Source: a virus
Direction: 5' to 3' (one strand)
IMG/VR virus record: IMGVR_UViG_3300008259_000110
Coordinates: 1-46,351 of that record
DNA length: 46,351 bases
Shown here: positions 1 through 46,351 of the stretch, piece by piece
Position numbering within the stretch: position 1 is the first letter of the stretch
Layout: every line of letters starts with the position of its first letter
Made by a program: the position numbers and the translations under genes
Notes under the pieces: generated by a model
Databases searched by the model: none
Told to the model about the DNA's origin: nothing
The model's input: only the letters and a program-made list of their open reading frames with translations

Positions 1-885
1 ATGGAGATAACTCGCCACAGCAGAAACGTGCATCAGATGCAGATGCAGGGAATGACAGTTCGGATTGCTATGCTTTCGGACTTACACTGGGATAACCCAC
101 ATTGCGATAGAGACTTGCTTAAACGTCACCTAGACTATTGCGTAGAAAACGAAATCCCCGTGATGCTGAATGGCGACACATTCTGTTTGATGCAGGGGCG
201 TGGCGATAGACGTGGAAATAAGAGCGACATCAGACCTGAACATAACAACGCTAGATATCTTGACTCTGTAATCGAGACTGCGGTGGATTGGTTTGAACCT
301 TATGCACACATAATAACTGTGATTGGATACGGGAACCACGAGACGGGGATTATCAAGTGGCAGGAGACGGACGTTGTACAGCGATTCGTTGACTTGCTTA
401 ACTACAAGGCAGGGTCGAATATACAGACTGGCGGATATGGTGGATGGCTTATCATCAATCAGTTCCCCGGTGAAAGCACCACATCATCCATATCTACCAA
501 GATTAAATACTACCACGGCTCGGGCGGTGGCGGTGTAGTTACCAAGGGGGCGATTAACATGACCCGTGCGCTTGAAACGTATGAGGGAATGGACGTGTTT
601 ACCATGGGACATATCCACGAAAACTCTTCTCGTAACGACGTGCGTGAAACGATTGACTTCCATTCAAAGACAGGATACACTATTAAGCACAAGAACATAC
701 ACCTCATGCTTACTGGTACTTACAAAGAAGAATACGGAGAGGGATTCAGTGGGTGGCACGTTGAAAGAGGTGCGCCACCAAAGCCATTAGGAGGTAGAAT
801 TTTGGAGATACACTGCGCAAGAAATCAGTCAAATGGTTCAGAAATAAAAACAAAAATAATAGACAGTAGGAAATTTCCAATTTAA
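1..885 (+). CDS. Calcineurin-like metallophosphoesterase
   Basis: A 294-residue protein with the full set of metallophosphoesterase metal-binding motifs: D27-x-H29 (SDLHWD), G58-D59, G111-N-H-E114, H172 after a beta strand, and G203-H-I-H206. This family hydrolyses phosphodiesters or phosphomonoesters with a dinuclear metal centre, and phage members are often DNA or nucleotide processing enzymes. The substrate cannot be read from sequence. The reading frame starts at base 1 with ATG, so either the window was cut at this gene or a short N-terminal part is missing; M15, M17 or M19, just before the first strand, are alternative starts. A -7-like promoter and a strong terminator follow it, so it appears to end a transcription unit. 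Family assignment is firm; biological role is not. Confidence 0.9.
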   Translation: MEITRHSRNVHQMQMQGMTVRIAMLSDLHWDNPHCDRDLLKRHLDYCVENEIPVMLNGDTFCLMQGRGDRRGNKSDIRPEHNNARYLDSVIETAVDWFEPYAHIITVIGYGNHETGIIKWQETDVVQRFVDLLNYKAGSNIQTGGYGGWLIINQFPGESTTSSISTKIKYYHGSGGGGVVTKGAINMTRALETYEGMDVFTMGHIHENSSRNDVRETIDFHSKTGYTIKHKNIHLMLTGTYKEEYGEGFSGWHVERGAPPKPLGGRILEIHCARNQSNGSEIKTKIIDSRKFPI

Positions 886-888
886 TCG

Positions 889-896
889 TATATTTG
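889..896 (+). promoter_or_regulatory. Bacteroidota-type -7 box (TATATTTG)
   Basis: TATATTTG fits the Bacteroidota sigma-A -7 consensus TAnnTTTG. I see no TTTG -33 element at the usual distance, so this is a partial match. Transcription would start near 903 and run into the terminator at 955-982. Confidence 0.35.
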
Positions 897-954
897 TAAA
901 CCTCATTGCATTTGTTCTCGCATATTTGGTTTTTTAGGTTTTCATGTTTAAGGG

Positions 955-982
955 ATGCCCTGCTTCGGTGGGGCATTTTTTT
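955..982 (+). terminator. Intrinsic terminator with a C(UUCG)G loop
   Basis: ATGCCC at 955-960 pairs with GGGCAT at 971-976. The stem continues through two wobble pairs to a C-TTCG-G tetraloop, and is followed by a run of seven T (976-982). This is a classic rho-independent terminator. It lies between the metallophosphoesterase gene and the small basic gene cluster. Confidence 0.85.
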
Positions 983-1012
983 ATTCAAAAAAGTTCGTAA
1001 AAATATATTCAT

Positions 1013-1020
1013 TACATTTG
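1013..1020 (+). promoter_or_regulatory. Bacteroidota-type -7 box (TACATTTG)
   Basis: TACATTTG matches TAnnTTTG and sits immediately after the 955-982 terminator and 17 bases before the first small basic gene. That is where a promoter for the terminase operon is expected. No well-spaced TTTG -33 element is visible. Confidence 0.45.
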
Positions 1021-1036
1021 TCCTAAACATTTTATT

Positions 1037-1165
1037 ATGTTAGGAAAGATGATGGGCATTGACCCTAAGATGATTAAAAAAGACTACAGCTCTAAGAAGG
1101 TGAAGAAAGAAAGCGCCTTGAAAAAGTCTACGTCTAAAAATAAGGCAAGTGGCTGCAAAGGATAA
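1037..1165 (+). CDS. Small basic protein, 42 residues
   Basis: ATG at 1037 opens a 42-codon frame ending in TAA at 1163-1165. The product is very Lys-rich (begins MLGKMMGIDPK and ends GCKG). It has no recognised domain. It is the first gene after the terminator/promoter pair and leads a run of similarly small basic genes that ends at the large terminase. The composition, position and compact packing support a real gene. Such proteins may bind nucleic acid or be minor virion components, but that is inference. Confidence 0.6.
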   Translation: MLGKMMGIDPKMIKKDYSSKKVKKESALKKSTSKNKASGCKG

Positions 1166-1319
1166 GAGATATTATGATGCCATTGCCAGTATGGATAAGG
1201 ATATTCGCAAGGACTATGCAGATGATGCACGGAACAATGCTAATGATAATAGAGTCCTGAAAAAGAAGATATGGGACTTATATGTAAAGGCGAGGTTCGC
1301 CACAAATCGTAAAAAATAA
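1149..1319 (+). CDS. Small hypothetical protein, 56 residues (GTG start)
   Basis: The frame ends with TAA at 1317-1319. A GTG at 1149 gives a 56-residue product beginning MAAKDKRYYD and overlaps the previous gene by 17 bases. The first ATG is at 1191 and would give 42 residues. I prefer GTG because the residues before the internal Met look coding and the overlap matches the tight packing nearby. The product is charged, with a predicted helix around DYADDARNNANDNRVLKKK. There is no recognised family. It lies in the small basic gene run upstream of the terminase. Confidence 0.5.
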   Translation: MAAKDKRYYDAIASMDKDIRKDYADDARNNANDNRVLKKKIWDLYVKARFATNRKK

Positions 1320-1322
1320 ATC

Positions 1323-1697
1323 ATGGGAACTACTCCAAGAAAAAAAATGACAATGGTTACTGACAACGATGGTTACGGTGCCGACAAAGGAAAATCTCAA
1401 GGTCGTAAAAAGCTAGTAAAGGGCTTGAATAAGGCTAAAGAGGTTTCTGAGAAAATCAAGAACTTGTACAATAGGGCTACAAAAAGAAAGACAATCTCTA
1501 TGGAGATGGATGGTAAAACATTCACAGGAACAGAGAAAGTTGGTAAGCGTCGTTCGGTTACAAAGGTTAGCAATCCAATTTTAGGCTCAAGAAAGTCTGT
1601 TGAAACTTATGACAATAAAGGCAACACTAAACGTCAGCGTATCGTAGATAGAGATGCTTATGGAGGTAAAATGCAGGTCATCAAAAAGAAGTACTAA
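1323..1697 (+). CDS. Small basic hypothetical protein, 124 residues
   Basis: A 124-residue Lys/Arg/Thr-rich protein with a basic N-terminal half and a more beta-like C-terminal half (residues about 60-124). It contains no domain I recognise. It starts four bases after the previous stop, and its TAA overlaps the ATG of a 20-codon frame (TAATG at 1695-1699). Its place in a co-directional run ahead of the terminase suggests co-expression with packaging genes. The strong positive charge is compatible with nucleic-acid binding, which is not demonstrated. Confidence 0.75.
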   Translation: MGTTPRKKMTMVTDNDGYGADKGKSQGRKKLVKGLNKAKEVSEKIKNLYNRATKRKTISMEMDGKTFTGTEKVGKRRSVTKVSNPILGSRKSVETYDNKGNTKRQRIVDRDAYGGKMQVIKKKY

Positions 1698-1759
1698 TGC
1701 CACGCAAGAAAAAACAAATAATAACAGATAAAATAAATAGAAATCATGGGAAAAATTAA
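1697..1759 (+). CDS. Possible 20-residue peptide or gene-start remnant
   Basis: ATG at 1697 overlaps the previous stop and opens a 20-codon frame beginning MPRKKKQ, ending inside the next gene. The stop/start context TAATGCCACGCAAGA (1695-1709) is identical to that of the gene at 2093, which also starts MPRK. It may be a translated leader peptide, a coupling device, or a remnant left by duplication. Nothing else supports expression. Confidence 0.2.
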   Translation: MPRKKKQIITDKINRNHGKN

Positions 1760-2093
1760 AGGAGCAATCAAAAAAGTAGTTCAAGAAAACAGCATGTTAA
1801 AGCTGAAAAAGAAAAAAGGGGTTTCAAAAGCAGTAGACAAACCTGTAGATTCTTTTTTAAAATTGAAAAAAAAGATAGTCGTACCTAAAATGACTCCAAA
1901 GAAAGCTGAGGCAATCAAAACTAATTTGCCGTCTGAGCGTATTCAATCTAGTACTCCTCAAATGTCAATGGCACAGATTGGGAAATCAATGTCTAAGAGT
2001 GGGCCACGCAAGAATCTTCGTGAGACTGCTGCTGCTGTAAAAGGCAAGTTGCAAAAAGCGTACAGCAAGGTTGTAGGAAAAAAGAAAGGATAA
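1746..2093 (+). CDS. Small basic hypothetical protein, 115 residues
   Basis: A Lys-rich 115-residue protein with repeated short basic blocks (LKLKKKK near residue 19, LKLKKK near 38). The sequence suggests a disordered or helical nucleic-acid-binding polypeptide. No known family was recognised. Its TAA at 2091-2093 shares its last base with the ATG of the next gene (TAATG), implying translational coupling. It belongs to the same run of basic genes upstream of the terminase. Confidence 0.7.
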   Translation: MGKIKGAIKKVVQENSMLKLKKKKGVSKAVDKPVDSFLKLKKKIVVPKMTPKKAEAIKTNLPSERIQSSTPQMSMAQIGKSMSKSGPRKNLRETAAAVKGKLQKAYSKVVGKKKG

Positions 2094-2335
2094 TGCCACG
2101 CAAGATTAAACCCATAGACTTCACATGTTCGGCTCCTAAATCCTCGTTCAAGGACGAGGTAAAGCCGCCTATGCCTAAGTACTCTACGGATGAATATGTG
2201 GATTACAACAGAAAGAACAATGGTCTTGCTTTTCAAGGCAGACTAATTGATAAAAATCTTGACGCAATGTTTAAGACTCCAGGGTCAGGCGTTAAGTCAA
2301 ATATAAGTCGTAGTAAAAAAACAAAAAATAAGTAA
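2093..2335 (+). CDS. Small hypothetical protein, 80 residues
   Basis: An 80-residue protein starting MPRKIKPIDF, with a basic tail (SRSKKTKNK). The ATG overlaps the upstream stop by one base, and the next gene starts one base after its own stop, so the genes are tightly coupled. No domain was recognised. The start context duplicates the one at 1695-1709. It may be a minor virion or packaging-associated protein by position only. Confidence 0.7.
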   Translation: MPRKIKPIDFTCSAPKSSFKDEVKPPMPKYSTDEYVDYNRKNNGLAFQGRLIDKNLDAMFKTPGSGVKSNISRSKKTKNK

Positions 2336-2336
2336 A

Positions 2337-2867
2337 ATGGCAATGATGCAAAAAATGTCGCTTAATCAGGCGACTGGTATAGGAGACGGAAAGCTTGGAA
2401 AGAGAATTAAAAAGAAGACAAAAGAAATCAAGCGAAAAGTAAAGATGAAGCTTGGAAATCTTGGTGACGATATTCGTCGTGGTATTCGTGATTTGAAAAG
2501 CAAAGACTACTCAAAAAAAGATGACCGACAAGAAAGACGTGAAATGCGAAGAGCAAACCGAGGAGGTGCGTCTGAAGGAACTATAAAGGGAATCTCTGGA
2601 AGCGAGAATCAAAGCGAGCAAGCAGAAAGCAAAGGAAAATACTTCCAAGAAAGAAAATCTGGAGAGCGTCGTTTTGGTAAATACGCTAATCCTGTATTGT
2701 ACAAAGCTGAAACAGTTGTTCGCAATATTGGTGACGCAATCGGTCAATCAAGAATGACTAGAAAAGAAAACAAAGGACGTAAACGTGCAATGCAAGATGC
2801 AGCTGGACCAACAAAGCGTAACAAAGACGTTATGGTTTGTAAGGAAGGTCAATGCCAAGCAAGATAA
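2337..2867 (+). CDS. Basic hypothetical protein, 176 residues
   Basis: The largest of the basic cluster, 176 residues, with dense Lys/Arg blocks throughout and predicted long helices between residues 15 and 100. It ends 15 bases before the terminase start. No motif identifies an enzyme. A small terminase subunit is usually encoded near here and none is recognisable in the window, so this gene is a weak candidate. The composition is more like a disordered nucleic-acid-binding protein than a folded DNA-recognition protein. Confidence 0.7.
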   Translation: MAMMQKMSLNQATGIGDGKLGKRIKKKTKEIKRKVKMKLGNLGDDIRRGIRDLKSKDYSKKDDRQERREMRRANRGGASEGTIKGISGSENQSEQAESKGKYFQERKSGERRFGKYANPVLYKAETVVRNIGDAIGQSRMTRKENKGRKRAMQDAAGPTKRNKDVMVCKEGQCQAR

Positions 2868-2882
2868 AATAAAATAGACCAT

Positions 2883-4949
2883 ATGGGTTTTGATTTATTT
2901 CAAGACAATATTGGTTCAAAGGGCGTGCTTACACAGGAGTGGAAGCCAAACCACGAAGAGTTTGAATATCCAAAAGAGTTTGTTGATTGGATAGACAGTA
3001 TTAACTCTGGGTGGCAAAACAAATTGAAGTTCAAGCCCTTTGACTTATATTGCAAACAAGCAGACCTCTGGATGGAGGATACATCTGCGATACTGGATTA
3101 CGACAATGAAGAAGACCAAATGGATTGGCTCTTCACGGAAATTCAGCGTTGTAAAGACAACACTCTTTACTTCTGTAACAAATATGGATTCATAAAAGAA
3201 GACCGTGCCGAGAATGGTATGTTACCATACAGAGCTTGGGATGCACAAAAGGTTCTTTTATTCCTATACGACTGTGGATATTCTATGATGATTGGTAAGG
3301 CCCGTCAGATTGGTTTTACCACTACCATGTGTCTTGCAGGAATGAAAAGCGCTAATCTAAACAAATCATTATTCATCAAGTTCGTTACCCACTCAAAAGA
3401 CAAGGGTATAGAAATCTTCCGTGATAAGGTGAAGTGGACATACACTAAGATTCCTGATTATATGGCACAAGAAGTCAAGAACTGGACTGACCAAATCATG
3501 AACTTTGATAAGAAGGGAGACAGAAAAGGTCGTGACGAAGGTGGTGGTTCACGCTTCCAAGTAGATACTCCTGCCGTAGATGCAATCAACGGGGGTTCTC
3601 CATCTAAAGTGTTTGTGGATGAGATTGGTCTATTCGAGATTTTCGGTGAAATGATGCGTGAAGGTCGACCTGCATTGTTCAAGTTTAACCCAGAAACAGG
3701 CAAAATGACTATGCAACAGCAGTTCATCGCTTGGGGAACGGGAGGTGAAATGGACAAGGGTGGTTCTGTATTCGAGTCAGAGTTCAAGATGTGTCTTAAA
3801 CAATGGAGAGAAAAAAACTATCAGTACGGAATTATACCGATATTCTTCAATGCATACGCAAGAAGAGGGGTTACAGACCAGCATATTCAAAACGAGCGTA
3901 AAGCATATCTAGCATTAGAGGGTACAAAGAAGGGGGAAACAGCTAAAGTTCAGTTCCACCAACACTACCCTATCACTATAGATGACATGTTCATCAGAAA
4001 ATCACGCACGTTGTACCCAATTCATATGTGCAACATGCGACTAAATGAAATATATGGCAAAGATGTTCCTATTGAATATGGATATTTTGAACCAATCCTT
4101 GACATGTCTCAGCCAACTCCTGACCTCATTACTGATTTTAAAATTATTGGAGCGAGATGGGTAAAAACAGAGGCACGAGAAGACGTATCAACATCAGCAA
4201 TCATCATACATCACCCACCTGAGGGGGAAATATGGAAGAACCGTTGGTATCAAGGTACCGACCCCATTAACTCAGAGACGGGACACTCCATGATGTGTAG
4301 TGCAATATGGGATGCGTACACAAATTCCGTGTCATCAGTTGTATTTCACCGTGATAAGAAGTTCAAATTCACATATCTTCAAGTATTACTGCAGAGTTTG
4401 TACTATGACCAACAAAAAAGAGGCGGTGTAAAGGAGCTTGTGGAGAATAACATCGGTGATATGCACGTTGACTTCCAGGAGATACATGGATTCAAGAATA
4501 AATTCACGGCAAATGCGCAGCTTCCTGACTACTTACAGACATTCGGTGGTAAATGGTTCGGAATATCAAATAAAACGAACACAGCGCCACGTATCATGGC
4601 TAAAACAGAGGAGATGATTGATTCATATGGACCAAACATTGACGTTCCATGGTTGTGGGAGCAATTAAAGACGTTTGTTGAGAAAGATTTGAAGTCTACA
4701 AATAGTCATAGACAGACAAGATACCAAGCTGCCGATTCACGATACGATTATGATGATGCCATCTTTGCGATTACGTTTGCATATATCAATGCTGTATCAC
4801 ATGCGAAGTATGAGCCAGAGAATATAAAGGGAGAAGGTACAGATAAGAAAGTTGTAGTTAGATTTGTCCAATGTAAAGAGACAAACTACAGAATGAAAAG
4901 AGCAAGAGTTGATAGGGATACAGGTAAGGTGCTTAAGATTCTTGATTAA
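2883..4949 (+). CDS. terL: Terminase large subunit
   Basis: A 688-residue packaging motor ATPase/nuclease. The Walker A-like segment is GKARQIGFTT (about residues 138-147), the Walker B with catalytic acid is VFVDEIG (about 243-249), and the ATPase coupling motif is in AWGTGGEMDKGG (about 283-294). The C-terminal nuclease region has an acidic residue in YQGTDPINS and a DDAIFAITF segment near the end, as in RNase H-like terminase nucleases. The protein docks on the portal and cuts and pumps genomic DNA into the prohead. The general form agrees with terminases of crAss-like and Cellulophaga podoviruses. The last 17 bases overlap the end of a minus-strand gene. Confidence 0.95.
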   Translation: MGFDLFQDNIGSKGVLTQEWKPNHEEFEYPKEFVDWIDSINSGWQNKLKFKPFDLYCKQADLWMEDTSAILDYDNEEDQMDWLFTEIQRCKDNTLYFCNKYGFIKEDRAENGMLPYRAWDAQKVLLFLYDCGYSMMIGKARQIGFTTTMCLAGMKSANLNKSLFIKFVTHSKDKGIEIFRDKVKWTYTKIPDYMAQEVKNWTDQIMNFDKKGDRKGRDEGGGSRFQVDTPAVDAINGGSPSKVFVDEIGLFEIFGEMMREGRPALFKFNPETGKMTMQQQFIAWGTGGEMDKGGSVFESEFKMCLKQWREKNYQYGIIPIFFNAYARRGVTDQHIQNERKAYLALEGTKKGETAKVQFHQHYPITIDDMFIRKSRTLYPIHMCNMRLNEIYGKDVPIEYGYFEPILDMSQPTPDLITDFKIIGARWVKTEAREDVSTSAIIIHHPPEGEIWKNRWYQGTDPINSETGHSMMCSAIWDAYTNSVSSVVFHRDKKFKFTYLQVLLQSLYYDQQKRGGVKELVENNIGDMHVDFQEIHGFKNKFTANAQLPDYLQTFGGKWFGISNKTNTAPRIMAKTEEMIDSYGPNIDVPWLWEQLKTFVEKDLKSTNSHRQTRYQAADSRYDYDDAIFAITFAYINAVSHAKYEPENIKGEGTDKKVVVRFVQCKETNYRMKRARVDRDTGKVLKILD

Positions 4950-5295
4950 AGTCAAGAAAGTACTGATTTCTTTGTACTTTACTTTTATCGAACCCTATGT
5001 CTTTGTGTTCCCAAACGGTTCCGTGCTTGTTTGTTTTAACTTCAACAAATATGTCTTGATTATCGAAGAAGTACTTAAGCTCTTTTTTTCCAAGCTTCTT
5101 AGCAGATAAATTTTTGTATATCATGCTTGTGTCTTCCCACATTTTATTTTCATTGTACCAGTACAAATGATATTCTGGCTTCTTTCTATCTGTTTCAAAT
5201 ATCGTAGTGATATAACTCTTCATGATAAAGTGATGTGTGCGGTCTTCTATGACCTCTATAATCTTATTGCTTGAGTACTTAGAAGATGTAGTCAT
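4933..5295 (-). CDS. Hypothetical protein, 120 residues
   Basis: A minus-strand gene directly after the exonuclease gene. I chose ATG at 5295, which overlaps the upstream stop by 17 bases; an ATG at 5322 would overlap by 44. The product is mixed alpha/beta and rich in aromatic and charged residues (for example HLYWYNENKMWED), with no recognised domain. It is convergent with the terminase gene and the two coding regions overlap by 17 bases at their 3' ends. Co-transcription with the nuclease suggests a DNA-related role, but this is inference. Confidence 0.7.
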   Translation of the reverse strand: MTTSSKYSSNKIIEVIEDRTHHFIMKSYITTIFETDRKKPEYHLYWYNENKMWEDTSMIYKNLSAKKLGKKELKYFFDNQDIFVEVKTNKHGTVWEHKDIGFDKSKVQRNQYFLDFNQES

Positions 5296-6028
5296 TGTAT
5301 ACTGACGAGTTAAAAACAACATCGACTTCCTTCTCTAAATCTGCAGTTTTCATAACTACATAATTAGAGTTCTTGTCGTTAACCCAACAAATATATGACT
5401 TTCCAATTTTTAAATTGGTGTTTTTTTCTATTATTTTTTTATAGACCCCTAACTGTAGCGAGTATGTGTTGTACTCACATTCGGAAAGATGTTGAAGACC
5501 ATTGGTCATTTTATTCTTGTACTTACTGTAAGTAGCTATCTCTTTGTTTGTCTTGTAATCCCATATCTGAAGCTCACTATCAACCACATTATAGAACAAC
5601 TTGTCAAGCATTCCGCAGATGCGCAAATCTTTATCTCCAACCACAAGCTCTGCTCTTACTAACAATAGGGTGTTGATATAATCCTTGTAGAAATTATCAA
5701 TCATAAACGTCAAGTCTTGCGCCCCGGTGCTTCTATCTACTTCATAGTGCTTATTGGTAAACTTCAACTCTGCGTACTTATGCAGTTCAGTTCCTTTTGA
5801 CGTTGATGCGTTCTTGATGTCTTCCCATTCTTGAATTACATCTGCGACGATTAGGCCGTTTTTCGTTGCATATTTTGCGGCGATTATTTCTGTTTCAAAT
5901 GGCTTTTTGAATTTAGACAGCAACGTAGTAACAGAAGTACATCGTAATCCATCGTAGAAGTATGAGTGGTCAGACTCATCAAATACGATTCCATTGAACT
6001 TGTTTAACTCAGAGAATACTTCAAACAT
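5279..6028 (-). CDS. PD-(D/E)XK family exonuclease (RecB/Cas4-like)
   Basis: A 249-residue protein with the motif order of RecB/Cas4-like PD-(D/E)XK nucleases: an N-terminal helix motif KGTELHKYAE (near 79-88), then GMLDKLFY providing the catalytic Asp (near 138-145), IWDYKTNK providing D-x-K (near 154-161), and the helical Q-x3-Y signature in SLQLGVYKK (near 189-197). Such phage enzymes act as DNA exonucleases in recombination or end processing. It is the second of three minus-strand genes and starts two bases after the upstream gene's stop. It is encoded inside an otherwise plus-strand packaging and head module. Confidence 0.85.
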   Translation of the reverse strand: MFEVFSELNKFNGIVFDESDHSYFYDGLRCTSVTTLLSKFKKPFETEIIAAKYATKNGLIVADVIQEWEDIKNASTSKGTELHKYAELKFTNKHYEVDRSTGAQDLTFMIDNFYKDYINTLLLVRAELVVGDKDLRICGMLDKLFYNVVDSELQIWDYKTNKEIATYSKYKNKMTNGLQHLSECEYNTYSLQLGVYKKIIEKNTNLKIGKSYICWVNDKNSNYVVMKTADLEKEVDVVFNSSVYNDYIF

Positions 6029-6030
6029 AA

Positions 6031-6324
6031 TTACAGCTCTACTGCTTGAAACTCTTCTACTTCTTGCAACAATGCTTCAACAGCAGCTTCTGCTTCTGCG
6101 TCATCATCTGTGTATGGTCTGAATCTGTTTGCTAAAAAGAATTTGTATTTGCAGTCATCAGGCAATTCAATCTCTGACAGTTTGTATCCCATCGCCATGT
6201 GTTGTTTAGCAAGGTACTTTGCATCTACTACCGTGTAGATTTCTCCTTTCTCAATCCAAAGGTGTGCAGGGAAGTCTGCTGGTCTTGCGTTTGAGTTAAC
6301 GCATACTACTCTAAATGTTTCCAT
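6031..6324 (-). CDS. Small conserved phage protein, 97 residues
   Basis: First gene of the minus-strand island. An ATG at 6366 would place 14 extra residues inside a strong hairpin, so I chose ATG at 6324 (METFRVVCVN). The fold appears to be a small beta protein (residues 1-75) with signature segments HLWIEKGEIYTVV, GYKLSEIEL and FFLANRF, followed by an acidic tail. I recognise the pattern (W-x-(K/E)-G-x-x-Y-T-V, then a G-(Y/F)-x-L-x-E-I block and a final RF) from other Bacteroidota phages, where it has no known function. It lies downstream of a leader containing a terminator-like hairpin. Confidence 0.75.
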   Translation of the reverse strand: METFRVVCVNSNARPADFPAHLWIEKGEIYTVVDAKYLAKQHMAMGYKLSEIELPDDCKYKFFLANRFRPYTDDDAEAEAAVEALLQEVEEFQAVEL

Positions 6325-6335
6325 GTCTTTCAAAT

Positions 6336-6381
6336 AAAAAACCCTCACCCTTCTGTGATACGGCACATAAGAGCAAGGGTT
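6336..6381 (-). terminator. Leader terminator or attenuator of the minus-strand nuclease operon
   Basis: On the minus strand a 13-pair stem (including four G-U pairs) forms between AACCCTTGCTCTT (6381-6369) and AAGGGTGAGGGTT (6352-6340). A further TGTG/CACA inner stem closes the loop. A run of six U follows (6341-6336). The first start codon (6324) lies just 11 bases after the U run. A transcript starting near 6430 would therefore hit a terminator before the first gene, as in attenuation or a self-terminating small RNA. Confidence 0.65.
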
Positions 6382-6430
6382 ACTTCGTTGGGTAGAACGA
6401 AACCTAATTTCCTTATCAGTCCGTATTCTG
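6341..6430 (-). ncRNA. Candidate structured leader or small RNA
   Basis: The predicted transcript runs from about 6430 (after the promoter at 6437-6467) to the terminator at 6341-6336, roughly 90 nt. It contains an upstream hairpin TTCGTT/AACGAA (arms 6401-6396 and 6389-6384, loop of six) and then the large terminator hairpin. I recognise no riboswitch or known RNA family. Its existence is inferred from promoter, hairpin and U-run order only. Confidence 0.4.
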
Positions 6431-6436
6431 ATGTAG

Positions 6437-6467
6437 CAAAGTTAGACACATTTTTTTAACCACCAAA
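6437..6467 (-). promoter_or_regulatory. Bacteroidota sigma-A promoter for the minus-strand operon
   Basis: Minus strand: TTTG (6467-6464), a 19-base spacer, then TAACTTTG (6444-6437). Both elements and the spacing match the Bacteroidota consensus TTTG-N19-TAnnTTTG. This is the best complete promoter in the window. It drives the 6324 to 4933 genes through a structured leader. Confidence 0.75.
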
Positions 6468-6492
6468 TTTTTAATCATTTTTTTTACGAGTT

Positions 6493-6565
6493 AAGAAAAA
6501 AAGAAAAAGTAAAAGAAAAGAAAGAAAGAAAAGTGGAGTAAAAGAAAGAAAGAAAAGAAAAAGAG
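6493..6565 (+). other. Polypurine tract
   Basis: Seventy-three bases composed almost only of A and G, with T only at 6510, 6534 and 6539, made of repeating AAAG and AAAAG units. It is inside the non-coding divergent region. Such tracts can form triplex or unwound DNA, or stall or prime replication. Here it abuts the 11-bp repeats. Confidence 0.7.
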
Positions 6566-6575
6566 TACATATATT

Positions 6576-6608
6576 CGTATATACTACGTATATACTCTAT
6601 ATATACTC
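6576..6608 (+). repeat. Three tandem 11-bp AT-rich repeats (iteron-like)
   Basis: CGTATATACTA (6576-6586), CGTATATACTC (6587-6597) and TATATATACTC (6598-6608) are contiguous and in exact 11-base register. The core TATATACT recurs at 6578, 6589 and 6600. A diverged copy may precede at 6565-6575. One-helical-turn phasing suggests cooperative protein binding, as at a replication origin or a multi-site operator. No function is proven. Confidence 0.6.
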
Positions 6609-6665
6609 CAAAAAGAAAAAAAGAACATTCGTCAAAACTTAAAAAAATTGCTATGAAATAATGAT

Positions 6666-6673
6666 TAATTTTG
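6666..6673 (+). promoter_or_regulatory. Bacteroidota-type -7 box (TAATTTTG) for the head module
   Basis: TAATTTTG matches TAnnTTTG, 82 bases before the start of the highly biased gene at 6755. The nearest upstream TTG (6648-6650) is only 15 bases away, shorter than usual, so the -33 match is poor. Predicted transcription start is near 6680, immediately before a palindrome. Confidence 0.35.
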
Positions 6674-6682
6674 CTTCAATCT

Positions 6683-6695
6683 ATGCACGGTGCAT
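6683..6695. promoter_or_regulatory. Operator-like palindrome ATGCACGGTGCAT
   Basis: Perfect 6-bp arms around a single central G. It sits a few bases downstream of the predicted start site of the plus-strand head transcript. This is a typical place for a dimeric regulator to act. No second copy was noticed elsewhere in the window. Confidence 0.4.
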
Positions 6696-6754
6696 GGTTA
6701 TATTTTTTTTTAACCTACACAGATGGAGACATCGGTGTTTAATTTATTTTTATC

Positions 6755-7576
6755 ATGGCTTTTAATTACAGATTGCCTCAAATTACTGCGGATTCAGTTA
6801 CGATTCTGAACACGCCTACAGCTGCTACTGACGTTGTTCTTGCTAGTGGTGGATTAACAGTTAAAGACGAAGGTGGAAACCCTTCTCTTGTTGTTAGAGC
6901 TAACGACTTGTTGAGCTTTACTTATGCAGCTAACAATGCTGGTACAGCTAACGCTCGCTCTATTGTTTTAACTTTAGTTCCATTGAACGCTAACACAACT
7001 TATGTGTTGACTGTACATGTTCCTTACCTAATCAACTTCTTTGGTGGTGGTCAAGAAACTGGAGCTATCTACCAAACTCGCACGTACACGATTGGATTTG
7101 GAGATGGTACAGCTACTCCTCCAACTGTTGATGGTATTGGAAATGCATTTGCTAATGCAATTAACGCTGACAACAACGCTGCTTTCTCTGCAACATACAC
7201 TAATGCAACTGACACGTTGTTGATTACTGCTGATTCTGCATTTGGTGGTCCTTTGGAGATTACTGCTCCTCTTGGTTCTACAAACACTAACACAACTCCT
7301 TGGGTTTCTCCAGTTGGTTCTAACGCTGAAGTAGTTGGTTACGCAGGTAACAACCCTTACGCTACTGCTGCTGCTTACCGTCGTTACATCGTTCGTTACC
7401 GCAAAATGGTTCGTCACAGTGCTGTAACAGGATTGCAAGTTATCAAGCCAGTAAACGCTCTTGTTTACTTGGATAACTCTAACGGTGGTACTGCTGCTAC
7501 TGTTACTAAGTTGACTTCAATCCTTGATGGTTCTTACGCAACTACTGCGGATTACCTTGGTTGTCCAGCTGTGTAA
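6755..7576 (+). CDS. Abundant structural protein, probable head auxiliary or decoration protein
   Basis: A 273-residue Ala/Thr/Asn-rich, largely beta protein. Its codon use is strongly biased to GCT, GGT, TCT, AAC and CGT, matching the major capsid gene and unlike most neighbours, which indicates very high expression. It has its own upstream control region and a downstream hairpin terminator. It lies before the portal gene. I recognise no family. A capsid decoration, head-fibre or auxiliary protein is the best guess from abundance and position; a tail appendage is the alternative. Confidence 0.8.
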   Translation: MAFNYRLPQITADSVTILNTPTAATDVVLASGGLTVKDEGGNPSLVVRANDLLSFTYAANNAGTANARSIVLTLVPLNANTTYVLTVHVPYLINFFGGGQETGAIYQTRTYTIGFGDGTATPPTVDGIGNAFANAINADNNAAFSATYTNATDTLLITADSAFGGPLEITAPLGSTNTNTTPWVSPVGSNAEVVGYAGNNPYATAAAYRRYIVRYRKMVRHSAVTGLQVIKPVNALVYLDNSNGGTAATVTKLTSILDGSYATTADYLGCPAV

Positions 7577-7596
7577 TAAATTTTATTACCTTTACG

Positions 7597-7627
7597 GGGT
7601 GGGGATTAATTTCTCCACCCTTTATTT
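7597..7627 (+). terminator. Hairpin terminator after the abundant structural gene
   Basis: GGGTGGGGA (7597-7605) pairs with TCTCCACCC (7612-7620), nine pairs with one wobble and a six-base loop, followed by TTTATTT. Its build is very like the hairpin after the major capsid gene. It probably causes partial termination, limiting read-through into 7634. Confidence 0.65.
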
Positions 7628-7633
7628 AAAAAT

Positions 7634-8197
7634 ATGGAAGAGAAACAAGTCGATGTAATCCTCTTCGGATTAGAAACAGAAGGAGACCTTAGACTTGAAT
7701 ATCCCGAGCTTGCTGAGACGGAAGAGTTCAAGAATCTCAAGGTTAAAGAAGTAAGACTCTGTTGGTTGTTGGGGAATAGAACATCACCCATCTACAAGCT
7801 GAGCAAAAGAGACAGACTAAGCAAAGCCCTTGAGCTTGTTTATGGTCAATACTACGACAGACATTCTGAGGCAAAACTACTTGCAACGGGAGAGATGCCA
7901 GACCATATTCGATTGGGAATTAAGCGTATGGAAACATACACCCCGGAGTACAGATTAAGGGCAAAATTGTTGAGTCAGTACATGTTTGAAATGCTAAATA
8001 ACATGGTCGTATTGGATGCGACAACAGTGGCGTCCATGGACATAGATGAGAAAAAGAAATATACCGACCTAATGATAAAGGTTCACGAGCAACTGCCCGA
8101 TATGGTAAAAAGACTTGAGACCTCTTATGGAATCAAGACTACGGACAGAAAAACGAAGAAACAAGTTATGGTTGGAATAAACGATGTATTGAGATAG
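7634..8197 (+). CDS. Hypothetical protein upstream of the portal gene, 187 residues
   Basis: A mostly helical, charged 187-residue protein without a domain I can name. It precedes the portal gene with a one-base gap, so the two are almost certainly translated together. A gene of this size next to the portal is common in crAss-like and related phages, where its function is unclear. It could be a small terminase or a packaging accessory protein, but I see no helix-turn-helix signature to support the former. Confidence 0.75.
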   Translation: MEEKQVDVILFGLETEGDLRLEYPELAETEEFKNLKVKEVRLCWLLGNRTSPIYKLSKRDRLSKALELVYGQYYDRHSEAKLLATGEMPDHIRLGIKRMETYTPEYRLRAKLLSQYMFEMLNNMVVLDATTVASMDIDEKKKYTDLMIKVHEQLPDMVKRLETSYGIKTTDRKTKKQVMVGINDVLR

Positions 8198-8198
8198 T

Positions 8199-10406
8199 AT
8201 GAGTTATATTTTCAGCACAGGAAACATCAGACCGAATAGGCTGACTTCCAAAAAAGACAAGACGTACCACAAGGACTATGCAAAGTACTGTCTGTCTGCG
8301 ATGAGTAATTACATCTACCGAAGATATATAAACAAGTGCCTTATCAACTGGTCTTTCTTCAAGGGAGGAGACGGCCAGTGGATTTTTGATGAGGACGTTG
8401 AGAGTTTCTTTCTCGATGAATCAGGTGACATTCGTAACCGATTAAAGTGGACTAAAAACGTAATCAAACCAATGGTACAGCAGTACGTTGGTAATGCTAT
8501 TCGTTTGGCTTATGACGCTAAAGCCACTTGTATTTCAGACTTCGTAATTAACAAGCGTGAGTCTGAATTAGCTAAGCTTAAAACATATCAAAAAATTGCC
8601 GACACATATCCATTTTTTAAGGATATGATTAAGGATAACACAGGTGTCCAAGATACAGAGTTTGAGACAGAGCAAATGTTCTATAACACCTTTGTTGAAG
8701 ACTACGAGAAAGACATAAATAACCTCATCGAGTTTGTTGCGCAAGAGGTTAACATGGATGAGTTGAAGGTTCAGATTACTCGTAACCTTGCTCTTTGTGG
8801 TATCGGTATCTACAAAGGATACGAGGCGAATGACATCTATTGTGCAGAAGCAGTAAACCCATTGTTTTTTATTTGGGATATGTCTGCCAAAAAGCCTGAC
8901 TTGCGTGATGCTGAGTTCATGGGTGAGTGGTACTACATGGATGCTCCAAGTATCTTTGAGCGATTCCAGGACTTGACCAATCAAGAGCGTGAGGCAATCG
9001 AGAACTACGGAAATCAAAATACACACAACGTACATAAAATCATTAATGGTATCTACACGCAGGCAGCAGGTAAAGTTCCTGTTTACGAAGTATATTGGAA
9101 AGACCTTGATAAGCGTGAATATGGGTGGGTACTTGACGAGTATGGGTATCCGTACTATACAATGATTAACAACCCTGATTCAAAATATACTGACAAAGAC
9201 TTGATTAAGCCTGCGACAGACAAGCATCAAAAAGAAATGGGTGATAAGAAGAAACATACAATCTATGTTGACATTCTTCGTTACTGCATTTTATTACCAC
9301 AAGAAGAGATTGGAAATGGATTAGGAGATATTATCCTTGAGTACGGAATTGCTCCTTACCAAGAGAAGAATCTTTATGACCCTGCCAATGTAAGATTCCC
9401 TTACAAATGCTATACATGGGTATATGACCGTGGAGATGTATTGACTCCGCTTGATGATGTTATTGACCCACAAAGATTCTTGAATAGAACGCTATCTGTA
9501 GTTGAATCGCACATGGCTAACATGCGTGGAACTGGTACAGTTATCTCTAAGTCTGCGGTAGATGACCGAGATGGAGAGGCAGATATTACAAGAAACATCA
9601 ACGCTTCAAAGCCAATCTTTGTCGACACAGACCGTGTTGGTTCGGTGCAGAACGCTATAGGAACATATGGTACAAACATTGGTGGAGGAACCCTTGAATT
9701 GTTCAGTGTTATCCAACAGGTACAGAATAGTATCCAAGATGTTACAGGTGTTAACGAGGCTATGACTGGAACTCAAGGGGGTAGTGATGTTCTTGTGGGA
9801 GTTATTGAGGCGCAGATTCAGCGTGGTTCATTGGTTCAAGAGCCTTTCTATTGGGCGCTTACATCAATCCTTCGTCAAGCATACGAGCATATCGCTACTG
9901 TTGGTAAAATGGTTTACCATGACAACCCACGTAGATTGGCTCAAATTGTTGGAGACAAAGGATTCCAAACAATCAACATTACTGAAGACGATTTGCTACA
10001 AGATTACAGAATCTTTATTAAACGTGCAGAATCTCCTGAGCAAGGAATAAACAACGGAAACACATTGCTGTTTACTCTTCTTCAGGCTCAGATGATTGAC
10101 CAACAAATGTTTGCTGAACTATTTAATCGTTCTACACCTGATTCTATTGCGAATGCTATCCGCAGATTCCAAAGAGATAAGATGCAGGCTGATTTCATGG
10201 CTCAGAAAGATGCTACCAAAATGGAAGCTAAAAACAATGTTGCTATGGCTGAGCAGGCAGACCAAATGGCTCAACAGCAAGAAGGCCAACAGCAGATGGC
10301 TATGGATATGCAGCAAATGGCACATCAACAAGATATAGAAAAAATTGCATTAAAAGAAGGTGCAAAAAATGAAAGAGAGCAGGCTAAAATAGATAGCATG
10401 CAATAA
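8199..10406 (+). CDS. Portal protein
   Basis: A 735-residue protein immediately downstream of the packaging genes and before the acidic scaffold-like and capsid genes, which is the standard portal position. Length and features fit podoviral portals: an N-terminal wing domain rich in aromatic and charged residues, a central region with the segments DVIDPQRFLNR and VTGVNEAMTG (near 423-433 and 515-524) typical of the clip and stem part of large portals, and a Gln/Met-rich helical C-terminus (about 675-735) resembling a portal barrel. It forms the dodecameric DNA channel and binds the terminase and ring proteins. Confidence 0.85.
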   Translation: MSYIFSTGNIRPNRLTSKKDKTYHKDYAKYCLSAMSNYIYRRYINKCLINWSFFKGGDGQWIFDEDVESFFLDESGDIRNRLKWTKNVIKPMVQQYVGNAIRLAYDAKATCISDFVINKRESELAKLKTYQKIADTYPFFKDMIKDNTGVQDTEFETEQMFYNTFVEDYEKDINNLIEFVAQEVNMDELKVQITRNLALCGIGIYKGYEANDIYCAEAVNPLFFIWDMSAKKPDLRDAEFMGEWYYMDAPSIFERFQDLTNQEREAIENYGNQNTHNVHKIINGIYTQAAGKVPVYEVYWKDLDKREYGWVLDEYGYPYYTMINNPDSKYTDKDLIKPATDKHQKEMGDKKKHTIYVDILRYCILLPQEEIGNGLGDIILEYGIAPYQEKNLYDPANVRFPYKCYTWVYDRGDVLTPLDDVIDPQRFLNRTLSVVESHMANMRGTGTVISKSAVDDRDGEADITRNINASKPIFVDTDRVGSVQNAIGTYGTNIGGGTLELFSVIQQVQNSIQDVTGVNEAMTGTQGGSDVLVGVIEAQIQRGSLVQEPFYWALTSILRQAYEHIATVGKMVYHDNPRRLAQIVGDKGFQTINITEDDLLQDYRIFIKRAESPEQGINNGNTLLFTLLQAQMIDQQMFAELFNRSTPDSIANAIRRFQRDKMQADFMAQKDATKMEAKNNVAMAEQADQMAQQQEGQQQMAMDMQQMAHQQDIEKIALKEGAKNEREQAKIDSMQ

Positions 10407-10411
10407 ATGTG

Positions 10412-10419
10412 TAATTTTG
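10412..10419 (+). promoter_or_regulatory. Possible -7 box (TAATTTTG) before the scaffold-like gene
   Basis: TAATTTTG matches TAnnTTTG in the 29-base gap between the portal and the acidic scaffold-like gene. There is no clear -33 element. It could add an internal start for the scaffold and capsid genes. Confidence 0.25.
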
Positions 10420-10435
10420 ACAAAAATAAATAAGT

Positions 10436-11602
10436 ATGAGCAACGACATCTTTGAAAGAGAAGTTGAAGCTGCATCAGGTCAAATGGAGTATAATGACTC
10501 TTTTGACGTGTCTGATTTAGACGCTGAATCGCAGGAACAACTAAGACAAGTTGAGGCTTTAGCAAGAATGGATGAATCATTCGCTAATTCCCAAGAGTAC
10601 CAAGACTTGATGAAAAGCTTGAATTCAAGCCGTCAAGCAGCATCGAATGACGATGATGATGAGGAGGACTATAATGAAGACGAGGAAGACGTAGACCCAG
10701 AGGATATCTTTGGAGTTATGAAGCCTCAGAAGCAGAAGGAAATCCAATTAACCTTTCAGCCTAGCAAGGAGATGATTGGTTTTTTGAATAATCATTATGG
10801 CATTAAAGATGCATCTACGTTCTTTTCATCGGTAGATACTTGGAGACAGCAAGCACAACAGGGTTCTGAAATTGAGAAGAACTTTGAAGCGCTAACAGCT
10901 GACTTGCAAGCATTGCCACCAGAGATTAAAACCGCTGTCGAATTGTGGGCGAATGGTGAAGACCATATGTCTGCATTTGAGATGACGCAAAGACTGGACT
11001 TCTCAGCTGATTTTGCAGACCAAGACGTTGAGAGCCTCGTTCAGCACTATTTGCCTGATGAGTACGACGAGTTAGCCGAAGCCTATGAAAATGGTGAGAT
11101 TGACGAAGACGAACTCGAAGACAAAATGATTTTGTTGGCGAAATCAACAAGACGACTGTTCTCAGGAGAGAAACAAGCGTTAGATGAAGAGCGTGAGGAG
11201 TTCCTCGAGCGTCAGAAGAATGAATTTCAGATGATGAAGAAGAGCGCACTCCTTTCCGCAGAGAATCTAAGTAAGGCTTACCCTAACTTCAGTAAGTCCG
11301 AAGTTTCAAAAATTCGGAACATCTTGGTAGAGGGGAAAGTGGACAGTTTGTTTATGAAGCCCGATGGGTCGTATAACGATGATGCTGCAGAGCTAGTCGC
11401 ATATGCGGTTTATGGCAAGAAAATGTTGGAGTCCGTCAAGAAGGTAGCTGAGAGGTCAGGTGAAAGTAAGGCGAATCAAAAGATAGTTGATTCAAGTCCT
11501 AAGTCAGTCAGAAAGCAGAAGTCATCAGGTTCGATGAATCCTGCAGGAATGGAAGGCTATGGTCACTTGAGTGGAGTATTTAAGAATGACCCTTACGCTT
11601 AA
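10436..11602 (+). CDS. Acidic scaffold-like head assembly protein
   Basis: A 388-residue, strongly acidic, Glu/Gln-rich helical protein between portal and major capsid genes, the usual place for a scaffold. It has an almost uninterrupted Asp/Glu stretch near residues 71-90, a central helical domain, a predicted coiled coil with ELDEDEL-like acidic repeats near 210-285, and a basic, Ser-rich C-terminal tail (KSVRKQKSSGS) that could bind capsid subunits. Scaffolds guide prohead assembly and are then released or degraded. No protease gene is apparent nearby. The assignment rests on position and composition. Confidence 0.65.
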   Translation: MSNDIFEREVEAASGQMEYNDSFDVSDLDAESQEQLRQVEALARMDESFANSQEYQDLMKSLNSSRQAASNDDDDEEDYNEDEEDVDPEDIFGVMKPQKQKEIQLTFQPSKEMIGFLNNHYGIKDASTFFSSVDTWRQQAQQGSEIEKNFEALTADLQALPPEIKTAVELWANGEDHMSAFEMTQRLDFSADFADQDVESLVQHYLPDEYDELAEAYENGEIDEDELEDKMILLAKSTRRLFSGEKQALDEEREEFLERQKNEFQMMKKSALLSAENLSKAYPNFSKSEVSKIRNILVEGKVDSLFMKPDGSYNDDAAELVAYAVYGKKMLESVKKVAERSGESKANQKIVDSSPKSVRKQKSSGSMNPAGMEGYGHLSGVFKNDPYA

Positions 11603-11631
11603 TAAATTGTAAACTAATTAATTGTTTAACT

Positions 11632-12870
11632 ATGTCATTGTACAACGACAATTCAACGAAGTTCTCGAACCAGAACATTAACTCCGTAGGTTCCGAGTAT
11701 GCTTCATTGTACGGACACGATATTTCGTTGTTGGTACAGAAACTTACTAACCGAGCTATCTTTGATGCTGCTCCACAGCAGTTCATGGATTTGAAGCTCC
11801 TTAACATGGTTCCTGCAGAGCAAGTGAATTCTGACGAATTCTTCTATCAGGAAATGGGTTATCAGCGTGAGCCACTTGTAGCTACTGCAGCTTCTGCAGC
11901 TGTTTCTTGGCCTACTACGCAGACTATCTCTGTTGCTTCTGTAGACAACATCTCTACTAACACAATCATCTCTTACCCTAACGGTCAGAAAGGTAGTGTT
12001 ACTGTTGTTGACACATCTTTGTTGACAATCACTGTTTCTCCTTACAACGGAGACACTTTGCCAGCAGTTGCTATCAGCGATGTTCTTGCTAACGTATCTA
12101 CAGTTGACCACGATGGTTCTGAAGGTTTTGCTCAGTACTTCCGTGCTTCAACAATCGAGCGTAACAACTACATCCAGTTGTTCAACAAAGCTATCCGCTA
12201 CTCAGAGGTTGAGCTTCACAAGTTGAAGAACATGGGTACAACTTCTAACTTCCTTGAAATGGAGCGTAATGCGATGTTTAACCAACACCGTATTGACCTT
12301 TCTAACGCATTCTGGACAGGACAAAAAGGTGAGGTTATCACTCAGAATGGTACTCCTGCTAAAACAACAGGTGGTGTATTCACTGCTATGCTTGAGGCTG
12401 GTTCTCCAAATGCACTTGCTACATCAGGTACTTTGGTTGACGCATTCGAGGACATGATTCTTTCTTCTGAATATGGTGAGTATGGTGCTGCTCGTATGGC
12501 GTACATGACTCCTCGTATCCACCGTATGCTTTCATTAGCTTACAAAGAAGAATTGACTCGTTACGCACCAAACGACGAAATCGGATTGTTGAACTTGAAA
12601 GAGGTGAACATCGGTTCTTCTCGTATCGTTCTTGTTCCTTACAAGCGTTTTGAAGATGCTGCATCATTCCCTAGCTCTTTCGCTAACCGTATCTGTATCC
12701 TTGATATGAAAAACATCAAGCGTACACAACTTTGGGGTGAGCGTTCTGGAGACACGTTGAAACTTGAAGACGGAGTTCCAAAGCGTTATGGAGATGTATG
12801 GGTTGACTGTAACATGGGAATCAAATTCCACAATCCACTTGCTTGCGCATACGTTGATATTCCAATGTAA
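11632..12870 (+). CDS. Major capsid protein
   Basis: A 412-residue protein with highly biased, expression-optimised codon use, directly after the scaffold-like gene. The layout fits an HK97-fold shell protein: an N-terminal arm (residues about 1-60), a beta-rich inserted region (about 85-165), a long helical spine containing EVELHKLKNMG (around 190-200), and a C-terminal A-domain with MAYMTPRIHRML and NIKRTQLWGER strands and helices. It would build the icosahedral shell. A hairpin terminator follows the gene. Assignment is by context, size, codon bias and overall pattern, not by a diagnostic motif. Confidence 0.85.
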   Translation: MSLYNDNSTKFSNQNINSVGSEYASLYGHDISLLVQKLTNRAIFDAAPQQFMDLKLLNMVPAEQVNSDEFFYQEMGYQREPLVATAASAAVSWPTTQTISVASVDNISTNTIISYPNGQKGSVTVVDTSLLTITVSPYNGDTLPAVAISDVLANVSTVDHDGSEGFAQYFRASTIERNNYIQLFNKAIRYSEVELHKLKNMGTTSNFLEMERNAMFNQHRIDLSNAFWTGQKGEVITQNGTPAKTTGGVFTAMLEAGSPNALATSGTLVDAFEDMILSSEYGEYGAARMAYMTPRIHRMLSLAYKEELTRYAPNDEIGLLNLKEVNIGSSRIVLVPYKRFEDAASFPSSFANRICILDMKNIKRTQLWGERSGDTLKLEDGVPKRYGDVWVDCNMGIKFHNPLACAYVDIPM

Positions 12871-12888
12871 TAACAACAAACATATAAT

Positions 12889-12920
12889 AGGGGAGGGCAT
12901 AAAACTCTCCCCTTTATTTT
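12889..12920 (+). terminator. Hairpin terminator after the major capsid gene
   Basis: AGGGGAG (12889-12895) pairs with CTCCCCT (12907-12913), followed by TTTATTTT. It closes the capsid message and resembles the hairpin after the 6755-7576 gene, which is also followed by TTTATTT. Confidence 0.7.
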
Positions 12921-12932
12921 AACATTAAGATT

Positions 12933-13748
12933 ATGCCGATTAAAAAAGAAAAAAAAGATGTGGTTGCCCCAACTGAAAATTCAGTATTTGAGGAATCACA
13001 CAACACGTCACTTTTTGAAGAAGTGAATGAAGAAGCTGTAGTTGAAACTAAGCCTGTAGTTGAAGAGAAAGAAACATCTTTACCATTGTCTCTTGTTCAG
13101 AAGATGATGAAAGAAATGGAGGAGAAGTTGATGAACAAATTCTCTAATCAGCTTGAGAAACTGAAGACTAAAAAAGCAGTTGAACAGCTTGATGAAGACC
13201 TTGCTTATGTCGCAGAATTGGAAGAGGATTGGTTGGACATTCCTGTAGTGTTTTTTGCCTTCTCGTTTAACTTCTCTATCCATGGTGATAAGAAGCGTGG
13301 GATTGAAGAAGAACCACCTGGAGGAGCCGTTAAATTCCAACCCTTGATTCGTACAAAGCGTAGAGGTCAAAAAGGCATTCAGGTAATTTCCGTATCTTCG
13401 GTAAAAGTTCAGTCCAAGCAGCTTATGAATTACTTACGAAGCCATAGCCAATTTGGAATTGCGTTCTATGAGAGCGTTGGTTCGGTTATGAGTGTAGATG
13501 CTACATGGGCGCAAAAAATGGTTGAAGCTCAACAATCAATCACACGATTGTCTGATATTCAAGTGATTGCACGAGCTAAGCAAGAAGGAATCTCTGTATC
13601 TCAAAGCCCTGAGTCTATGAGACGACAACTTGTTGAAAACATGGCAAAACGGTCTATTGACCAACAAGATAAAATGCTTTACGGGAATTTGAGAAATTCA
13701 GTTCTCGATAAAGACGGAAGAAGTATAACAGAAAAAACTATCGGGTAA
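12933..13748 (+). CDS. Hypothetical structural protein, 271 residues
   Basis: Three parts can be seen. A charged, Glu/Lys/Val-rich disordered N-terminus (1-45) is followed by a helical coiled-coil stretch (about 48-95, KMMKEMEEKLMNKF) and a mixed domain (about 100-271) with beta strands around VVFFAFSFNF and helices near the end. It lies between the capsid gene and the ring protein genes, so a head or neck component is likely. No family was recognised. It could be a minor capsid or head-completion protein. Confidence 0.7.
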   Translation: MPIKKEKKDVVAPTENSVFEESHNTSLFEEVNEEAVVETKPVVEEKETSLPLSLVQKMMKEMEEKLMNKFSNQLEKLKTKKAVEQLDEDLAYVAELEEDWLDIPVVFFAFSFNFSIHGDKKRGIEEEPPGGAVKFQPLIRTKRRGQKGIQVISVSSVKVQSKQLMNYLRSHSQFGIAFYESVGSVMSVDATWAQKMVEAQQSITRLSDIQVIARAKQEGISVSQSPESMRRQLVENMAKRSIDQQDKMLYGNLRNSVLDKDGRSITEKTIG

Positions 13749-13750
13749 TC

Positions 13751-14509
13751 ATGATTTTGGCGCAAGATTTACGAGACCAATTAGCTTTCGCTTTAGATGC
13801 GGAGGGGTCAGACCATTATAGGGATGACTTAGACTATATCCCTGCAATTAACGCAGCGGTAAAGTGGCTAACAAATATCGTAAATGCTGCATATGGCCAA
13901 GATAAATTAAGCGAAGAGTTTTTTAGAGATTTAGCATACTCTGGGGTGTTTCTAACAAGTGACACCTCAAGAGTATCTCTCAATATATTTCCAAGCGAAG
14001 TGTGGACTATATTATCAGTTCTCGCAAAGCCTAAAACAAAAGCTGCGGCAGGAGTTCCTGTTCCAGCGACACCTGATTCTACAAGGAGCTACTACCTTCC
14101 GAATAGAATCCACTTATCATCAAGCGATGCTTGTAAAAGACTGAATGTAGAAGAATGGTCTTTAACTTCTGAGAACCCTTTTGAGGCAGGATACCAAGGT
14201 AGTCAACTTTGCCCTGCTCTTCGATTGTATGCTTATTTGTCTCCGTATAACTATAATGGAACATCTAATACAAACAAAATGGCGGAGATTGAAATTAGAC
14301 CAACTGAAGTAAACAAAGAAGTAACAATAGTTTGGGCTAAGAAGCCATCTGTAATCACATCACTTTCTCAAAGCATAGAGTATCCTAATAGCGTATTCCA
14401 GTTGTTATTTGATAAAGCTTTGAATTATATAGCGTATAAGCAAGGAGACCAAACTACTCTTTACTCTGTTTCAACTGCAGACATTCAGCAACTAATAAGC
14501 ACTTTGTGA
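13751..14509 (+). CDS. Putative head-tail connector (ring) protein 1
   Basis: A 252-residue protein, first of three consecutive proteins of about 250 residues between the capsid genes and the giant tail-hub gene. The N-terminal helices contain DDLDYIPAINAAVKWLTNI, similar in type to the adaptor fold of podoviral head-tail connectors. The C-terminal half is beta-rich. In crAss-like phages this place holds the ring proteins that extend the portal into a short tail. I infer the same role. Two bases separate it from both neighbours. Confidence 0.6.
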   Translation: MILAQDLRDQLAFALDAEGSDHYRDDLDYIPAINAAVKWLTNIVNAAYGQDKLSEEFFRDLAYSGVFLTSDTSRVSLNIFPSEVWTILSVLAKPKTKAAAGVPVPATPDSTRSYYLPNRIHLSSSDACKRLNVEEWSLTSENPFEAGYQGSQLCPALRLYAYLSPYNYNGTSNTNKMAEIEIRPTEVNKEVTIVWAKKPSVITSLSQSIEYPNSVFQLLFDKALNYIAYKQGDQTTLYSVSTADIQQLISTL

Positions 14510-14510
14510 T

Positions 14511-15242
14511 ATGACATATAGATATTTGATATACGACTTAAACAAGAATTTTAGTCAGGCATTTGATGATGCAGATTTTACGCTAAATCAAATTATGTAT
14601 TGGGTAATGGTTGTGTCCAATAGATTGCGTACACAACATTATTTATCAACAAAGTCAGACTTATTTGTTTCTACGTTTAGTAGCGTTACCGTTCAAACGG
14701 ACGCAAAGGGTAGAAAGTACATAGATTTACCGTCTCAAGTGATGGACTTACCTAACAATTTAGGTATAGTATATATCACATACAATGTAGACACATGCAA
14801 ATGTGAAGGACCTAACTTTGCTCAAGTGTGGTTCTCTCCTACAAACATTGGTTCGTTACAGCATTTATATCTTGACGAATACACTAAGCCAAGTGTTAAA
14901 GTTCCTTATTTCTATCGTGTAGGTCAATCTGTTGATGGAGTATCTGTAAACAGAATCTACTTGGTAGGGGTAGAGTGTATAAACATTCAAGATGTAGAGA
15001 TAGCAATACGCTCAACATTAGACCCTCAGACTTTGTGTAGTCTTGATGAAGAGGTTAACTTACCTGATGAATTGATACAAGAGTTGATGATGCAGGTATT
15101 GCAGTTGGGTCGATTCGTTATGTTGATGCCTACAGAGAATATCAATGACGGTGAAGACGATGCGGAACTTGATAGTCAAATGTACGCAAACAGAGCTATT
15201 AACCTGCCTGATGCCACATCAGTACAACAAACAGAACAATAA
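14511..15242 (+). CDS. Putative head-tail connector (ring) protein 2
   Basis: A 243-residue protein with an N-terminal helical segment (DDADFTLNQIMYWVMVVSNR) and beta structure after residue 55, including GRKYIDLPSQVMDLP. It ends with an acidic helical tail. Its stop codon overlaps the start of the next gene (TAATG), which implies coupled translation. The position and the size match of three neighbouring proteins support a ring or tail-tube assembly. No direct motif proves it. Confidence 0.6.
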   Translation: MTYRYLIYDLNKNFSQAFDDADFTLNQIMYWVMVVSNRLRTQHYLSTKSDLFVSTFSSVTVQTDAKGRKYIDLPSQVMDLPNNLGIVYITYNVDTCKCEGPNFAQVWFSPTNIGSLQHLYLDEYTKPSVKVPYFYRVGQSVDGVSVNRIYLVGVECINIQDVEIAIRSTLDPQTLCSLDEEVNLPDELIQELMMQVLQLGRFVMLMPTENINDGEDDAELDSQMYANRAINLPDATSVQQTEQ

Positions 15243-16015
15243 TGACATCTCACGACTTTGTATCAGTAGACCACTTACTTGCTGAGATTACAGCAACAGT
15301 AAATGACACAGAATTTAGAAATGGATTCAATAAAGGATGGTATATCTCTCGCATTCAAGATGCGATGCAGGAACTATCTTTTGATACATTTTGGCAAAAG
15401 GTAACTCATGACTTTGAGATGCCTGAGAACTGCCGTATCAAGATGCCAGAAAACACATTCAATCTTCGTGAGCTTTATCTATACAATGGTACTTTGTGTA
15501 ATCCACAAAAGACTCAAGTAGTTTATTGGAAGCGATTGTTTGACAATAGCTACGATGGAACAGGGTACACAGCAAAGGTGAAAGATGACGGAAGTAACGC
15601 TGTCGATTTGTTCCAACCTAACCAACGATTAATGCAGCATAACCTTCAAGGGTTCTATGGACCTAAGTACTACTATAACATTAGTGGGGACGGAATTGTT
15701 ATGTTCAGCAAGGAGTGTAAAGAATTTCCATACGTTAGAATGCGATTAAATGGAATGGGCGTTCCGAATGGAGACTTGCCTATTGTTCCACGTTTCTTTG
15801 AGCGTGCAGTAGTAGACTATGTAGAGGAGAAATTCTACAACGCTATGAAGTCTCGTGACCCAAGAATGTATCGACCATTGTGGTCAGATGCTTCATTAAA
15901 ATTAAATGACTTGACCAATGGAAGTTGGAACAAGGCTCGTAAAAGAATTAAGGCTATGGATACTCGTGAGAAGGAGTCCATGGAAGAGTATATCAGTTCA
16001 ATGTACCATAAGTAA
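15242..16015 (+). CDS. Putative head-tail connector (ring) protein 3
   Basis: A 257-residue protein that opens with a helix and a segment of the type FNKGWYISRIQDAMQELSFDTFW (quoted here only for its pattern: aromatic-rich helices as in podoviral tail adaptors). A beta middle part with RIKMPENTFNLRELYLYNG follows, then a basic C-terminal helical region (KARKRIKAMDTREKE). Its start overlaps the previous stop and its stop overlaps the next start. It is probably the third ring component that bridges portal and tail hub. Confidence 0.6.
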   Translation: MTSHDFVSVDHLLAEITATVNDTEFRNGFNKGWYISRIQDAMQELSFDTFWQKVTHDFEMPENCRIKMPENTFNLRELYLYNGTLCNPQKTQVVYWKRLFDNSYDGTGYTAKVKDDGSNAVDLFQPNQRLMQHNLQGFYGPKYYYNISGDGIVMFSKECKEFPYVRMRLNGMGVPNGDLPIVPRFFERAVVDYVEEKFYNAMKSRDPRMYRPLWSDASLKLNDLTNGSWNKARKRIKAMDTREKESMEEYISSMYHK

Positions 16016-16293
16016 TGGATAAGCCAAAAATCCTTATTCGCTTAACTTCTCAATTAAAAGAGAAGGGGGATAAAAACGCTTATTCAAATGCATTGGGCAT
16101 TCTGCGAAAGAATGGGATTATAGAGCCTAATTCTCTTAAGCTGACTGAAAAAGGAAAGGTAAGGGATAAGATGAGCGCAGAAGAGCGTGCTATAGAGCGT
16201 AGAATGAGAAACACAAACAACGATGCTGAAGATTACATATACGACCCAAAGACCAATCAAGCAACTCTTAAATACGGAAGAAAAGTAAAATGA
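16015..16293 (+). CDS. Small basic phage protein, 92 residues
   Basis: A Lys/Arg-rich 92-residue protein with a helical LTSQLKEKGDKNAYSNALGILR segment (pattern quoted up to 20 residues elsewhere), then LTEKGKVRDKMSAEERAIERR and an ending strand pair ATLKYGRKVK. I recognise this type (LTSQLK, then GK-x-R-x-K-M, then a YDPKTNxATLKYG end) from many tailed phages, where it is a small conserved basic protein of unknown role. It overlaps both neighbours by one to four bases. Confidence 0.7.
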   Translation: MDKPKILIRLTSQLKEKGDKNAYSNALGILRKNGIIEPNSLKLTEKGKVRDKMSAEERAIERRMRNTNNDAEDYIYDPKTNQATLKYGRKVK

Positions 16294-16682
16294 GTACTGC
16301 TAAGAAATCGAATCCAAAGCTTTGGAGCAGAATTGTATCTGAGGTTAAGTCAAGCTCAAAGGGCGGAAACTCTGGACAATGGTCTGCACGAAAGGCTCAG
16401 CTAGCTGTTGCCAAATACAAGAAAGCAGGAGGTGGATACAAGGGCGCTAAAGGCTCTGATAATAGCCTATCGAAGTGGACTAAAGAAAAGTGGGGAACCA
16501 AGAGTGGTAAACCAAGTCTAGAGACTGGAGAGAGATATTTGCCAAAGGCGGCAAGAGAGTCATTGTCTTCTAAAGAATACAGCAGAACATCAAGAGCAAA
16601 GAGATTGGGCATGGCTATGGGAAAACAATTTGTACCACAGCCAAAAAGCATTAAAGAGAAAACAGCTAAATATAGAGACTGA
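16290..16682 (+). CDS. DUF5872-like small basic protein
   Basis: A 130-residue basic protein. Residues about 8-70 carry the DUF5872 pattern: LW-x-R-I-V, SSKGGNSGQWSARKAQLAV, YKKAGGGYKG and NSLSKWTKEKW. The domain occurs in phages, giant viruses and some chromatin-like or nucleic-acid associated proteins, and its function is not established. The C-terminal part is basic and disordered. The gene overlaps the 92-residue gene by four bases (ATGA) and its own stop shares a base with the next start. A virion DNA-associated role is plausible. Confidence 0.8.
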   Translation: MSTAKKSNPKLWSRIVSEVKSSSKGGNSGQWSARKAQLAVAKYKKAGGGYKGAKGSDNSLSKWTKEKWGTKSGKPSLETGERYLPKAARESLSSKEYSRTSRAKRLGMAMGKQFVPQPKSIKEKTAKYRD

Positions 16683-17311
16683 TGTCATATTTAAATGCCA
16701 ATATACCAATCATAAACTGTTTAATCAGAAACGAATTTTTGTTTAATCACAAAAAAGGTCACAAAGAGTTTACTCCATGTGACGTTCATTCGGTTGCCTC
16801 AATACAAGGTAGAACACCTTTGTTTGAAGCATTTCTTGAGAATGGTGTTAATTGGACGAGAAGACCCATTAGTGCTTTCGCATGGAAAGAAGAAGCCGAA
16901 GAGTTGCCGTTGACTGAATATATCTATTGGGATTGTTTCAGCCCGTACATTGACGTAAAAGTTAGGGAGAGACTATCAGGGTTAAGAGCTGACCTAATAT
17001 CAATTACAGGAGTAAAAAGACAAGGAATTTACTTGTTTACACTTGATTGGTCTCACGAAAATAGAAACAACTTAGACCTAGGGTTTTCTGAAACGCCAGA
17101 ACATAAGTGTGGGCATCTATTTAAAATGGATAATGGCAACTATTTTATCTATCCAAACAATAGAATTATTTGGTTTGATAGAGCTTGGACATTTGAGAGA
17201 ATAGACAAAAATCCTGGGTACGAAATTGACTTGAATATTTATTCAGTCGAAAACAAAACATACCACTCAACAGATTACTCTTATATTACTGAATTCAAAA
17301 AAGAAGATTGA
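16682..17311 (+). CDS. Hypothetical protein, 209 residues
   Basis: A mixed alpha/beta protein rich in aromatic residues, with segments such as YIYWDCFSPYIDVK and NRIIWFDRAWTFERI. No signal peptide or transmembrane helix is seen. I do not recognise the family. It lies between the basic-protein genes and the tail-hub gene. Tight spacing to both neighbours implies co-expression with late genes. It may be a minor structural protein, but nothing in the sequence says so directly. Confidence 0.7.
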   Translation: MSYLNANIPIINCLIRNEFLFNHKKGHKEFTPCDVHSVASIQGRTPLFEAFLENGVNWTRRPISAFAWKEEAEELPLTEYIYWDCFSPYIDVKVRERLSGLRADLISITGVKRQGIYLFTLDWSHENRNNLDLGFSETPEHKCGHLFKMDNGNYFIYPNNRIIWFDRAWTFERIDKNPGYEIDLNIYSVENKTYHSTDYSYITEFKKED

Positions 17312-17312
17312 T

Positions 17313-17651
17313 ATGGCTTCAAAAGTTAACAAAGACTCAATGCCGTGTAATAGTCCACGGCCTGCTAATGATGGTAAGCATAAGCGTGTGGTTAAGGCTT
17401 GCGCTGACGGTCAAGAAAAAATTGTCCGATACGGAGCTAAGGGTTATAGTTCAAACTACAGTCCTGAGGCACGAAAGCAATATAGAAAGCGACATGCGAA
17501 AGAAGCAAACTCATCTAAGCTAACAGCAGGTTGGTGGGCTTTCCATGACTTGTGGAGCAAGGGTTCTACAGTATATCGTGAAGGAAAATCATCAGGCAAG
17601 GGAGAACGATTCGCAAAGAAAGGTAAAGCAATTAAAAAAGCAATGGCATGA
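17313..17651 (+). CDS. Small basic protein with an RKRHAKE-type motif, 112 residues
   Basis: A 112-residue basic protein. The order VKACADGQEKIVRYGAKG, then ARKQYRKRHAKE, then KLTAGWWAFHDLW resembles a small phage protein type in which a short beta hairpin precedes a K-x-[FY]-R-x-R-H helix and a tryptophan-rich turn. Members are widespread in marine tailed phages and are of unknown function. Its C-terminus is Lys-rich. It overlaps the next gene by four bases (ATGA). Confidence 0.7.
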   Translation: MASKVNKDSMPCNSPRPANDGKHKRVVKACADGQEKIVRYGAKGYSSNYSPEARKQYRKRHAKEANSSKLTAGWWAFHDLWSKGSTVYREGKSSGKGERFAKKGKAIKKAMA

Positions 17652-17872
17652 GAAGAGGTTTGACGGGCGCTATGAGCGCAGGTAAAGACGCAAGAAACAA
17701 GCCTACAAGTACTCCTTCTCGTGGATTAGGAGATACTATAGCGAAATTCACCAAAGCGACAGGTATTGATAAAGTTGCTAAATTTGCAGCTAAGGCAGTG
17801 GGCGCTGAAGACTGTGGCTGTGATGGCCGAGCAGAAACTTTGAATAAAGCGTTCCCATACAAAAACAAATAG
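17648..17872 (+). CDS. Small conserved phage protein with a C-x-C-D-x-R end, 74 residues
   Basis: A 74-residue protein with the pattern GLGDTIAKFTKATGIDKVAK followed by EDCGCDGRAETLNKAFPY. I recognise this form (a short amphipathic helix, a C-G-C-x-x-R motif, then LNK-x-FPY) from many environmental and Bacteroidota phages, where it is annotated only as hypothetical. The Cys pair may bind metal or form a disulfide. It lies directly before the giant tail-hub gene. Confidence 0.7.
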   Translation: MRRGLTGAMSAGKDARNKPTSTPSRGLGDTIAKFTKATGIDKVAKFAAKAVGAEDCGCDGRAETLNKAFPYKNK

Positions 17873-17873
17873 C

Positions 17874-20800
17874 ATGAAGCAACAGCACCATCCTACAGAT
17901 ACAAGGACATACGAAAAGGGAATATCTTCTGATACAAACAAGGAAATACTTGGAGCAAGTGAGGAAGGTGGACATGTAGACGCATTGAATATGCGTAGTA
18001 TGCCTATGGATGGAAACAACCTTGCTGCTAAGAAAATAAAAGGAGAAGACCTTAACTACCCAAACATAGACAACAGATGTTTCTTAGAGGTTCCAGGAAT
18101 CATTGATGAAGGATATGTTTGTATGATGACTCAAGAGATTGATAATCATATCATTGAGATTTGGGCGCACCCTGAATATGAGGACTATCCCCCATTCATG
18201 CGTGTGGACGGTCAGATTGTCCTGATGAGTGAAAACTTTCCCGTTGACCTAGACCACCCATTGCAGTATCACAAGAACGAAAACTGCGTGAGTGGTGAGT
18301 TCTATATCACGAACAACAATACACCTCCAATGGTATTCTCGTTGAAAGACTTGATGACCCATTCTGGTATGCTTCCTGGCACAGAGTGTGACCTTACATA
18401 CTTTGACTTATTCAATATAGACAAGTACACTATTCAGTCAACTGGTATATTGCATAAACCATTGTTTATTAAGCAAACTGCTTCAGCGTCAGGAGTTTAT
18501 GATTCAGTGATTGGGGGAACAGGAATACCTGTTGGTAGTTACTCTTACTCATATCGCTATGTAACCACGCAAGGAGACAGAACACCTTTCTCTCCATTTA
18601 CGGAATTGATTCCAGTTGTAAGAAATAGTAGCACAGCATTCTCTCCGTACTTTCCAAACACACGGACATTTTCGTCTGTACCTGATATAAATAGCAATAC
18701 GCCATACGGAAACCACATCAGAATAAAGTACGAAAACAACTCTGACTTTTCTTTCATAGAAATCAGAAGAGATTCTTGGTACACTGGAACACCTATAGAT
18801 GTGCCACCAGTATCTGAGGTAATCGGAAGTATTCCAATTACGGCAGGTTTAAATGTCATAAATGTTCTTGATAGAGCAAGTGGAACATTTGAAGGTGCAG
18901 TAATCCTTGACTTAGAAGAACAGACAAATCAATTCAATTCCGTTGAGCGTGCGAAGTCTATTCGCTACTTTAACGACAGATTGTATTTGATGAATATTGC
19001 GTATAAACCTAAAGACTTAGGTGGAGCTATAACATTCGTTGATGATACAGAGCCTGTGTTTCCTGTGATTCAAAAGCTGTTTAAGCAAGGACATAAGAAT
19101 GTGTACAACGCTGCTATACACAAAAGCTACATGCGTGGAGAAAAGCATGCGTTCGCAGTTGTGTTGTTTGACGAAAAACATAGTTCAACATATGCAGAGC
19201 AAATACCGGGTAACGCATTAAACTATCAATTCCCTAACCGAAGAGAGCCACTATCAACGGAATCTTTAGGTATGTCTTATATGGGAACTGTTTACGCTCG
19301 TGACGTTGATGGGAATATAAACCAAACGCATGAGGTGTTTGACCACTACGATGCTGTAAGAAGAGAGGCTTTTGATGATAGCAACGGAGACTACTTGATT
19401 TCAGTTAAGGAAAATGACCCTTTCAATGTATTGACTCCTACGTCTCAAAATGATTCAGACACTACATATCAATATAGAATAGACCAAGAAGTAGGTTTGG
19501 ATGGAACTCCAACTGAAGACTTTAATCCTAAAGGGTTTGGATTGGATTACTATTCAATGGGTTATGCATTTAAGGGGATTGACACATATCCTGAAGAATG
19601 GTCTGATGGTTTCTCTGTTGTTCAGACAGACCCTGCTATGCGTGTGGTTGCCCAAGGCTTTGGATTCTATTCATTATCTGAAGCAGAGAAGCTTGGTCAA
19701 GCTGATGGAGCAAAGAGTACAGATTCAATTTGGGCATATTTCCCAGATTTGGAATTATTGTATCCTGAGGTGTACGAAGATGTATTGAATAATCCTACGA
19801 GTTACCAAATACAATTTGTTTCTCCTCTTGGTTACTACACAGAGGTGTATTCTCACATCAATGATGTAATTGATATTAGAGACAAGGGTGCAGACATGAT
19901 TGTCTATCCACGAATAATTCGTGATGGTATAGATGCTGATGATGGGCAAGCAGTATTTAATCCTGTATTGGAGGCTGATACTGGTATATTAGACCCATTC
20001 ACTGGATACAACTATATCCCTTATGGTAAGTTTACCAATACAACAAATAGTGATTCTCCTGCTTTCCCTTCCAATGGAAACGGAAACGCAGTATTTGATA
20101 TTTTACAGACAAGCAACGTAACTACATATTCTGGTTCTCAGTCTTATTTGAACATTAAAGTTGATGCTCAAATCTATAACGAGACAGGGCCTAACTCTTC
20201 TACCAATCCTAACTTAAATGCAGATGATGCAGGAGTTATGGAATGGAGAGAGCCAATGTATGTAGTGAACTTGATTAAGAACTCAGACATAAACCCTGGG
20301 CTTACTACTCAGTATAAGTACTGCGCTAATTATATTAAGTTCAACTCATTAGTGCTTGAATCAAATGGGGCATTAAATCAATCAGCACAACTTGTATCTG
20401 AAAGATGGGAAGATTGTATTCCTACGTTTACTGGAGAGGTAAATAATGACTACGCAGCATACTACAGATTTGTTTATGTTGTTGACGAGTCCTTAGTAGA
20501 GAGAAGATGGTTGAACGTAACAAATGAATCAGCAGGATTTATCTCTGGTATCTTAGCAACATTGTCTTCTTTTGGCTCTGCGACTGTAACTGACGTATCA
20601 GGTACATACACCATCTATGGAATATATACACATACTCAGACTCAGGATGACATGTGTCCTATATTCACATTGAACTTTGATTTCATTTTGGGATACGAAG
20701 ACTATACATCCATCCCATTAGGAAGCAAGGTGTATGTTAAATACGACAATAGAATTCCTATCCGTATATTCAATGGAGACACCTATGTGAATGAATCTGT

Positions 20801-22382
20801 ATGGGCTGTAATGGATAATGAATATGGTCCAACTGGAGAGCCTAAAGATTCTTTGGCGACATTCACTTGGAACATCCCATTCCCATATAAGAGTTACGAA
20901 TATGCCGATGGATATAGAGTTTGGCAAAACACAAGTCCATGGAACTATGCATCAAACTCTGATAAATTCAAGTTCAATGAAACTGGTATTCGTGGAGCAT
21001 GGATTCGTCAAATGATTACGATGTGGACTGCGGAGACACGAATCAATTTGTCTTTTGCATTCAACAATGAGTCTCCAGAAAAAGCTAACATTGACCAACA
21101 CTTCCCGTTAATCAACTATATTACTCGTCCTTACAAGTGGCAAACGGGTAGCGAAGAAGATAGAACTACGTTTGAAAATAACAACAATCTTAATCCATTG
21201 TACTTCAGCAAGTATGGGTACGAATGGAATTGGTGGTCATATGGAGGATTTAGATTTAGCCCTCAAACAAACATTGATTACACAAAGAGTCAGACCACAA
21301 CCATATATACATCAACGCCTGCCGTTGGCTTTACAGAACAGTCGGATTATTGTACACGAATCATTTGGTCAGAAAGACGACCAATAAACATTCAGAACAC
21401 TCCGACTGTAAAGACTTTTGCTGCTAATAATTACTTTGATATCTCTGATGACACAGGGGAAATTAAGTTTGCATTCAGCTCATTATCTAACGACAAGGGT
21501 AACAACCTTTACGCTATTACAGACAGCGGAGTGTGCTTGTTGCTCGTAGACAAGAGAATCATCCATGAAATCAATGCGAATGAACTAGCAACGATTGGTT
21601 CAGACGTTGGTGGAATTCTTAATCAACTTTGGATTGATAGAACGATTGGAATGACTGATGAGACTTGGAGAAGTTGGGCAGAGTACTCAAATGTTCTATT
21701 CTTCATTAACGATAGAGGGGCATTTGGATTTAGCGACAACGAACTCACTGAGCTTAGCCGTAACGGATTCTACGAGCTGTTTGAAAGACAATTCTTATCT
21801 AAGCTTAAAGATGGGTACATAAGTAATCTTTGTGGAGTATATAACGTAAAGAATAAAGAATACATATTCAACATTGAATTTGACAGAAATCATTCAACTA
21901 TGATTTACGGTGTAGACCAAAAGGCTCTACAATGTCAAAGCTCATACAATTACGATAAGTACCTTCAGCTTGGTCACAAGTTATATGGTATGCGTAATGC
22001 TCAGACGTTTGAACTTGGGATTGGGAATACATTGTTTGACGGAGACATCACTTGCTACATTGCAGGCGTATCTGATAAGGACGCTTACTTTGATAAAGAG
22101 TTTATCCGCATCAGGGTTAACTCTCCATCTAAGCCAGAACAGATATACTTCTACGACAGCTACGATGATTACAAGACTAACAACTATTCATCCGTTGTTG
22201 ATGCTGTAGCTAATCCAATATCCATTAAAGATTACTATGGATACGAGTGCTATATCCCAAGAAAGGATTTAGCTCCACACTATAGACAACAAGGACGTGT
22301 GCTTATCTTTAAGATTGTTAGCACTACAGATGAAGAGTTCTTAGTGGTAAGCACGGGAGTTCAATATAAAGCATTGAAATAA
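17874..22382 (+). CDS. Giant tail hub (muzzle or tail-stabilisation) protein
   Basis: A 1502-residue, beta-dominated, aromatic and Asn-rich protein. The N-terminal region (about 1-120) holds the DTRTYEKGISSDTNKE start typical of podoviral tail-nozzle proteins that work like T7 gp12. The C-terminal third (about 1170-1400) contains repeated blade-like strands, with NNLYAITDSGVCLLL, WIDRTIGMTDETWRSW, and ELFERQFLSKLKDGY. In crAss-like phages the protein at this position is the muzzle that closes the short tail after the rings. No transmembrane or catalytic motif is seen. Confidence 0.7.
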   Translation: MKQQHHPTDTRTYEKGISSDTNKEILGASEEGGHVDALNMRSMPMDGNNLAAKKIKGEDLNYPNIDNRCFLEVPGIIDEGYVCMMTQEIDNHIIEIWAHPEYEDYPPFMRVDGQIVLMSENFPVDLDHPLQYHKNENCVSGEFYITNNNTPPMVFSLKDLMTHSGMLPGTECDLTYFDLFNIDKYTIQSTGILHKPLFIKQTASASGVYDSVIGGTGIPVGSYSYSYRYVTTQGDRTPFSPFTELIPVVRNSSTAFSPYFPNTRTFSSVPDINSNTPYGNHIRIKYENNSDFSFIEIRRDSWYTGTPIDVPPVSEVIGSIPITAGLNVINVLDRASGTFEGAVILDLEEQTNQFNSVERAKSIRYFNDRLYLMNIAYKPKDLGGAITFVDDTEPVFPVIQKLFKQGHKNVYNAAIHKSYMRGEKHAFAVVLFDEKHSSTYAEQIPGNALNYQFPNRREPLSTESLGMSYMGTVYARDVDGNINQTHEVFDHYDAVRREAFDDSNGDYLISVKENDPFNVLTPTSQNDSDTTYQYRIDQEVGLDGTPTEDFNPKGFGLDYYSMGYAFKGIDTYPEEWSDGFSVVQTDPAMRVVAQGFGFYSLSEAEKLGQADGAKSTDSIWAYFPDLELLYPEVYEDVLNNPTSYQIQFVSPLGYYTEVYSHINDVIDIRDKGADMIVYPRIIRDGIDADDGQAVFNPVLEADTGILDPFTGYNYIPYGKFTNTTNSDSPAFPSNGNGNAVFDILQTSNVTTYSGSQSYLNIKVDAQIYNETGPNSSTNPNLNADDAGVMEWREPMYVVNLIKNSDINPGLTTQYKYCANYIKFNSLVLESNGALNQSAQLVSERWEDCIPTFTGEVNNDYAAYYRFVYVVDESLVERRWLNVTNESAGFISGILATLSSFGSATVTDVSGTYTIYGIYTHTQTQDDMCPIFTLNFDFILGYEDYTSIPLGSKVYVKYDNRIPIRIFNGDTYVNESVWAVMDNEYGPTGEPKDSLATFTWNIPFPYKSYEYADGYRVWQNTSPWNYASNSDKFKFNETGIRGAWIRQMITMWTAETRINLSFAFNNESPEKANIDQHFPLINYITRPYKWQTGSEEDRTTFENNNNLNPLYFSKYGYEWNWWSYGGFRFSPQTNIDYTKSQTTTIYTSTPAVGFTEQSDYCTRIIWSERRPINIQNTPTVKTFAANNYFDISDDTGEIKFAFSSLSNDKGNNLYAITDSGVCLLLVDKRIIHEINANELATIGSDVGGILNQLWIDRTIGMTDETWRSWAEYSNVLFFINDRGAFGFSDNELTELSRNGFYELFERQFLSKLKDGYISNLCGVYNVKNKEYIFNIEFDRNHSTMIYGVDQKALQCQSSYNYDKYLQLGHKLYGMRNAQTFELGIGNTLFDGDITCYIAGVSDKDAYFDKEFIRIRVNSPSKPEQIYFYDSYDDYKTNNYSSVVDAVANPISIKDYYGYECYIPRKDLAPHYRQQGRVLIFKIVSTTDEEFLVVSTGVQYKALK

Positions 22383-22386
22383 TTCA

Positions 22387-22394
22387 TATTTTTG
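22387..22394 (+). promoter_or_regulatory. Bacteroidota-type -7 box (TATTTTTG)
   Basis: TATTTTTG in the 26-base gap between the tail-hub gene and the S74-domain gene matches TAnnTTTG. It lacks a clear -33 element. It could start an internal transcript for the internal/ejected protein genes, with a leader of under 10 nt. Confidence 0.35.
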
Positions 22395-22408
22395 TAAAAA
22401 CGAATATT

Positions 22409-23248
22409 ATGGGAAAAGGGGTCGGAGACGCTGTAAGAAATATAGGTGGTTCACTAATGGGGGCTGCCCAAATTGGTATGGGATTACGTCAAAGAAAGAA
22501 GGCTGATGCCTTACTTCCTACACCAGAAGATAGATTAAGCCGTGGGTACTTGAACATGATTCAAGGAAGACGCAGAGCTTTACAAACTGGTACAGCTAAC
22601 AATACAGACCGTGCTGCTGTTCGTCAGCTGATGAAGAGCATGGGTACTGCAGGGTTCCAAGCGGGAGGACAAGTAAACACAGGCGTGCTATCACAATTAC
22701 TTTCACAACAAGCAGAGAACATGCGTGCTGCTAGTGCCGCTGAAATGGGTCAATTAACTCAGCAAGAAGGCGCTCAAGTAGGTGAGATGGCTCAAAGAAA
22801 ATCTGACCTTGGAATGTATCGTTCTCAGACTATGGCTGCTCGTGCAGAAGGTAATGTAAAAGCAGGAGGTGAAAACCTTATGGCTAGCATTATGGGCGCA
22901 CAAGGTCAAGACAAGGATGGTAATAAAACAGCTGGCAAAACGGGTGGTATTGTTGATATGCTAGGGAAAGGAAAGAAGGCTAAAGCCTTTTCTCAAGTTG
23001 TCCCAATGATAGCAAAAGGAGCCGCTATGGCATCTGACATCAATCTGAAAGAGAACATCTCTCACGTGGGGGTTGAGAATGGATTCAACATTTACGAATA
23101 CAACTATAAGAATGACCCATCATCTCGATACAGAGGTGTAATGGCACAAGAGGTGGCATTAAGCCGTCCTGATGCTGTTGCTACTAAAGATGGACACTTG
23201 GCTGTTTACTACGATGTGATTGGTCTTACTATGAAAAAAATTAAGTAA
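22409..23248 (+). CDS. Putative internal virion protein with C-terminal S74-like domain
   Basis: A 279-residue protein. Residues about 1-200 are helical, Gly/Ala/Met/Gln-rich with a basic start, like small podoviral DNA-ejection proteins. The last 70 residues match the Peptidase_S74 intramolecular chaperone: SDINLKENI (with the Ser-Asp autocleavage dyad), GFNIYEYNYK, YRGVMAQEV and AVYYDVIG. S74 domains usually cap trimeric tail fibres and cut themselves off after folding. Here one sits on a non-fibre helical protein. It follows the tail hub and precedes the large cargo genes. Confidence 0.65.
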   Translation: MGKGVGDAVRNIGGSLMGAAQIGMGLRQRKKADALLPTPEDRLSRGYLNMIQGRRRALQTGTANNTDRAAVRQLMKSMGTAGFQAGGQVNTGVLSQLLSQQAENMRAASAAEMGQLTQQEGAQVGEMAQRKSDLGMYRSQTMAARAEGNVKAGGENLMASIMGAQGQDKDGNKTAGKTGGIVDMLGKGKKAKAFSQVVPMIAKGAAMASDINLKENISHVGVENGFNIYEYNYKNDPSSRYRGVMAQEVALSRPDAVATKDGHLAVYYDVIGLTMKKIK

Positions 23249-23254
23249 TACACA

Positions 23255-25789
23255 ATGGCTAAAGAGAAACGTACAAGAGAGGAGCGTAAGCAGGGAAGAG
23301 AGCTTAGAAGAGACGAAAGGCGTGGTGAAAGAATTAGAAAAGCTATTGCTAAAAGCGATGAAGAGATAGGCTTTAGGAAACAGCCTATTAATCTTGATGA
23401 AAACCTTCGAGACCCAGGTTATACGAAGACAAAGCCTGTGACGGTTGTCATGAGGGACAAAACAATCGATAGACTTAATAACGGTGAATTATATACTCAA
23501 AAGGGTAGTATAGAGGCTTACTCTAAAGACAATACACAAGAGGCTGTTGCTAAATCTGTCAGAACTCAATTAGACTATAAAGCAAGTTTAGGTGAGATTG
23601 ATGCGAAAGACAATACTCAATTAGCTAACGGAGTAATACAATCTCAAGCAAATTCTACTCCAACTGCAGGAGCCGCAATAATATCAGCTATAGGCAATAA
23701 TAGTGATGCCACTACTACTGACTTAAATAAACTTCCAAATGCTGCTACTACTGTAAACACGACTCAAAAGCAAGAAGACGATGCTATTGCTAACAATGCG
23801 ATAAATGTTAATAATGCTGTTGATGCTGAAACTGCTGTTGATGCAACTCAAGCTGAGACAGCCGTAGATGGGGGTGTAACTCCTGCGGCAGGGGCTACAG
23901 AAACTGTGAGCGCTCCTATTGGCGGAGATGGAACTCTTGCTGTTCAGCAGATGCAGGGTGGTGCAGCTACATTTGACCAAGGATTAAATAGAACTAAAGT
24001 TCAAGACGAAGTAACAAATGCCGCCTTTCAAGGATTTTCAAATGCTCCAGTTGTAGCTATTGAAAAATTAGGCATCCAAGACTATTTTCCAAATGCAGGA
24101 GAAAACATTGCTGTGGGTTCTTATAGTGGTAAATACATAGGTAATACGACTATCTTCGCAGCACCCGGAGCAAGAGTTCCATTTGGACTTTATGATGCTC
24201 GTATGCGTGCGTTAAAAGAGGCTGCCGCTGATAGACAGAAAGCTATTGATAAGATTATCACTGCTCCACAAACTGCTGAACAATATCAGCAAGTCTTTAA
24301 TGAGTATTTCTTTAGTGGTGTGGAATCTCTTCGTGCTAAATATGGAGACGACCCTAACGCTATCTTATCAAGCCCAGAAGGAGCAAAATTTTTTGCCAAT
24401 GCCAATGCTATAGCTCGTGACTACACGAAGGCTGTTGCTTATGCTGAATCTACTCTTAAGACATATGCTGATAATAAAACATACCTTCCTGATAGCATGA
24501 GAAACAAATGCTTGGAAGTGTTGTATGCTACGGGTGACGATTGGAAGAAAGCAATGAACGGAGAAGGTTCTTTGATAAACAGTTTGAACGGAGTGTTGTC
24601 TTATGTGAATGTTATGCCTGATATTGAGAAATATGCAACAGAAGCATTAAAGCCTGAAAATTTAACTGAAATGCCTATGAACCTTAAGACTGGAGGGGAG
24701 TATGATAAAGAATCATTTGTCGCAGAGCGTGAAAACTTCTTTATGAGAGTTAGAAGTGGGGGCATTCAAGAAGGCTCCAATCAGTACGTTGAGGGTATTA
24801 GAAAGTATTTTACAGGAGACTATATTAAGGCTATTACAGCCATATGTGCCGCTCAAAATGTTAGTGAGGAACAGACTCAAGATGCTATCAGATACTTTGA
24901 GGGTAGAATCCCTAAAGAGAGCATTGAGTTCAAGTACAGCTCTGTAAATACAAATGCAATGGCATTGGCTGAGTTAGCTCAAAGAGATAAAGAATGGAGA
25001 GCAGAGCAAGACAACAGAAAGCTTAGCTTTGCTGGAATTGTTAATAGTGGAGGAACTGACTATAGAAACCCTAATACTGGTATGACATTTAATGAAGAAA
25101 TAGCTAAATTAAATAAATCAGGTCTTAAAGGTGCTGCTCTTGAAAAGAAACTGGAAGAGTTACATGGTATATACATGGGCGCTACAAGTGGTTCTTTTGC
25201 AAAGGTTGATAAAAATGGAGTAGTAGTTACTACGATTCCTCTTCCAAAAATTGACGTTGTTCAAGCAGACCCTCAAAAAAGGTCTTTCACAGTCACATTT
25301 AAAGACCCTCTAACTGGCAAGCCTGTTTCAAAGCAAATGACTGCTGCTCAGATTGCGCAAACGCCTCCGAACTTTAAACTTTCTATTGGTGGAAAAGTTA
25401 TTGAAAGTAATAGTGATTATGCTACGATAGTTGAAAGGCCAGTTTCAATGGAATCAAGACATGCATATTATGATTCAAATGGAGACATACATTATCAAAC
25501 TGCAGCGAAATTAGATGATTATGATAAGTCTTCATTAGGTAGAAGAGTCATATTGGAAACAGAAAAAGTTCAGGTATATATACCAAAAACCATGTATGCT
25601 GAAGACGGAAGGCCATACCAAGGTTACGAAGCAATTCCAGGCCAAGTGCAAGGAAACACCTACAATATATCGAATCCTGCTGGACAAGCAATGGTCGATG
25701 AACGAGTAGGATTTAGCCGATGGCAGTCTGCTCAAGCACAAGCTGGCGGACAAACAACAGTAAGCTCTGGTTCAACAACGACACGATAA
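23255..25789 (+). CDS. Large putative internal (cargo/ejection) protein, 844 residues
   Basis: The first ~50 residues are extremely basic (repeated R/E/K blocks). Residues about 120-235 are Ala/Thr/Asn/Val low-complexity. The central part (about 300-570) is helical. The C-terminal part (about 650-800) has beta segments including RSFTVTFKDPLTGKPVSK. No enzyme motif was recognised. Size and location between the tail hub and the giant protein genes fit an internal virion protein ejected with the DNA, by analogy to podoviruses and crAss-like cargo proteins. Confidence 0.65.
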   Translation: MAKEKRTREERKQGRELRRDERRGERIRKAIAKSDEEIGFRKQPINLDENLRDPGYTKTKPVTVVMRDKTIDRLNNGELYTQKGSIEAYSKDNTQEAVAKSVRTQLDYKASLGEIDAKDNTQLANGVIQSQANSTPTAGAAIISAIGNNSDATTTDLNKLPNAATTVNTTQKQEDDAIANNAINVNNAVDAETAVDATQAETAVDGGVTPAAGATETVSAPIGGDGTLAVQQMQGGAATFDQGLNRTKVQDEVTNAAFQGFSNAPVVAIEKLGIQDYFPNAGENIAVGSYSGKYIGNTTIFAAPGARVPFGLYDARMRALKEAAADRQKAIDKIITAPQTAEQYQQVFNEYFFSGVESLRAKYGDDPNAILSSPEGAKFFANANAIARDYTKAVAYAESTLKTYADNKTYLPDSMRNKCLEVLYATGDDWKKAMNGEGSLINSLNGVLSYVNVMPDIEKYATEALKPENLTEMPMNLKTGGEYDKESFVAERENFFMRVRSGGIQEGSNQYVEGIRKYFTGDYIKAITAICAAQNVSEEQTQDAIRYFEGRIPKESIEFKYSSVNTNAMALAELAQRDKEWRAEQDNRKLSFAGIVNSGGTDYRNPNTGMTFNEEIAKLNKSGLKGAALEKKLEELHGIYMGATSGSFAKVDKNGVVVTTIPLPKIDVVQADPQKRSFTVTFKDPLTGKPVSKQMTAAQIAQTPPNFKLSIGGKVIESNSDYATIVERPVSMESRHAYYDSNGDIHYQTAAKLDDYDKSSLGRRVILETEKVQVYIPKTMYAEDGRPYQGYEAIPGQVQGNTYNISNPAGQAMVDERVGFSRWQSAQAQAGGQTTVSSGSTTTR

Positions 25790-25799
25790 ACACGATAAA

Positions 25800-26267
25800 A
25801 TGAAAAAATTACTTACAAGCCAAGAAGTAGAGATGATGAACAATCTTGGTAATTTAGAGATGTTTGCAAGCCATACTTACAAACATTTAGCAAACAGCAT
25901 GAAGACAATCGGTTTCCTTGGAGCTGAGAAATTCTTCAATGCAGAATGCTTATCTGAACTTTCGCATTACGATAAATTGCAAACATTTATGAATGACATG
26001 AACGAGCAGTTAGAGGTTCGTTCTTTAGATGCCATTGATGATGAGATTGAAGATTTAATGCAGGCATTTACTCACGCAGTAGAGATGGAATCAGACCTAC
26101 TTGAAGAGTATGAGTTTGCATGGGAGAAGGCATCTCCAAAGATGAAAGCATTCCTAAAAGAGCTAATTGATATTCAGGTTCAGAGCGTTGGTGAGTACGG
26201 TGATTTAATCGCTCGACTCAGTAGAACAAGCGAGCCGATTCTTGTTGACCAAGAGTTGGGTAAGTAA
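25800..26267 (+). CDS. Ferritin-like diiron protein
   Basis: A 155-residue all-helical protein that aligns block by block with E. coli FtnA. N-L-E20 lines up with FtnA E17; E53-x-x-H56 lines up with E50-x-x-H53; E97 lines up with E94; and FLKELIDIQ (Q126) lines up with FLQWYVSEQ (Q127), all without gaps within each helix. FtnA E130 is replaced by Ser (S129). The classic A site (E, E, H) and a bridging Glu are thus present, the third-site ligand is not. Ferritins oxidise and store iron in a 24-subunit shell. The gene lies between two genes for giant putative internal virion proteins and has its own terminator. A Dps or rubrerythrin-type member is less likely. Confidence 0.75.
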   Translation: MKKLLTSQEVEMMNNLGNLEMFASHTYKHLANSMKTIGFLGAEKFFNAECLSELSHYDKLQTFMNDMNEQLEVRSLDAIDDEIEDLMQAFTHAVEMESDLLEEYEFAWEKASPKMKAFLKELIDIQVQSVGEYGDLIARLSRTSEPILVDQELGK

Positions 26268-26285
26268 CCTGCCTATATATAGATG

Positions 26286-26317
26286 AGCGACCTACACAAT
26301 GGGTCGCTTTTTCTTTG
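26286..26317 (+). terminator. Intrinsic terminator after the ferritin-like gene
   Basis: AGCGACC (26286-26292) and GGTCGCT (26302-26308) form a seven-pair stem with a nine-base loop, followed by TTTTTCTTT. It separates the 25800 gene from the giant gene downstream, which has its own -7 box. Confidence 0.8.
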
Positions 26318-26351
26318 TATCTACTTAATAAGAATGTACCTCGTTTATTGG

Positions 26352-26359
26352 TATATTTG
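26352..26359 (+). promoter_or_regulatory. Bacteroidota-type -7 box (TATATTTG) for the giant internal protein
   Basis: TATATTTG lies just after the terminator at 26286-26317 and 15 bases before ATG 26375, giving a leader of under 12 nt. The terminator-promoter order strongly suggests a new transcript. The -33 element is not obvious. Confidence 0.5.
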
Positions 26360-26374
26360 TCAAAACTTTAATGA

Positions 26375-29300
26375 ATGGGCGCAGGTTCTAACAATTTAAT
26401 GTCTACTCAGACGGGTGGAGTAGGCGAGACAATTCAAGCTGAGAATACTACTCAAGCAACTCCACAAGAATTCCAAGCAGATATACCACCAGTACAAGCA
26501 GAGACTCCGCAGACAGAAGTTCCAAGTGAGGTTCCTGTTGAGCAAATTGCAAACGAAGAGCCACCTCCAGTAGAGGGGCCGCTTCCTGCTGAAGAACAGC
26601 CTGCTATTCCCATGGTTCCGACTGAAGAACCAATGGTTGTAGAGTCTAGCGCAGAACAGCCTATAGTTCCACAGGCACCCATTGAAACTGAAACAGATGT
26701 TATCAACAGACTTGGGCTGGAAAATGTAGAGCCTGCATTTGATTCTGATAATGATTTATTCTCAAATAAAAACGTAACTACAACTCCTGATGGCATTCCT
26801 GTTCTTGGTTCTGAGCAACCAGTTGAAGTGAAAGATGAAGGAGAAGCTCCGCTTATACAAGAAGAAGAAAAAGAAGAGGTACTTGAGCCAGAATTTACCC
26901 CTGACGGCATTCCAATCGAGAAAGGTCCTCAGTCAGCGCCAAAAATCAACCTTGCGGACATTAATGCTAAATACAAGAATGAAGGTATTAAAATTGATGA
27001 CTTAGGGAAGGTAACTGTTGGTGTAGAGGATAAGAAAGATGCTCAAGGATTGCCTGATGGTTCTTACCGATTGGCAGGTAAATCAGCTAACTACCAAAAA
27101 ATAGATGGTAAATGGTACAAGGATGCGAACTTGACTGGAGACTATCAACCGATAGGTGGCGACAATGTAGAGTCTAGAGTAGGGTATCTTGAGTCTAATG
27201 CTCAAGCAACTGTATCTGAAACACAGAAGAAAGCAGGTGAAATCATCAATCAGAGATTTGGTGACTTACGAAAAGAAGTAGAAGGTAATATGGTTAATGA
27301 AACCAGTTACACTTTTGATGATTTGACTCAAGGTAACATCGGCTCCGCTGATGAAAAATACAATTCAGATGGAACTATAAACTTCAATTACGTCCCTAAA
27401 GCAGAGACACCTTTTAATGCAACTCCAGTATCTAAAGATTATACTCCTTCAATAGATACAGCTTTTGGTACAATTCCACGCAAAGAGCAGAAAAATGATA
27501 CAGATGGAATATATAAATTTCCTGGCTCAAACGCATCTTATCAACGAAAAAATGGAGACTGGTTTATTGACCCTAAAGGTGGTGTTAATTTTGTTCCTCT
27601 TAAAAATGGAAATGTAGCGCTTAGAAAAGCTAAGCTTGATACTGATGCTGTGTTGCAAAGTAAACCTGACGGAGTATATGTTTACCCAGGAAGTAAAGCT
27701 TCGTATAAGCGTGTCAATGGGGATTGGCTTATAGACCCAAGGGGAGGAACAGACTTCGTTGAAATGAAAGAGGGGAATGTGGCTGAAAGAAAGTTGAGGC
27801 TTGATTTAGGGGCTAAGCCTGCTGCGACTGTTTTTGATGCTCGTGCAGTAATGACTGGAAAGGAGTTTCAGAAAGGTAAAGAGAACATGAATGCCGATTA
27901 TGTAGCCGAGAAAGCTCAAGAGTCAAAAGAAAAATTCAATAAAGCTCAAAACTTCACAAAGACAAATTTAAGTTTAAAGCTTAACAAGTCTTTGAATGGA
28001 GACCAAATGACATCTTTAATTGAATATCAGAATAAGATTAAAGACATTATAGGTGACGGCTCTTACACGGCTGATAAATCTGCAAAGGTAGCGCAAGTAT
28101 TAAAAGAAGCAGAATTATATTTCAATGAATGTAAACAGATAAATGCTGAAATTAGCGAAGCTCAATCTCAAGGTAGAAGTCTCTCTCAAATATCTCTTGA
28201 AAAGAAAATAGACTTAGCCGAAGGCCTACTAACTGACAAGGGAAATGGAGTTTATTGGGGTGTTGATGGAGGTCTTAAAGATTTTTCTCAAAAGGAAATG
28301 TTTGATGTGACATCTGGCATGGCTTCGTTCATACTTGATAATGTTGATAACGGAAAGATGAGATACGATGCTGAGGCAGGGCAATATGTCATCTCTCCAA
28401 ATGTAAGCGCTACTGAAAGACAATATCTTGAGAACAAACTAGGGACTTTTGTTGCTGAGTATAGTGCTATGCAAGGTGAGAAATACGCTGAAGCACAAGA
28501 CAAGATACAAGACGATAGACAAAAGCTTGCCGCAGAAAAGCGTAATATAGTTAAGCTTGAGAGTTTATTGGCTCAGATGACAAGAGATGGAGTGGATGAG
28601 AAGTCTGAGGAATATAAGGCTGTAGTGTCTGAGCTTGATAGGTCAAAATCACAAGTAGACGAGTATGATGCCTTAATTGATAAGAAGACATATGCAACAG
28701 ACGCTGCGTTCTTGACTGAGCCTAAGAAAACTGCTCAGCAACTTGCCATGAGTATGTCAGAGGATGCGTACACTATTGTGGCAGCTATACCTAAAGACAT
28801 TACTCCAAAACAGCAATTCGACTTGATATACGAGAGATTGCTGGCTCAAAACGACAAACTCGCTAAAGACAATAACTTAAACACTGAAGGATTAGGAAAT
28901 GCCAACATGAAGGTTAAAGACATGCTTGATTGGGATGGTTTCTATGCATTGTCAAAAACAGAAAAGCAGTGGTTGCAAAATAAAGCGACATTGAATAAAA
29001 TGGCTTCGCTTTACTTCAATAATAGCGACATGGTTATTGAGAATGGTTCTGGCTTTTGGGAATCATTTAATAACGCATTATTTTCAACATTATTTCCAAA
29101 TACAGCAAAAGCTGAGGGCAAGATTAACTTGTCAGAGGCATCTGCTGAAACTGCTCAAAAACTTCAAGAGTTTGGGTTTAAGGATGAAGACTTTGTTACT
29201 CCTGATGTTATTAAGAAAATTGAAGAACAATCTAAAGTTGACTTTTGGAGTGCAGAGAAATTTGGTACCATGACTGGTACTACAGTTGCTGTAATTGCTC

Positions 29301-30436
29301 CTTTGTTTTTAACTGCAGGGATTCCAGCTGCTTCATTAAGGGTTATAACTGGACTAGAAGCGTTAATCACTGGAGCAGAAGTAACTAAGGTGGCGAAAAT
29401 TGTAGGAACTGCTGAAAAAATATATAGCACTGCCTTAAACTCTACAAGATTCGGTAGATTCCTTGTTCCAGTAATTGAGTCGGCTACAAAAGCTGAGATT
29501 GCAGGTAGGGTATTTACTCAACAGAAAGATGAACTCAACTTCTTGTCTTTTATGGCGGGAGGTGTAGTTTCTGAATCTCTTGGAGTGGTGTTTGCTAAGA
29601 TGCCTAAAGAACAAGTCTACAATTACTTAAAGGGTATATTTGGTAACAAAATTGATGCAGCCATCAATGTAATTAAAAAAGGAGGCGAACTCACTGCCAC
29701 TGGTATCGGTGAAACGGGAGAAGAAACAATGCAAGAGCTTGTTGGCATTTATCAACGAACTGATAGCTGGCAAGAGATGAAAGCTGAGCTAGACAAGCAA
29801 TTTGGAACATTTGACCAAGTTCAAGAATTTATTATTTCTTCATTCATCATGGGTGCTGGTTTTGGTTTATCTAAGCCTAAATCAGCAAAAGAAGCCTACG
29901 ATAAATTGCCGCCAGAATCAAGGGAGCAAGTAGATGCTGCTATCAGTGCTATAAAGAATGATTTAGACAAGGCTGATGATGCGGTTGAAGAGTTTGCTGA
30001 GAATAAAGAAAAGCAACAAGCGGTAGAAAAAACAATCGAAGAAAATGATAAAAAAGACGAAGAAGGGGTATCAGGTCAAGTCGGAGAAGGGCAAGAATCT
30101 GTCGAAGGACAACCTGTCACTGAACCAAGCCAAGAAGCGCCTAGCACTGGTGGAGTGGTTCAAGGAGAACAAGGGCAAGCTGAACAAGTAGCTCCTACTG
30201 CCGAAGCAACTACTGAAACGCCTGCTGAAGCCCCTAAGCCACAAAAAGTAACTGCACGAAGCCTTGAAGAAGCTCAAGAGTTGGTTAAACAGGGTTATGT
30301 TCCTGCTGACAAATCTCTCAGCTCAACAGCTCTAGGTAACATATTTAATACAAGGAAGAAGCTTAACATGGTAAAAGACAGTATGAAATTGAAACATCTA
30401 CTGACGAAAACGATAGAAAAGAATTTAATGAAATAG
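26375..30436 (+). CDS. Giant putative internal virion protein, N-terminal part (frame broken near 30376)
   Basis: A 1353-residue frame. The Pro/Glu/Val-rich N-terminus (1-190) is probably disordered and has two TPDGIP copies. Three related repeats lie near 225-265, 377-425 and 430-478 (pattern PDG-x-Y, A-x-Y, NG-(D/K)-W). Long helical regions follow (500-950), then a hydrophobic Ala/Gly/Ile stretch near 965-990 and an acidic low-complexity tail. The last 19 residues look non-coding, while the other frame (30367 onwards) continues as a good coding sequence. A -1 shift at the A-run 30373-30376 fuses it to the next gene, giving about 3031 residues. Likely DNA-ejection or cargo protein. Confidence 0.75.
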   Translation: MGAGSNNLMSTQTGGVGETIQAENTTQATPQEFQADIPPVQAETPQTEVPSEVPVEQIANEEPPPVEGPLPAEEQPAIPMVPTEEPMVVESSAEQPIVPQAPIETETDVINRLGLENVEPAFDSDNDLFSNKNVTTTPDGIPVLGSEQPVEVKDEGEAPLIQEEEKEEVLEPEFTPDGIPIEKGPQSAPKINLADINAKYKNEGIKIDDLGKVTVGVEDKKDAQGLPDGSYRLAGKSANYQKIDGKWYKDANLTGDYQPIGGDNVESRVGYLESNAQATVSETQKKAGEIINQRFGDLRKEVEGNMVNETSYTFDDLTQGNIGSADEKYNSDGTINFNYVPKAETPFNATPVSKDYTPSIDTAFGTIPRKEQKNDTDGIYKFPGSNASYQRKNGDWFIDPKGGVNFVPLKNGNVALRKAKLDTDAVLQSKPDGVYVYPGSKASYKRVNGDWLIDPRGGTDFVEMKEGNVAERKLRLDLGAKPAATVFDARAVMTGKEFQKGKENMNADYVAEKAQESKEKFNKAQNFTKTNLSLKLNKSLNGDQMTSLIEYQNKIKDIIGDGSYTADKSAKVAQVLKEAELYFNECKQINAEISEAQSQGRSLSQISLEKKIDLAEGLLTDKGNGVYWGVDGGLKDFSQKEMFDVTSGMASFILDNVDNGKMRYDAEAGQYVISPNVSATERQYLENKLGTFVAEYSAMQGEKYAEAQDKIQDDRQKLAAEKRNIVKLESLLAQMTRDGVDEKSEEYKAVVSELDRSKSQVDEYDALIDKKTYATDAAFLTEPKKTAQQLAMSMSEDAYTIVAAIPKDITPKQQFDLIYERLLAQNDKLAKDNNLNTEGLGNANMKVKDMLDWDGFYALSKTEKQWLQNKATLNKMASLYFNNSDMVIENGSGFWESFNNALFSTLFPNTAKAEGKINLSEASAETAQKLQEFGFKDEDFVTPDVIKKIEEQSKVDFWSAEKFGTMTGTTVAVIAPLFLTAGIPAASLRVITGLEALITGAEVTKVAKIVGTAEKIYSTALNSTRFGRFLVPVIESATKAEIAGRVFTQQKDELNFLSFMAGGVVSESLGVVFAKMPKEQVYNYLKGIFGNKIDAAINVIKKGGELTATGIGETGEETMQELVGIYQRTDSWQEMKAELDKQFGTFDQVQEFIISSFIMGAGFGLSKPKSAKEAYDKLPPESREQVDAAISAIKNDLDKADDAVEEFAENKEKQQAVEKTIEENDKKDEEGVSGQVGEGQESVEGQPVTEPSQEAPSTGGVVQGEQGQAEQVAPTAEATTETPAEAPKPQKVTARSLEEAQELVKQGYVPADKSLSSTALGNIFNTRKKLNMVKDSMKLKHLLTKTIEKNLMK

Positions 30437-30513
30437 AGAAGGAGCTAGAGTCAAGAGAATGGTCTTCTGTATTAAACGCTCCATTAAACGAAATATCTTC
30501 TATTGTTGATGGT

Positions 30514-33500
30514 TTGATGGCTAAAGATAAAGAGATGCCTAATGGGTTTGGTTCTTATATGGATAGGTCTGATGCAAGGCAAACAAAAGAAGTGGCAGAA
30601 AAATATTCTGAAGATGTTAGCAATAAGGAAGCTATAAAAGACTTTAAGGATGCGTTTTTTGGAAATCCAAATAATTGGTATGCTGATGCATTAAAATTAA
30701 GAGAATCTGTTAGAGCCTATACGGAAAATGGAGGTTCATTCAAAGACCTTTTACGCTCAGTTCAGCGTGAATTTGAATCTGATGGATTTACAGAAGAAGA
30801 AGCGGCAAGCGTCATAAATGCAAAGCTAAATAAAATAAAAAATAGGGAATTAGAGGCTTCTTCAAATGAGCAAGCAAGAGAGGAACTTGCTGCCGAAACT
30901 CCTATGGTTGAAGCAGCTACCAAACCTATAAGCACTCCTACTGCTGCTGAACCCGTAGCTCAAGCTACTGAAATTGCAAAAACAACTTCAAACACTGATG
31001 AAAAAAGAAACAATATTGATGAGCTAAACAAAATATATCAATCAGATTTCTTTAGAGATAACAGAGATGCATTCTACAGAAACGCCAAAGAAGAATTAGA
31101 GGCTGAGGCTAAAAAAAATAAACGAATATTTGGCAAGCCTAAGGCTGTCACAAAAGAAGAGATTAAAAAAAGAGCATTTGATAACTTTGCTAAATCTGTT
31201 CAATCTAAAAAAGATTCAGAAAGCACTGGTGAACTTAATTATGCTGTTTTTGATGGTCTAGGCGGATGGTATATTAAAGATAAAAGCGATGCAGCTACGG
31301 CAGATGTTGCTAATGAGGACAACCATCCAGACCTTAGGCATGAATACGGTATTAACAGAAGAAGGGAAAATTGGGCTGAATTTAACGAGAGCTATACAAG
31401 AGAAGGAAGAAGAATTGTAAACATTAGAGTCCCTGTAAACACAGGGATAGATACTTCTAGGCCATCTGTATTTGTTTCTGTGACAATGGAAGTTCCCAAA
31501 GGATTTACGGCTGAAGAAATTGCACAGCCTATAGTAGATAATATGAAGACTTTTAATGGTCAATTATCTTCTCAAGAAGCCTCTCAAAAAATAGTTGAGC
31601 AAGCAAAGGCTATAATAAATGGCGCTCCAAAATCTACAACTGAAGCCCCTACCGTCGAATCCTCAGCAACTGAAACAACAGCTGAGCCAGTAGTAGAAGG
31701 AAGAACTATCTCTCAAATTGCCAAGGACTTTGCTGATAAGATTAGAGCAGGGAAATTAGGTGGAGGATTGAAGTCTTCTATCCCTGGATTTGATGCCGCA
31801 TGGAACGCTTCATTAGATGCTGTAGCTAAAGTGGTTGAGGCCGCAGGTATGTCTGCTGAGACGATTCAAAAAGCAATCGAAGCAGGACTTCAAGTAGTGA
31901 AACAAAGCCAATGGTTTAAGGACTTAAATAAAGACCAAAGAAGACAGGCAACTGCTGATTACAAGCAAGGCATGAATGACATGCTCAATGAGGGCAAGAT
32001 GACTTCTGCTGAGAAAGCTGCGGCTAAGGAGTTCGGTAAAAAAGTTGCTTCTGCAACAGGGACTGCTAAGCAACCGAAGACTGTTCAGATGACTGAATCT
32101 CAAGCCATAAGAGAAAGAATGAGAGTCGCTGGTCAAACAGCTAAACAGCTTAGAGATATACGCAGACAAATTCTTGACTATGCAAAAGCAAATTTGCCAA
32201 AAAGTGAATATACAAACCTTGAGATTAACAGAATTACAGCAGCATTAAATGCTAAAACCCTTGAGGCTGCATTAGATAAGATTGATGCTATTATTGCTAA
32301 GAAACAAGAAGGTATAGCCAATCGTGATGCAAAGACTGCTGAGAGAAAAAGAAAGGCAACCATCAAGGATATCAAGGATAAGATGAAGAGCAAAAGGACT
32401 GTCCTTAGTAAGCAGGGAAACAGATGGGTTGGTAAGACCACTGTGGAGGCTCAGAAAGAATATTTCAAGTTTATCAATAACGTAAAAATTGACGAGCTTG
32501 ATGGAAAGACGCAAGAAGAACTTGACGAAATCAATGACATCATTGATGGAATTGTATCTGAAGGTAAGGCTGATTACAAGCGTTTGAAAGAGCTAGATGC
32601 TGATGCTAAAAGAGAACGTGCTGCTGCATTGATACAAGGTCTTGCTAAAGGCCAGGGGACTACCCTTAATTCTATTGATGAGATAATGGATTTCTTTGAT
32701 AAGGGAGGAAAAGTAGTCGTTGATGGTAGACTATATGATAAGGGTTCATTTGAGCAACTAATAAATAAAGACACTCAAAAAGGAAAGCAGGGCGAGAAAA
32801 TAGCAGATATTGAGGAGGAGATAGATGAATTAAAAAAAGATTATGAAACTCGATTGGAAGAGGTTATAGTCGAAGGAGGTAATGAATCTACTGACCCTGA
32901 TTTGAAAGCTATAACAAAAAAGATTGCTACTAAGAACAAGCAACTCAGCACGGCTCAAGCGAAATATGACTCTATGCCTAATGCAGATGTAGAAATTACT
33001 GGAGCGACTGGATATAAGCAAGAAAACGCTGAGTTAGCAAAGCTTTCGGAAAGAACAAGAAAGAAAAAATTCTTTAATGGAGTAATTAATTTCTTAACTC
33101 CTGCAAAAGCAATTAATGACTTGTATTCCCTATACACTAAAACTTGGTCTAAGAGTTCAGCTGTAGCTAAATTCGTTAAGGACAATATAATGGAGCCAGT
33201 TAAAAAGGCTTATGTTGCTAGAGATATTGCTTATAGCAAAAAGGTAAATGAATACTACAAAAAATTAGATGAAATATTCGGTACATATCCTGCCAACAAA
33301 ACCAAGGAAAGAGCAGGAGTTTCTGCTCGTGGAGCTAAAGGGGTCGACAAATTATCTGAGTCGGTAGATAAAATTGTTACTTCTGAGGTGGCGAAGGGGG
33401 TTAAGATAACAAACGGTCATGTTATAGATTACTACAATCTTGCCCAAACAAAAGATGGCGTAAAAAGATTAGAGAATTCTGGTGTTGATGTAGACGCAGT

Positions 33501-35469
33501 TATTGCTCATGTGGAAGGTGATGCTCAGTTAAAAAAATATGCTGATTTCTTGATGGAGAAATACCAAGAGCTTGGAGTTGAATACGAGCCAACATATGTG
33601 GCATACACAGGAACTCCATTCCCTTCAGGTGATTTCCCTTACTACCCTGCTAATGCCTCTGACTATAGCCAAGATTTTGTAAATGAGGGAGACTTAATGG
33701 GGGATAATGGGTCATTCAATATGATGAATGCCACTTCCAATAACATGAAGGCAAAGAGAAACTTCCAAGGTAATTTCAACATTGCCATGGATGCTCACGC
33801 TAAATATCTTGATTATGTGAAAAACATGGAACATGCCAAGCATTTCATGCCTATTGCTAAAAAGGTTAATGAATTGTTTAGCACAATGAATGCTCCACAT
33901 TTAATAAAGAATTTAGGAATTGATGACTATAACGACATTAAAACACATACAGCTAGGGTTCTTAGTAATCAAAACGTAGGAGGCTCAAACACTGCCGCTA
34001 ATATTCTTAATGCAATTAGAAATTTCACTGTTATTGCTACACTCGGTCTTAAGCCATCTTCATTGGCTAAGCAGTATGTTGGTTTTACTCACTATTGGGT
34101 AGCGGGTATAGATAAAGGATTAGACCCACTACAGATATGGACTGGAAGACCTACTAATGATAATGAATCAGAGTTGTTCAGAGAAATACATAATAGCGAT
34201 TATGTAAAAGAGCGATTAACTGGTCAGCACATTGATGTGGAGATGAGAAGGTTATTGGAGCAAGCTCAAAACAGCAAATCAGCGAAGGTTTGGTCTAAGG
34301 TCTCTCAGCTTGCGATGGCTCCAGTGAGATATGGTGATAAATTTGCTTTGATATATGGCCCTGGAGGCGGAGTTGCATTTGCTGTGGCATCATACAGACG
34401 TGCCTTGATGGATGGAATGACTCATGAGGAAGCAAAAGCTTATGCATTAGAGCAGTTTATTACGGAAACCGAATTAGCTCAGCAGTCTACTCGTGCTGAC
34501 TTGACGAGCAACATACAGCTTGACCCAACATTCAGAATGCTTGGTATGTACCGAACAGGACAGATGGCTGCGGCTAAGAAAGTGGTTACAGGAATGCGTA
34601 CTATTTATCAGGCAAATAGGATTCAAGCAAAAGAAGGAGTAGAAGCAAGAAGAGCAGTTATACCAGATAGAGAAATTGTAAAATCATCAGTCGATATTAC
34701 ATACTATACACTATTCGCATCTGTATTCTTTAGTGCAATCGCTAGTGGAGCGTTGGCTGTATTCATGGGAGATGATGAAGACGAAAAGAAAAGAGCATTC
34801 CACGATGTAGTTATGGACTCAGTAGGCTCAACATTACAAGGTTACGGAATGCCTGGATTTATTATGGATGGACTCTTAAATCACATGAGAGGTGATGAAT
34901 GGAAAGATAATGTTCCACAATTAAGAACATTGATGGGGTGGTGGGACAGTGCAAACATAGTTATTGACGCATCAAAAAGAAAGTGGGAAAACATAGACAA
35001 ATCAATGCAAAAAGAAGTATTCTTAAAGCAAGTTGGTAGTACTATGAATTCTCGTCAAGTATATGATGAAGTTACGGGAGAATACGATGAAAGAGCATTC
35101 TACAATAAGCTTACAGATGAAGAATACAACAAACTAGTTAAGAATATTGGAGCAAAAAATATATCAGACTTTGTGGGTAATGTAGGTAAATGGATGAAAG
35201 AACCTTCAGTTTCTGGAGCTATAGACGCTTTAATGAATTGGGACACTGACTACATGGAAAAAAATAGAGAGAGAGGTAAAAACGATAGAATATTTGAAAT
35301 GTTCTATGGCGTTCCTTATATAGACAATGAAAAAGAATATCAGACTCCTTATATGGACCCAGACAAGCAGCCTGATGATATTTTTACAGAATCAGATATT
35401 CAAGATGTAGACGTAGAAGATGGAAGAACAAAAGCTGTAAGGGAAAAATACAGACCGTTTGGTAACTAA
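30514..35469 (+). CDS. Giant putative internal virion protein, C-terminal part
   Basis: A 1651-residue frame from a TTG at 30514 (ATG at 30517). Coding-like sequence in the same frame reaches back to 30367 with no earlier ATG or GTG, so this is best read as the continuation of the 26375 gene. The protein is helical with coiled coils, basic low-complexity parts, a segment near 390-450 with IAKDFADKIRAGKLGG, and a hydrophobic stretch near 1395-1420 (ITYYTLFASVFFSAIASGAL) that may insert in membrane. The RNFTVIATLGLKPSSLAKQ block (near 1168) is reminiscent of very large polyvalent phage proteins. No RNA polymerase or lysozyme motif was seen. Confidence 0.75.
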   Translation: MMAKDKEMPNGFGSYMDRSDARQTKEVAEKYSEDVSNKEAIKDFKDAFFGNPNNWYADALKLRESVRAYTENGGSFKDLLRSVQREFESDGFTEEEAASVINAKLNKIKNRELEASSNEQAREELAAETPMVEAATKPISTPTAAEPVAQATEIAKTTSNTDEKRNNIDELNKIYQSDFFRDNRDAFYRNAKEELEAEAKKNKRIFGKPKAVTKEEIKKRAFDNFAKSVQSKKDSESTGELNYAVFDGLGGWYIKDKSDAATADVANEDNHPDLRHEYGINRRRENWAEFNESYTREGRRIVNIRVPVNTGIDTSRPSVFVSVTMEVPKGFTAEEIAQPIVDNMKTFNGQLSSQEASQKIVEQAKAIINGAPKSTTEAPTVESSATETTAEPVVEGRTISQIAKDFADKIRAGKLGGGLKSSIPGFDAAWNASLDAVAKVVEAAGMSAETIQKAIEAGLQVVKQSQWFKDLNKDQRRQATADYKQGMNDMLNEGKMTSAEKAAAKEFGKKVASATGTAKQPKTVQMTESQAIRERMRVAGQTAKQLRDIRRQILDYAKANLPKSEYTNLEINRITAALNAKTLEAALDKIDAIIAKKQEGIANRDAKTAERKRKATIKDIKDKMKSKRTVLSKQGNRWVGKTTVEAQKEYFKFINNVKIDELDGKTQEELDEINDIIDGIVSEGKADYKRLKELDADAKRERAAALIQGLAKGQGTTLNSIDEIMDFFDKGGKVVVDGRLYDKGSFEQLINKDTQKGKQGEKIADIEEEIDELKKDYETRLEEVIVEGGNESTDPDLKAITKKIATKNKQLSTAQAKYDSMPNADVEITGATGYKQENAELAKLSERTRKKKFFNGVINFLTPAKAINDLYSLYTKTWSKSSAVAKFVKDNIMEPVKKAYVARDIAYSKKVNEYYKKLDEIFGTYPANKTKERAGVSARGAKGVDKLSESVDKIVTSEVAKGVKITNGHVIDYYNLAQTKDGVKRLENSGVDVDAVIAHVEGDAQLKKYADFLMEKYQELGVEYEPTYVAYTGTPFPSGDFPYYPANASDYSQDFVNEGDLMGDNGSFNMMNATSNNMKAKRNFQGNFNIAMDAHAKYLDYVKNMEHAKHFMPIAKKVNELFSTMNAPHLIKNLGIDDYNDIKTHTARVLSNQNVGGSNTAANILNAIRNFTVIATLGLKPSSLAKQYVGFTHYWVAGIDKGLDPLQIWTGRPTNDNESELFREIHNSDYVKERLTGQHIDVEMRRLLEQAQNSKSAKVWSKVSQLAMAPVRYGDKFALIYGPGGGVAFAVASYRRALMDGMTHEEAKAYALEQFITETELAQQSTRADLTSNIQLDPTFRMLGMYRTGQMAAAKKVVTGMRTIYQANRIQAKEGVEARRAVIPDREIVKSSVDITYYTLFASVFFSAIASGALAVFMGDDEDEKKRAFHDVVMDSVGSTLQGYGMPGFIMDGLLNHMRGDEWKDNVPQLRTLMGWWDSANIVIDASKRKWENIDKSMQKEVFLKQVGSTMNSRQVYDEVTGEYDERAFYNKLTDEEYNKLVKNIGAKNISDFVGNVGKWMKEPSVSGAIDALMNWDTDYMEKNRERGKNDRIFEMFYGVPYIDNEKEYQTPYMDPDKQPDDIFTESDIQDVDVEDGRTKAVREKYRPFGN

Positions 35470-35492
35470 AAAATATCAATCAATAAAAAAAG

Positions 35493-35500
35493 TAAATTTG
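35493..35500 (+). promoter_or_regulatory. Bacteroidota-type -7 box (TAAATTTG) for the appendage genes
   Basis: TAAATTTG lies 16 bases before ATG 35517 in the 47-base gap after the giant gene. The only TTTG upstream (35458-35461) is 31 bases away, too far, so this is a -7-only match. Confidence 0.4.
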
Positions 35501-35516
35501 TAACAATTAAGAGCAT

Positions 35517-37025
35517 ATGGCTACAATCACAACCCACGACCTCATAAAATGTAATAGGATATATCCTACACTTCCAAGCGTAAACCCATCAGGGCTATAC
35601 GCATATAATGGGATGACTGTTAGATTTGATAATGACTTGAAGAAATCCTACAAAGTAAGACGTAATGTTCAAGGTCGTTTCTATCATCCGTTAATCAACT
35701 ACGGAGAAGGTGGTGGATACTCTATTCAGTACTCTATAACGTCAATGAAGTTTAATGGGTTTGAGCAGCTATCTGCGCCTGCTAATTTCACGTTTAACGA
35801 TACTGTGGTAACGTACACTGCGTTCCCATTGTATACAACAGGAAACGAGTACGATTACACCAACAATGTGGCTAATGCTATAACTATAGCAACATCAGGT
35901 ACTGACCTAGGGTTTGGAATTAACCAATTCTATACGTTCTTAGAGTCTGTAGTTAACCTAAATGATGTTCCAGTTAAAGTTGTTAAGTCTCATCCTTTAT
36001 GGTGGGATATTGATGAATTTAGTCGCTTGGATAATTTCTCATTAGAGAAATACTACGATGATGATTTCGAGTTCACCTTGGAAATCACAGCTACAAATCC
36101 GTTTTCTACATTTACTCAAGAAAATAGATATGTCTTCAACGAAGATACAGTAATGCATTATGTTGATGGTATAGACATTGAAGATATAGCGCCAAGTGAT
36201 GCCCCTCAGTATCAAGAGGTAAGTTCATTCTTATCTTATGATTTTGATTACGATACGATTGAAGAAATTACATCTTGTCCTACATATACTGTTCCTTTCG
36301 TTGCCTCACTATCAACTGATGGATGCTCAACCATGAGCATTTCTTGTGACTGTAAGACGATTACGTTCTCGGATACATCTAACTACTATACAAACGATTT
36401 GCCTGGACATGACCCGGAGTTGTTTACAAGTAGAACGATTACGATGACAAAGCCAACTGGCGAGCAGTATGTTTGGGCTACTGCTGATATCACTACTTCT
36501 AATCAAGTAATTCAGCCTCACTACAACTCTACGAATACATTTCAGTACACATTTACGAATATAGATGAGGATGGAATTTATTCATTCCAAATCTGTACAT
36601 ATCCTGATTGGAGTAATGAAGTGTATTACGAATCATTCTTAGGTACAATCGTAAGACGAGATGGCAAATTATATAAGTGTACAACTTCCAGCACGAATCT
36701 TGACCCTGCTGATATTGCTAATATTAATTATTGGTCGCTTTATACTTGTAGTGGTACTTGTGACGATACACGTTATTGTACGACTGAAAAGATTGTTGTC
36801 CTATGCGTATCGCTACTTAAGTGCTACAAGCAATTAGTTGCTGATGCATTCTGTGGGATTAAGAACAATCCTTGCAAGAGCATGTGTGACAATAAAGCGT
36901 TTATGAATGCGATGAAGTTCCGAGTTACATTGGATGCTTTAGAGTTTGCTGTATGTGCAAGCGATTGGGTATCTGCTCAGGAGCAGATTGATATATTAAA
37001 AAGCATATGCTGTTGTAATGGATAA
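35517..37025 (+). CDS. Putative tail appendage protein with a Cys-rich C-terminus
   Basis: A 502-residue protein. The first ~380 residues are beta-rich with many Tyr/Asn/Thr, as in structural appendage proteins. The last ~80 residues are helical and hold nine cysteines, ending in CCCNG. The stop overlaps the start of the next gene by eight bases. The neighbours at 37018 and 37592 are also Cys-rich, so the group may form one assembly. No family was recognised. A tail fibre base or head-fibre attachment protein is the most likely role. Confidence 0.65.
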   Translation: MATITTHDLIKCNRIYPTLPSVNPSGLYAYNGMTVRFDNDLKKSYKVRRNVQGRFYHPLINYGEGGGYSIQYSITSMKFNGFEQLSAPANFTFNDTVVTYTAFPLYTTGNEYDYTNNVANAITIATSGTDLGFGINQFYTFLESVVNLNDVPVKVVKSHPLWWDIDEFSRLDNFSLEKYYDDDFEFTLEITATNPFSTFTQENRYVFNEDTVMHYVDGIDIEDIAPSDAPQYQEVSSFLSYDFDYDTIEEITSCPTYTVPFVASLSTDGCSTMSISCDCKTITFSDTSNYYTNDLPGHDPELFTSRTITMTKPTGEQYVWATADITTSNQVIQPHYNSTNTFQYTFTNIDEDGIYSFQICTYPDWSNEVYYESFLGTIVRRDGKLYKCTTSSTNLDPADIANINYWSLYTCSGTCDDTRYCTTEKIVVLCVSLLKCYKQLVADAFCGIKNNPCKSMCDNKAFMNAMKFRVTLDALEFAVCASDWVSAQEQIDILKSICCCNG

Positions 37026-37590
37026 TTGCTGTTTAAATATGTATGTATCAGGCACCATTGGTGTCATGATTCAAGCTTTTGAGTGGACATCTCCTATCAC
37101 TGGAGCGTATCCTTCATTTTCGTTTCAAGTAGAAGAGGACACACTTTCCTTGGTTTTCAATGAAGAGACATCTGAGTGGCAGATATTCAATGGAGATGTT
37201 TTTGTTGCTGGCTCAACATACGAAGGGAATAATGAATGCCCAAACGGACTTTACATTGTTGATGAAGGTGACATCACTTATTCCTATACAGTTTATTCAG
37301 TTCCTTGTGGTGAGCCTTACGATGTTCCAACTATAGAATATCCATTGGAGTGCTTACAAGAAGCTTGTAGAAACAAGAACTTGTTCAATAAGCAAAAGAG
37401 AGCGTTAGCTGAGGACATTGCTGGGATAAGCAAGAAAGAGATATTCGGATTCAAGTGTGGAGATGCTTGGGAAAATATATTCATGAGGAACTTGATTATT
37501 CATGCTCTATCATGTATGCCTACGGGCGTTCTTTCTATTGAGAAAGAGAATTGTTTGATTGGAAAATTAACTGATAAATGTAATTGTTGA
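37018..37590 (+). CDS. Cys-rich putative appendage protein, 190 residues
   Basis: A 190-residue protein with a beta-rich N-terminal half, including WTSPITGAYPSFSF and EEDTLSLVFNEETSEW. A helical C-terminal half carries cysteines at CLQEACRNKNLF and ALSCMP and ends in CNC. The helical Cys-rich tail resembles that of the upstream 502-residue protein. It starts eight bases before the upstream stop. Function is not recognised; a component of the same appendage is inferred. Confidence 0.65.
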   Translation: MDNCCLNMYVSGTIGVMIQAFEWTSPITGAYPSFSFQVEEDTLSLVFNEETSEWQIFNGDVFVAGSTYEGNNECPNGLYIVDEGDITYSYTVYSVPCGEPYDVPTIEYPLECLQEACRNKNLFNKQKRALAEDIAGISKKEIFGFKCGDAWENIFMRNLIIHALSCMPTGVLSIEKENCLIGKLTDKCNC

Positions 37591-37591
37591 T

Positions 37592-38269
37592 ATGGCTTGT
37601 AGTAGTTGTAATAGTGGTAATACATTGAGTTCTTGTGGGTGTGTAGACAACTGCCCTACGAAGACTTCTGAATTTACTTTTGATGGGGTGTTCTCATCTA
37701 TCCCTGTACCTGCAGGGTCTACGTTGAATGAGGTGTTATTGCTAATGGAGACGTTCACAATGAACTCCATTGGAGATTTGAATATTGATTATGAGCTTAC
37801 AGATGCTAACTGCTTAGGCTTGGACGCTGGGACTTATAGTTACCAACAAATGATTGATGCTATAATCTCTGTGCTTTGCGCACTAAACTCTTCATATACA
37901 TCACTTGAGCTTCAAGTGCTAGAGTTGGAAGCGAACAATATCCTTGAGTGGAACGATATTCCTTTAGTTAATGGATGGATTGAGGTAGACCCTACTGATA
38001 ATCCTGCTCAATACGCTATTCAGAATGAATTGATGTATCTTAAAGGAGAGATTGAAATAGACGAGGCAACAGTTCTTAATACCGTTTTTTGGAGTGCAGT
38101 TCCTATGACTGGAATTACACGAGACATTGAGACAATGGCATACGAGAAGACTACTATTGGTTCTGCTTTAATGCGACTATCATCTGGACAATTTTCATAT
38201 CAAGGACCAGTGTTAGAAACAAGAACTATTGTACTTGATTCAATTCCTGTAATTAGATTAACAAATTAA
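37592..38269 (+). CDS. Putative fibre protein with an N-terminal Cys cluster, 225 residues
   Basis: The N-terminus has five cysteines in its first 21 residues (positions 3, 6, 15, 17 and 21), which may chelate a metal or form disulfides. A helical stretch with a heptad-like LELQVLELEAN (about 109-119) follows, suggesting trimerisation. The C-terminal half is a beta domain (about 120-225). This order (anchor, coiled coil, beta head) is typical of short phage fibres. Receptor specificity cannot be inferred. Confidence 0.65.
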   Translation: MACSSCNSGNTLSSCGCVDNCPTKTSEFTFDGVFSSIPVPAGSTLNEVLLLMETFTMNSIGDLNIDYELTDANCLGLDAGTYSYQQMIDAIISVLCALNSSYTSLELQVLELEANNILEWNDIPLVNGWIEVDPTDNPAQYAIQNELMYLKGEIEIDEATVLNTVFWSAVPMTGITRDIETMAYEKTTIGSALMRLSSGQFSYQGPVLETRTIVLDSIPVIRLTN

Positions 38270-38279
38270 AAAATAAAAT

Positions 38280-38924
38280 ATGACAACTTTTAGTGTAAAA
38301 GACTATAACAACACGGCCATTCAAATTGGAGGTGGATGGAAAGAAAATTTTCCTATAGAGTTCTTTGAATATAAATCAATGAAGTCTATTGGTAAGTCGT
38401 TTCATACCGATGGGAATTGGTATGTGATTATCAACTTCTTTTCTAATGACGGTCTTAACCCTCTGAAGATTAATCTTTCCTTAGTAAACAATCAGCCATC
38501 ATGGACAAATGACGTGACTGGTTCAGAGCAAGCTGTAAATGATATTCAATCTTGGATGTCAACGACTCCTGTAAGCGCTACCATTGTAGCTCCTCTTGGT
38601 GTTCAGTCAAGTTGTTCAGACGCTGTATCTGTAGCTCTTTGTGAAAATCAATATAAGCGTGATATTACTCCTGTTATAGAGATTGCATCTGGGGCTGATG
38701 GAAGCATTGCTAACCAGATATTCTCTATATCTTTTGCAAGTAATGGAACTGCAGATGCTCTTATATCTTTTGACGGAGGAGTAACATATGTAGCATTGCC
38801 AGCAGGGACTACAGTAAACATGGACGCATCAGGATTAGCTAACATGTATCTTGGAGATTTGTTTTATTGGGATACAACAACAAATGCAGGTTCCTCTCTA
38901 ATCATTACATACAACACTATTTAA
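38280..38924 (+). CDS. Beta-rich hypothetical appendage protein, 214 residues
   Basis: Residues 1-80 form a small domain with WYVIINFFSNDGLNPLKINL. The second half (about 120-214) is an Ala/Gly/Ser/Thr-rich beta sandwich-like region with FSISFASNGTADALISFDGG and a final strand LIITYNTI. No signal peptide is present. The sequence resembles phage decoration or fibre-tip domains in composition, without a family match. It sits in the appendage gene row. Confidence 0.6.
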   Translation: MTTFSVKDYNNTAIQIGGGWKENFPIEFFEYKSMKSIGKSFHTDGNWYVIINFFSNDGLNPLKINLSLVNNQPSWTNDVTGSEQAVNDIQSWMSTTPVSATIVAPLGVQSSCSDAVSVALCENQYKRDITPVIEIASGADGSIANQIFSISFASNGTADALISFDGGVTYVALPAGTTVNMDASGLANMYLGDLFYWDTTTNAGSSLIITYNTI

Positions 38925-38927
38925 TAG

Positions 38928-39482
38928 ATGAGTACCTCAATCTACATAAACCCATTTCAGTTATTGCCAACTAATTATGGGTTGTTTTCTCAAACGGGAG
39001 ACAGCGTTCCAGTTGCGGCTACAACAACGGAAGGAACATTGATAGATGGAGGAGTAGGTAGTCTATCTGTTCCTGCAAATGGATTTAAGATAGGAGATGC
39101 GTTTAGAGCTGATTTTGGAGGTCTTATGTCTGCCCACAATGGTAACACTATTACGATAAGAGTAAAAGCGGGCGCTACTATTTTATGTCAAACTCCTGCC
39201 TTTACAATGCCTAGTATTACAAATCAAGTTTGGTTACTAAGCATTAACTTCAACATTAGAGCAATAGGCGCAGCAGGAGCGGCAGAAGTTGTTACATTAG
39301 GTAACTTTCATGTATTAAAAGCATCAAGTGGAACACAAGAAGGCTTTGGATTTAATACAATCAACAATACTACGTTTGATACTACTATTTCAAACACATT
39401 AGATGTGACTGTCCAATGGAGTTCTAATAATGCAAGTAATAGTATATACTCTGACACATTTGTCTTAAACAAGATTTACTAA
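38928..39482 (+). CDS. Beta-sandwich-type hypothetical appendage protein, 184 residues
   Basis: A 184-residue Thr/Ser/Asn/Gly-rich protein with alternating strands throughout, for example NTITIRVKAGATILCQTPAF and VWLLSINFNIRAIG. It has the look of a jelly-roll fibre tip or carbohydrate-binding domain, but no catalytic residues or named family can be assigned. Its TAA stop overlaps the next start (TAATG), so translation is coupled. Confidence 0.6.
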   Translation: MSTSIYINPFQLLPTNYGLFSQTGDSVPVAATTTEGTLIDGGVGSLSVPANGFKIGDAFRADFGGLMSAHNGNTITIRVKAGATILCQTPAFTMPSITNQVWLLSINFNIRAIGAAGAAEVVTLGNFHVLKASSGTQEGFGFNTINNTTFDTTISNTLDVTVQWSSNNASNSIYSDTFVLNKIY

Positions 39483-40075
39483 TGAGTACAAGAATTGACT
39501 TAAAAGCATCAGCTGAAGTTCCAGTTGGGATGAAGCTCTTAAAGACGGGGCAGACTACTTCTTACTCTACTGGTGATGACGGTGCTACTCAGCGTGGTAG
39601 AGCAACAAACAGATTAGTACTTGATAAGAATAACCCATTTGGGAATACAAATCGCTTTACCAATAAAACAGGAGGCAGCACCTATGCCAATTCAGTTGCT
39701 TTTGATTGGTCTACATATGATGGTAAAACTGTGCTAGCATATTACTTTGGTGATATGGCAGCAACAAGACCTCTTGCTACTCAAATGACTCAATATCTCT
39801 CAAGCACTTTTGATGGATTGACTGGATGGCATCTGACCAACATGCAAGAGATGTTAAATATTTTAGATTGGGGTAGATTAGCAAACTATCAATTACAATA
39901 TCCACCATTCAATACAAACCTTCGTTATTTTTGGGTAAGCACGCAGCCAGCAGGAGCATCAGGTGTAATCACTGATTTAGCAGGAGTTAATCCATTTAGT
40001 TCATCACCAAAGACAAGTGGACTATATGGAATGTGGGTAAGAGAATGTACTGTATCAAAAACAACAATATCATAA
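39482..40075 (+). CDS. DUF1566/Lcl-like putative receptor-binding protein
   Basis: A 197-residue protein whose C-terminal part follows the DUF1566 (Lcl C-terminal) pattern: GWHLTNMQEMLNILDWG (residues about 117-133, the usual GWRLPT-x-x-E-L block), a loop, YFWVST (near 152-157) for the YWSST-type block, and MWVRECTV near the end. Lcl-type domains occur in adhesins and phage appendage proteins that bind glycans. The N-terminal part has GMKLLKTGQTTSYSTGDDGATQRG, typical of DUF1566 proteins. This makes it a good receptor-binding candidate. Confidence 0.65.
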   Translation: MSTRIDLKASAEVPVGMKLLKTGQTTSYSTGDDGATQRGRATNRLVLDKNNPFGNTNRFTNKTGGSTYANSVAFDWSTYDGKTVLAYYFGDMAATRPLATQMTQYLSSTFDGLTGWHLTNMQEMLNILDWGRLANYQLQYPPFNTNLRYFWVSTQPAGASGVITDLAGVNPFSSSPKTSGLYGMWVRECTVSKTTIS

Positions 40076-40078
40076 GAC

Positions 40079-40318
40079 ATGGCAACATACAAATTTGAAC
40101 AGTTTAACGTAGAGATTGTAAATCCTACAATACAAGTGATAACAATTCACGATACAATCGCACAGAAGACATGTAGCGTTGACGTGTTGTTGTCTACTCC
40201 AACAGCAAACTTTGGTGTAACCCTATCAGGGTTTACCTACACTACTGATTGGAACGATGAGGAGGTAGAGGTTTGGACTTTTGTTGAATTGACCAAATAC
40301 GAAGTGCCAACGACCTAA
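40079..40318 (+). CDS. Small hypothetical protein, 79 residues
   Basis: A 79-residue beta-rich protein (strands around FNVEIVNPTIQVITIHD and CSVDVLLS, then FGVTLSGFTYTTDWNDEEV). It has no known domain. It is the last gene of the appendage row, three bases after the DUF1566-like gene. A role as a small fibre-associated protein or chaperone is possible but not supported by motif. Confidence 0.6.
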   Translation: MATYKFEQFNVEIVNPTIQVITIHDTIAQKTCSVDVLLSTPTANFGVTLSGFTYTTDWNDEEVEVWTFVELTKYEVPTT

Positions 40319-40388
40319 CAAAATAGTTTTCAATTTATCCGTATTTTTACATACGAAATTGATATAGGAACACAATCGTTATGATATT

Positions 40389-40640
40389 ATGACAGACTTT
40401 GTTAATTTGATAAGCAAACATGGCATCACTGGACTATTGTGTGTATGCCTTTTTTGGATGAACTCAAGGTTATCTGATGTTGAAGCAAGGCTTTATGACT
40501 GCTATGACGATGCCACTTATAGAAAATCAACAGCATCAGCTAACAAAGTAATTCCATCAAAAGACAAACTCGTCGCTATACTACCCAAAGAATTAGAGAT
40601 TAAAAAAGAGTCAGATGAAAACCACATTCTTTCTGTTTAA
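40389..40640 (+). CDS. Small membrane protein, putative holin or lysis accessory
   Basis: An 83-residue protein with one likely transmembrane segment near residues 9-24 (HGITGLLCVCLFWM), then a charged tail. It is the first gene of the lysis cassette and overlaps the next by 26 bases. Size and topology (short N-terminus out, soluble C-terminus in) fit class III holins or antiholins. The name rests on context. Confidence 0.55.
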   Translation: MTDFVNLISKHGITGLLCVCLFWMNSRLSDVEARLYDCYDDATYRKSTASANKVIPSKDKLVAILPKELEIKKESDENHILSV

Positions 40641-40866
40641 GAATATCTTAATTGATACGCTAAAGAGAAACGGCAAGTGGTCAAAGACATTTCTTACTAT
40701 GTTCACTGCTTGGGGAGCAGTTTTATTCATGGCATTTTGGGATTTTTTTGTGAATGGATTATCATTCGATGTGTGGGTAACGCTCGTTTGCGTATCTTTG
40801 GGCATCAAGGTTACTGACGCTTGGAGTAAAAAAATAGAAAAGAAAGACAATGAAGTCAATGTATAG
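40615..40866 (+). CDS. Putative holin, two transmembrane segments
   Basis: An 83-residue protein with two hydrophobic segments, FLTMFTAWGAVLFMAFWDFFV (about 26-45, a 21-residue stretch described by its ends) and VWVTLVCVSLGIKV (about 53-66), between basic ends. Two-helix small proteins next to an endolysin are typical holins that permeabilise the inner membrane. It overlaps the preceding gene by 26 and the spanin gene by 17 bases. Confidence 0.7.
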   Translation: MKTTFFLFKNILIDTLKRNGKWSKTFLTMFTAWGAVLFMAFWDFFVNGLSFDVWVTLVCVSLGIKVTDAWSKKIEKKDNEVNV

Positions 40867-41302
40867 ATTATTGTTCGTGTTGCTAATGGTGTTAGCAGCA
40901 TGTTCTCCTCAAAGAAGATTCACAAAGCTTATCGAAAAGCATCCGTATCTACTAACAAATGATACTATCGTGATGCGTGATACTATTCGTATCTATGTTC
41001 CGGGAGTCAAGGTAGACACTGTTGTTTCATATCAACAGCTATTTGACACAGTTTATTTGGAGAAAGACCAACTAAAAGTTAAGGTATATGTAGACAGATA
41101 CAATAAGGTTTACATCGCAGGTGAATGTGACACCGTATATGTAGATAAGATTATTGTAAAGAAGGTTCCCGTTAAATACTACGAGAAGAAGAAAGGATTT
41201 TGGGCTGAAGCAGGTCAATACATTAAGATAACATTTTGGCTTATCTTTATAATAGCAATTATTTATATCATCAGTAGAATCGCAAAGAGATGGCAAGTTT
41301 AG
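40850..41302 (+). CDS. Putative unimolecular spanin (lipoprotein with C-terminal TM)
   Basis: A 150-residue protein with an N-terminal lipoprotein signal: basic start, hydrophobic core and lipobox L15-A-A-C18. A periplasmic region follows (about 19-120), and a transmembrane segment is near 126-143 (FWLIFIIAIIYIISRI) before a basic tail. A lipidated N-terminus in the outer membrane and a C-terminal helix in the inner membrane is the topology of unimolecular spanins such as T1 gp11. These fuse the two membranes in the last step of lysis. It lies between holin and endolysin and overlaps both. A Met four residues in is an alternative start. Confidence 0.7.
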   Translation: MKSMYRLLFVLLMVLAACSPQRRFTKLIEKHPYLLTNDTIVMRDTIRIYVPGVKVDTVVSYQQLFDTVYLEKDQLKVKVYVDRYNKVYIAGECDTVYVDKIIVKKVPVKYYEKKKGFWAEAGQYIKITFWLIFIIAIIYIISRIAKRWQV

Positions 41303-41967
41303 ATTTATCAAAAATTCGTCAATGTCCACTAAAAGATGGACAGTTTTTCAATGAAACTTCTATTAAGAAGCAAATTGTCTTACACCATACAGCAGGTAAT
41401 GCATCAGGAATAAATACAATCAGTGCTTGGAATGCCGATAGCCGTGGTCGTATCGCTACGTTTGTATGTATATCAGGAAAGAATTGCATCAACAGTAGAG
41501 ACGGAGAAATATGTCAAGCATTTAGCTCTAAAAACTGGGCATATCACTTGGGTGTAAAAGCTGAGGTATTTGCCTCTAGGAATGTTAAATGGCAGAACCT
41601 TGATAAACTATCCATTGGGATAGAGATATGTAATTGGGGGCCTCTAGAAGAGAAGAATGGAAAGTTCTACAACTATGTAGACAGAGAAGTTCCTGCTGAT
41701 GAGGTATGTACTCTTGATAAACCATTCAAAGGGTTTAAGCATTACCATGCTTATAGCGATGCTCAGATTGAGTCAACACGTCAGTTGGTCGTATATCTTC
41801 ATGAAAAGTATGGCATAGATATCACATACAATGAGGACATTTGGAATGTTACTGACCGTGCGTTGAAAGGCGAAAATGGTTTGTTTACTCATAACTCGTA
41901 TCGAAAAGATAAGTCTGATGTCTACCCTCATCCTAAGATGATAGAGATGTTGAAATCATTAAAGTAA
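41290..41967 (+). CDS. Endolysin: N-acetylmuramoyl-L-alanine amidase (Amidase_2)
   Basis: A 225-residue enzyme of the PGRP/amidase_2 fold. LHHTAG (H32, H33) gives the first zinc ligand, SIGIEICNWG (about 108-117) is the conserved strand, and THNSYRKDKSDVYP provides H201 and D210 as the other ligands. These amidases cut the bond between muramic acid and the stem peptide. It carries no signal peptide, so it needs the holin for release. The gene overlaps the spanin gene by 13 bases, completing the lysis cassette. Confidence 0.9.
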   Translation: MASLDLSKIRQCPLKDGQFFNETSIKKQIVLHHTAGNASGINTISAWNADSRGRIATFVCISGKNCINSRDGEICQAFSSKNWAYHLGVKAEVFASRNVKWQNLDKLSIGIEICNWGPLEEKNGKFYNYVDREVPADEVCTLDKPFKGFKHYHAYSDAQIESTRQLVVYLHEKYGIDITYNEDIWNVTDRALKGENGLFTHNSYRKDKSDVYPHPKMIEMLKSLK

Positions 41968-41973
41968 TAAAAG

Positions 41974-42267
41974 ATGGCACGCAATAGATTGGCAGGCACT
42001 AAAGTAGGCAAGAGCAAGAGCGCTAAATATTACCATAGTAATCCAGAGGCTCGTGACAAGAAACAGAAATACGATACTGAGTATAACAAGCATCCTGAGC
42101 AACAAAAGCGCAGGTCTATCTTGCAGGCTATCAATCGAAAGAAGGGGACTCATGGGAATCTTGATGGGATAGATGAAGCTCATATAACAAAGCACAAAAC
42201 GAAGAAGCAGAGTCAGAGCCGAAATCGAGCTGATAAGAAGCGAATCTTCTTCCGTGTGAAATCGTAA
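41974..42267 (+). CDS. Small basic conserved phage protein, 97 residues
   Basis: A Lys/Arg/Asn-rich 97-residue protein with the pattern MARNRLAGTKVGKSKSAKYY, NPEARDKKQKYDTEYNKHPEQ and HGNLDGIDEAHI, ending with SQSRNRADKK. I recognise this form (RLxGT-x-x-GKS-x-SA-x-YY, then NPEA, GN-x-DG-x-D, NRA) from many cyanophages and other marine tailed phages, where its function is unknown. It is six bases after the endolysin stop and is the last plus-strand gene of the late module. Confidence 0.7.
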   Translation: MARNRLAGTKVGKSKSAKYYHSNPEARDKKQKYDTEYNKHPEQQKRRSILQAINRKKGTHGNLDGIDEAHITKHKTKKQSQSRNRADKKRIFFRVKS

Positions 42268-42280
42268 CATGTTCATCATC

Positions 42281-42304
42281 AAAAAGAGCCGTCAGTTCGG
42301 TTCT
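42281..42304 (-). terminator. Possible minus-strand terminator
   Basis: On the minus strand AGAACCG and CGGCTCT form a seven-pair stem with one mismatch and a six-base loop, then five U. It lies downstream of the 42394-42624 gene, between the convergent late and early modules, so it would end the minus-strand message. Confidence 0.45.
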
Positions 42305-42393
42305 AAAGTACCGATTGTAGATATAGCTTGTAAACTTTGCGTTCCTATTTTGGATTCTATCAATCCTGAATTGGTTCTTCTTTACCTTTCCTT

Positions 42394-42624
42394 TCATTTT
42401 AAATCAACATTAACTGTGATTCGTACATTGGGGAATGCTGCAGCTATCTTCTTTAGAGTCAATAAGCCGTGAGGTCCGTTACCATCTTCAACAGCAAGTA
42501 GAACTTTCTCCATCATACCAATCTTCTCGGCAAACGGCTGAACGTGCATGCGTAAATGCTGTACACGAATGATTGTTACCATTTCTCCAATGTCTTCTGC
42601 TGTCAATTCTACTTCGTACTCCAT
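42394..42624 (-). CDS. Small Cro/C1-type helix-turn-helix protein (putative regulator)
   Basis: A 76-residue protein. Residues about 17-65 fit the Cro/CI helix-turn-helix layout: an LR-x-x-V-x-PFAEKIG helix pair, then EKVLLAVEDGNG recognition helix and turn, and LLTLKKIAAAFP. Such small proteins regulate phage promoters. It lies just after the terminator that closes the SSB gene group, so it may be made by read-through or from a promoter I cannot see. The HTH call is by pattern only and a structural protein of similar length is not excluded. Confidence 0.55.
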   Translation of the reverse strand: MEYEVELTAEDIGEMVTIIRVQHLRMHVQPFAEKIGMMEKVLLAVEDGNGPHGLLTLKKIAAAFPNVRITVNVDLK

Positions 42625-42635
42625 GTTAATCTTTG

Positions 42636-42662
42636 TTAAAAAATGCCACTAGCCGTAGTGGC
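42636..42662 (-). terminator. Intrinsic terminator after the SSB/tRNA-like group
   Basis: On the minus strand GCCACTA (42662-42656) pairs with TAGTGGC (42651-42645) over a CGGC loop, followed by a six-T run after one A. It lies downstream of SSB and the tRNA-like sequence and upstream of the HTH gene. Confidence 0.8.
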
Positions 42663-42716
42663 CACCTTACCTAAGGAACTTAAACTAAACTATTTGTATG
42701 CGCTTATGAAAGCAGT

Positions 42717-42778
42717 TCTCATGGCAGGACTCGAACCTGCTGCTGATTGTAGTGCGTTTACCCTTCCGCCACATGAGA
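42717..42778 (-). tRNA. tRNA-Leu-like sequence lacking an anticodon arm (probable tRNA remnant)
   Basis: On the minus strand the seven-base acceptor arms TCTCATG (42778-42772) and CATGAGA (42723-42717) pair perfectly. A D-arm follows with TGGCGGAAGGGTAAACGC, as in tRNA-Leu, and a T-arm GCAGG-TTCGAGT-CCTGC (42740-42724) is intact. Only 13 bases (42753-42741) lie between D and T arms, instead of about 21 or more, so no anticodon stem-loop can form. Total length is 62 bases. It is a degenerate or unusual tRNA that could still be a substrate for tRNA processing. It sits between SSB and a terminator. Confidence 0.6.
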
Positions 42779-42804
42779 AACCTATCTGGGTTGCAGACAG
42801 ATAC

Positions 42805-43206
42805 TTAGAATGGTAAATCTTCAGGCTCTGTAGCTGACTTAACAGCTGCCTTAGGAGCATCATTAATTACCTCTGCACTTTTATTCTTGGAGAACATCTT
42901 AAATGATACACAAGAAATCTCCTTGAACTCTTTCTTTTCTCCTTCTTTGTTTGTCCAAGTGTTTGTGTTGATACTTCCTTCAACATAAATCTTGTCACCC
43001 TTACCAATAGTCGCAGCACGTTCTGCAAGAGTTGGTATAGTAAACACACACTTGTGCCATTCAGTTTTGTCTACCCATTCGCCATCCTTCTTGTAACCAT
43101 CAGATGTTGCCAATGACAACTGAACTAATTTACGACCTCCTTCTAGGTCTTTCACATCTACGTTTCCGACATTGCCAAGCAACGTCACTTTGTTCAAACT
43201 ACTCAT
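42805..43206 (-). CDS. ssb: Single-stranded DNA-binding protein
   Basis: A 133-residue OB-fold protein. The start MSSLNKVTLLGNVG, then GGRKLVQLSLATSDGYK and DKTEWHKCVFTI, then KGDKIYVEGSINTNTW are the standard SSB blocks. It ends with the acidic tail and terminal EPEDLPF, which recruits partner proteins. It coats single-stranded DNA in replication. Its ATG overlaps the upstream nuclease stop (ATGA), so the two are coupled. The tRNA-like sequence and a terminator follow. Confidence 0.95.
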   Translation of the reverse strand: MSSLNKVTLLGNVGNVDVKDLEGGRKLVQLSLATSDGYKKDGEWVDKTEWHKCVFTIPTLAERAATIGKGDKIYVEGSINTNTWTNKEGEKKEFKEISCVSFKMFSKNKSAEVINDAPKAAVKSATEPEDLPF

Positions 43207-43586
43207 CTTTCTTCTTTTAACTTAATCAAATAATCGCTGACCTCTTTTTGTGTGTGAAGCCAAACCACATCAGTGTTCTCCTCGTCTTTCAGCATATAAC
43301 GTAACATCTTGTATTTAATCTTTGATACTTCCGTTGCGAATCCTTTGGTGTCTATGTAGATTGTATGTCCGTCGTGGTCTAAAACGAAATCTACTACGAT
43401 TGTTATTGCCCTGATTGCTTCCTTGTTGTATCTGAACTTATCTACCAGTGTTATCTGTTTCTGAAATTCAAAAGAGAACCCCATCTCTTTAAGGAGGTTA
43501 TAGCATTTCATCTCTAATTTAGAATCAAACTTAACCCCGTCAACTTCTATCTTCTTGTTTCCGTATTTTCTTTTGCTAAACCCCAT
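43203..43586 (-). CDS. DUF1064 family nuclease (PD-(D/E)XK-like)
   Basis: A 127-residue protein from ATG 43586 (MGFSKRKYGNKK); a GTG at 43604 is an alternative start. The DUF1064 signature is clear: YGNKKIEVDGVKFDSKLEMKCY, then VVDFVLDHDG and IYIDTKGF providing the D and D-x-K of the PD-(D/E)XK core. Family members are phage endodeoxyribonucleases or Holliday-junction-type nucleases. The gene overlaps MazG upstream by 11 bases and SSB downstream by four, marking a tight DNA-metabolism operon. Confidence 0.85.
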   Translation of the reverse strand: MGFSKRKYGNKKIEVDGVKFDSKLEMKCYNLLKEMGFSFEFQKQITLVDKFRYNKEAIRAITIVVDFVLDHDGHTIYIDTKGFATEVSKIKYKMLRYMLKDEENTDVVWLHTQKEVSDYLIKLKEER

Positions 43587-44187
43587 ACTCCTTGTGATAG
43601 ACACGGACTACTATCTCTCCGTCAATCGTCTTAGGGAACTTAACCTCAATCTTATTCTTGAGCTTGTCCTCAGCCTTGTTATACAACCAGAACAATAGTC
43701 TATCAAAAAGATTTAACTTGTTATAAATTCTTTTTATGATTCTTTTCTCAGTCTCTTTCTTTTGGATTTCAGCAATCTCCTTCATCACTTCGCTTTCCTT
43801 ATACACCGTGAAGTCACGTTCAAGGATTGGTTGAAGTTTTGGTGGAAGATATGTCTCAGGCTTCATGACCTTACCATCCTCACGGAAGATAGGCTTACCA
43901 TCAAAGTCAAGCTTAGACATATTGGAACGATGTACTTCATCGAACAGCATCACAGCTCGGTCAGCTAATCCGTATTCATGGATTGTTCCGTAGGTGATAT
44001 ATAAGATGTCAGTCAATGCGTCTGCCACATCTACTAAATCTTTTGCTTCGGCTAACTCTGTTACTTCTTCTTGTAGTAATGTTTGTCGAAGTCTTGCTCT
44101 TTTCTTCCCAAGCATCTTAGGCTTATCTGGCATCTCTGCCCCAAATGCTGCTTGGAAATCTCTTACTTGCAGTAATTGCTTTTCCAT
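43576..44187 (-). CDS. MazG-like nucleotide pyrophosphohydrolase
   Basis: A 203-residue protein. Its N-terminal 120 residues match the all-alpha NTP pyrophosphohydrolase (MazG/PRA-PH) form: VRDFQAAFG, RLRQTLLQEEVTELAEAKD (E-E-x-x-E) and VDVADALTDILYITYG (D-x-x-D), plus FDEVHRSNMSKLD and GKPIFREDGKVMKPETY. These enzymes split NTPs to NMP and PPi. The C-terminal 80 residues are an added basic helical region. It starts a transcription unit with a -7 box 17 bases upstream. Confidence 0.85.
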   Translation of the reverse strand: MEKQLLQVRDFQAAFGAEMPDKPKMLGKKRARLRQTLLQEEVTELAEAKDLVDVADALTDILYITYGTIHEYGLADRAVMLFDEVHRSNMSKLDFDGKPIFREDGKVMKPETYLPPKLQPILERDFTVYKESEVMKEIAEIQKKETEKRIIKRIYNKLNLFDRLLFWLYNKAEDKLKNKIEVKFPKTIDGEIVVRVYHKEYGV

Positions 44188-44203
44188 ACTTTATTTATTG
44201 TTA

Positions 44204-44211
44204 CAAATATA
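44204..44211 (-). promoter_or_regulatory. Bacteroidota-type -7 box (TATATTTG) for the MazG-DUF1064-SSB operon
   Basis: On the minus strand TATATTTG lies about 17 bases before the MazG-like ATG, in a 36-base gap. Transcript start would be near 44197. A -33 TTTG at standard spacing is not visible. Confidence 0.5.
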
Positions 44212-44223
44212 CAAAATTTATTA

Positions 44224-44535
44224 TCAATGTTTGTCGTAATCGAATTTATACATAAGGTTTGAGGAGAACCTAACATTGTCCATCTTGGTAATCTTGAATC
44301 TGATTTTATCAAATTCCCCTCTGACTATGTACGTTGAGTGTATCTTCCTGAAGAAGATTGCCTCGCTCCTGCTTGTAGGAAACTTTCCGTCAGTAAGAAC
44401 AATAGGATTGTTCGGTAACTTGATGTTCCTGATAGTAGGCTTAGATGTCCTTGCCTTGCCAGGGATTACAACTTGAATCTCAAGGTCGGCTATGTACAAC
44501 TTTGGAGGCTCCTTCTCTGCGAAAATATCAAACAT
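44224..44535 (-). CDS. Hypothetical protein, 103 residues
   Basis: A beta-rich basic 103-residue protein. I chose ATG 44535 (MFDIFAEKEP), which overlaps the upstream gene by eight bases; a start at 44574 would add a Lys run that overlaps its Glu tail. Segments KLYIADLEIQVVIPG and FDKIRFKITKMDNVRF suggest a small beta domain. No family was recognised. It ends just before the MazG operon's promoter. Confidence 0.65.
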   Translation of the reverse strand: MFDIFAEKEPPKLYIADLEIQVVIPGKARTSKPTIRNIKLPNNPIVLTDGKFPTSRSEAIFFRKIHSTYIVRGEFDKIRFKITKMDNVRFSSNLMYKFDYDKH

Positions 44536-44761
44536 CTTCTTCTTCTTCTTTTTTAATGTTAGTGTAAGACTCAAACTCTAGTAGTGGCAGTTCGTCTCTA
44601 TCACACCTTACACAAAATGCAGCGTATTGCTCACTTTGTATGCGCTCAATTTTTAATGCTTGGTCAAATGTTTTTTTCCATTCTGAACCTGACTTTGCTT
44701 TTACGTTTTGGTCTTCTTTGATTTGTTCAATTAACCATTCTACTGCTGTTTTTGCTTCCAT
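44528..44761 (-). CDS. Small TAVEWL-type phage protein, 77 residues
   Basis: A 77-residue protein starting MEAKTAVEWLIEQIKEDQ, with a Glu-rich end. The TAVEWL start and a following helical Lys/Glu-rich part identify a small protein type that is common in Bacteroidota phages and has no known function. It starts one base after the upstream stop. The next gene (65 residues) begins in the same way, so the two are probably tandem paralogues. Confidence 0.7.
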   Translation of the reverse strand: MEAKTAVEWLIEQIKEDQNVKAKSGSEWKKTFDQALKIERIQSEQYAAFCVRCDRDELPLLEFESYTNIKKEEEEDV

Positions 44762-44762
44762 G

Positions 44763-44960
44763 TTATTCTGATTTATATGTTTCATTGTAGTATAATTCAG
44801 ACAATGAATCTGAGGCTTTATCAAATTCACCATCTCCATTTTTCCAAGCATCTATTATCTGCTCTTTCTCCATTTCTTTGGCTTGTTCAATGGCTTCAAC
44901 GGTAATTATACCTTTGTTTACATAGTCCATAACCAACCATTCTACTGCTGTTAGTTTCAT
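44763..44960 (-). CDS. Small TAVEWL-type phage protein, 65 residues
   Basis: A 65-residue protein starting MKLTAVEWLVMDYV, with IEQAKEMEKEQIIDAW (about 34-49) in the middle and a Tyr/Glu-rich end. This resembles the small phage protein type in which a TAVEWL block is followed by A-K-x-M-E-K-x-Q-I. It is the first gene after a 187-base non-coding stretch that holds two palindromic repeats. Function is unknown. Confidence 0.7.
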   Translation of the reverse strand: MKLTAVEWLVMDYVNKGIITVEAIEQAKEMEKEQIIDAWKNGDGEFDKASDSLSELYYNETYKSE

Positions 44961-45053
44961 GCTAAATAGTTTTTACATTTTTATTCGTTTTTGTAAACAG
45001 TATTTTACGTTAAAGTGTATCATAATGCACTTTTTAAGGGTTATTTTCTGGCA

Positions 45054-45115
45054 ATATAATATGCAAAAGCATATAAATACACCCATTGTGATACATATAA
45101 TATGCAAATGCATAT
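45054..45115. repeat. Paired palindromic sites ATATGC-AAAW-GCATAT
   Basis: Two near-identical sites, ATATAATATGCAAAAGCATAT (45054-45074, 21 bases by position) and its twin at 45095-45115, each have ATATGC/GCATAT inverted arms (45059-45064/45069-45074 and 45100-45105/45110-45115). Their 41-base centre spacing is about four helical turns. The stretch 44961-45147 holds no gene. It may be an operator for the minus-strand genes or a replication site. No -7 box was found beside it. Confidence 0.5.
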
Positions 45116-45147
45116 AGTCACGTATAGATAATGCTTTTTCTTATACA

Positions 45148-45681
45148 TTAGAATATATCTCCATTAGGTTTAATCTCAATCCAACTATCTACATAGTTAA
45201 ACATATACAAATGATTTCCTCTTGGTGCTACGTTGTAATAGAACTTGAACTTGTCTAGCCCAACCTTGAAGAACTTTTCATCGTCTGTATAAATGGTCCG
45301 CTTTGATTCGATTGGAGACGATATTACATCACTCATTCTTGCTATGGCTGCAGTATCATTATTGTTGTTTACCATAACAAATAGATTAGCCTTTGATTCT
45401 GACTTCCTATAAGGAACATCAATCGTACTAAACCCTTCCCACTTACCTGATGTACCCCACACACGCTTCTTTTCAACCTCCACATAGACATTGGTAGTTC
45501 CTGTGTCGTGTAGCCTGCTTATCACAAAGTCGTGGGACTTATATGATTCCTCCTGCATGTGCAGTGGTACATCAAGTCTATAGAATTTTCCGTCACAAAT
45601 TGTTTCTAAAATTGTGACAGCTGTACGCATAGCCACCATGTTCGATTCATCATATAATTCTTTTGAAAACTTCTTGCTCAT
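45148..45681 (-). CDS. Hypothetical protein, 177 residues, possible nuclease fold
   Basis: I chose the ATG at 45681 (MSKKFSKELYDE), one base after the helicase stop; an upstream ATG at 45744 would overlap the helicase. The middle part has SHDFVISRLHD, then TTNVYVEVEKKRVWG, which could be the D and E-x-K of a PD-(D/E)XK nuclease, followed by YRKSESKANLF. The C-terminal part is beta-rich. Catalytic identity is not proven; a nuclease fold is suggested only by this motif order. It is encoded in the replication operon just after DnaB. Confidence 0.6.
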   Translation of the reverse strand: MSKKFSKELYDESNMVAMRTAVTILETICDGKFYRLDVPLHMQEESYKSHDFVISRLHDTGTTNVYVEVEKKRVWGTSGKWEGFSTIDVPYRKSESKANLFVMVNNNNDTAAIARMSDVISSPIESKRTIYTDDEKFFKVGLDKFKFYYNVAPRGNHLYMFNYVDSWIEIKPNGDIF

Positions 45682-45682
45682 G

Positions 45683-46351
45683 TTAAAATGGTTGTGAACC
45701 TTGATAATCGAATCCAGTGTTAGGTGACAATGATGATTGAACATAATCTTCCTTGTAGTCGTCTCTGTTAGGATTCAACCACGCAGGAATATCTGAGTCA
45801 AACTTCAGTTGTATATCTTCTAATTCTCCATCTCTATGCTTGGCTATGATTAAATATCCGTCTTGAGACATGGGATTGTTATCCCGTTCCTCGACTGACA
45901 TATAATAGCTTGGGCGATAAAGGAAAGTTACGATGTCGGCATCTTGTTCTATGTCCCCTGACTCACGCAAATCACTTAAGATAGGCTTCCTATCCGTGCG
46001 ATGCTCAACTGCTCGTGAGAGCTGAGCTAATGCGATGACAGGTATCTTTAGTTCGTTTGCCATGTCCTTTAGTTTCCTAGAGACATCTCCGACCTCGTTT
46101 GTTCTGTTCTGTGTACCCGGTGATGTAATCTTCTGTATGTAATCAATCACAACGTAATCAAGCCCCTCTGAATGTTTCATCTTATACACCAATGAAAGCA
46201 CATCTGATATGGTGAATGAGCCTGCCACAATCTTTAGATTTGATTGAGCAATTCTCTTCCTCGACTTCTCGAATCGTAGTACCTCATCACGCTGTAATCT
46301 TCCTCGCTTTATTGAGTAACCCTTGACACCGCTGTCTACGCTTATTATCCG
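45683..46351 (-). CDS. dnaB: Replicative DNA helicase (DnaB-like), C-terminal part, cut by the window edge
   Basis: The frame is open to the window edge, so the N-terminal part and the Walker A motif are missing; 222 residues remain. YVVIDYIQKI is the Walker B/H2 motif, IPVIALAQLSR the H3 glutamine motif with the following Arg, and DADIVTFLYR the H4 arginine-finger region, then the AKHRDGE motif. This is the RecA-like motor of the hexameric helicase. It unwinds DNA at the phage fork and heads the minus-strand replication operon. Confidence 0.95.
   Translation of the reverse strand, partial: RIISVDSGVKGYSIKRGRLQRDEVLRFEKSRKRIAQSNLKIVAGSFTISDVLSLVYKMKHSEGLDYVVIDYIQKITSPGTQNRTNEVGDVSRKLKDMANELKIPVIALAQLSRAVEHRTDRKPILSDLRESGDIEQDADIVTFLYRPSYYMSVEERDNNPMSQDGYLIIAKHRDGELEDIQLKFDSDIPAWLNPNRDDYKEDYVQSSLSPNTGFDYQGSQPF

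Follow-up and report, generated by a model that had tools for sequence, protein, structure and literature searches.

A phage ferritin family embedded in virion gene blocks and linked to a putative partner domain on the neighbouring protein

The DNA analysed here ("the window") is the whole 46,351-nucleotide stretch of the IMG/VR virus record IMGVR_UViG_3300008259_000110. An intact open reading frame of 155 codons lies on its + strand, with an ATG at 25800 and a stop codon ending at 26267, in agreement with the original prediction, which had described the product as a phage ferritin-like protein encoded among internal virion protein genes. Upstream, on the same strand, are genes for a probable terminase large subunit (688 aa, 2883–4949; phrog_5989, E = 2.3e-8) and for a P22-like portal protein (735 aa, 8199–10406; PF16510, E = 1.3e-19; phrog_6547, E = 5.7e-34), the latter marking the gene block as one devoted to virion morphogenesis. 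A 1502-aa protein (17874–22382, +), conserved in the set of related phages that we call group A, and a putative virion structural protein (279 aa, 22409–23248, +; phrog_6121, E = 5.5e-11) come closer to the ferritin gene. The 1502-aa protein gave a weak profile match to the muzzle protein of the crAss-like phages of group B (53% over 101 columns), the corresponding values being 14% for phi14:2 and 1% for crAss001. When the window phage was compared by profiles with the hallmark proteins of phi14:2, we obtained 81% for the portal, 9% for the terminase large subunit (TerL) and 1% for the major capsid protein (MCP), in a comparison against crAss-like phages that covered pairs with a length product of up to 1.6 million, 35 of the 702 pairs being passed over; selected large pairs were compared separately.

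The ferritin gene is preceded, after a 10-nt gap, by a gene for an 844-aa protein (23255–25789, +) and directly followed by genes for a 1353-aa protein (26375–30436, +) and a 1651-aa protein (30514–35469, +; 1650 aa if counted from the ATG at 30517), all three recognized as open reading frames with homologues. Family searches returned no identifying match for any of them. Their earlier description as putative ejected proteins is therefore a positional one.

Two more genes of the window deserve mention. At 16682–17311 (+), among the virion genes, there is a 209-aa protein of phrog_3704, which shares 64.6% identity with a protein from Synechococcus phage S-B05 and has further relatives in cyanophages, pelagiphages and four Flavobacterium phage records; it is labelled ferredoxin, and PurM in some records, but these labels look unreliable, since no Pfam match was found for the protein. 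At 43576–44187 (–), close to a DnaB helicase fragment at the right end of the window, a gene encodes a phosphoribosyl-ATP pyrophosphohydrolase-like domain (PRA-PH, E = 1.7e-15).

The product of the 25800–26267 gene is almost certainly a real ferritin. It matched the Pfam family PF00210 (Ferritin) with 47.7 bits and E = 2e-12, against a cut-off of 24.5 that was exceeded by all 24 records searched, and its top match in a phmmer search of the PDB was the ferritin 7y74 from sea cucumber (E = 1.7e-10). Two NCBIfam ferritin models matched below threshold; for one model, NF007638, the equivalog of E. coli non-haem ferritin, the score was 19.6 bits vs a cut-off of 178. Residues 5–98 also matched phrog_16594 (E = 2.9e-7), which PHROG labels as of unknown function.

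An AlphaFold2 monomer model, computed from an alignment of 23 phage sequences, had a mean pLDDT of 95.2. The predicted helices (residues 7–37, 40–66, 86–110, 113–141 and 146–153) follow the order A–E of classical ferritins and form a four-helix bundle with a long BC connection and a C-terminal helix E (146–153). The comparison with known ferritin structures, which the original prediction had proposed as a check, came out in its favour: Foldseek ranked E. coli FtnA first (E = 1.4e-7, TM 0.93), and VIA-align superposed the model on T. maritima ferritin 1vlg (Z 23.8, rmsd 1.1 over 154 residues) and on E. coli ferritin 4xgs (Z 23.6), with rmsd 1.0–1.1 over 152–154 residues for the two together. 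A chance resemblance to ferritin was ruled out by the Pfam score, the predicted fold, the VIA-align Z scores and the invariant ligands described below.

The ferroxidase ligands proposed at the outset, E20, E53, H56, E97 and Q126, were confirmed, being invariant in the 23 rows of alignment A2 and in all 111 full-length members of the family. The position of FtnA Y24 corresponds, by register, to Y27 of the window protein. The counterpart of FtnA E130 (residue 129) is a serine, as had been stated, and so is residue 52, the counterpart of FtnA E49 by register. E49 and E130 make up the third iron site of the E. coli FtnA type, and a site of this type was not found in the window protein or in the family. 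Its predicted fold, its ligands and its family score mark the protein as a ferritin, with cage formation and activity as candidate properties. The residues present very probably make it ferroxidase-competent, with a di-iron centre of the classical type (E/E/H/E/Q plus Tyr).

Directly 3' of the gene, at 26285–26309 (+), there is a hairpin followed by a T run that resembles an intrinsic terminator, and its sequence is identical 3' of the ferritin gene in the sister contig of the window, L001. As to the claim that the gene has its own terminator, the count of such hairpins (1, vs a mean of 0.5 and an sd of 0.7 in shuffled sequences) was not far above chance.

Four IMG/VR scans seeded with ferritin, the window and two contigs from metagenome-assembled genomes (MAGs) together gave 143 loci. 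A ferritin ORF was present in 142 of them (L212 being the exception), and removal of identical ferritin DNA left 114 unique loci, with both the window and the MAG contig L213 retained. From the last scan, which by itself yielded 166 relatives, 80 were taken into the analysis. Full-length relatives are 31–95% identical to the window protein, and the 111 full-length sequences share, besides the ferroxidase ligands, the invariant residues E49, G131, Y133, D135 and D150. Over the 114 members, with one gap at each position, the Y27 position is occupied by Tyr 92 times and by Trp 21 times; at residue 129 there are 61 Ala and 52 Ser, and at residue 52 there are 67 Asp, 21 Ser, 21 Glu, three Gly and one Ala. 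The ratio dN/dS was 0.07–0.12 in each of the six close-relative pairs tried, which supports purifying selection on the family.

Searches of annotated phages with tblastn, using four family members (the window protein and one ferritin each from groups B, C and E, defined below), gave no match for the window, group B and group E proteins and one weak match for the group C ferritin (MT838721.1, 22.7%), so that, save for this weak match, no cultured member of the family was found among annotated phages. Likewise, neither Megablast of window positions 21000–45000 nor a search with the window portal protein matched any annotated phage.

A first scan of contigs from prokaryote genomes found no family match, and two MAG contigs came out of a pattern-limited scan covering 84,980 genomes of bacteria and archaea. 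The two contigs, L213 and L212, carry fragments of the family and were binned as Zoogloea and Rhodoferax MAGs; both are likely phage contigs and hint weakly at the hosts of group C. Of 398 genomes in the phylum to which the Zoogloea MAG belongs, that MAG was the only one to match at 1e-20. We built a tree from 31 phage rows, 14 cellular proteins of the ferritin superfamily and one MAG contig. The phage rows and the MAG contig, which is nested inside, form one group beside FtnA and apart from the sampled cellular proteins; the fork of this group has a support of 94/92, below the 95/80 star, and carries a long-branch warning. On this placement, with the same support and warning, a recent carry-over of a host gene was rejected. 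The cellular sampling of the tree lay outside the Bacteroidota, and a distant cellular origin of the family may lie in that phylum.

The loci were sorted into groups by gene context. Group A, to which the window belongs, consists of contigs no longer than 65 kb; a P22-like portal was detected in the window and in 10 of 12 group A relatives, the other two being fragments or giving no match. In the group A contigs L002–L012 the ferritin gene sits between homologues of the 1353-aa and 1651-aa proteins of the window, at 1 nt from the next gene in all 11 cases; the 1353-aa homologue thus adjoins ferritin on its upstream side, the 844-aa homologue is two genes upstream, and the 1651-aa homologue follows directly. 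In the window and L001, the ferritin gene is shifted upstream by one gene and falls between those for the 844-aa and 1353-aa proteins. In L001 (genome G001) the 1353-aa and 1651-aa proteins are fused into one ORF of 2844 aa; the same pair is split in the window and parted by ferritin in the other group A phages.

Group B comprises crAss-like phages, where ferritin lies beside the virion RNA polymerase gene or splits it, and group C collects other contigs, mostly with a giant protein on either side of ferritin. The 13 loci of group D have ferritin directly 3' of a portal gene (phrog_6547, E = 1e-61 in L135; the other 12 portals are 77–98% identical to that of L135). In the two loci of group E, ferritin comes after a minor head/DNA-pilot protein, which itself follows TerL and portal, as tested in L119. 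Beyond these groups, L190 has ferritin after another portal (phrog_12082, E = 5.6e-166), and L205 has it between a GroES-like gene and a virion structural gene; the former, a co-chaperonin-like gene directly upstream of ferritin, was seen in this one phage contig (L205:5150-5980).

An upstream neighbour was available in 109 of the 114 unique loci, the other five having none within the available sequence. The neighbours were grouped by single linkage, with many of them incomplete at the end of the stretch and with portal membership rechecked directly. The largest cluster (69 loci) was mostly made of giant proteins; next came a crAss-like cargo/polymerase cluster (19), the portal cluster (13), the 844-aa homologues of the window and L001 (two) and the minor-head/DNA-pilot cluster of L119 (two). 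The single cases were the L190 portal, the GroES-like gene of L205, a neighbour of L179 (where both flanking proteins lack a family assignment) and that of L185, which is on the opposite strand at the contig edge. The upstream gap was 30 nt or less in all 108 same-strand loci, and the downstream gap in 99 of 113. The family therefore recurs within the morphogenesis or giant-gene blocks of unlike phages, and this repeated location, together with the sequence, the predicted fold, the ligands and the purifying selection, supports the initial reading of a ferritin that a phage encodes among its virion genes.

The contig G017 shows that group B includes crAss-like phages by the usual hallmarks of Crassvirales. 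Compared with phi14:2 by profiles, it gave values of 100 for TerL, portal and muzzle, 99.6 for MCP, 97.5 for the tail tubular protein, 91 for IHF and 97 for RNA polymerase, and one of its cargo proteins matches phi14:2 and/or crAss001. Two of its other cargo genes did not match their expected counterparts: the 2805-aa protein gave 6.6% with g67 of phi14:2, and the 881-aa one gave 36% with phi14:2 g68 and 0.1% with crAss001 gp45. The other group B records were placed through their similarity to G017 only.

Within this group we could distinguish two arrangements. In nine contigs (type 1: L018, L014, L016, L024, L104, L105, L109, L111 and L113) the polymerase motif DFDVD occurs 266–279 residues into the protein after ferritin; in five others (type 2) a DFDID motif occurs 2011–2511 residues into it; in L015, L019, L101, L102, L103 and L115 the downstream gene is too partial to show the motif. 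Type 1, represented by alignments led by G017, was compared with Flavobacterium phage FpV4, whose gp32 is a single ORF of 4287 aa: the upstream neighbour of ferritin aligned with gp32 residues 721–2885 and the downstream neighbour with residues 2899–4219, both with a profile probability of 100, so that the two proteins flanking ferritin correspond to different parts of a single FpV4 chain. The downstream protein also matched the catalytic polymerase g066 of phi14:2 (97%) and gp50 of crAss001 (98.9%), and the upstream protein gave 47% with gp50. A further value of 98% between the upstream protein and phi14:2 g066 was set aside, as the alignment consisted of one column. Judging from these alignments, the crAss-like virion RNA polymerase of type 1 apparently consists of two chains, whose genes are parted by that of ferritin. 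In type 2, the upstream neighbour resembles crAss001 gp47 (99%), and the downstream protein aligns with residues 282–2315 of the 2412-aa polymerase gp50 of crAss001 (100%).

Some of the neighbouring giant proteins are of a kind known from virus particles. Mass spectrometry detected the cargo proteins gp45, gp46, gp47, gp49 and gp50 in crAss001 virions, according to Bayfield 2023 (PMC10172136), and the phi14:2 record marks g065–g067 as found by MS/MS. The crAss-like transcription block and the placement of Fpv3 are treated in PMC7886860; a literature search for work on the structural proteins of Fpv3, a Flavobacterium phage, came back empty. In FpV4, FPSV-S29, phi14:2 and crAss001, no ferritin was detected by the family profile up to E = 10, under conditions where the profile did detect the ferritin of the Zoogloea MAG, and nothing scored above the Pfam cut-off of PF00210. 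Ferritin is therefore not a general requirement for assembly.

The protein encoded after ferritin usually begins with a short conserved stretch, consisting of a Cys followed by a predicted hairpin and helix, for which only a poor structural model was obtained (pLDDT 70). This domain adjoins ferritin in 93 of the 114 unique loci, a figure that holds partly by construction, as the HMM was built from adjacent N-termini. The 21 loci without it are the window, L001, the 13 group D loci and six others. In the window, the domain was not found on the 1651-aa protein, whose homologues in other group A phages start with it when directly downstream of ferritin, and the N-termini of the two neighbours of the window ferritin gave at most 0.4% with the domain profiles.

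Profiles of the domain built for groups A (12), B (20) and C (57) matched one another with 99% (A–B), 96% (A–C) and 89% (B–C), and past the domain the alignments shown between the downstream proteins of groups A and B revealed no similarity. We considered whether the domain is a general start of giant cargo proteins, and rejected it: in 33 control comparisons, between the three profiles and the N-termini of 11 giant proteins from reference phages, the values reached at most 3.3%. The N-termini of phi14:2 g066 and of crAss001 gp49 and gp50 also carry a Cys-containing M..C stretch. Weak hits only were obtained among annotated phages, in a Leptolyngbya phage (E = 0.06) and in an Arthrobacter phage exonuclease (E = 0.04).

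A six-frame search of 2.68 Mb found the domain beside ferritin in 112 loci, the remaining hits being second copies of the same contigs and one hit in L123 (domain E-value 0.22). Scans of IMG/VR with the domain only were less circular, with the limit that the queries came from ferritin-linked copies and the patterns reach close relatives only. In the first, ferritin ended no more than 150 nt upstream of the domain in 40 of 41 loci, and in the exception the contig ended 40 nt upstream. Thirty of these 41 contigs were already among the ferritin loci; of the 11 new ones, 10 have an upstream ferritin and one is cut. In the second scan, ferritin was within 150 nt upstream in 20 of 20 loci.

As judged from sequence, then, these phage ferritins make up a large family with ties both to virion genes and to a putative partner domain. 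The linkage suggests that the short N-terminal stretch is a ferritin-docking domain, and we consider it somewhat more probable than not that, in the relatives, ferritin is a physical partner of the next protein. Linked inheritance of neighbouring genes does not by itself prove contact.

The reading that we favour, by a modest degree of belief, is that of a late, ferroxidase-competent ferritin, made with the particle proteins and probably docked, in most relatives, to the next giant protein. Ferritin would be expressed late in infection, alongside the proteins that make up the particle or fill it. The giant protein, by its short N-terminal domain, probably holds ferritin in most relatives, and the pair would travel together and may be packaged, ferritin possibly entering the head with its giant partner; in the crAss-like relatives, the docking partner would be the virion RNA polymerase, whole or as one of its halves. 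Chemically, ferritin would most likely oxidise Fe(II) and sequester it, and the benefit could be that Fenton damage is kept from the cargo proteins and the phage DNA, whether while the particle is being assembled, inside it or on entry. The family, its ligands, the selection on it, its gene positions and its linkage to the domain were observed directly, and the fold was predicted with confidence; from these we infer late expression, docking to the next protein, packaging, assembly of a cage, the chemistry with iron and the benefit.

The linkage to the domain in most relatives counts, indirectly, in favour of carriage in virions; the window and L001 are without it. We would give even chances to packaging in the virions of at least some relatives, and place it somewhat below that in the phage of the window. 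A ferritin cage of 24 subunits is about 12 nm across. In crAss001, the tail constrictions are under 50 Å wide as reported in PMC10172136, so that delivery of such a cage would call for its dismantling, unless the cage stays in the head.

Late gene blocks also gather accessory genes whose products never enter the particle, and the ferritin might be the product of such an auxiliary metabolic gene, acting free in the infected cell to buffer Fe(II) and peroxide, with its location setting only the late timing. We hold this for a possibility of some weight, short of a probable one. The intact ferroxidase site would fit, as would, in the window, the terminator-like hairpin 3' of the gene and the missing linked domain, and related phage genes have been interpreted in this way, both the Dps and Mn-catalase genes of gut phages (in the account of Benler 2021, PMC8008677) and the ferritin of giant viruses (in that of PMC7136201). 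However, this explanation does not account for a domain found only beside ferritin (the 40 of 41 and 20 of 20 loci above), nor for the recurrence of ferritin beside portal, minor-head and giant genes in unlike phage types. In the lineage of the window, the position one gene further upstream, the lack of the linked domain and the hairpin mean that ferritin may act as a free late protein, which for the window's own phage we regard as at least as likely as a docked ferritin.

That the ferritin fold was reused as a structural or scaffolding part of the virion, such as an internal head protein, with iron chemistry secondary, seems improbable. The portals that adjoin ferritin in the 13 group D loci and in L190, as well as the minor head protein that adjoins it in the two group E loci (a family match tested in L119), would suit such a part, but a purely structural use would not require five ferroxidase ligands to be invariant in 111 of 111 sequences. 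A "Ferrojan Horse", in which carried ferritin would deliver iron to the host or gain entry through its iron-uptake system, would fit an iron-loaded ferritin in the particle and has been published as an idea, both on the iron of tail fibres (PMC11705849) and on Vi01-like phages that have a protein called ferritin (PMC10892097), but it is very improbable here, as the gene positions suggest cargo or the interior of the head, not the tail tips, and as the Vi01-like study, with one host tested, reported no dependence on TonB or FeoB (PMC10892097).

Returning to the docked ferritin, its widest version would be that unlike tailed phages package ferritin with their ejected proteins, tethered by a docking domain on a giant partner that in crAss-like phages would be the virion RNA polymerase, cut in two in some of them by the ferritin gene, so that the particle would carry an iron-oxidising cage guarding, or delivered with, the first proteins to enter the cell. 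We put this forward tentatively. The observation at the origin of this work was confirmed and its interpretation partly supported, and the finding is larger than first noted: what emerges is an extensive family of phage ferritins, set within virion gene blocks and accompanied by a candidate partner domain open to binding tests. Should the protein be packaged, virions might bring along iron or a sink for peroxide, and iron carriage by phages would become directly measurable.

With the bacterial non-haem ferritins (FtnA, 4xgs; T. maritima, 1vlg) the window protein shares the predicted fold, the helix order A–E, the five ligands and, by register, the Tyr at the position of FtnA Y24, despite an identity of about 20%. 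The family departs from E. coli FtnA at position 130, which is Ala or Ser in 113 of its 114 members, and at position 49, which is varied, and the tree places it apart from the sampled FtnA proteins. The best sequence match in the PDB is an animal ferritin, sea cucumber 7y74, yet at 25–26% identity. At the positions of Q141 and A144 of human H ferritin, the phage family has a Gln and a small residue.

Among the other ferritin-like proteins described in viruses, Dps belongs to a different branch, without helix E. The phage Dps and Mn-catalases (in Gratiaviridae and in Lactobacillus phages) resemble the present family as genes of the ferritin-like superfamily with a proposed role in oxidative stress; those of gut phages are described in Benler 2021 (PMC8008677), and the Dps-like gene of a Lactobacillus phage lies near DNA metabolism genes, according to PMC6669764, unlike the window ferritin in its virion block. 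Ferritin has also been described in giant viruses (PMC7136201). Two BFVD entries named ferritin, A0A8D9C9X5 from an uncultured marine phage (E = 1.3e-6, 23% identity) and A0A8S5Q7U4 from Siphoviridae sp. ctrzs15 (E = 3.9e-5, 17% identity), have the ferritin fold. For the Vi01-like phage Sajous1, PMC10892097 reports that gp217 was called a ferritin by Phyre2 (confidence 96.7, 22% identity), was seen by mass spectrometry and was proposed to form an operon with a tail completion protein, and it raises a "ferrojan horse" idea; in the genome of Vi01, which is related to Sajous1, we found no match to PF00210 or to the family profile up to E = 10. Save for this Vi01-like claim, none of the papers examined places a ferritin in crAss-like phages or within a block of virion genes.

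For the gene arrangement, a known counterpart is the polymerase block of crAss-like phages (g065–g067 in phi14:2; gp47, gp49 and gp50 in crAss001). In phi14:2 and crAss001 the whole records have no ferritin, and the linked domain was not found in the stretches of the block that were examined, whereas group B has the same block with ferritin inside. The polymerase that is apparently split there would represent a natural two-chain version of the single-chain virion RNA polymerase of crAss-like phages.
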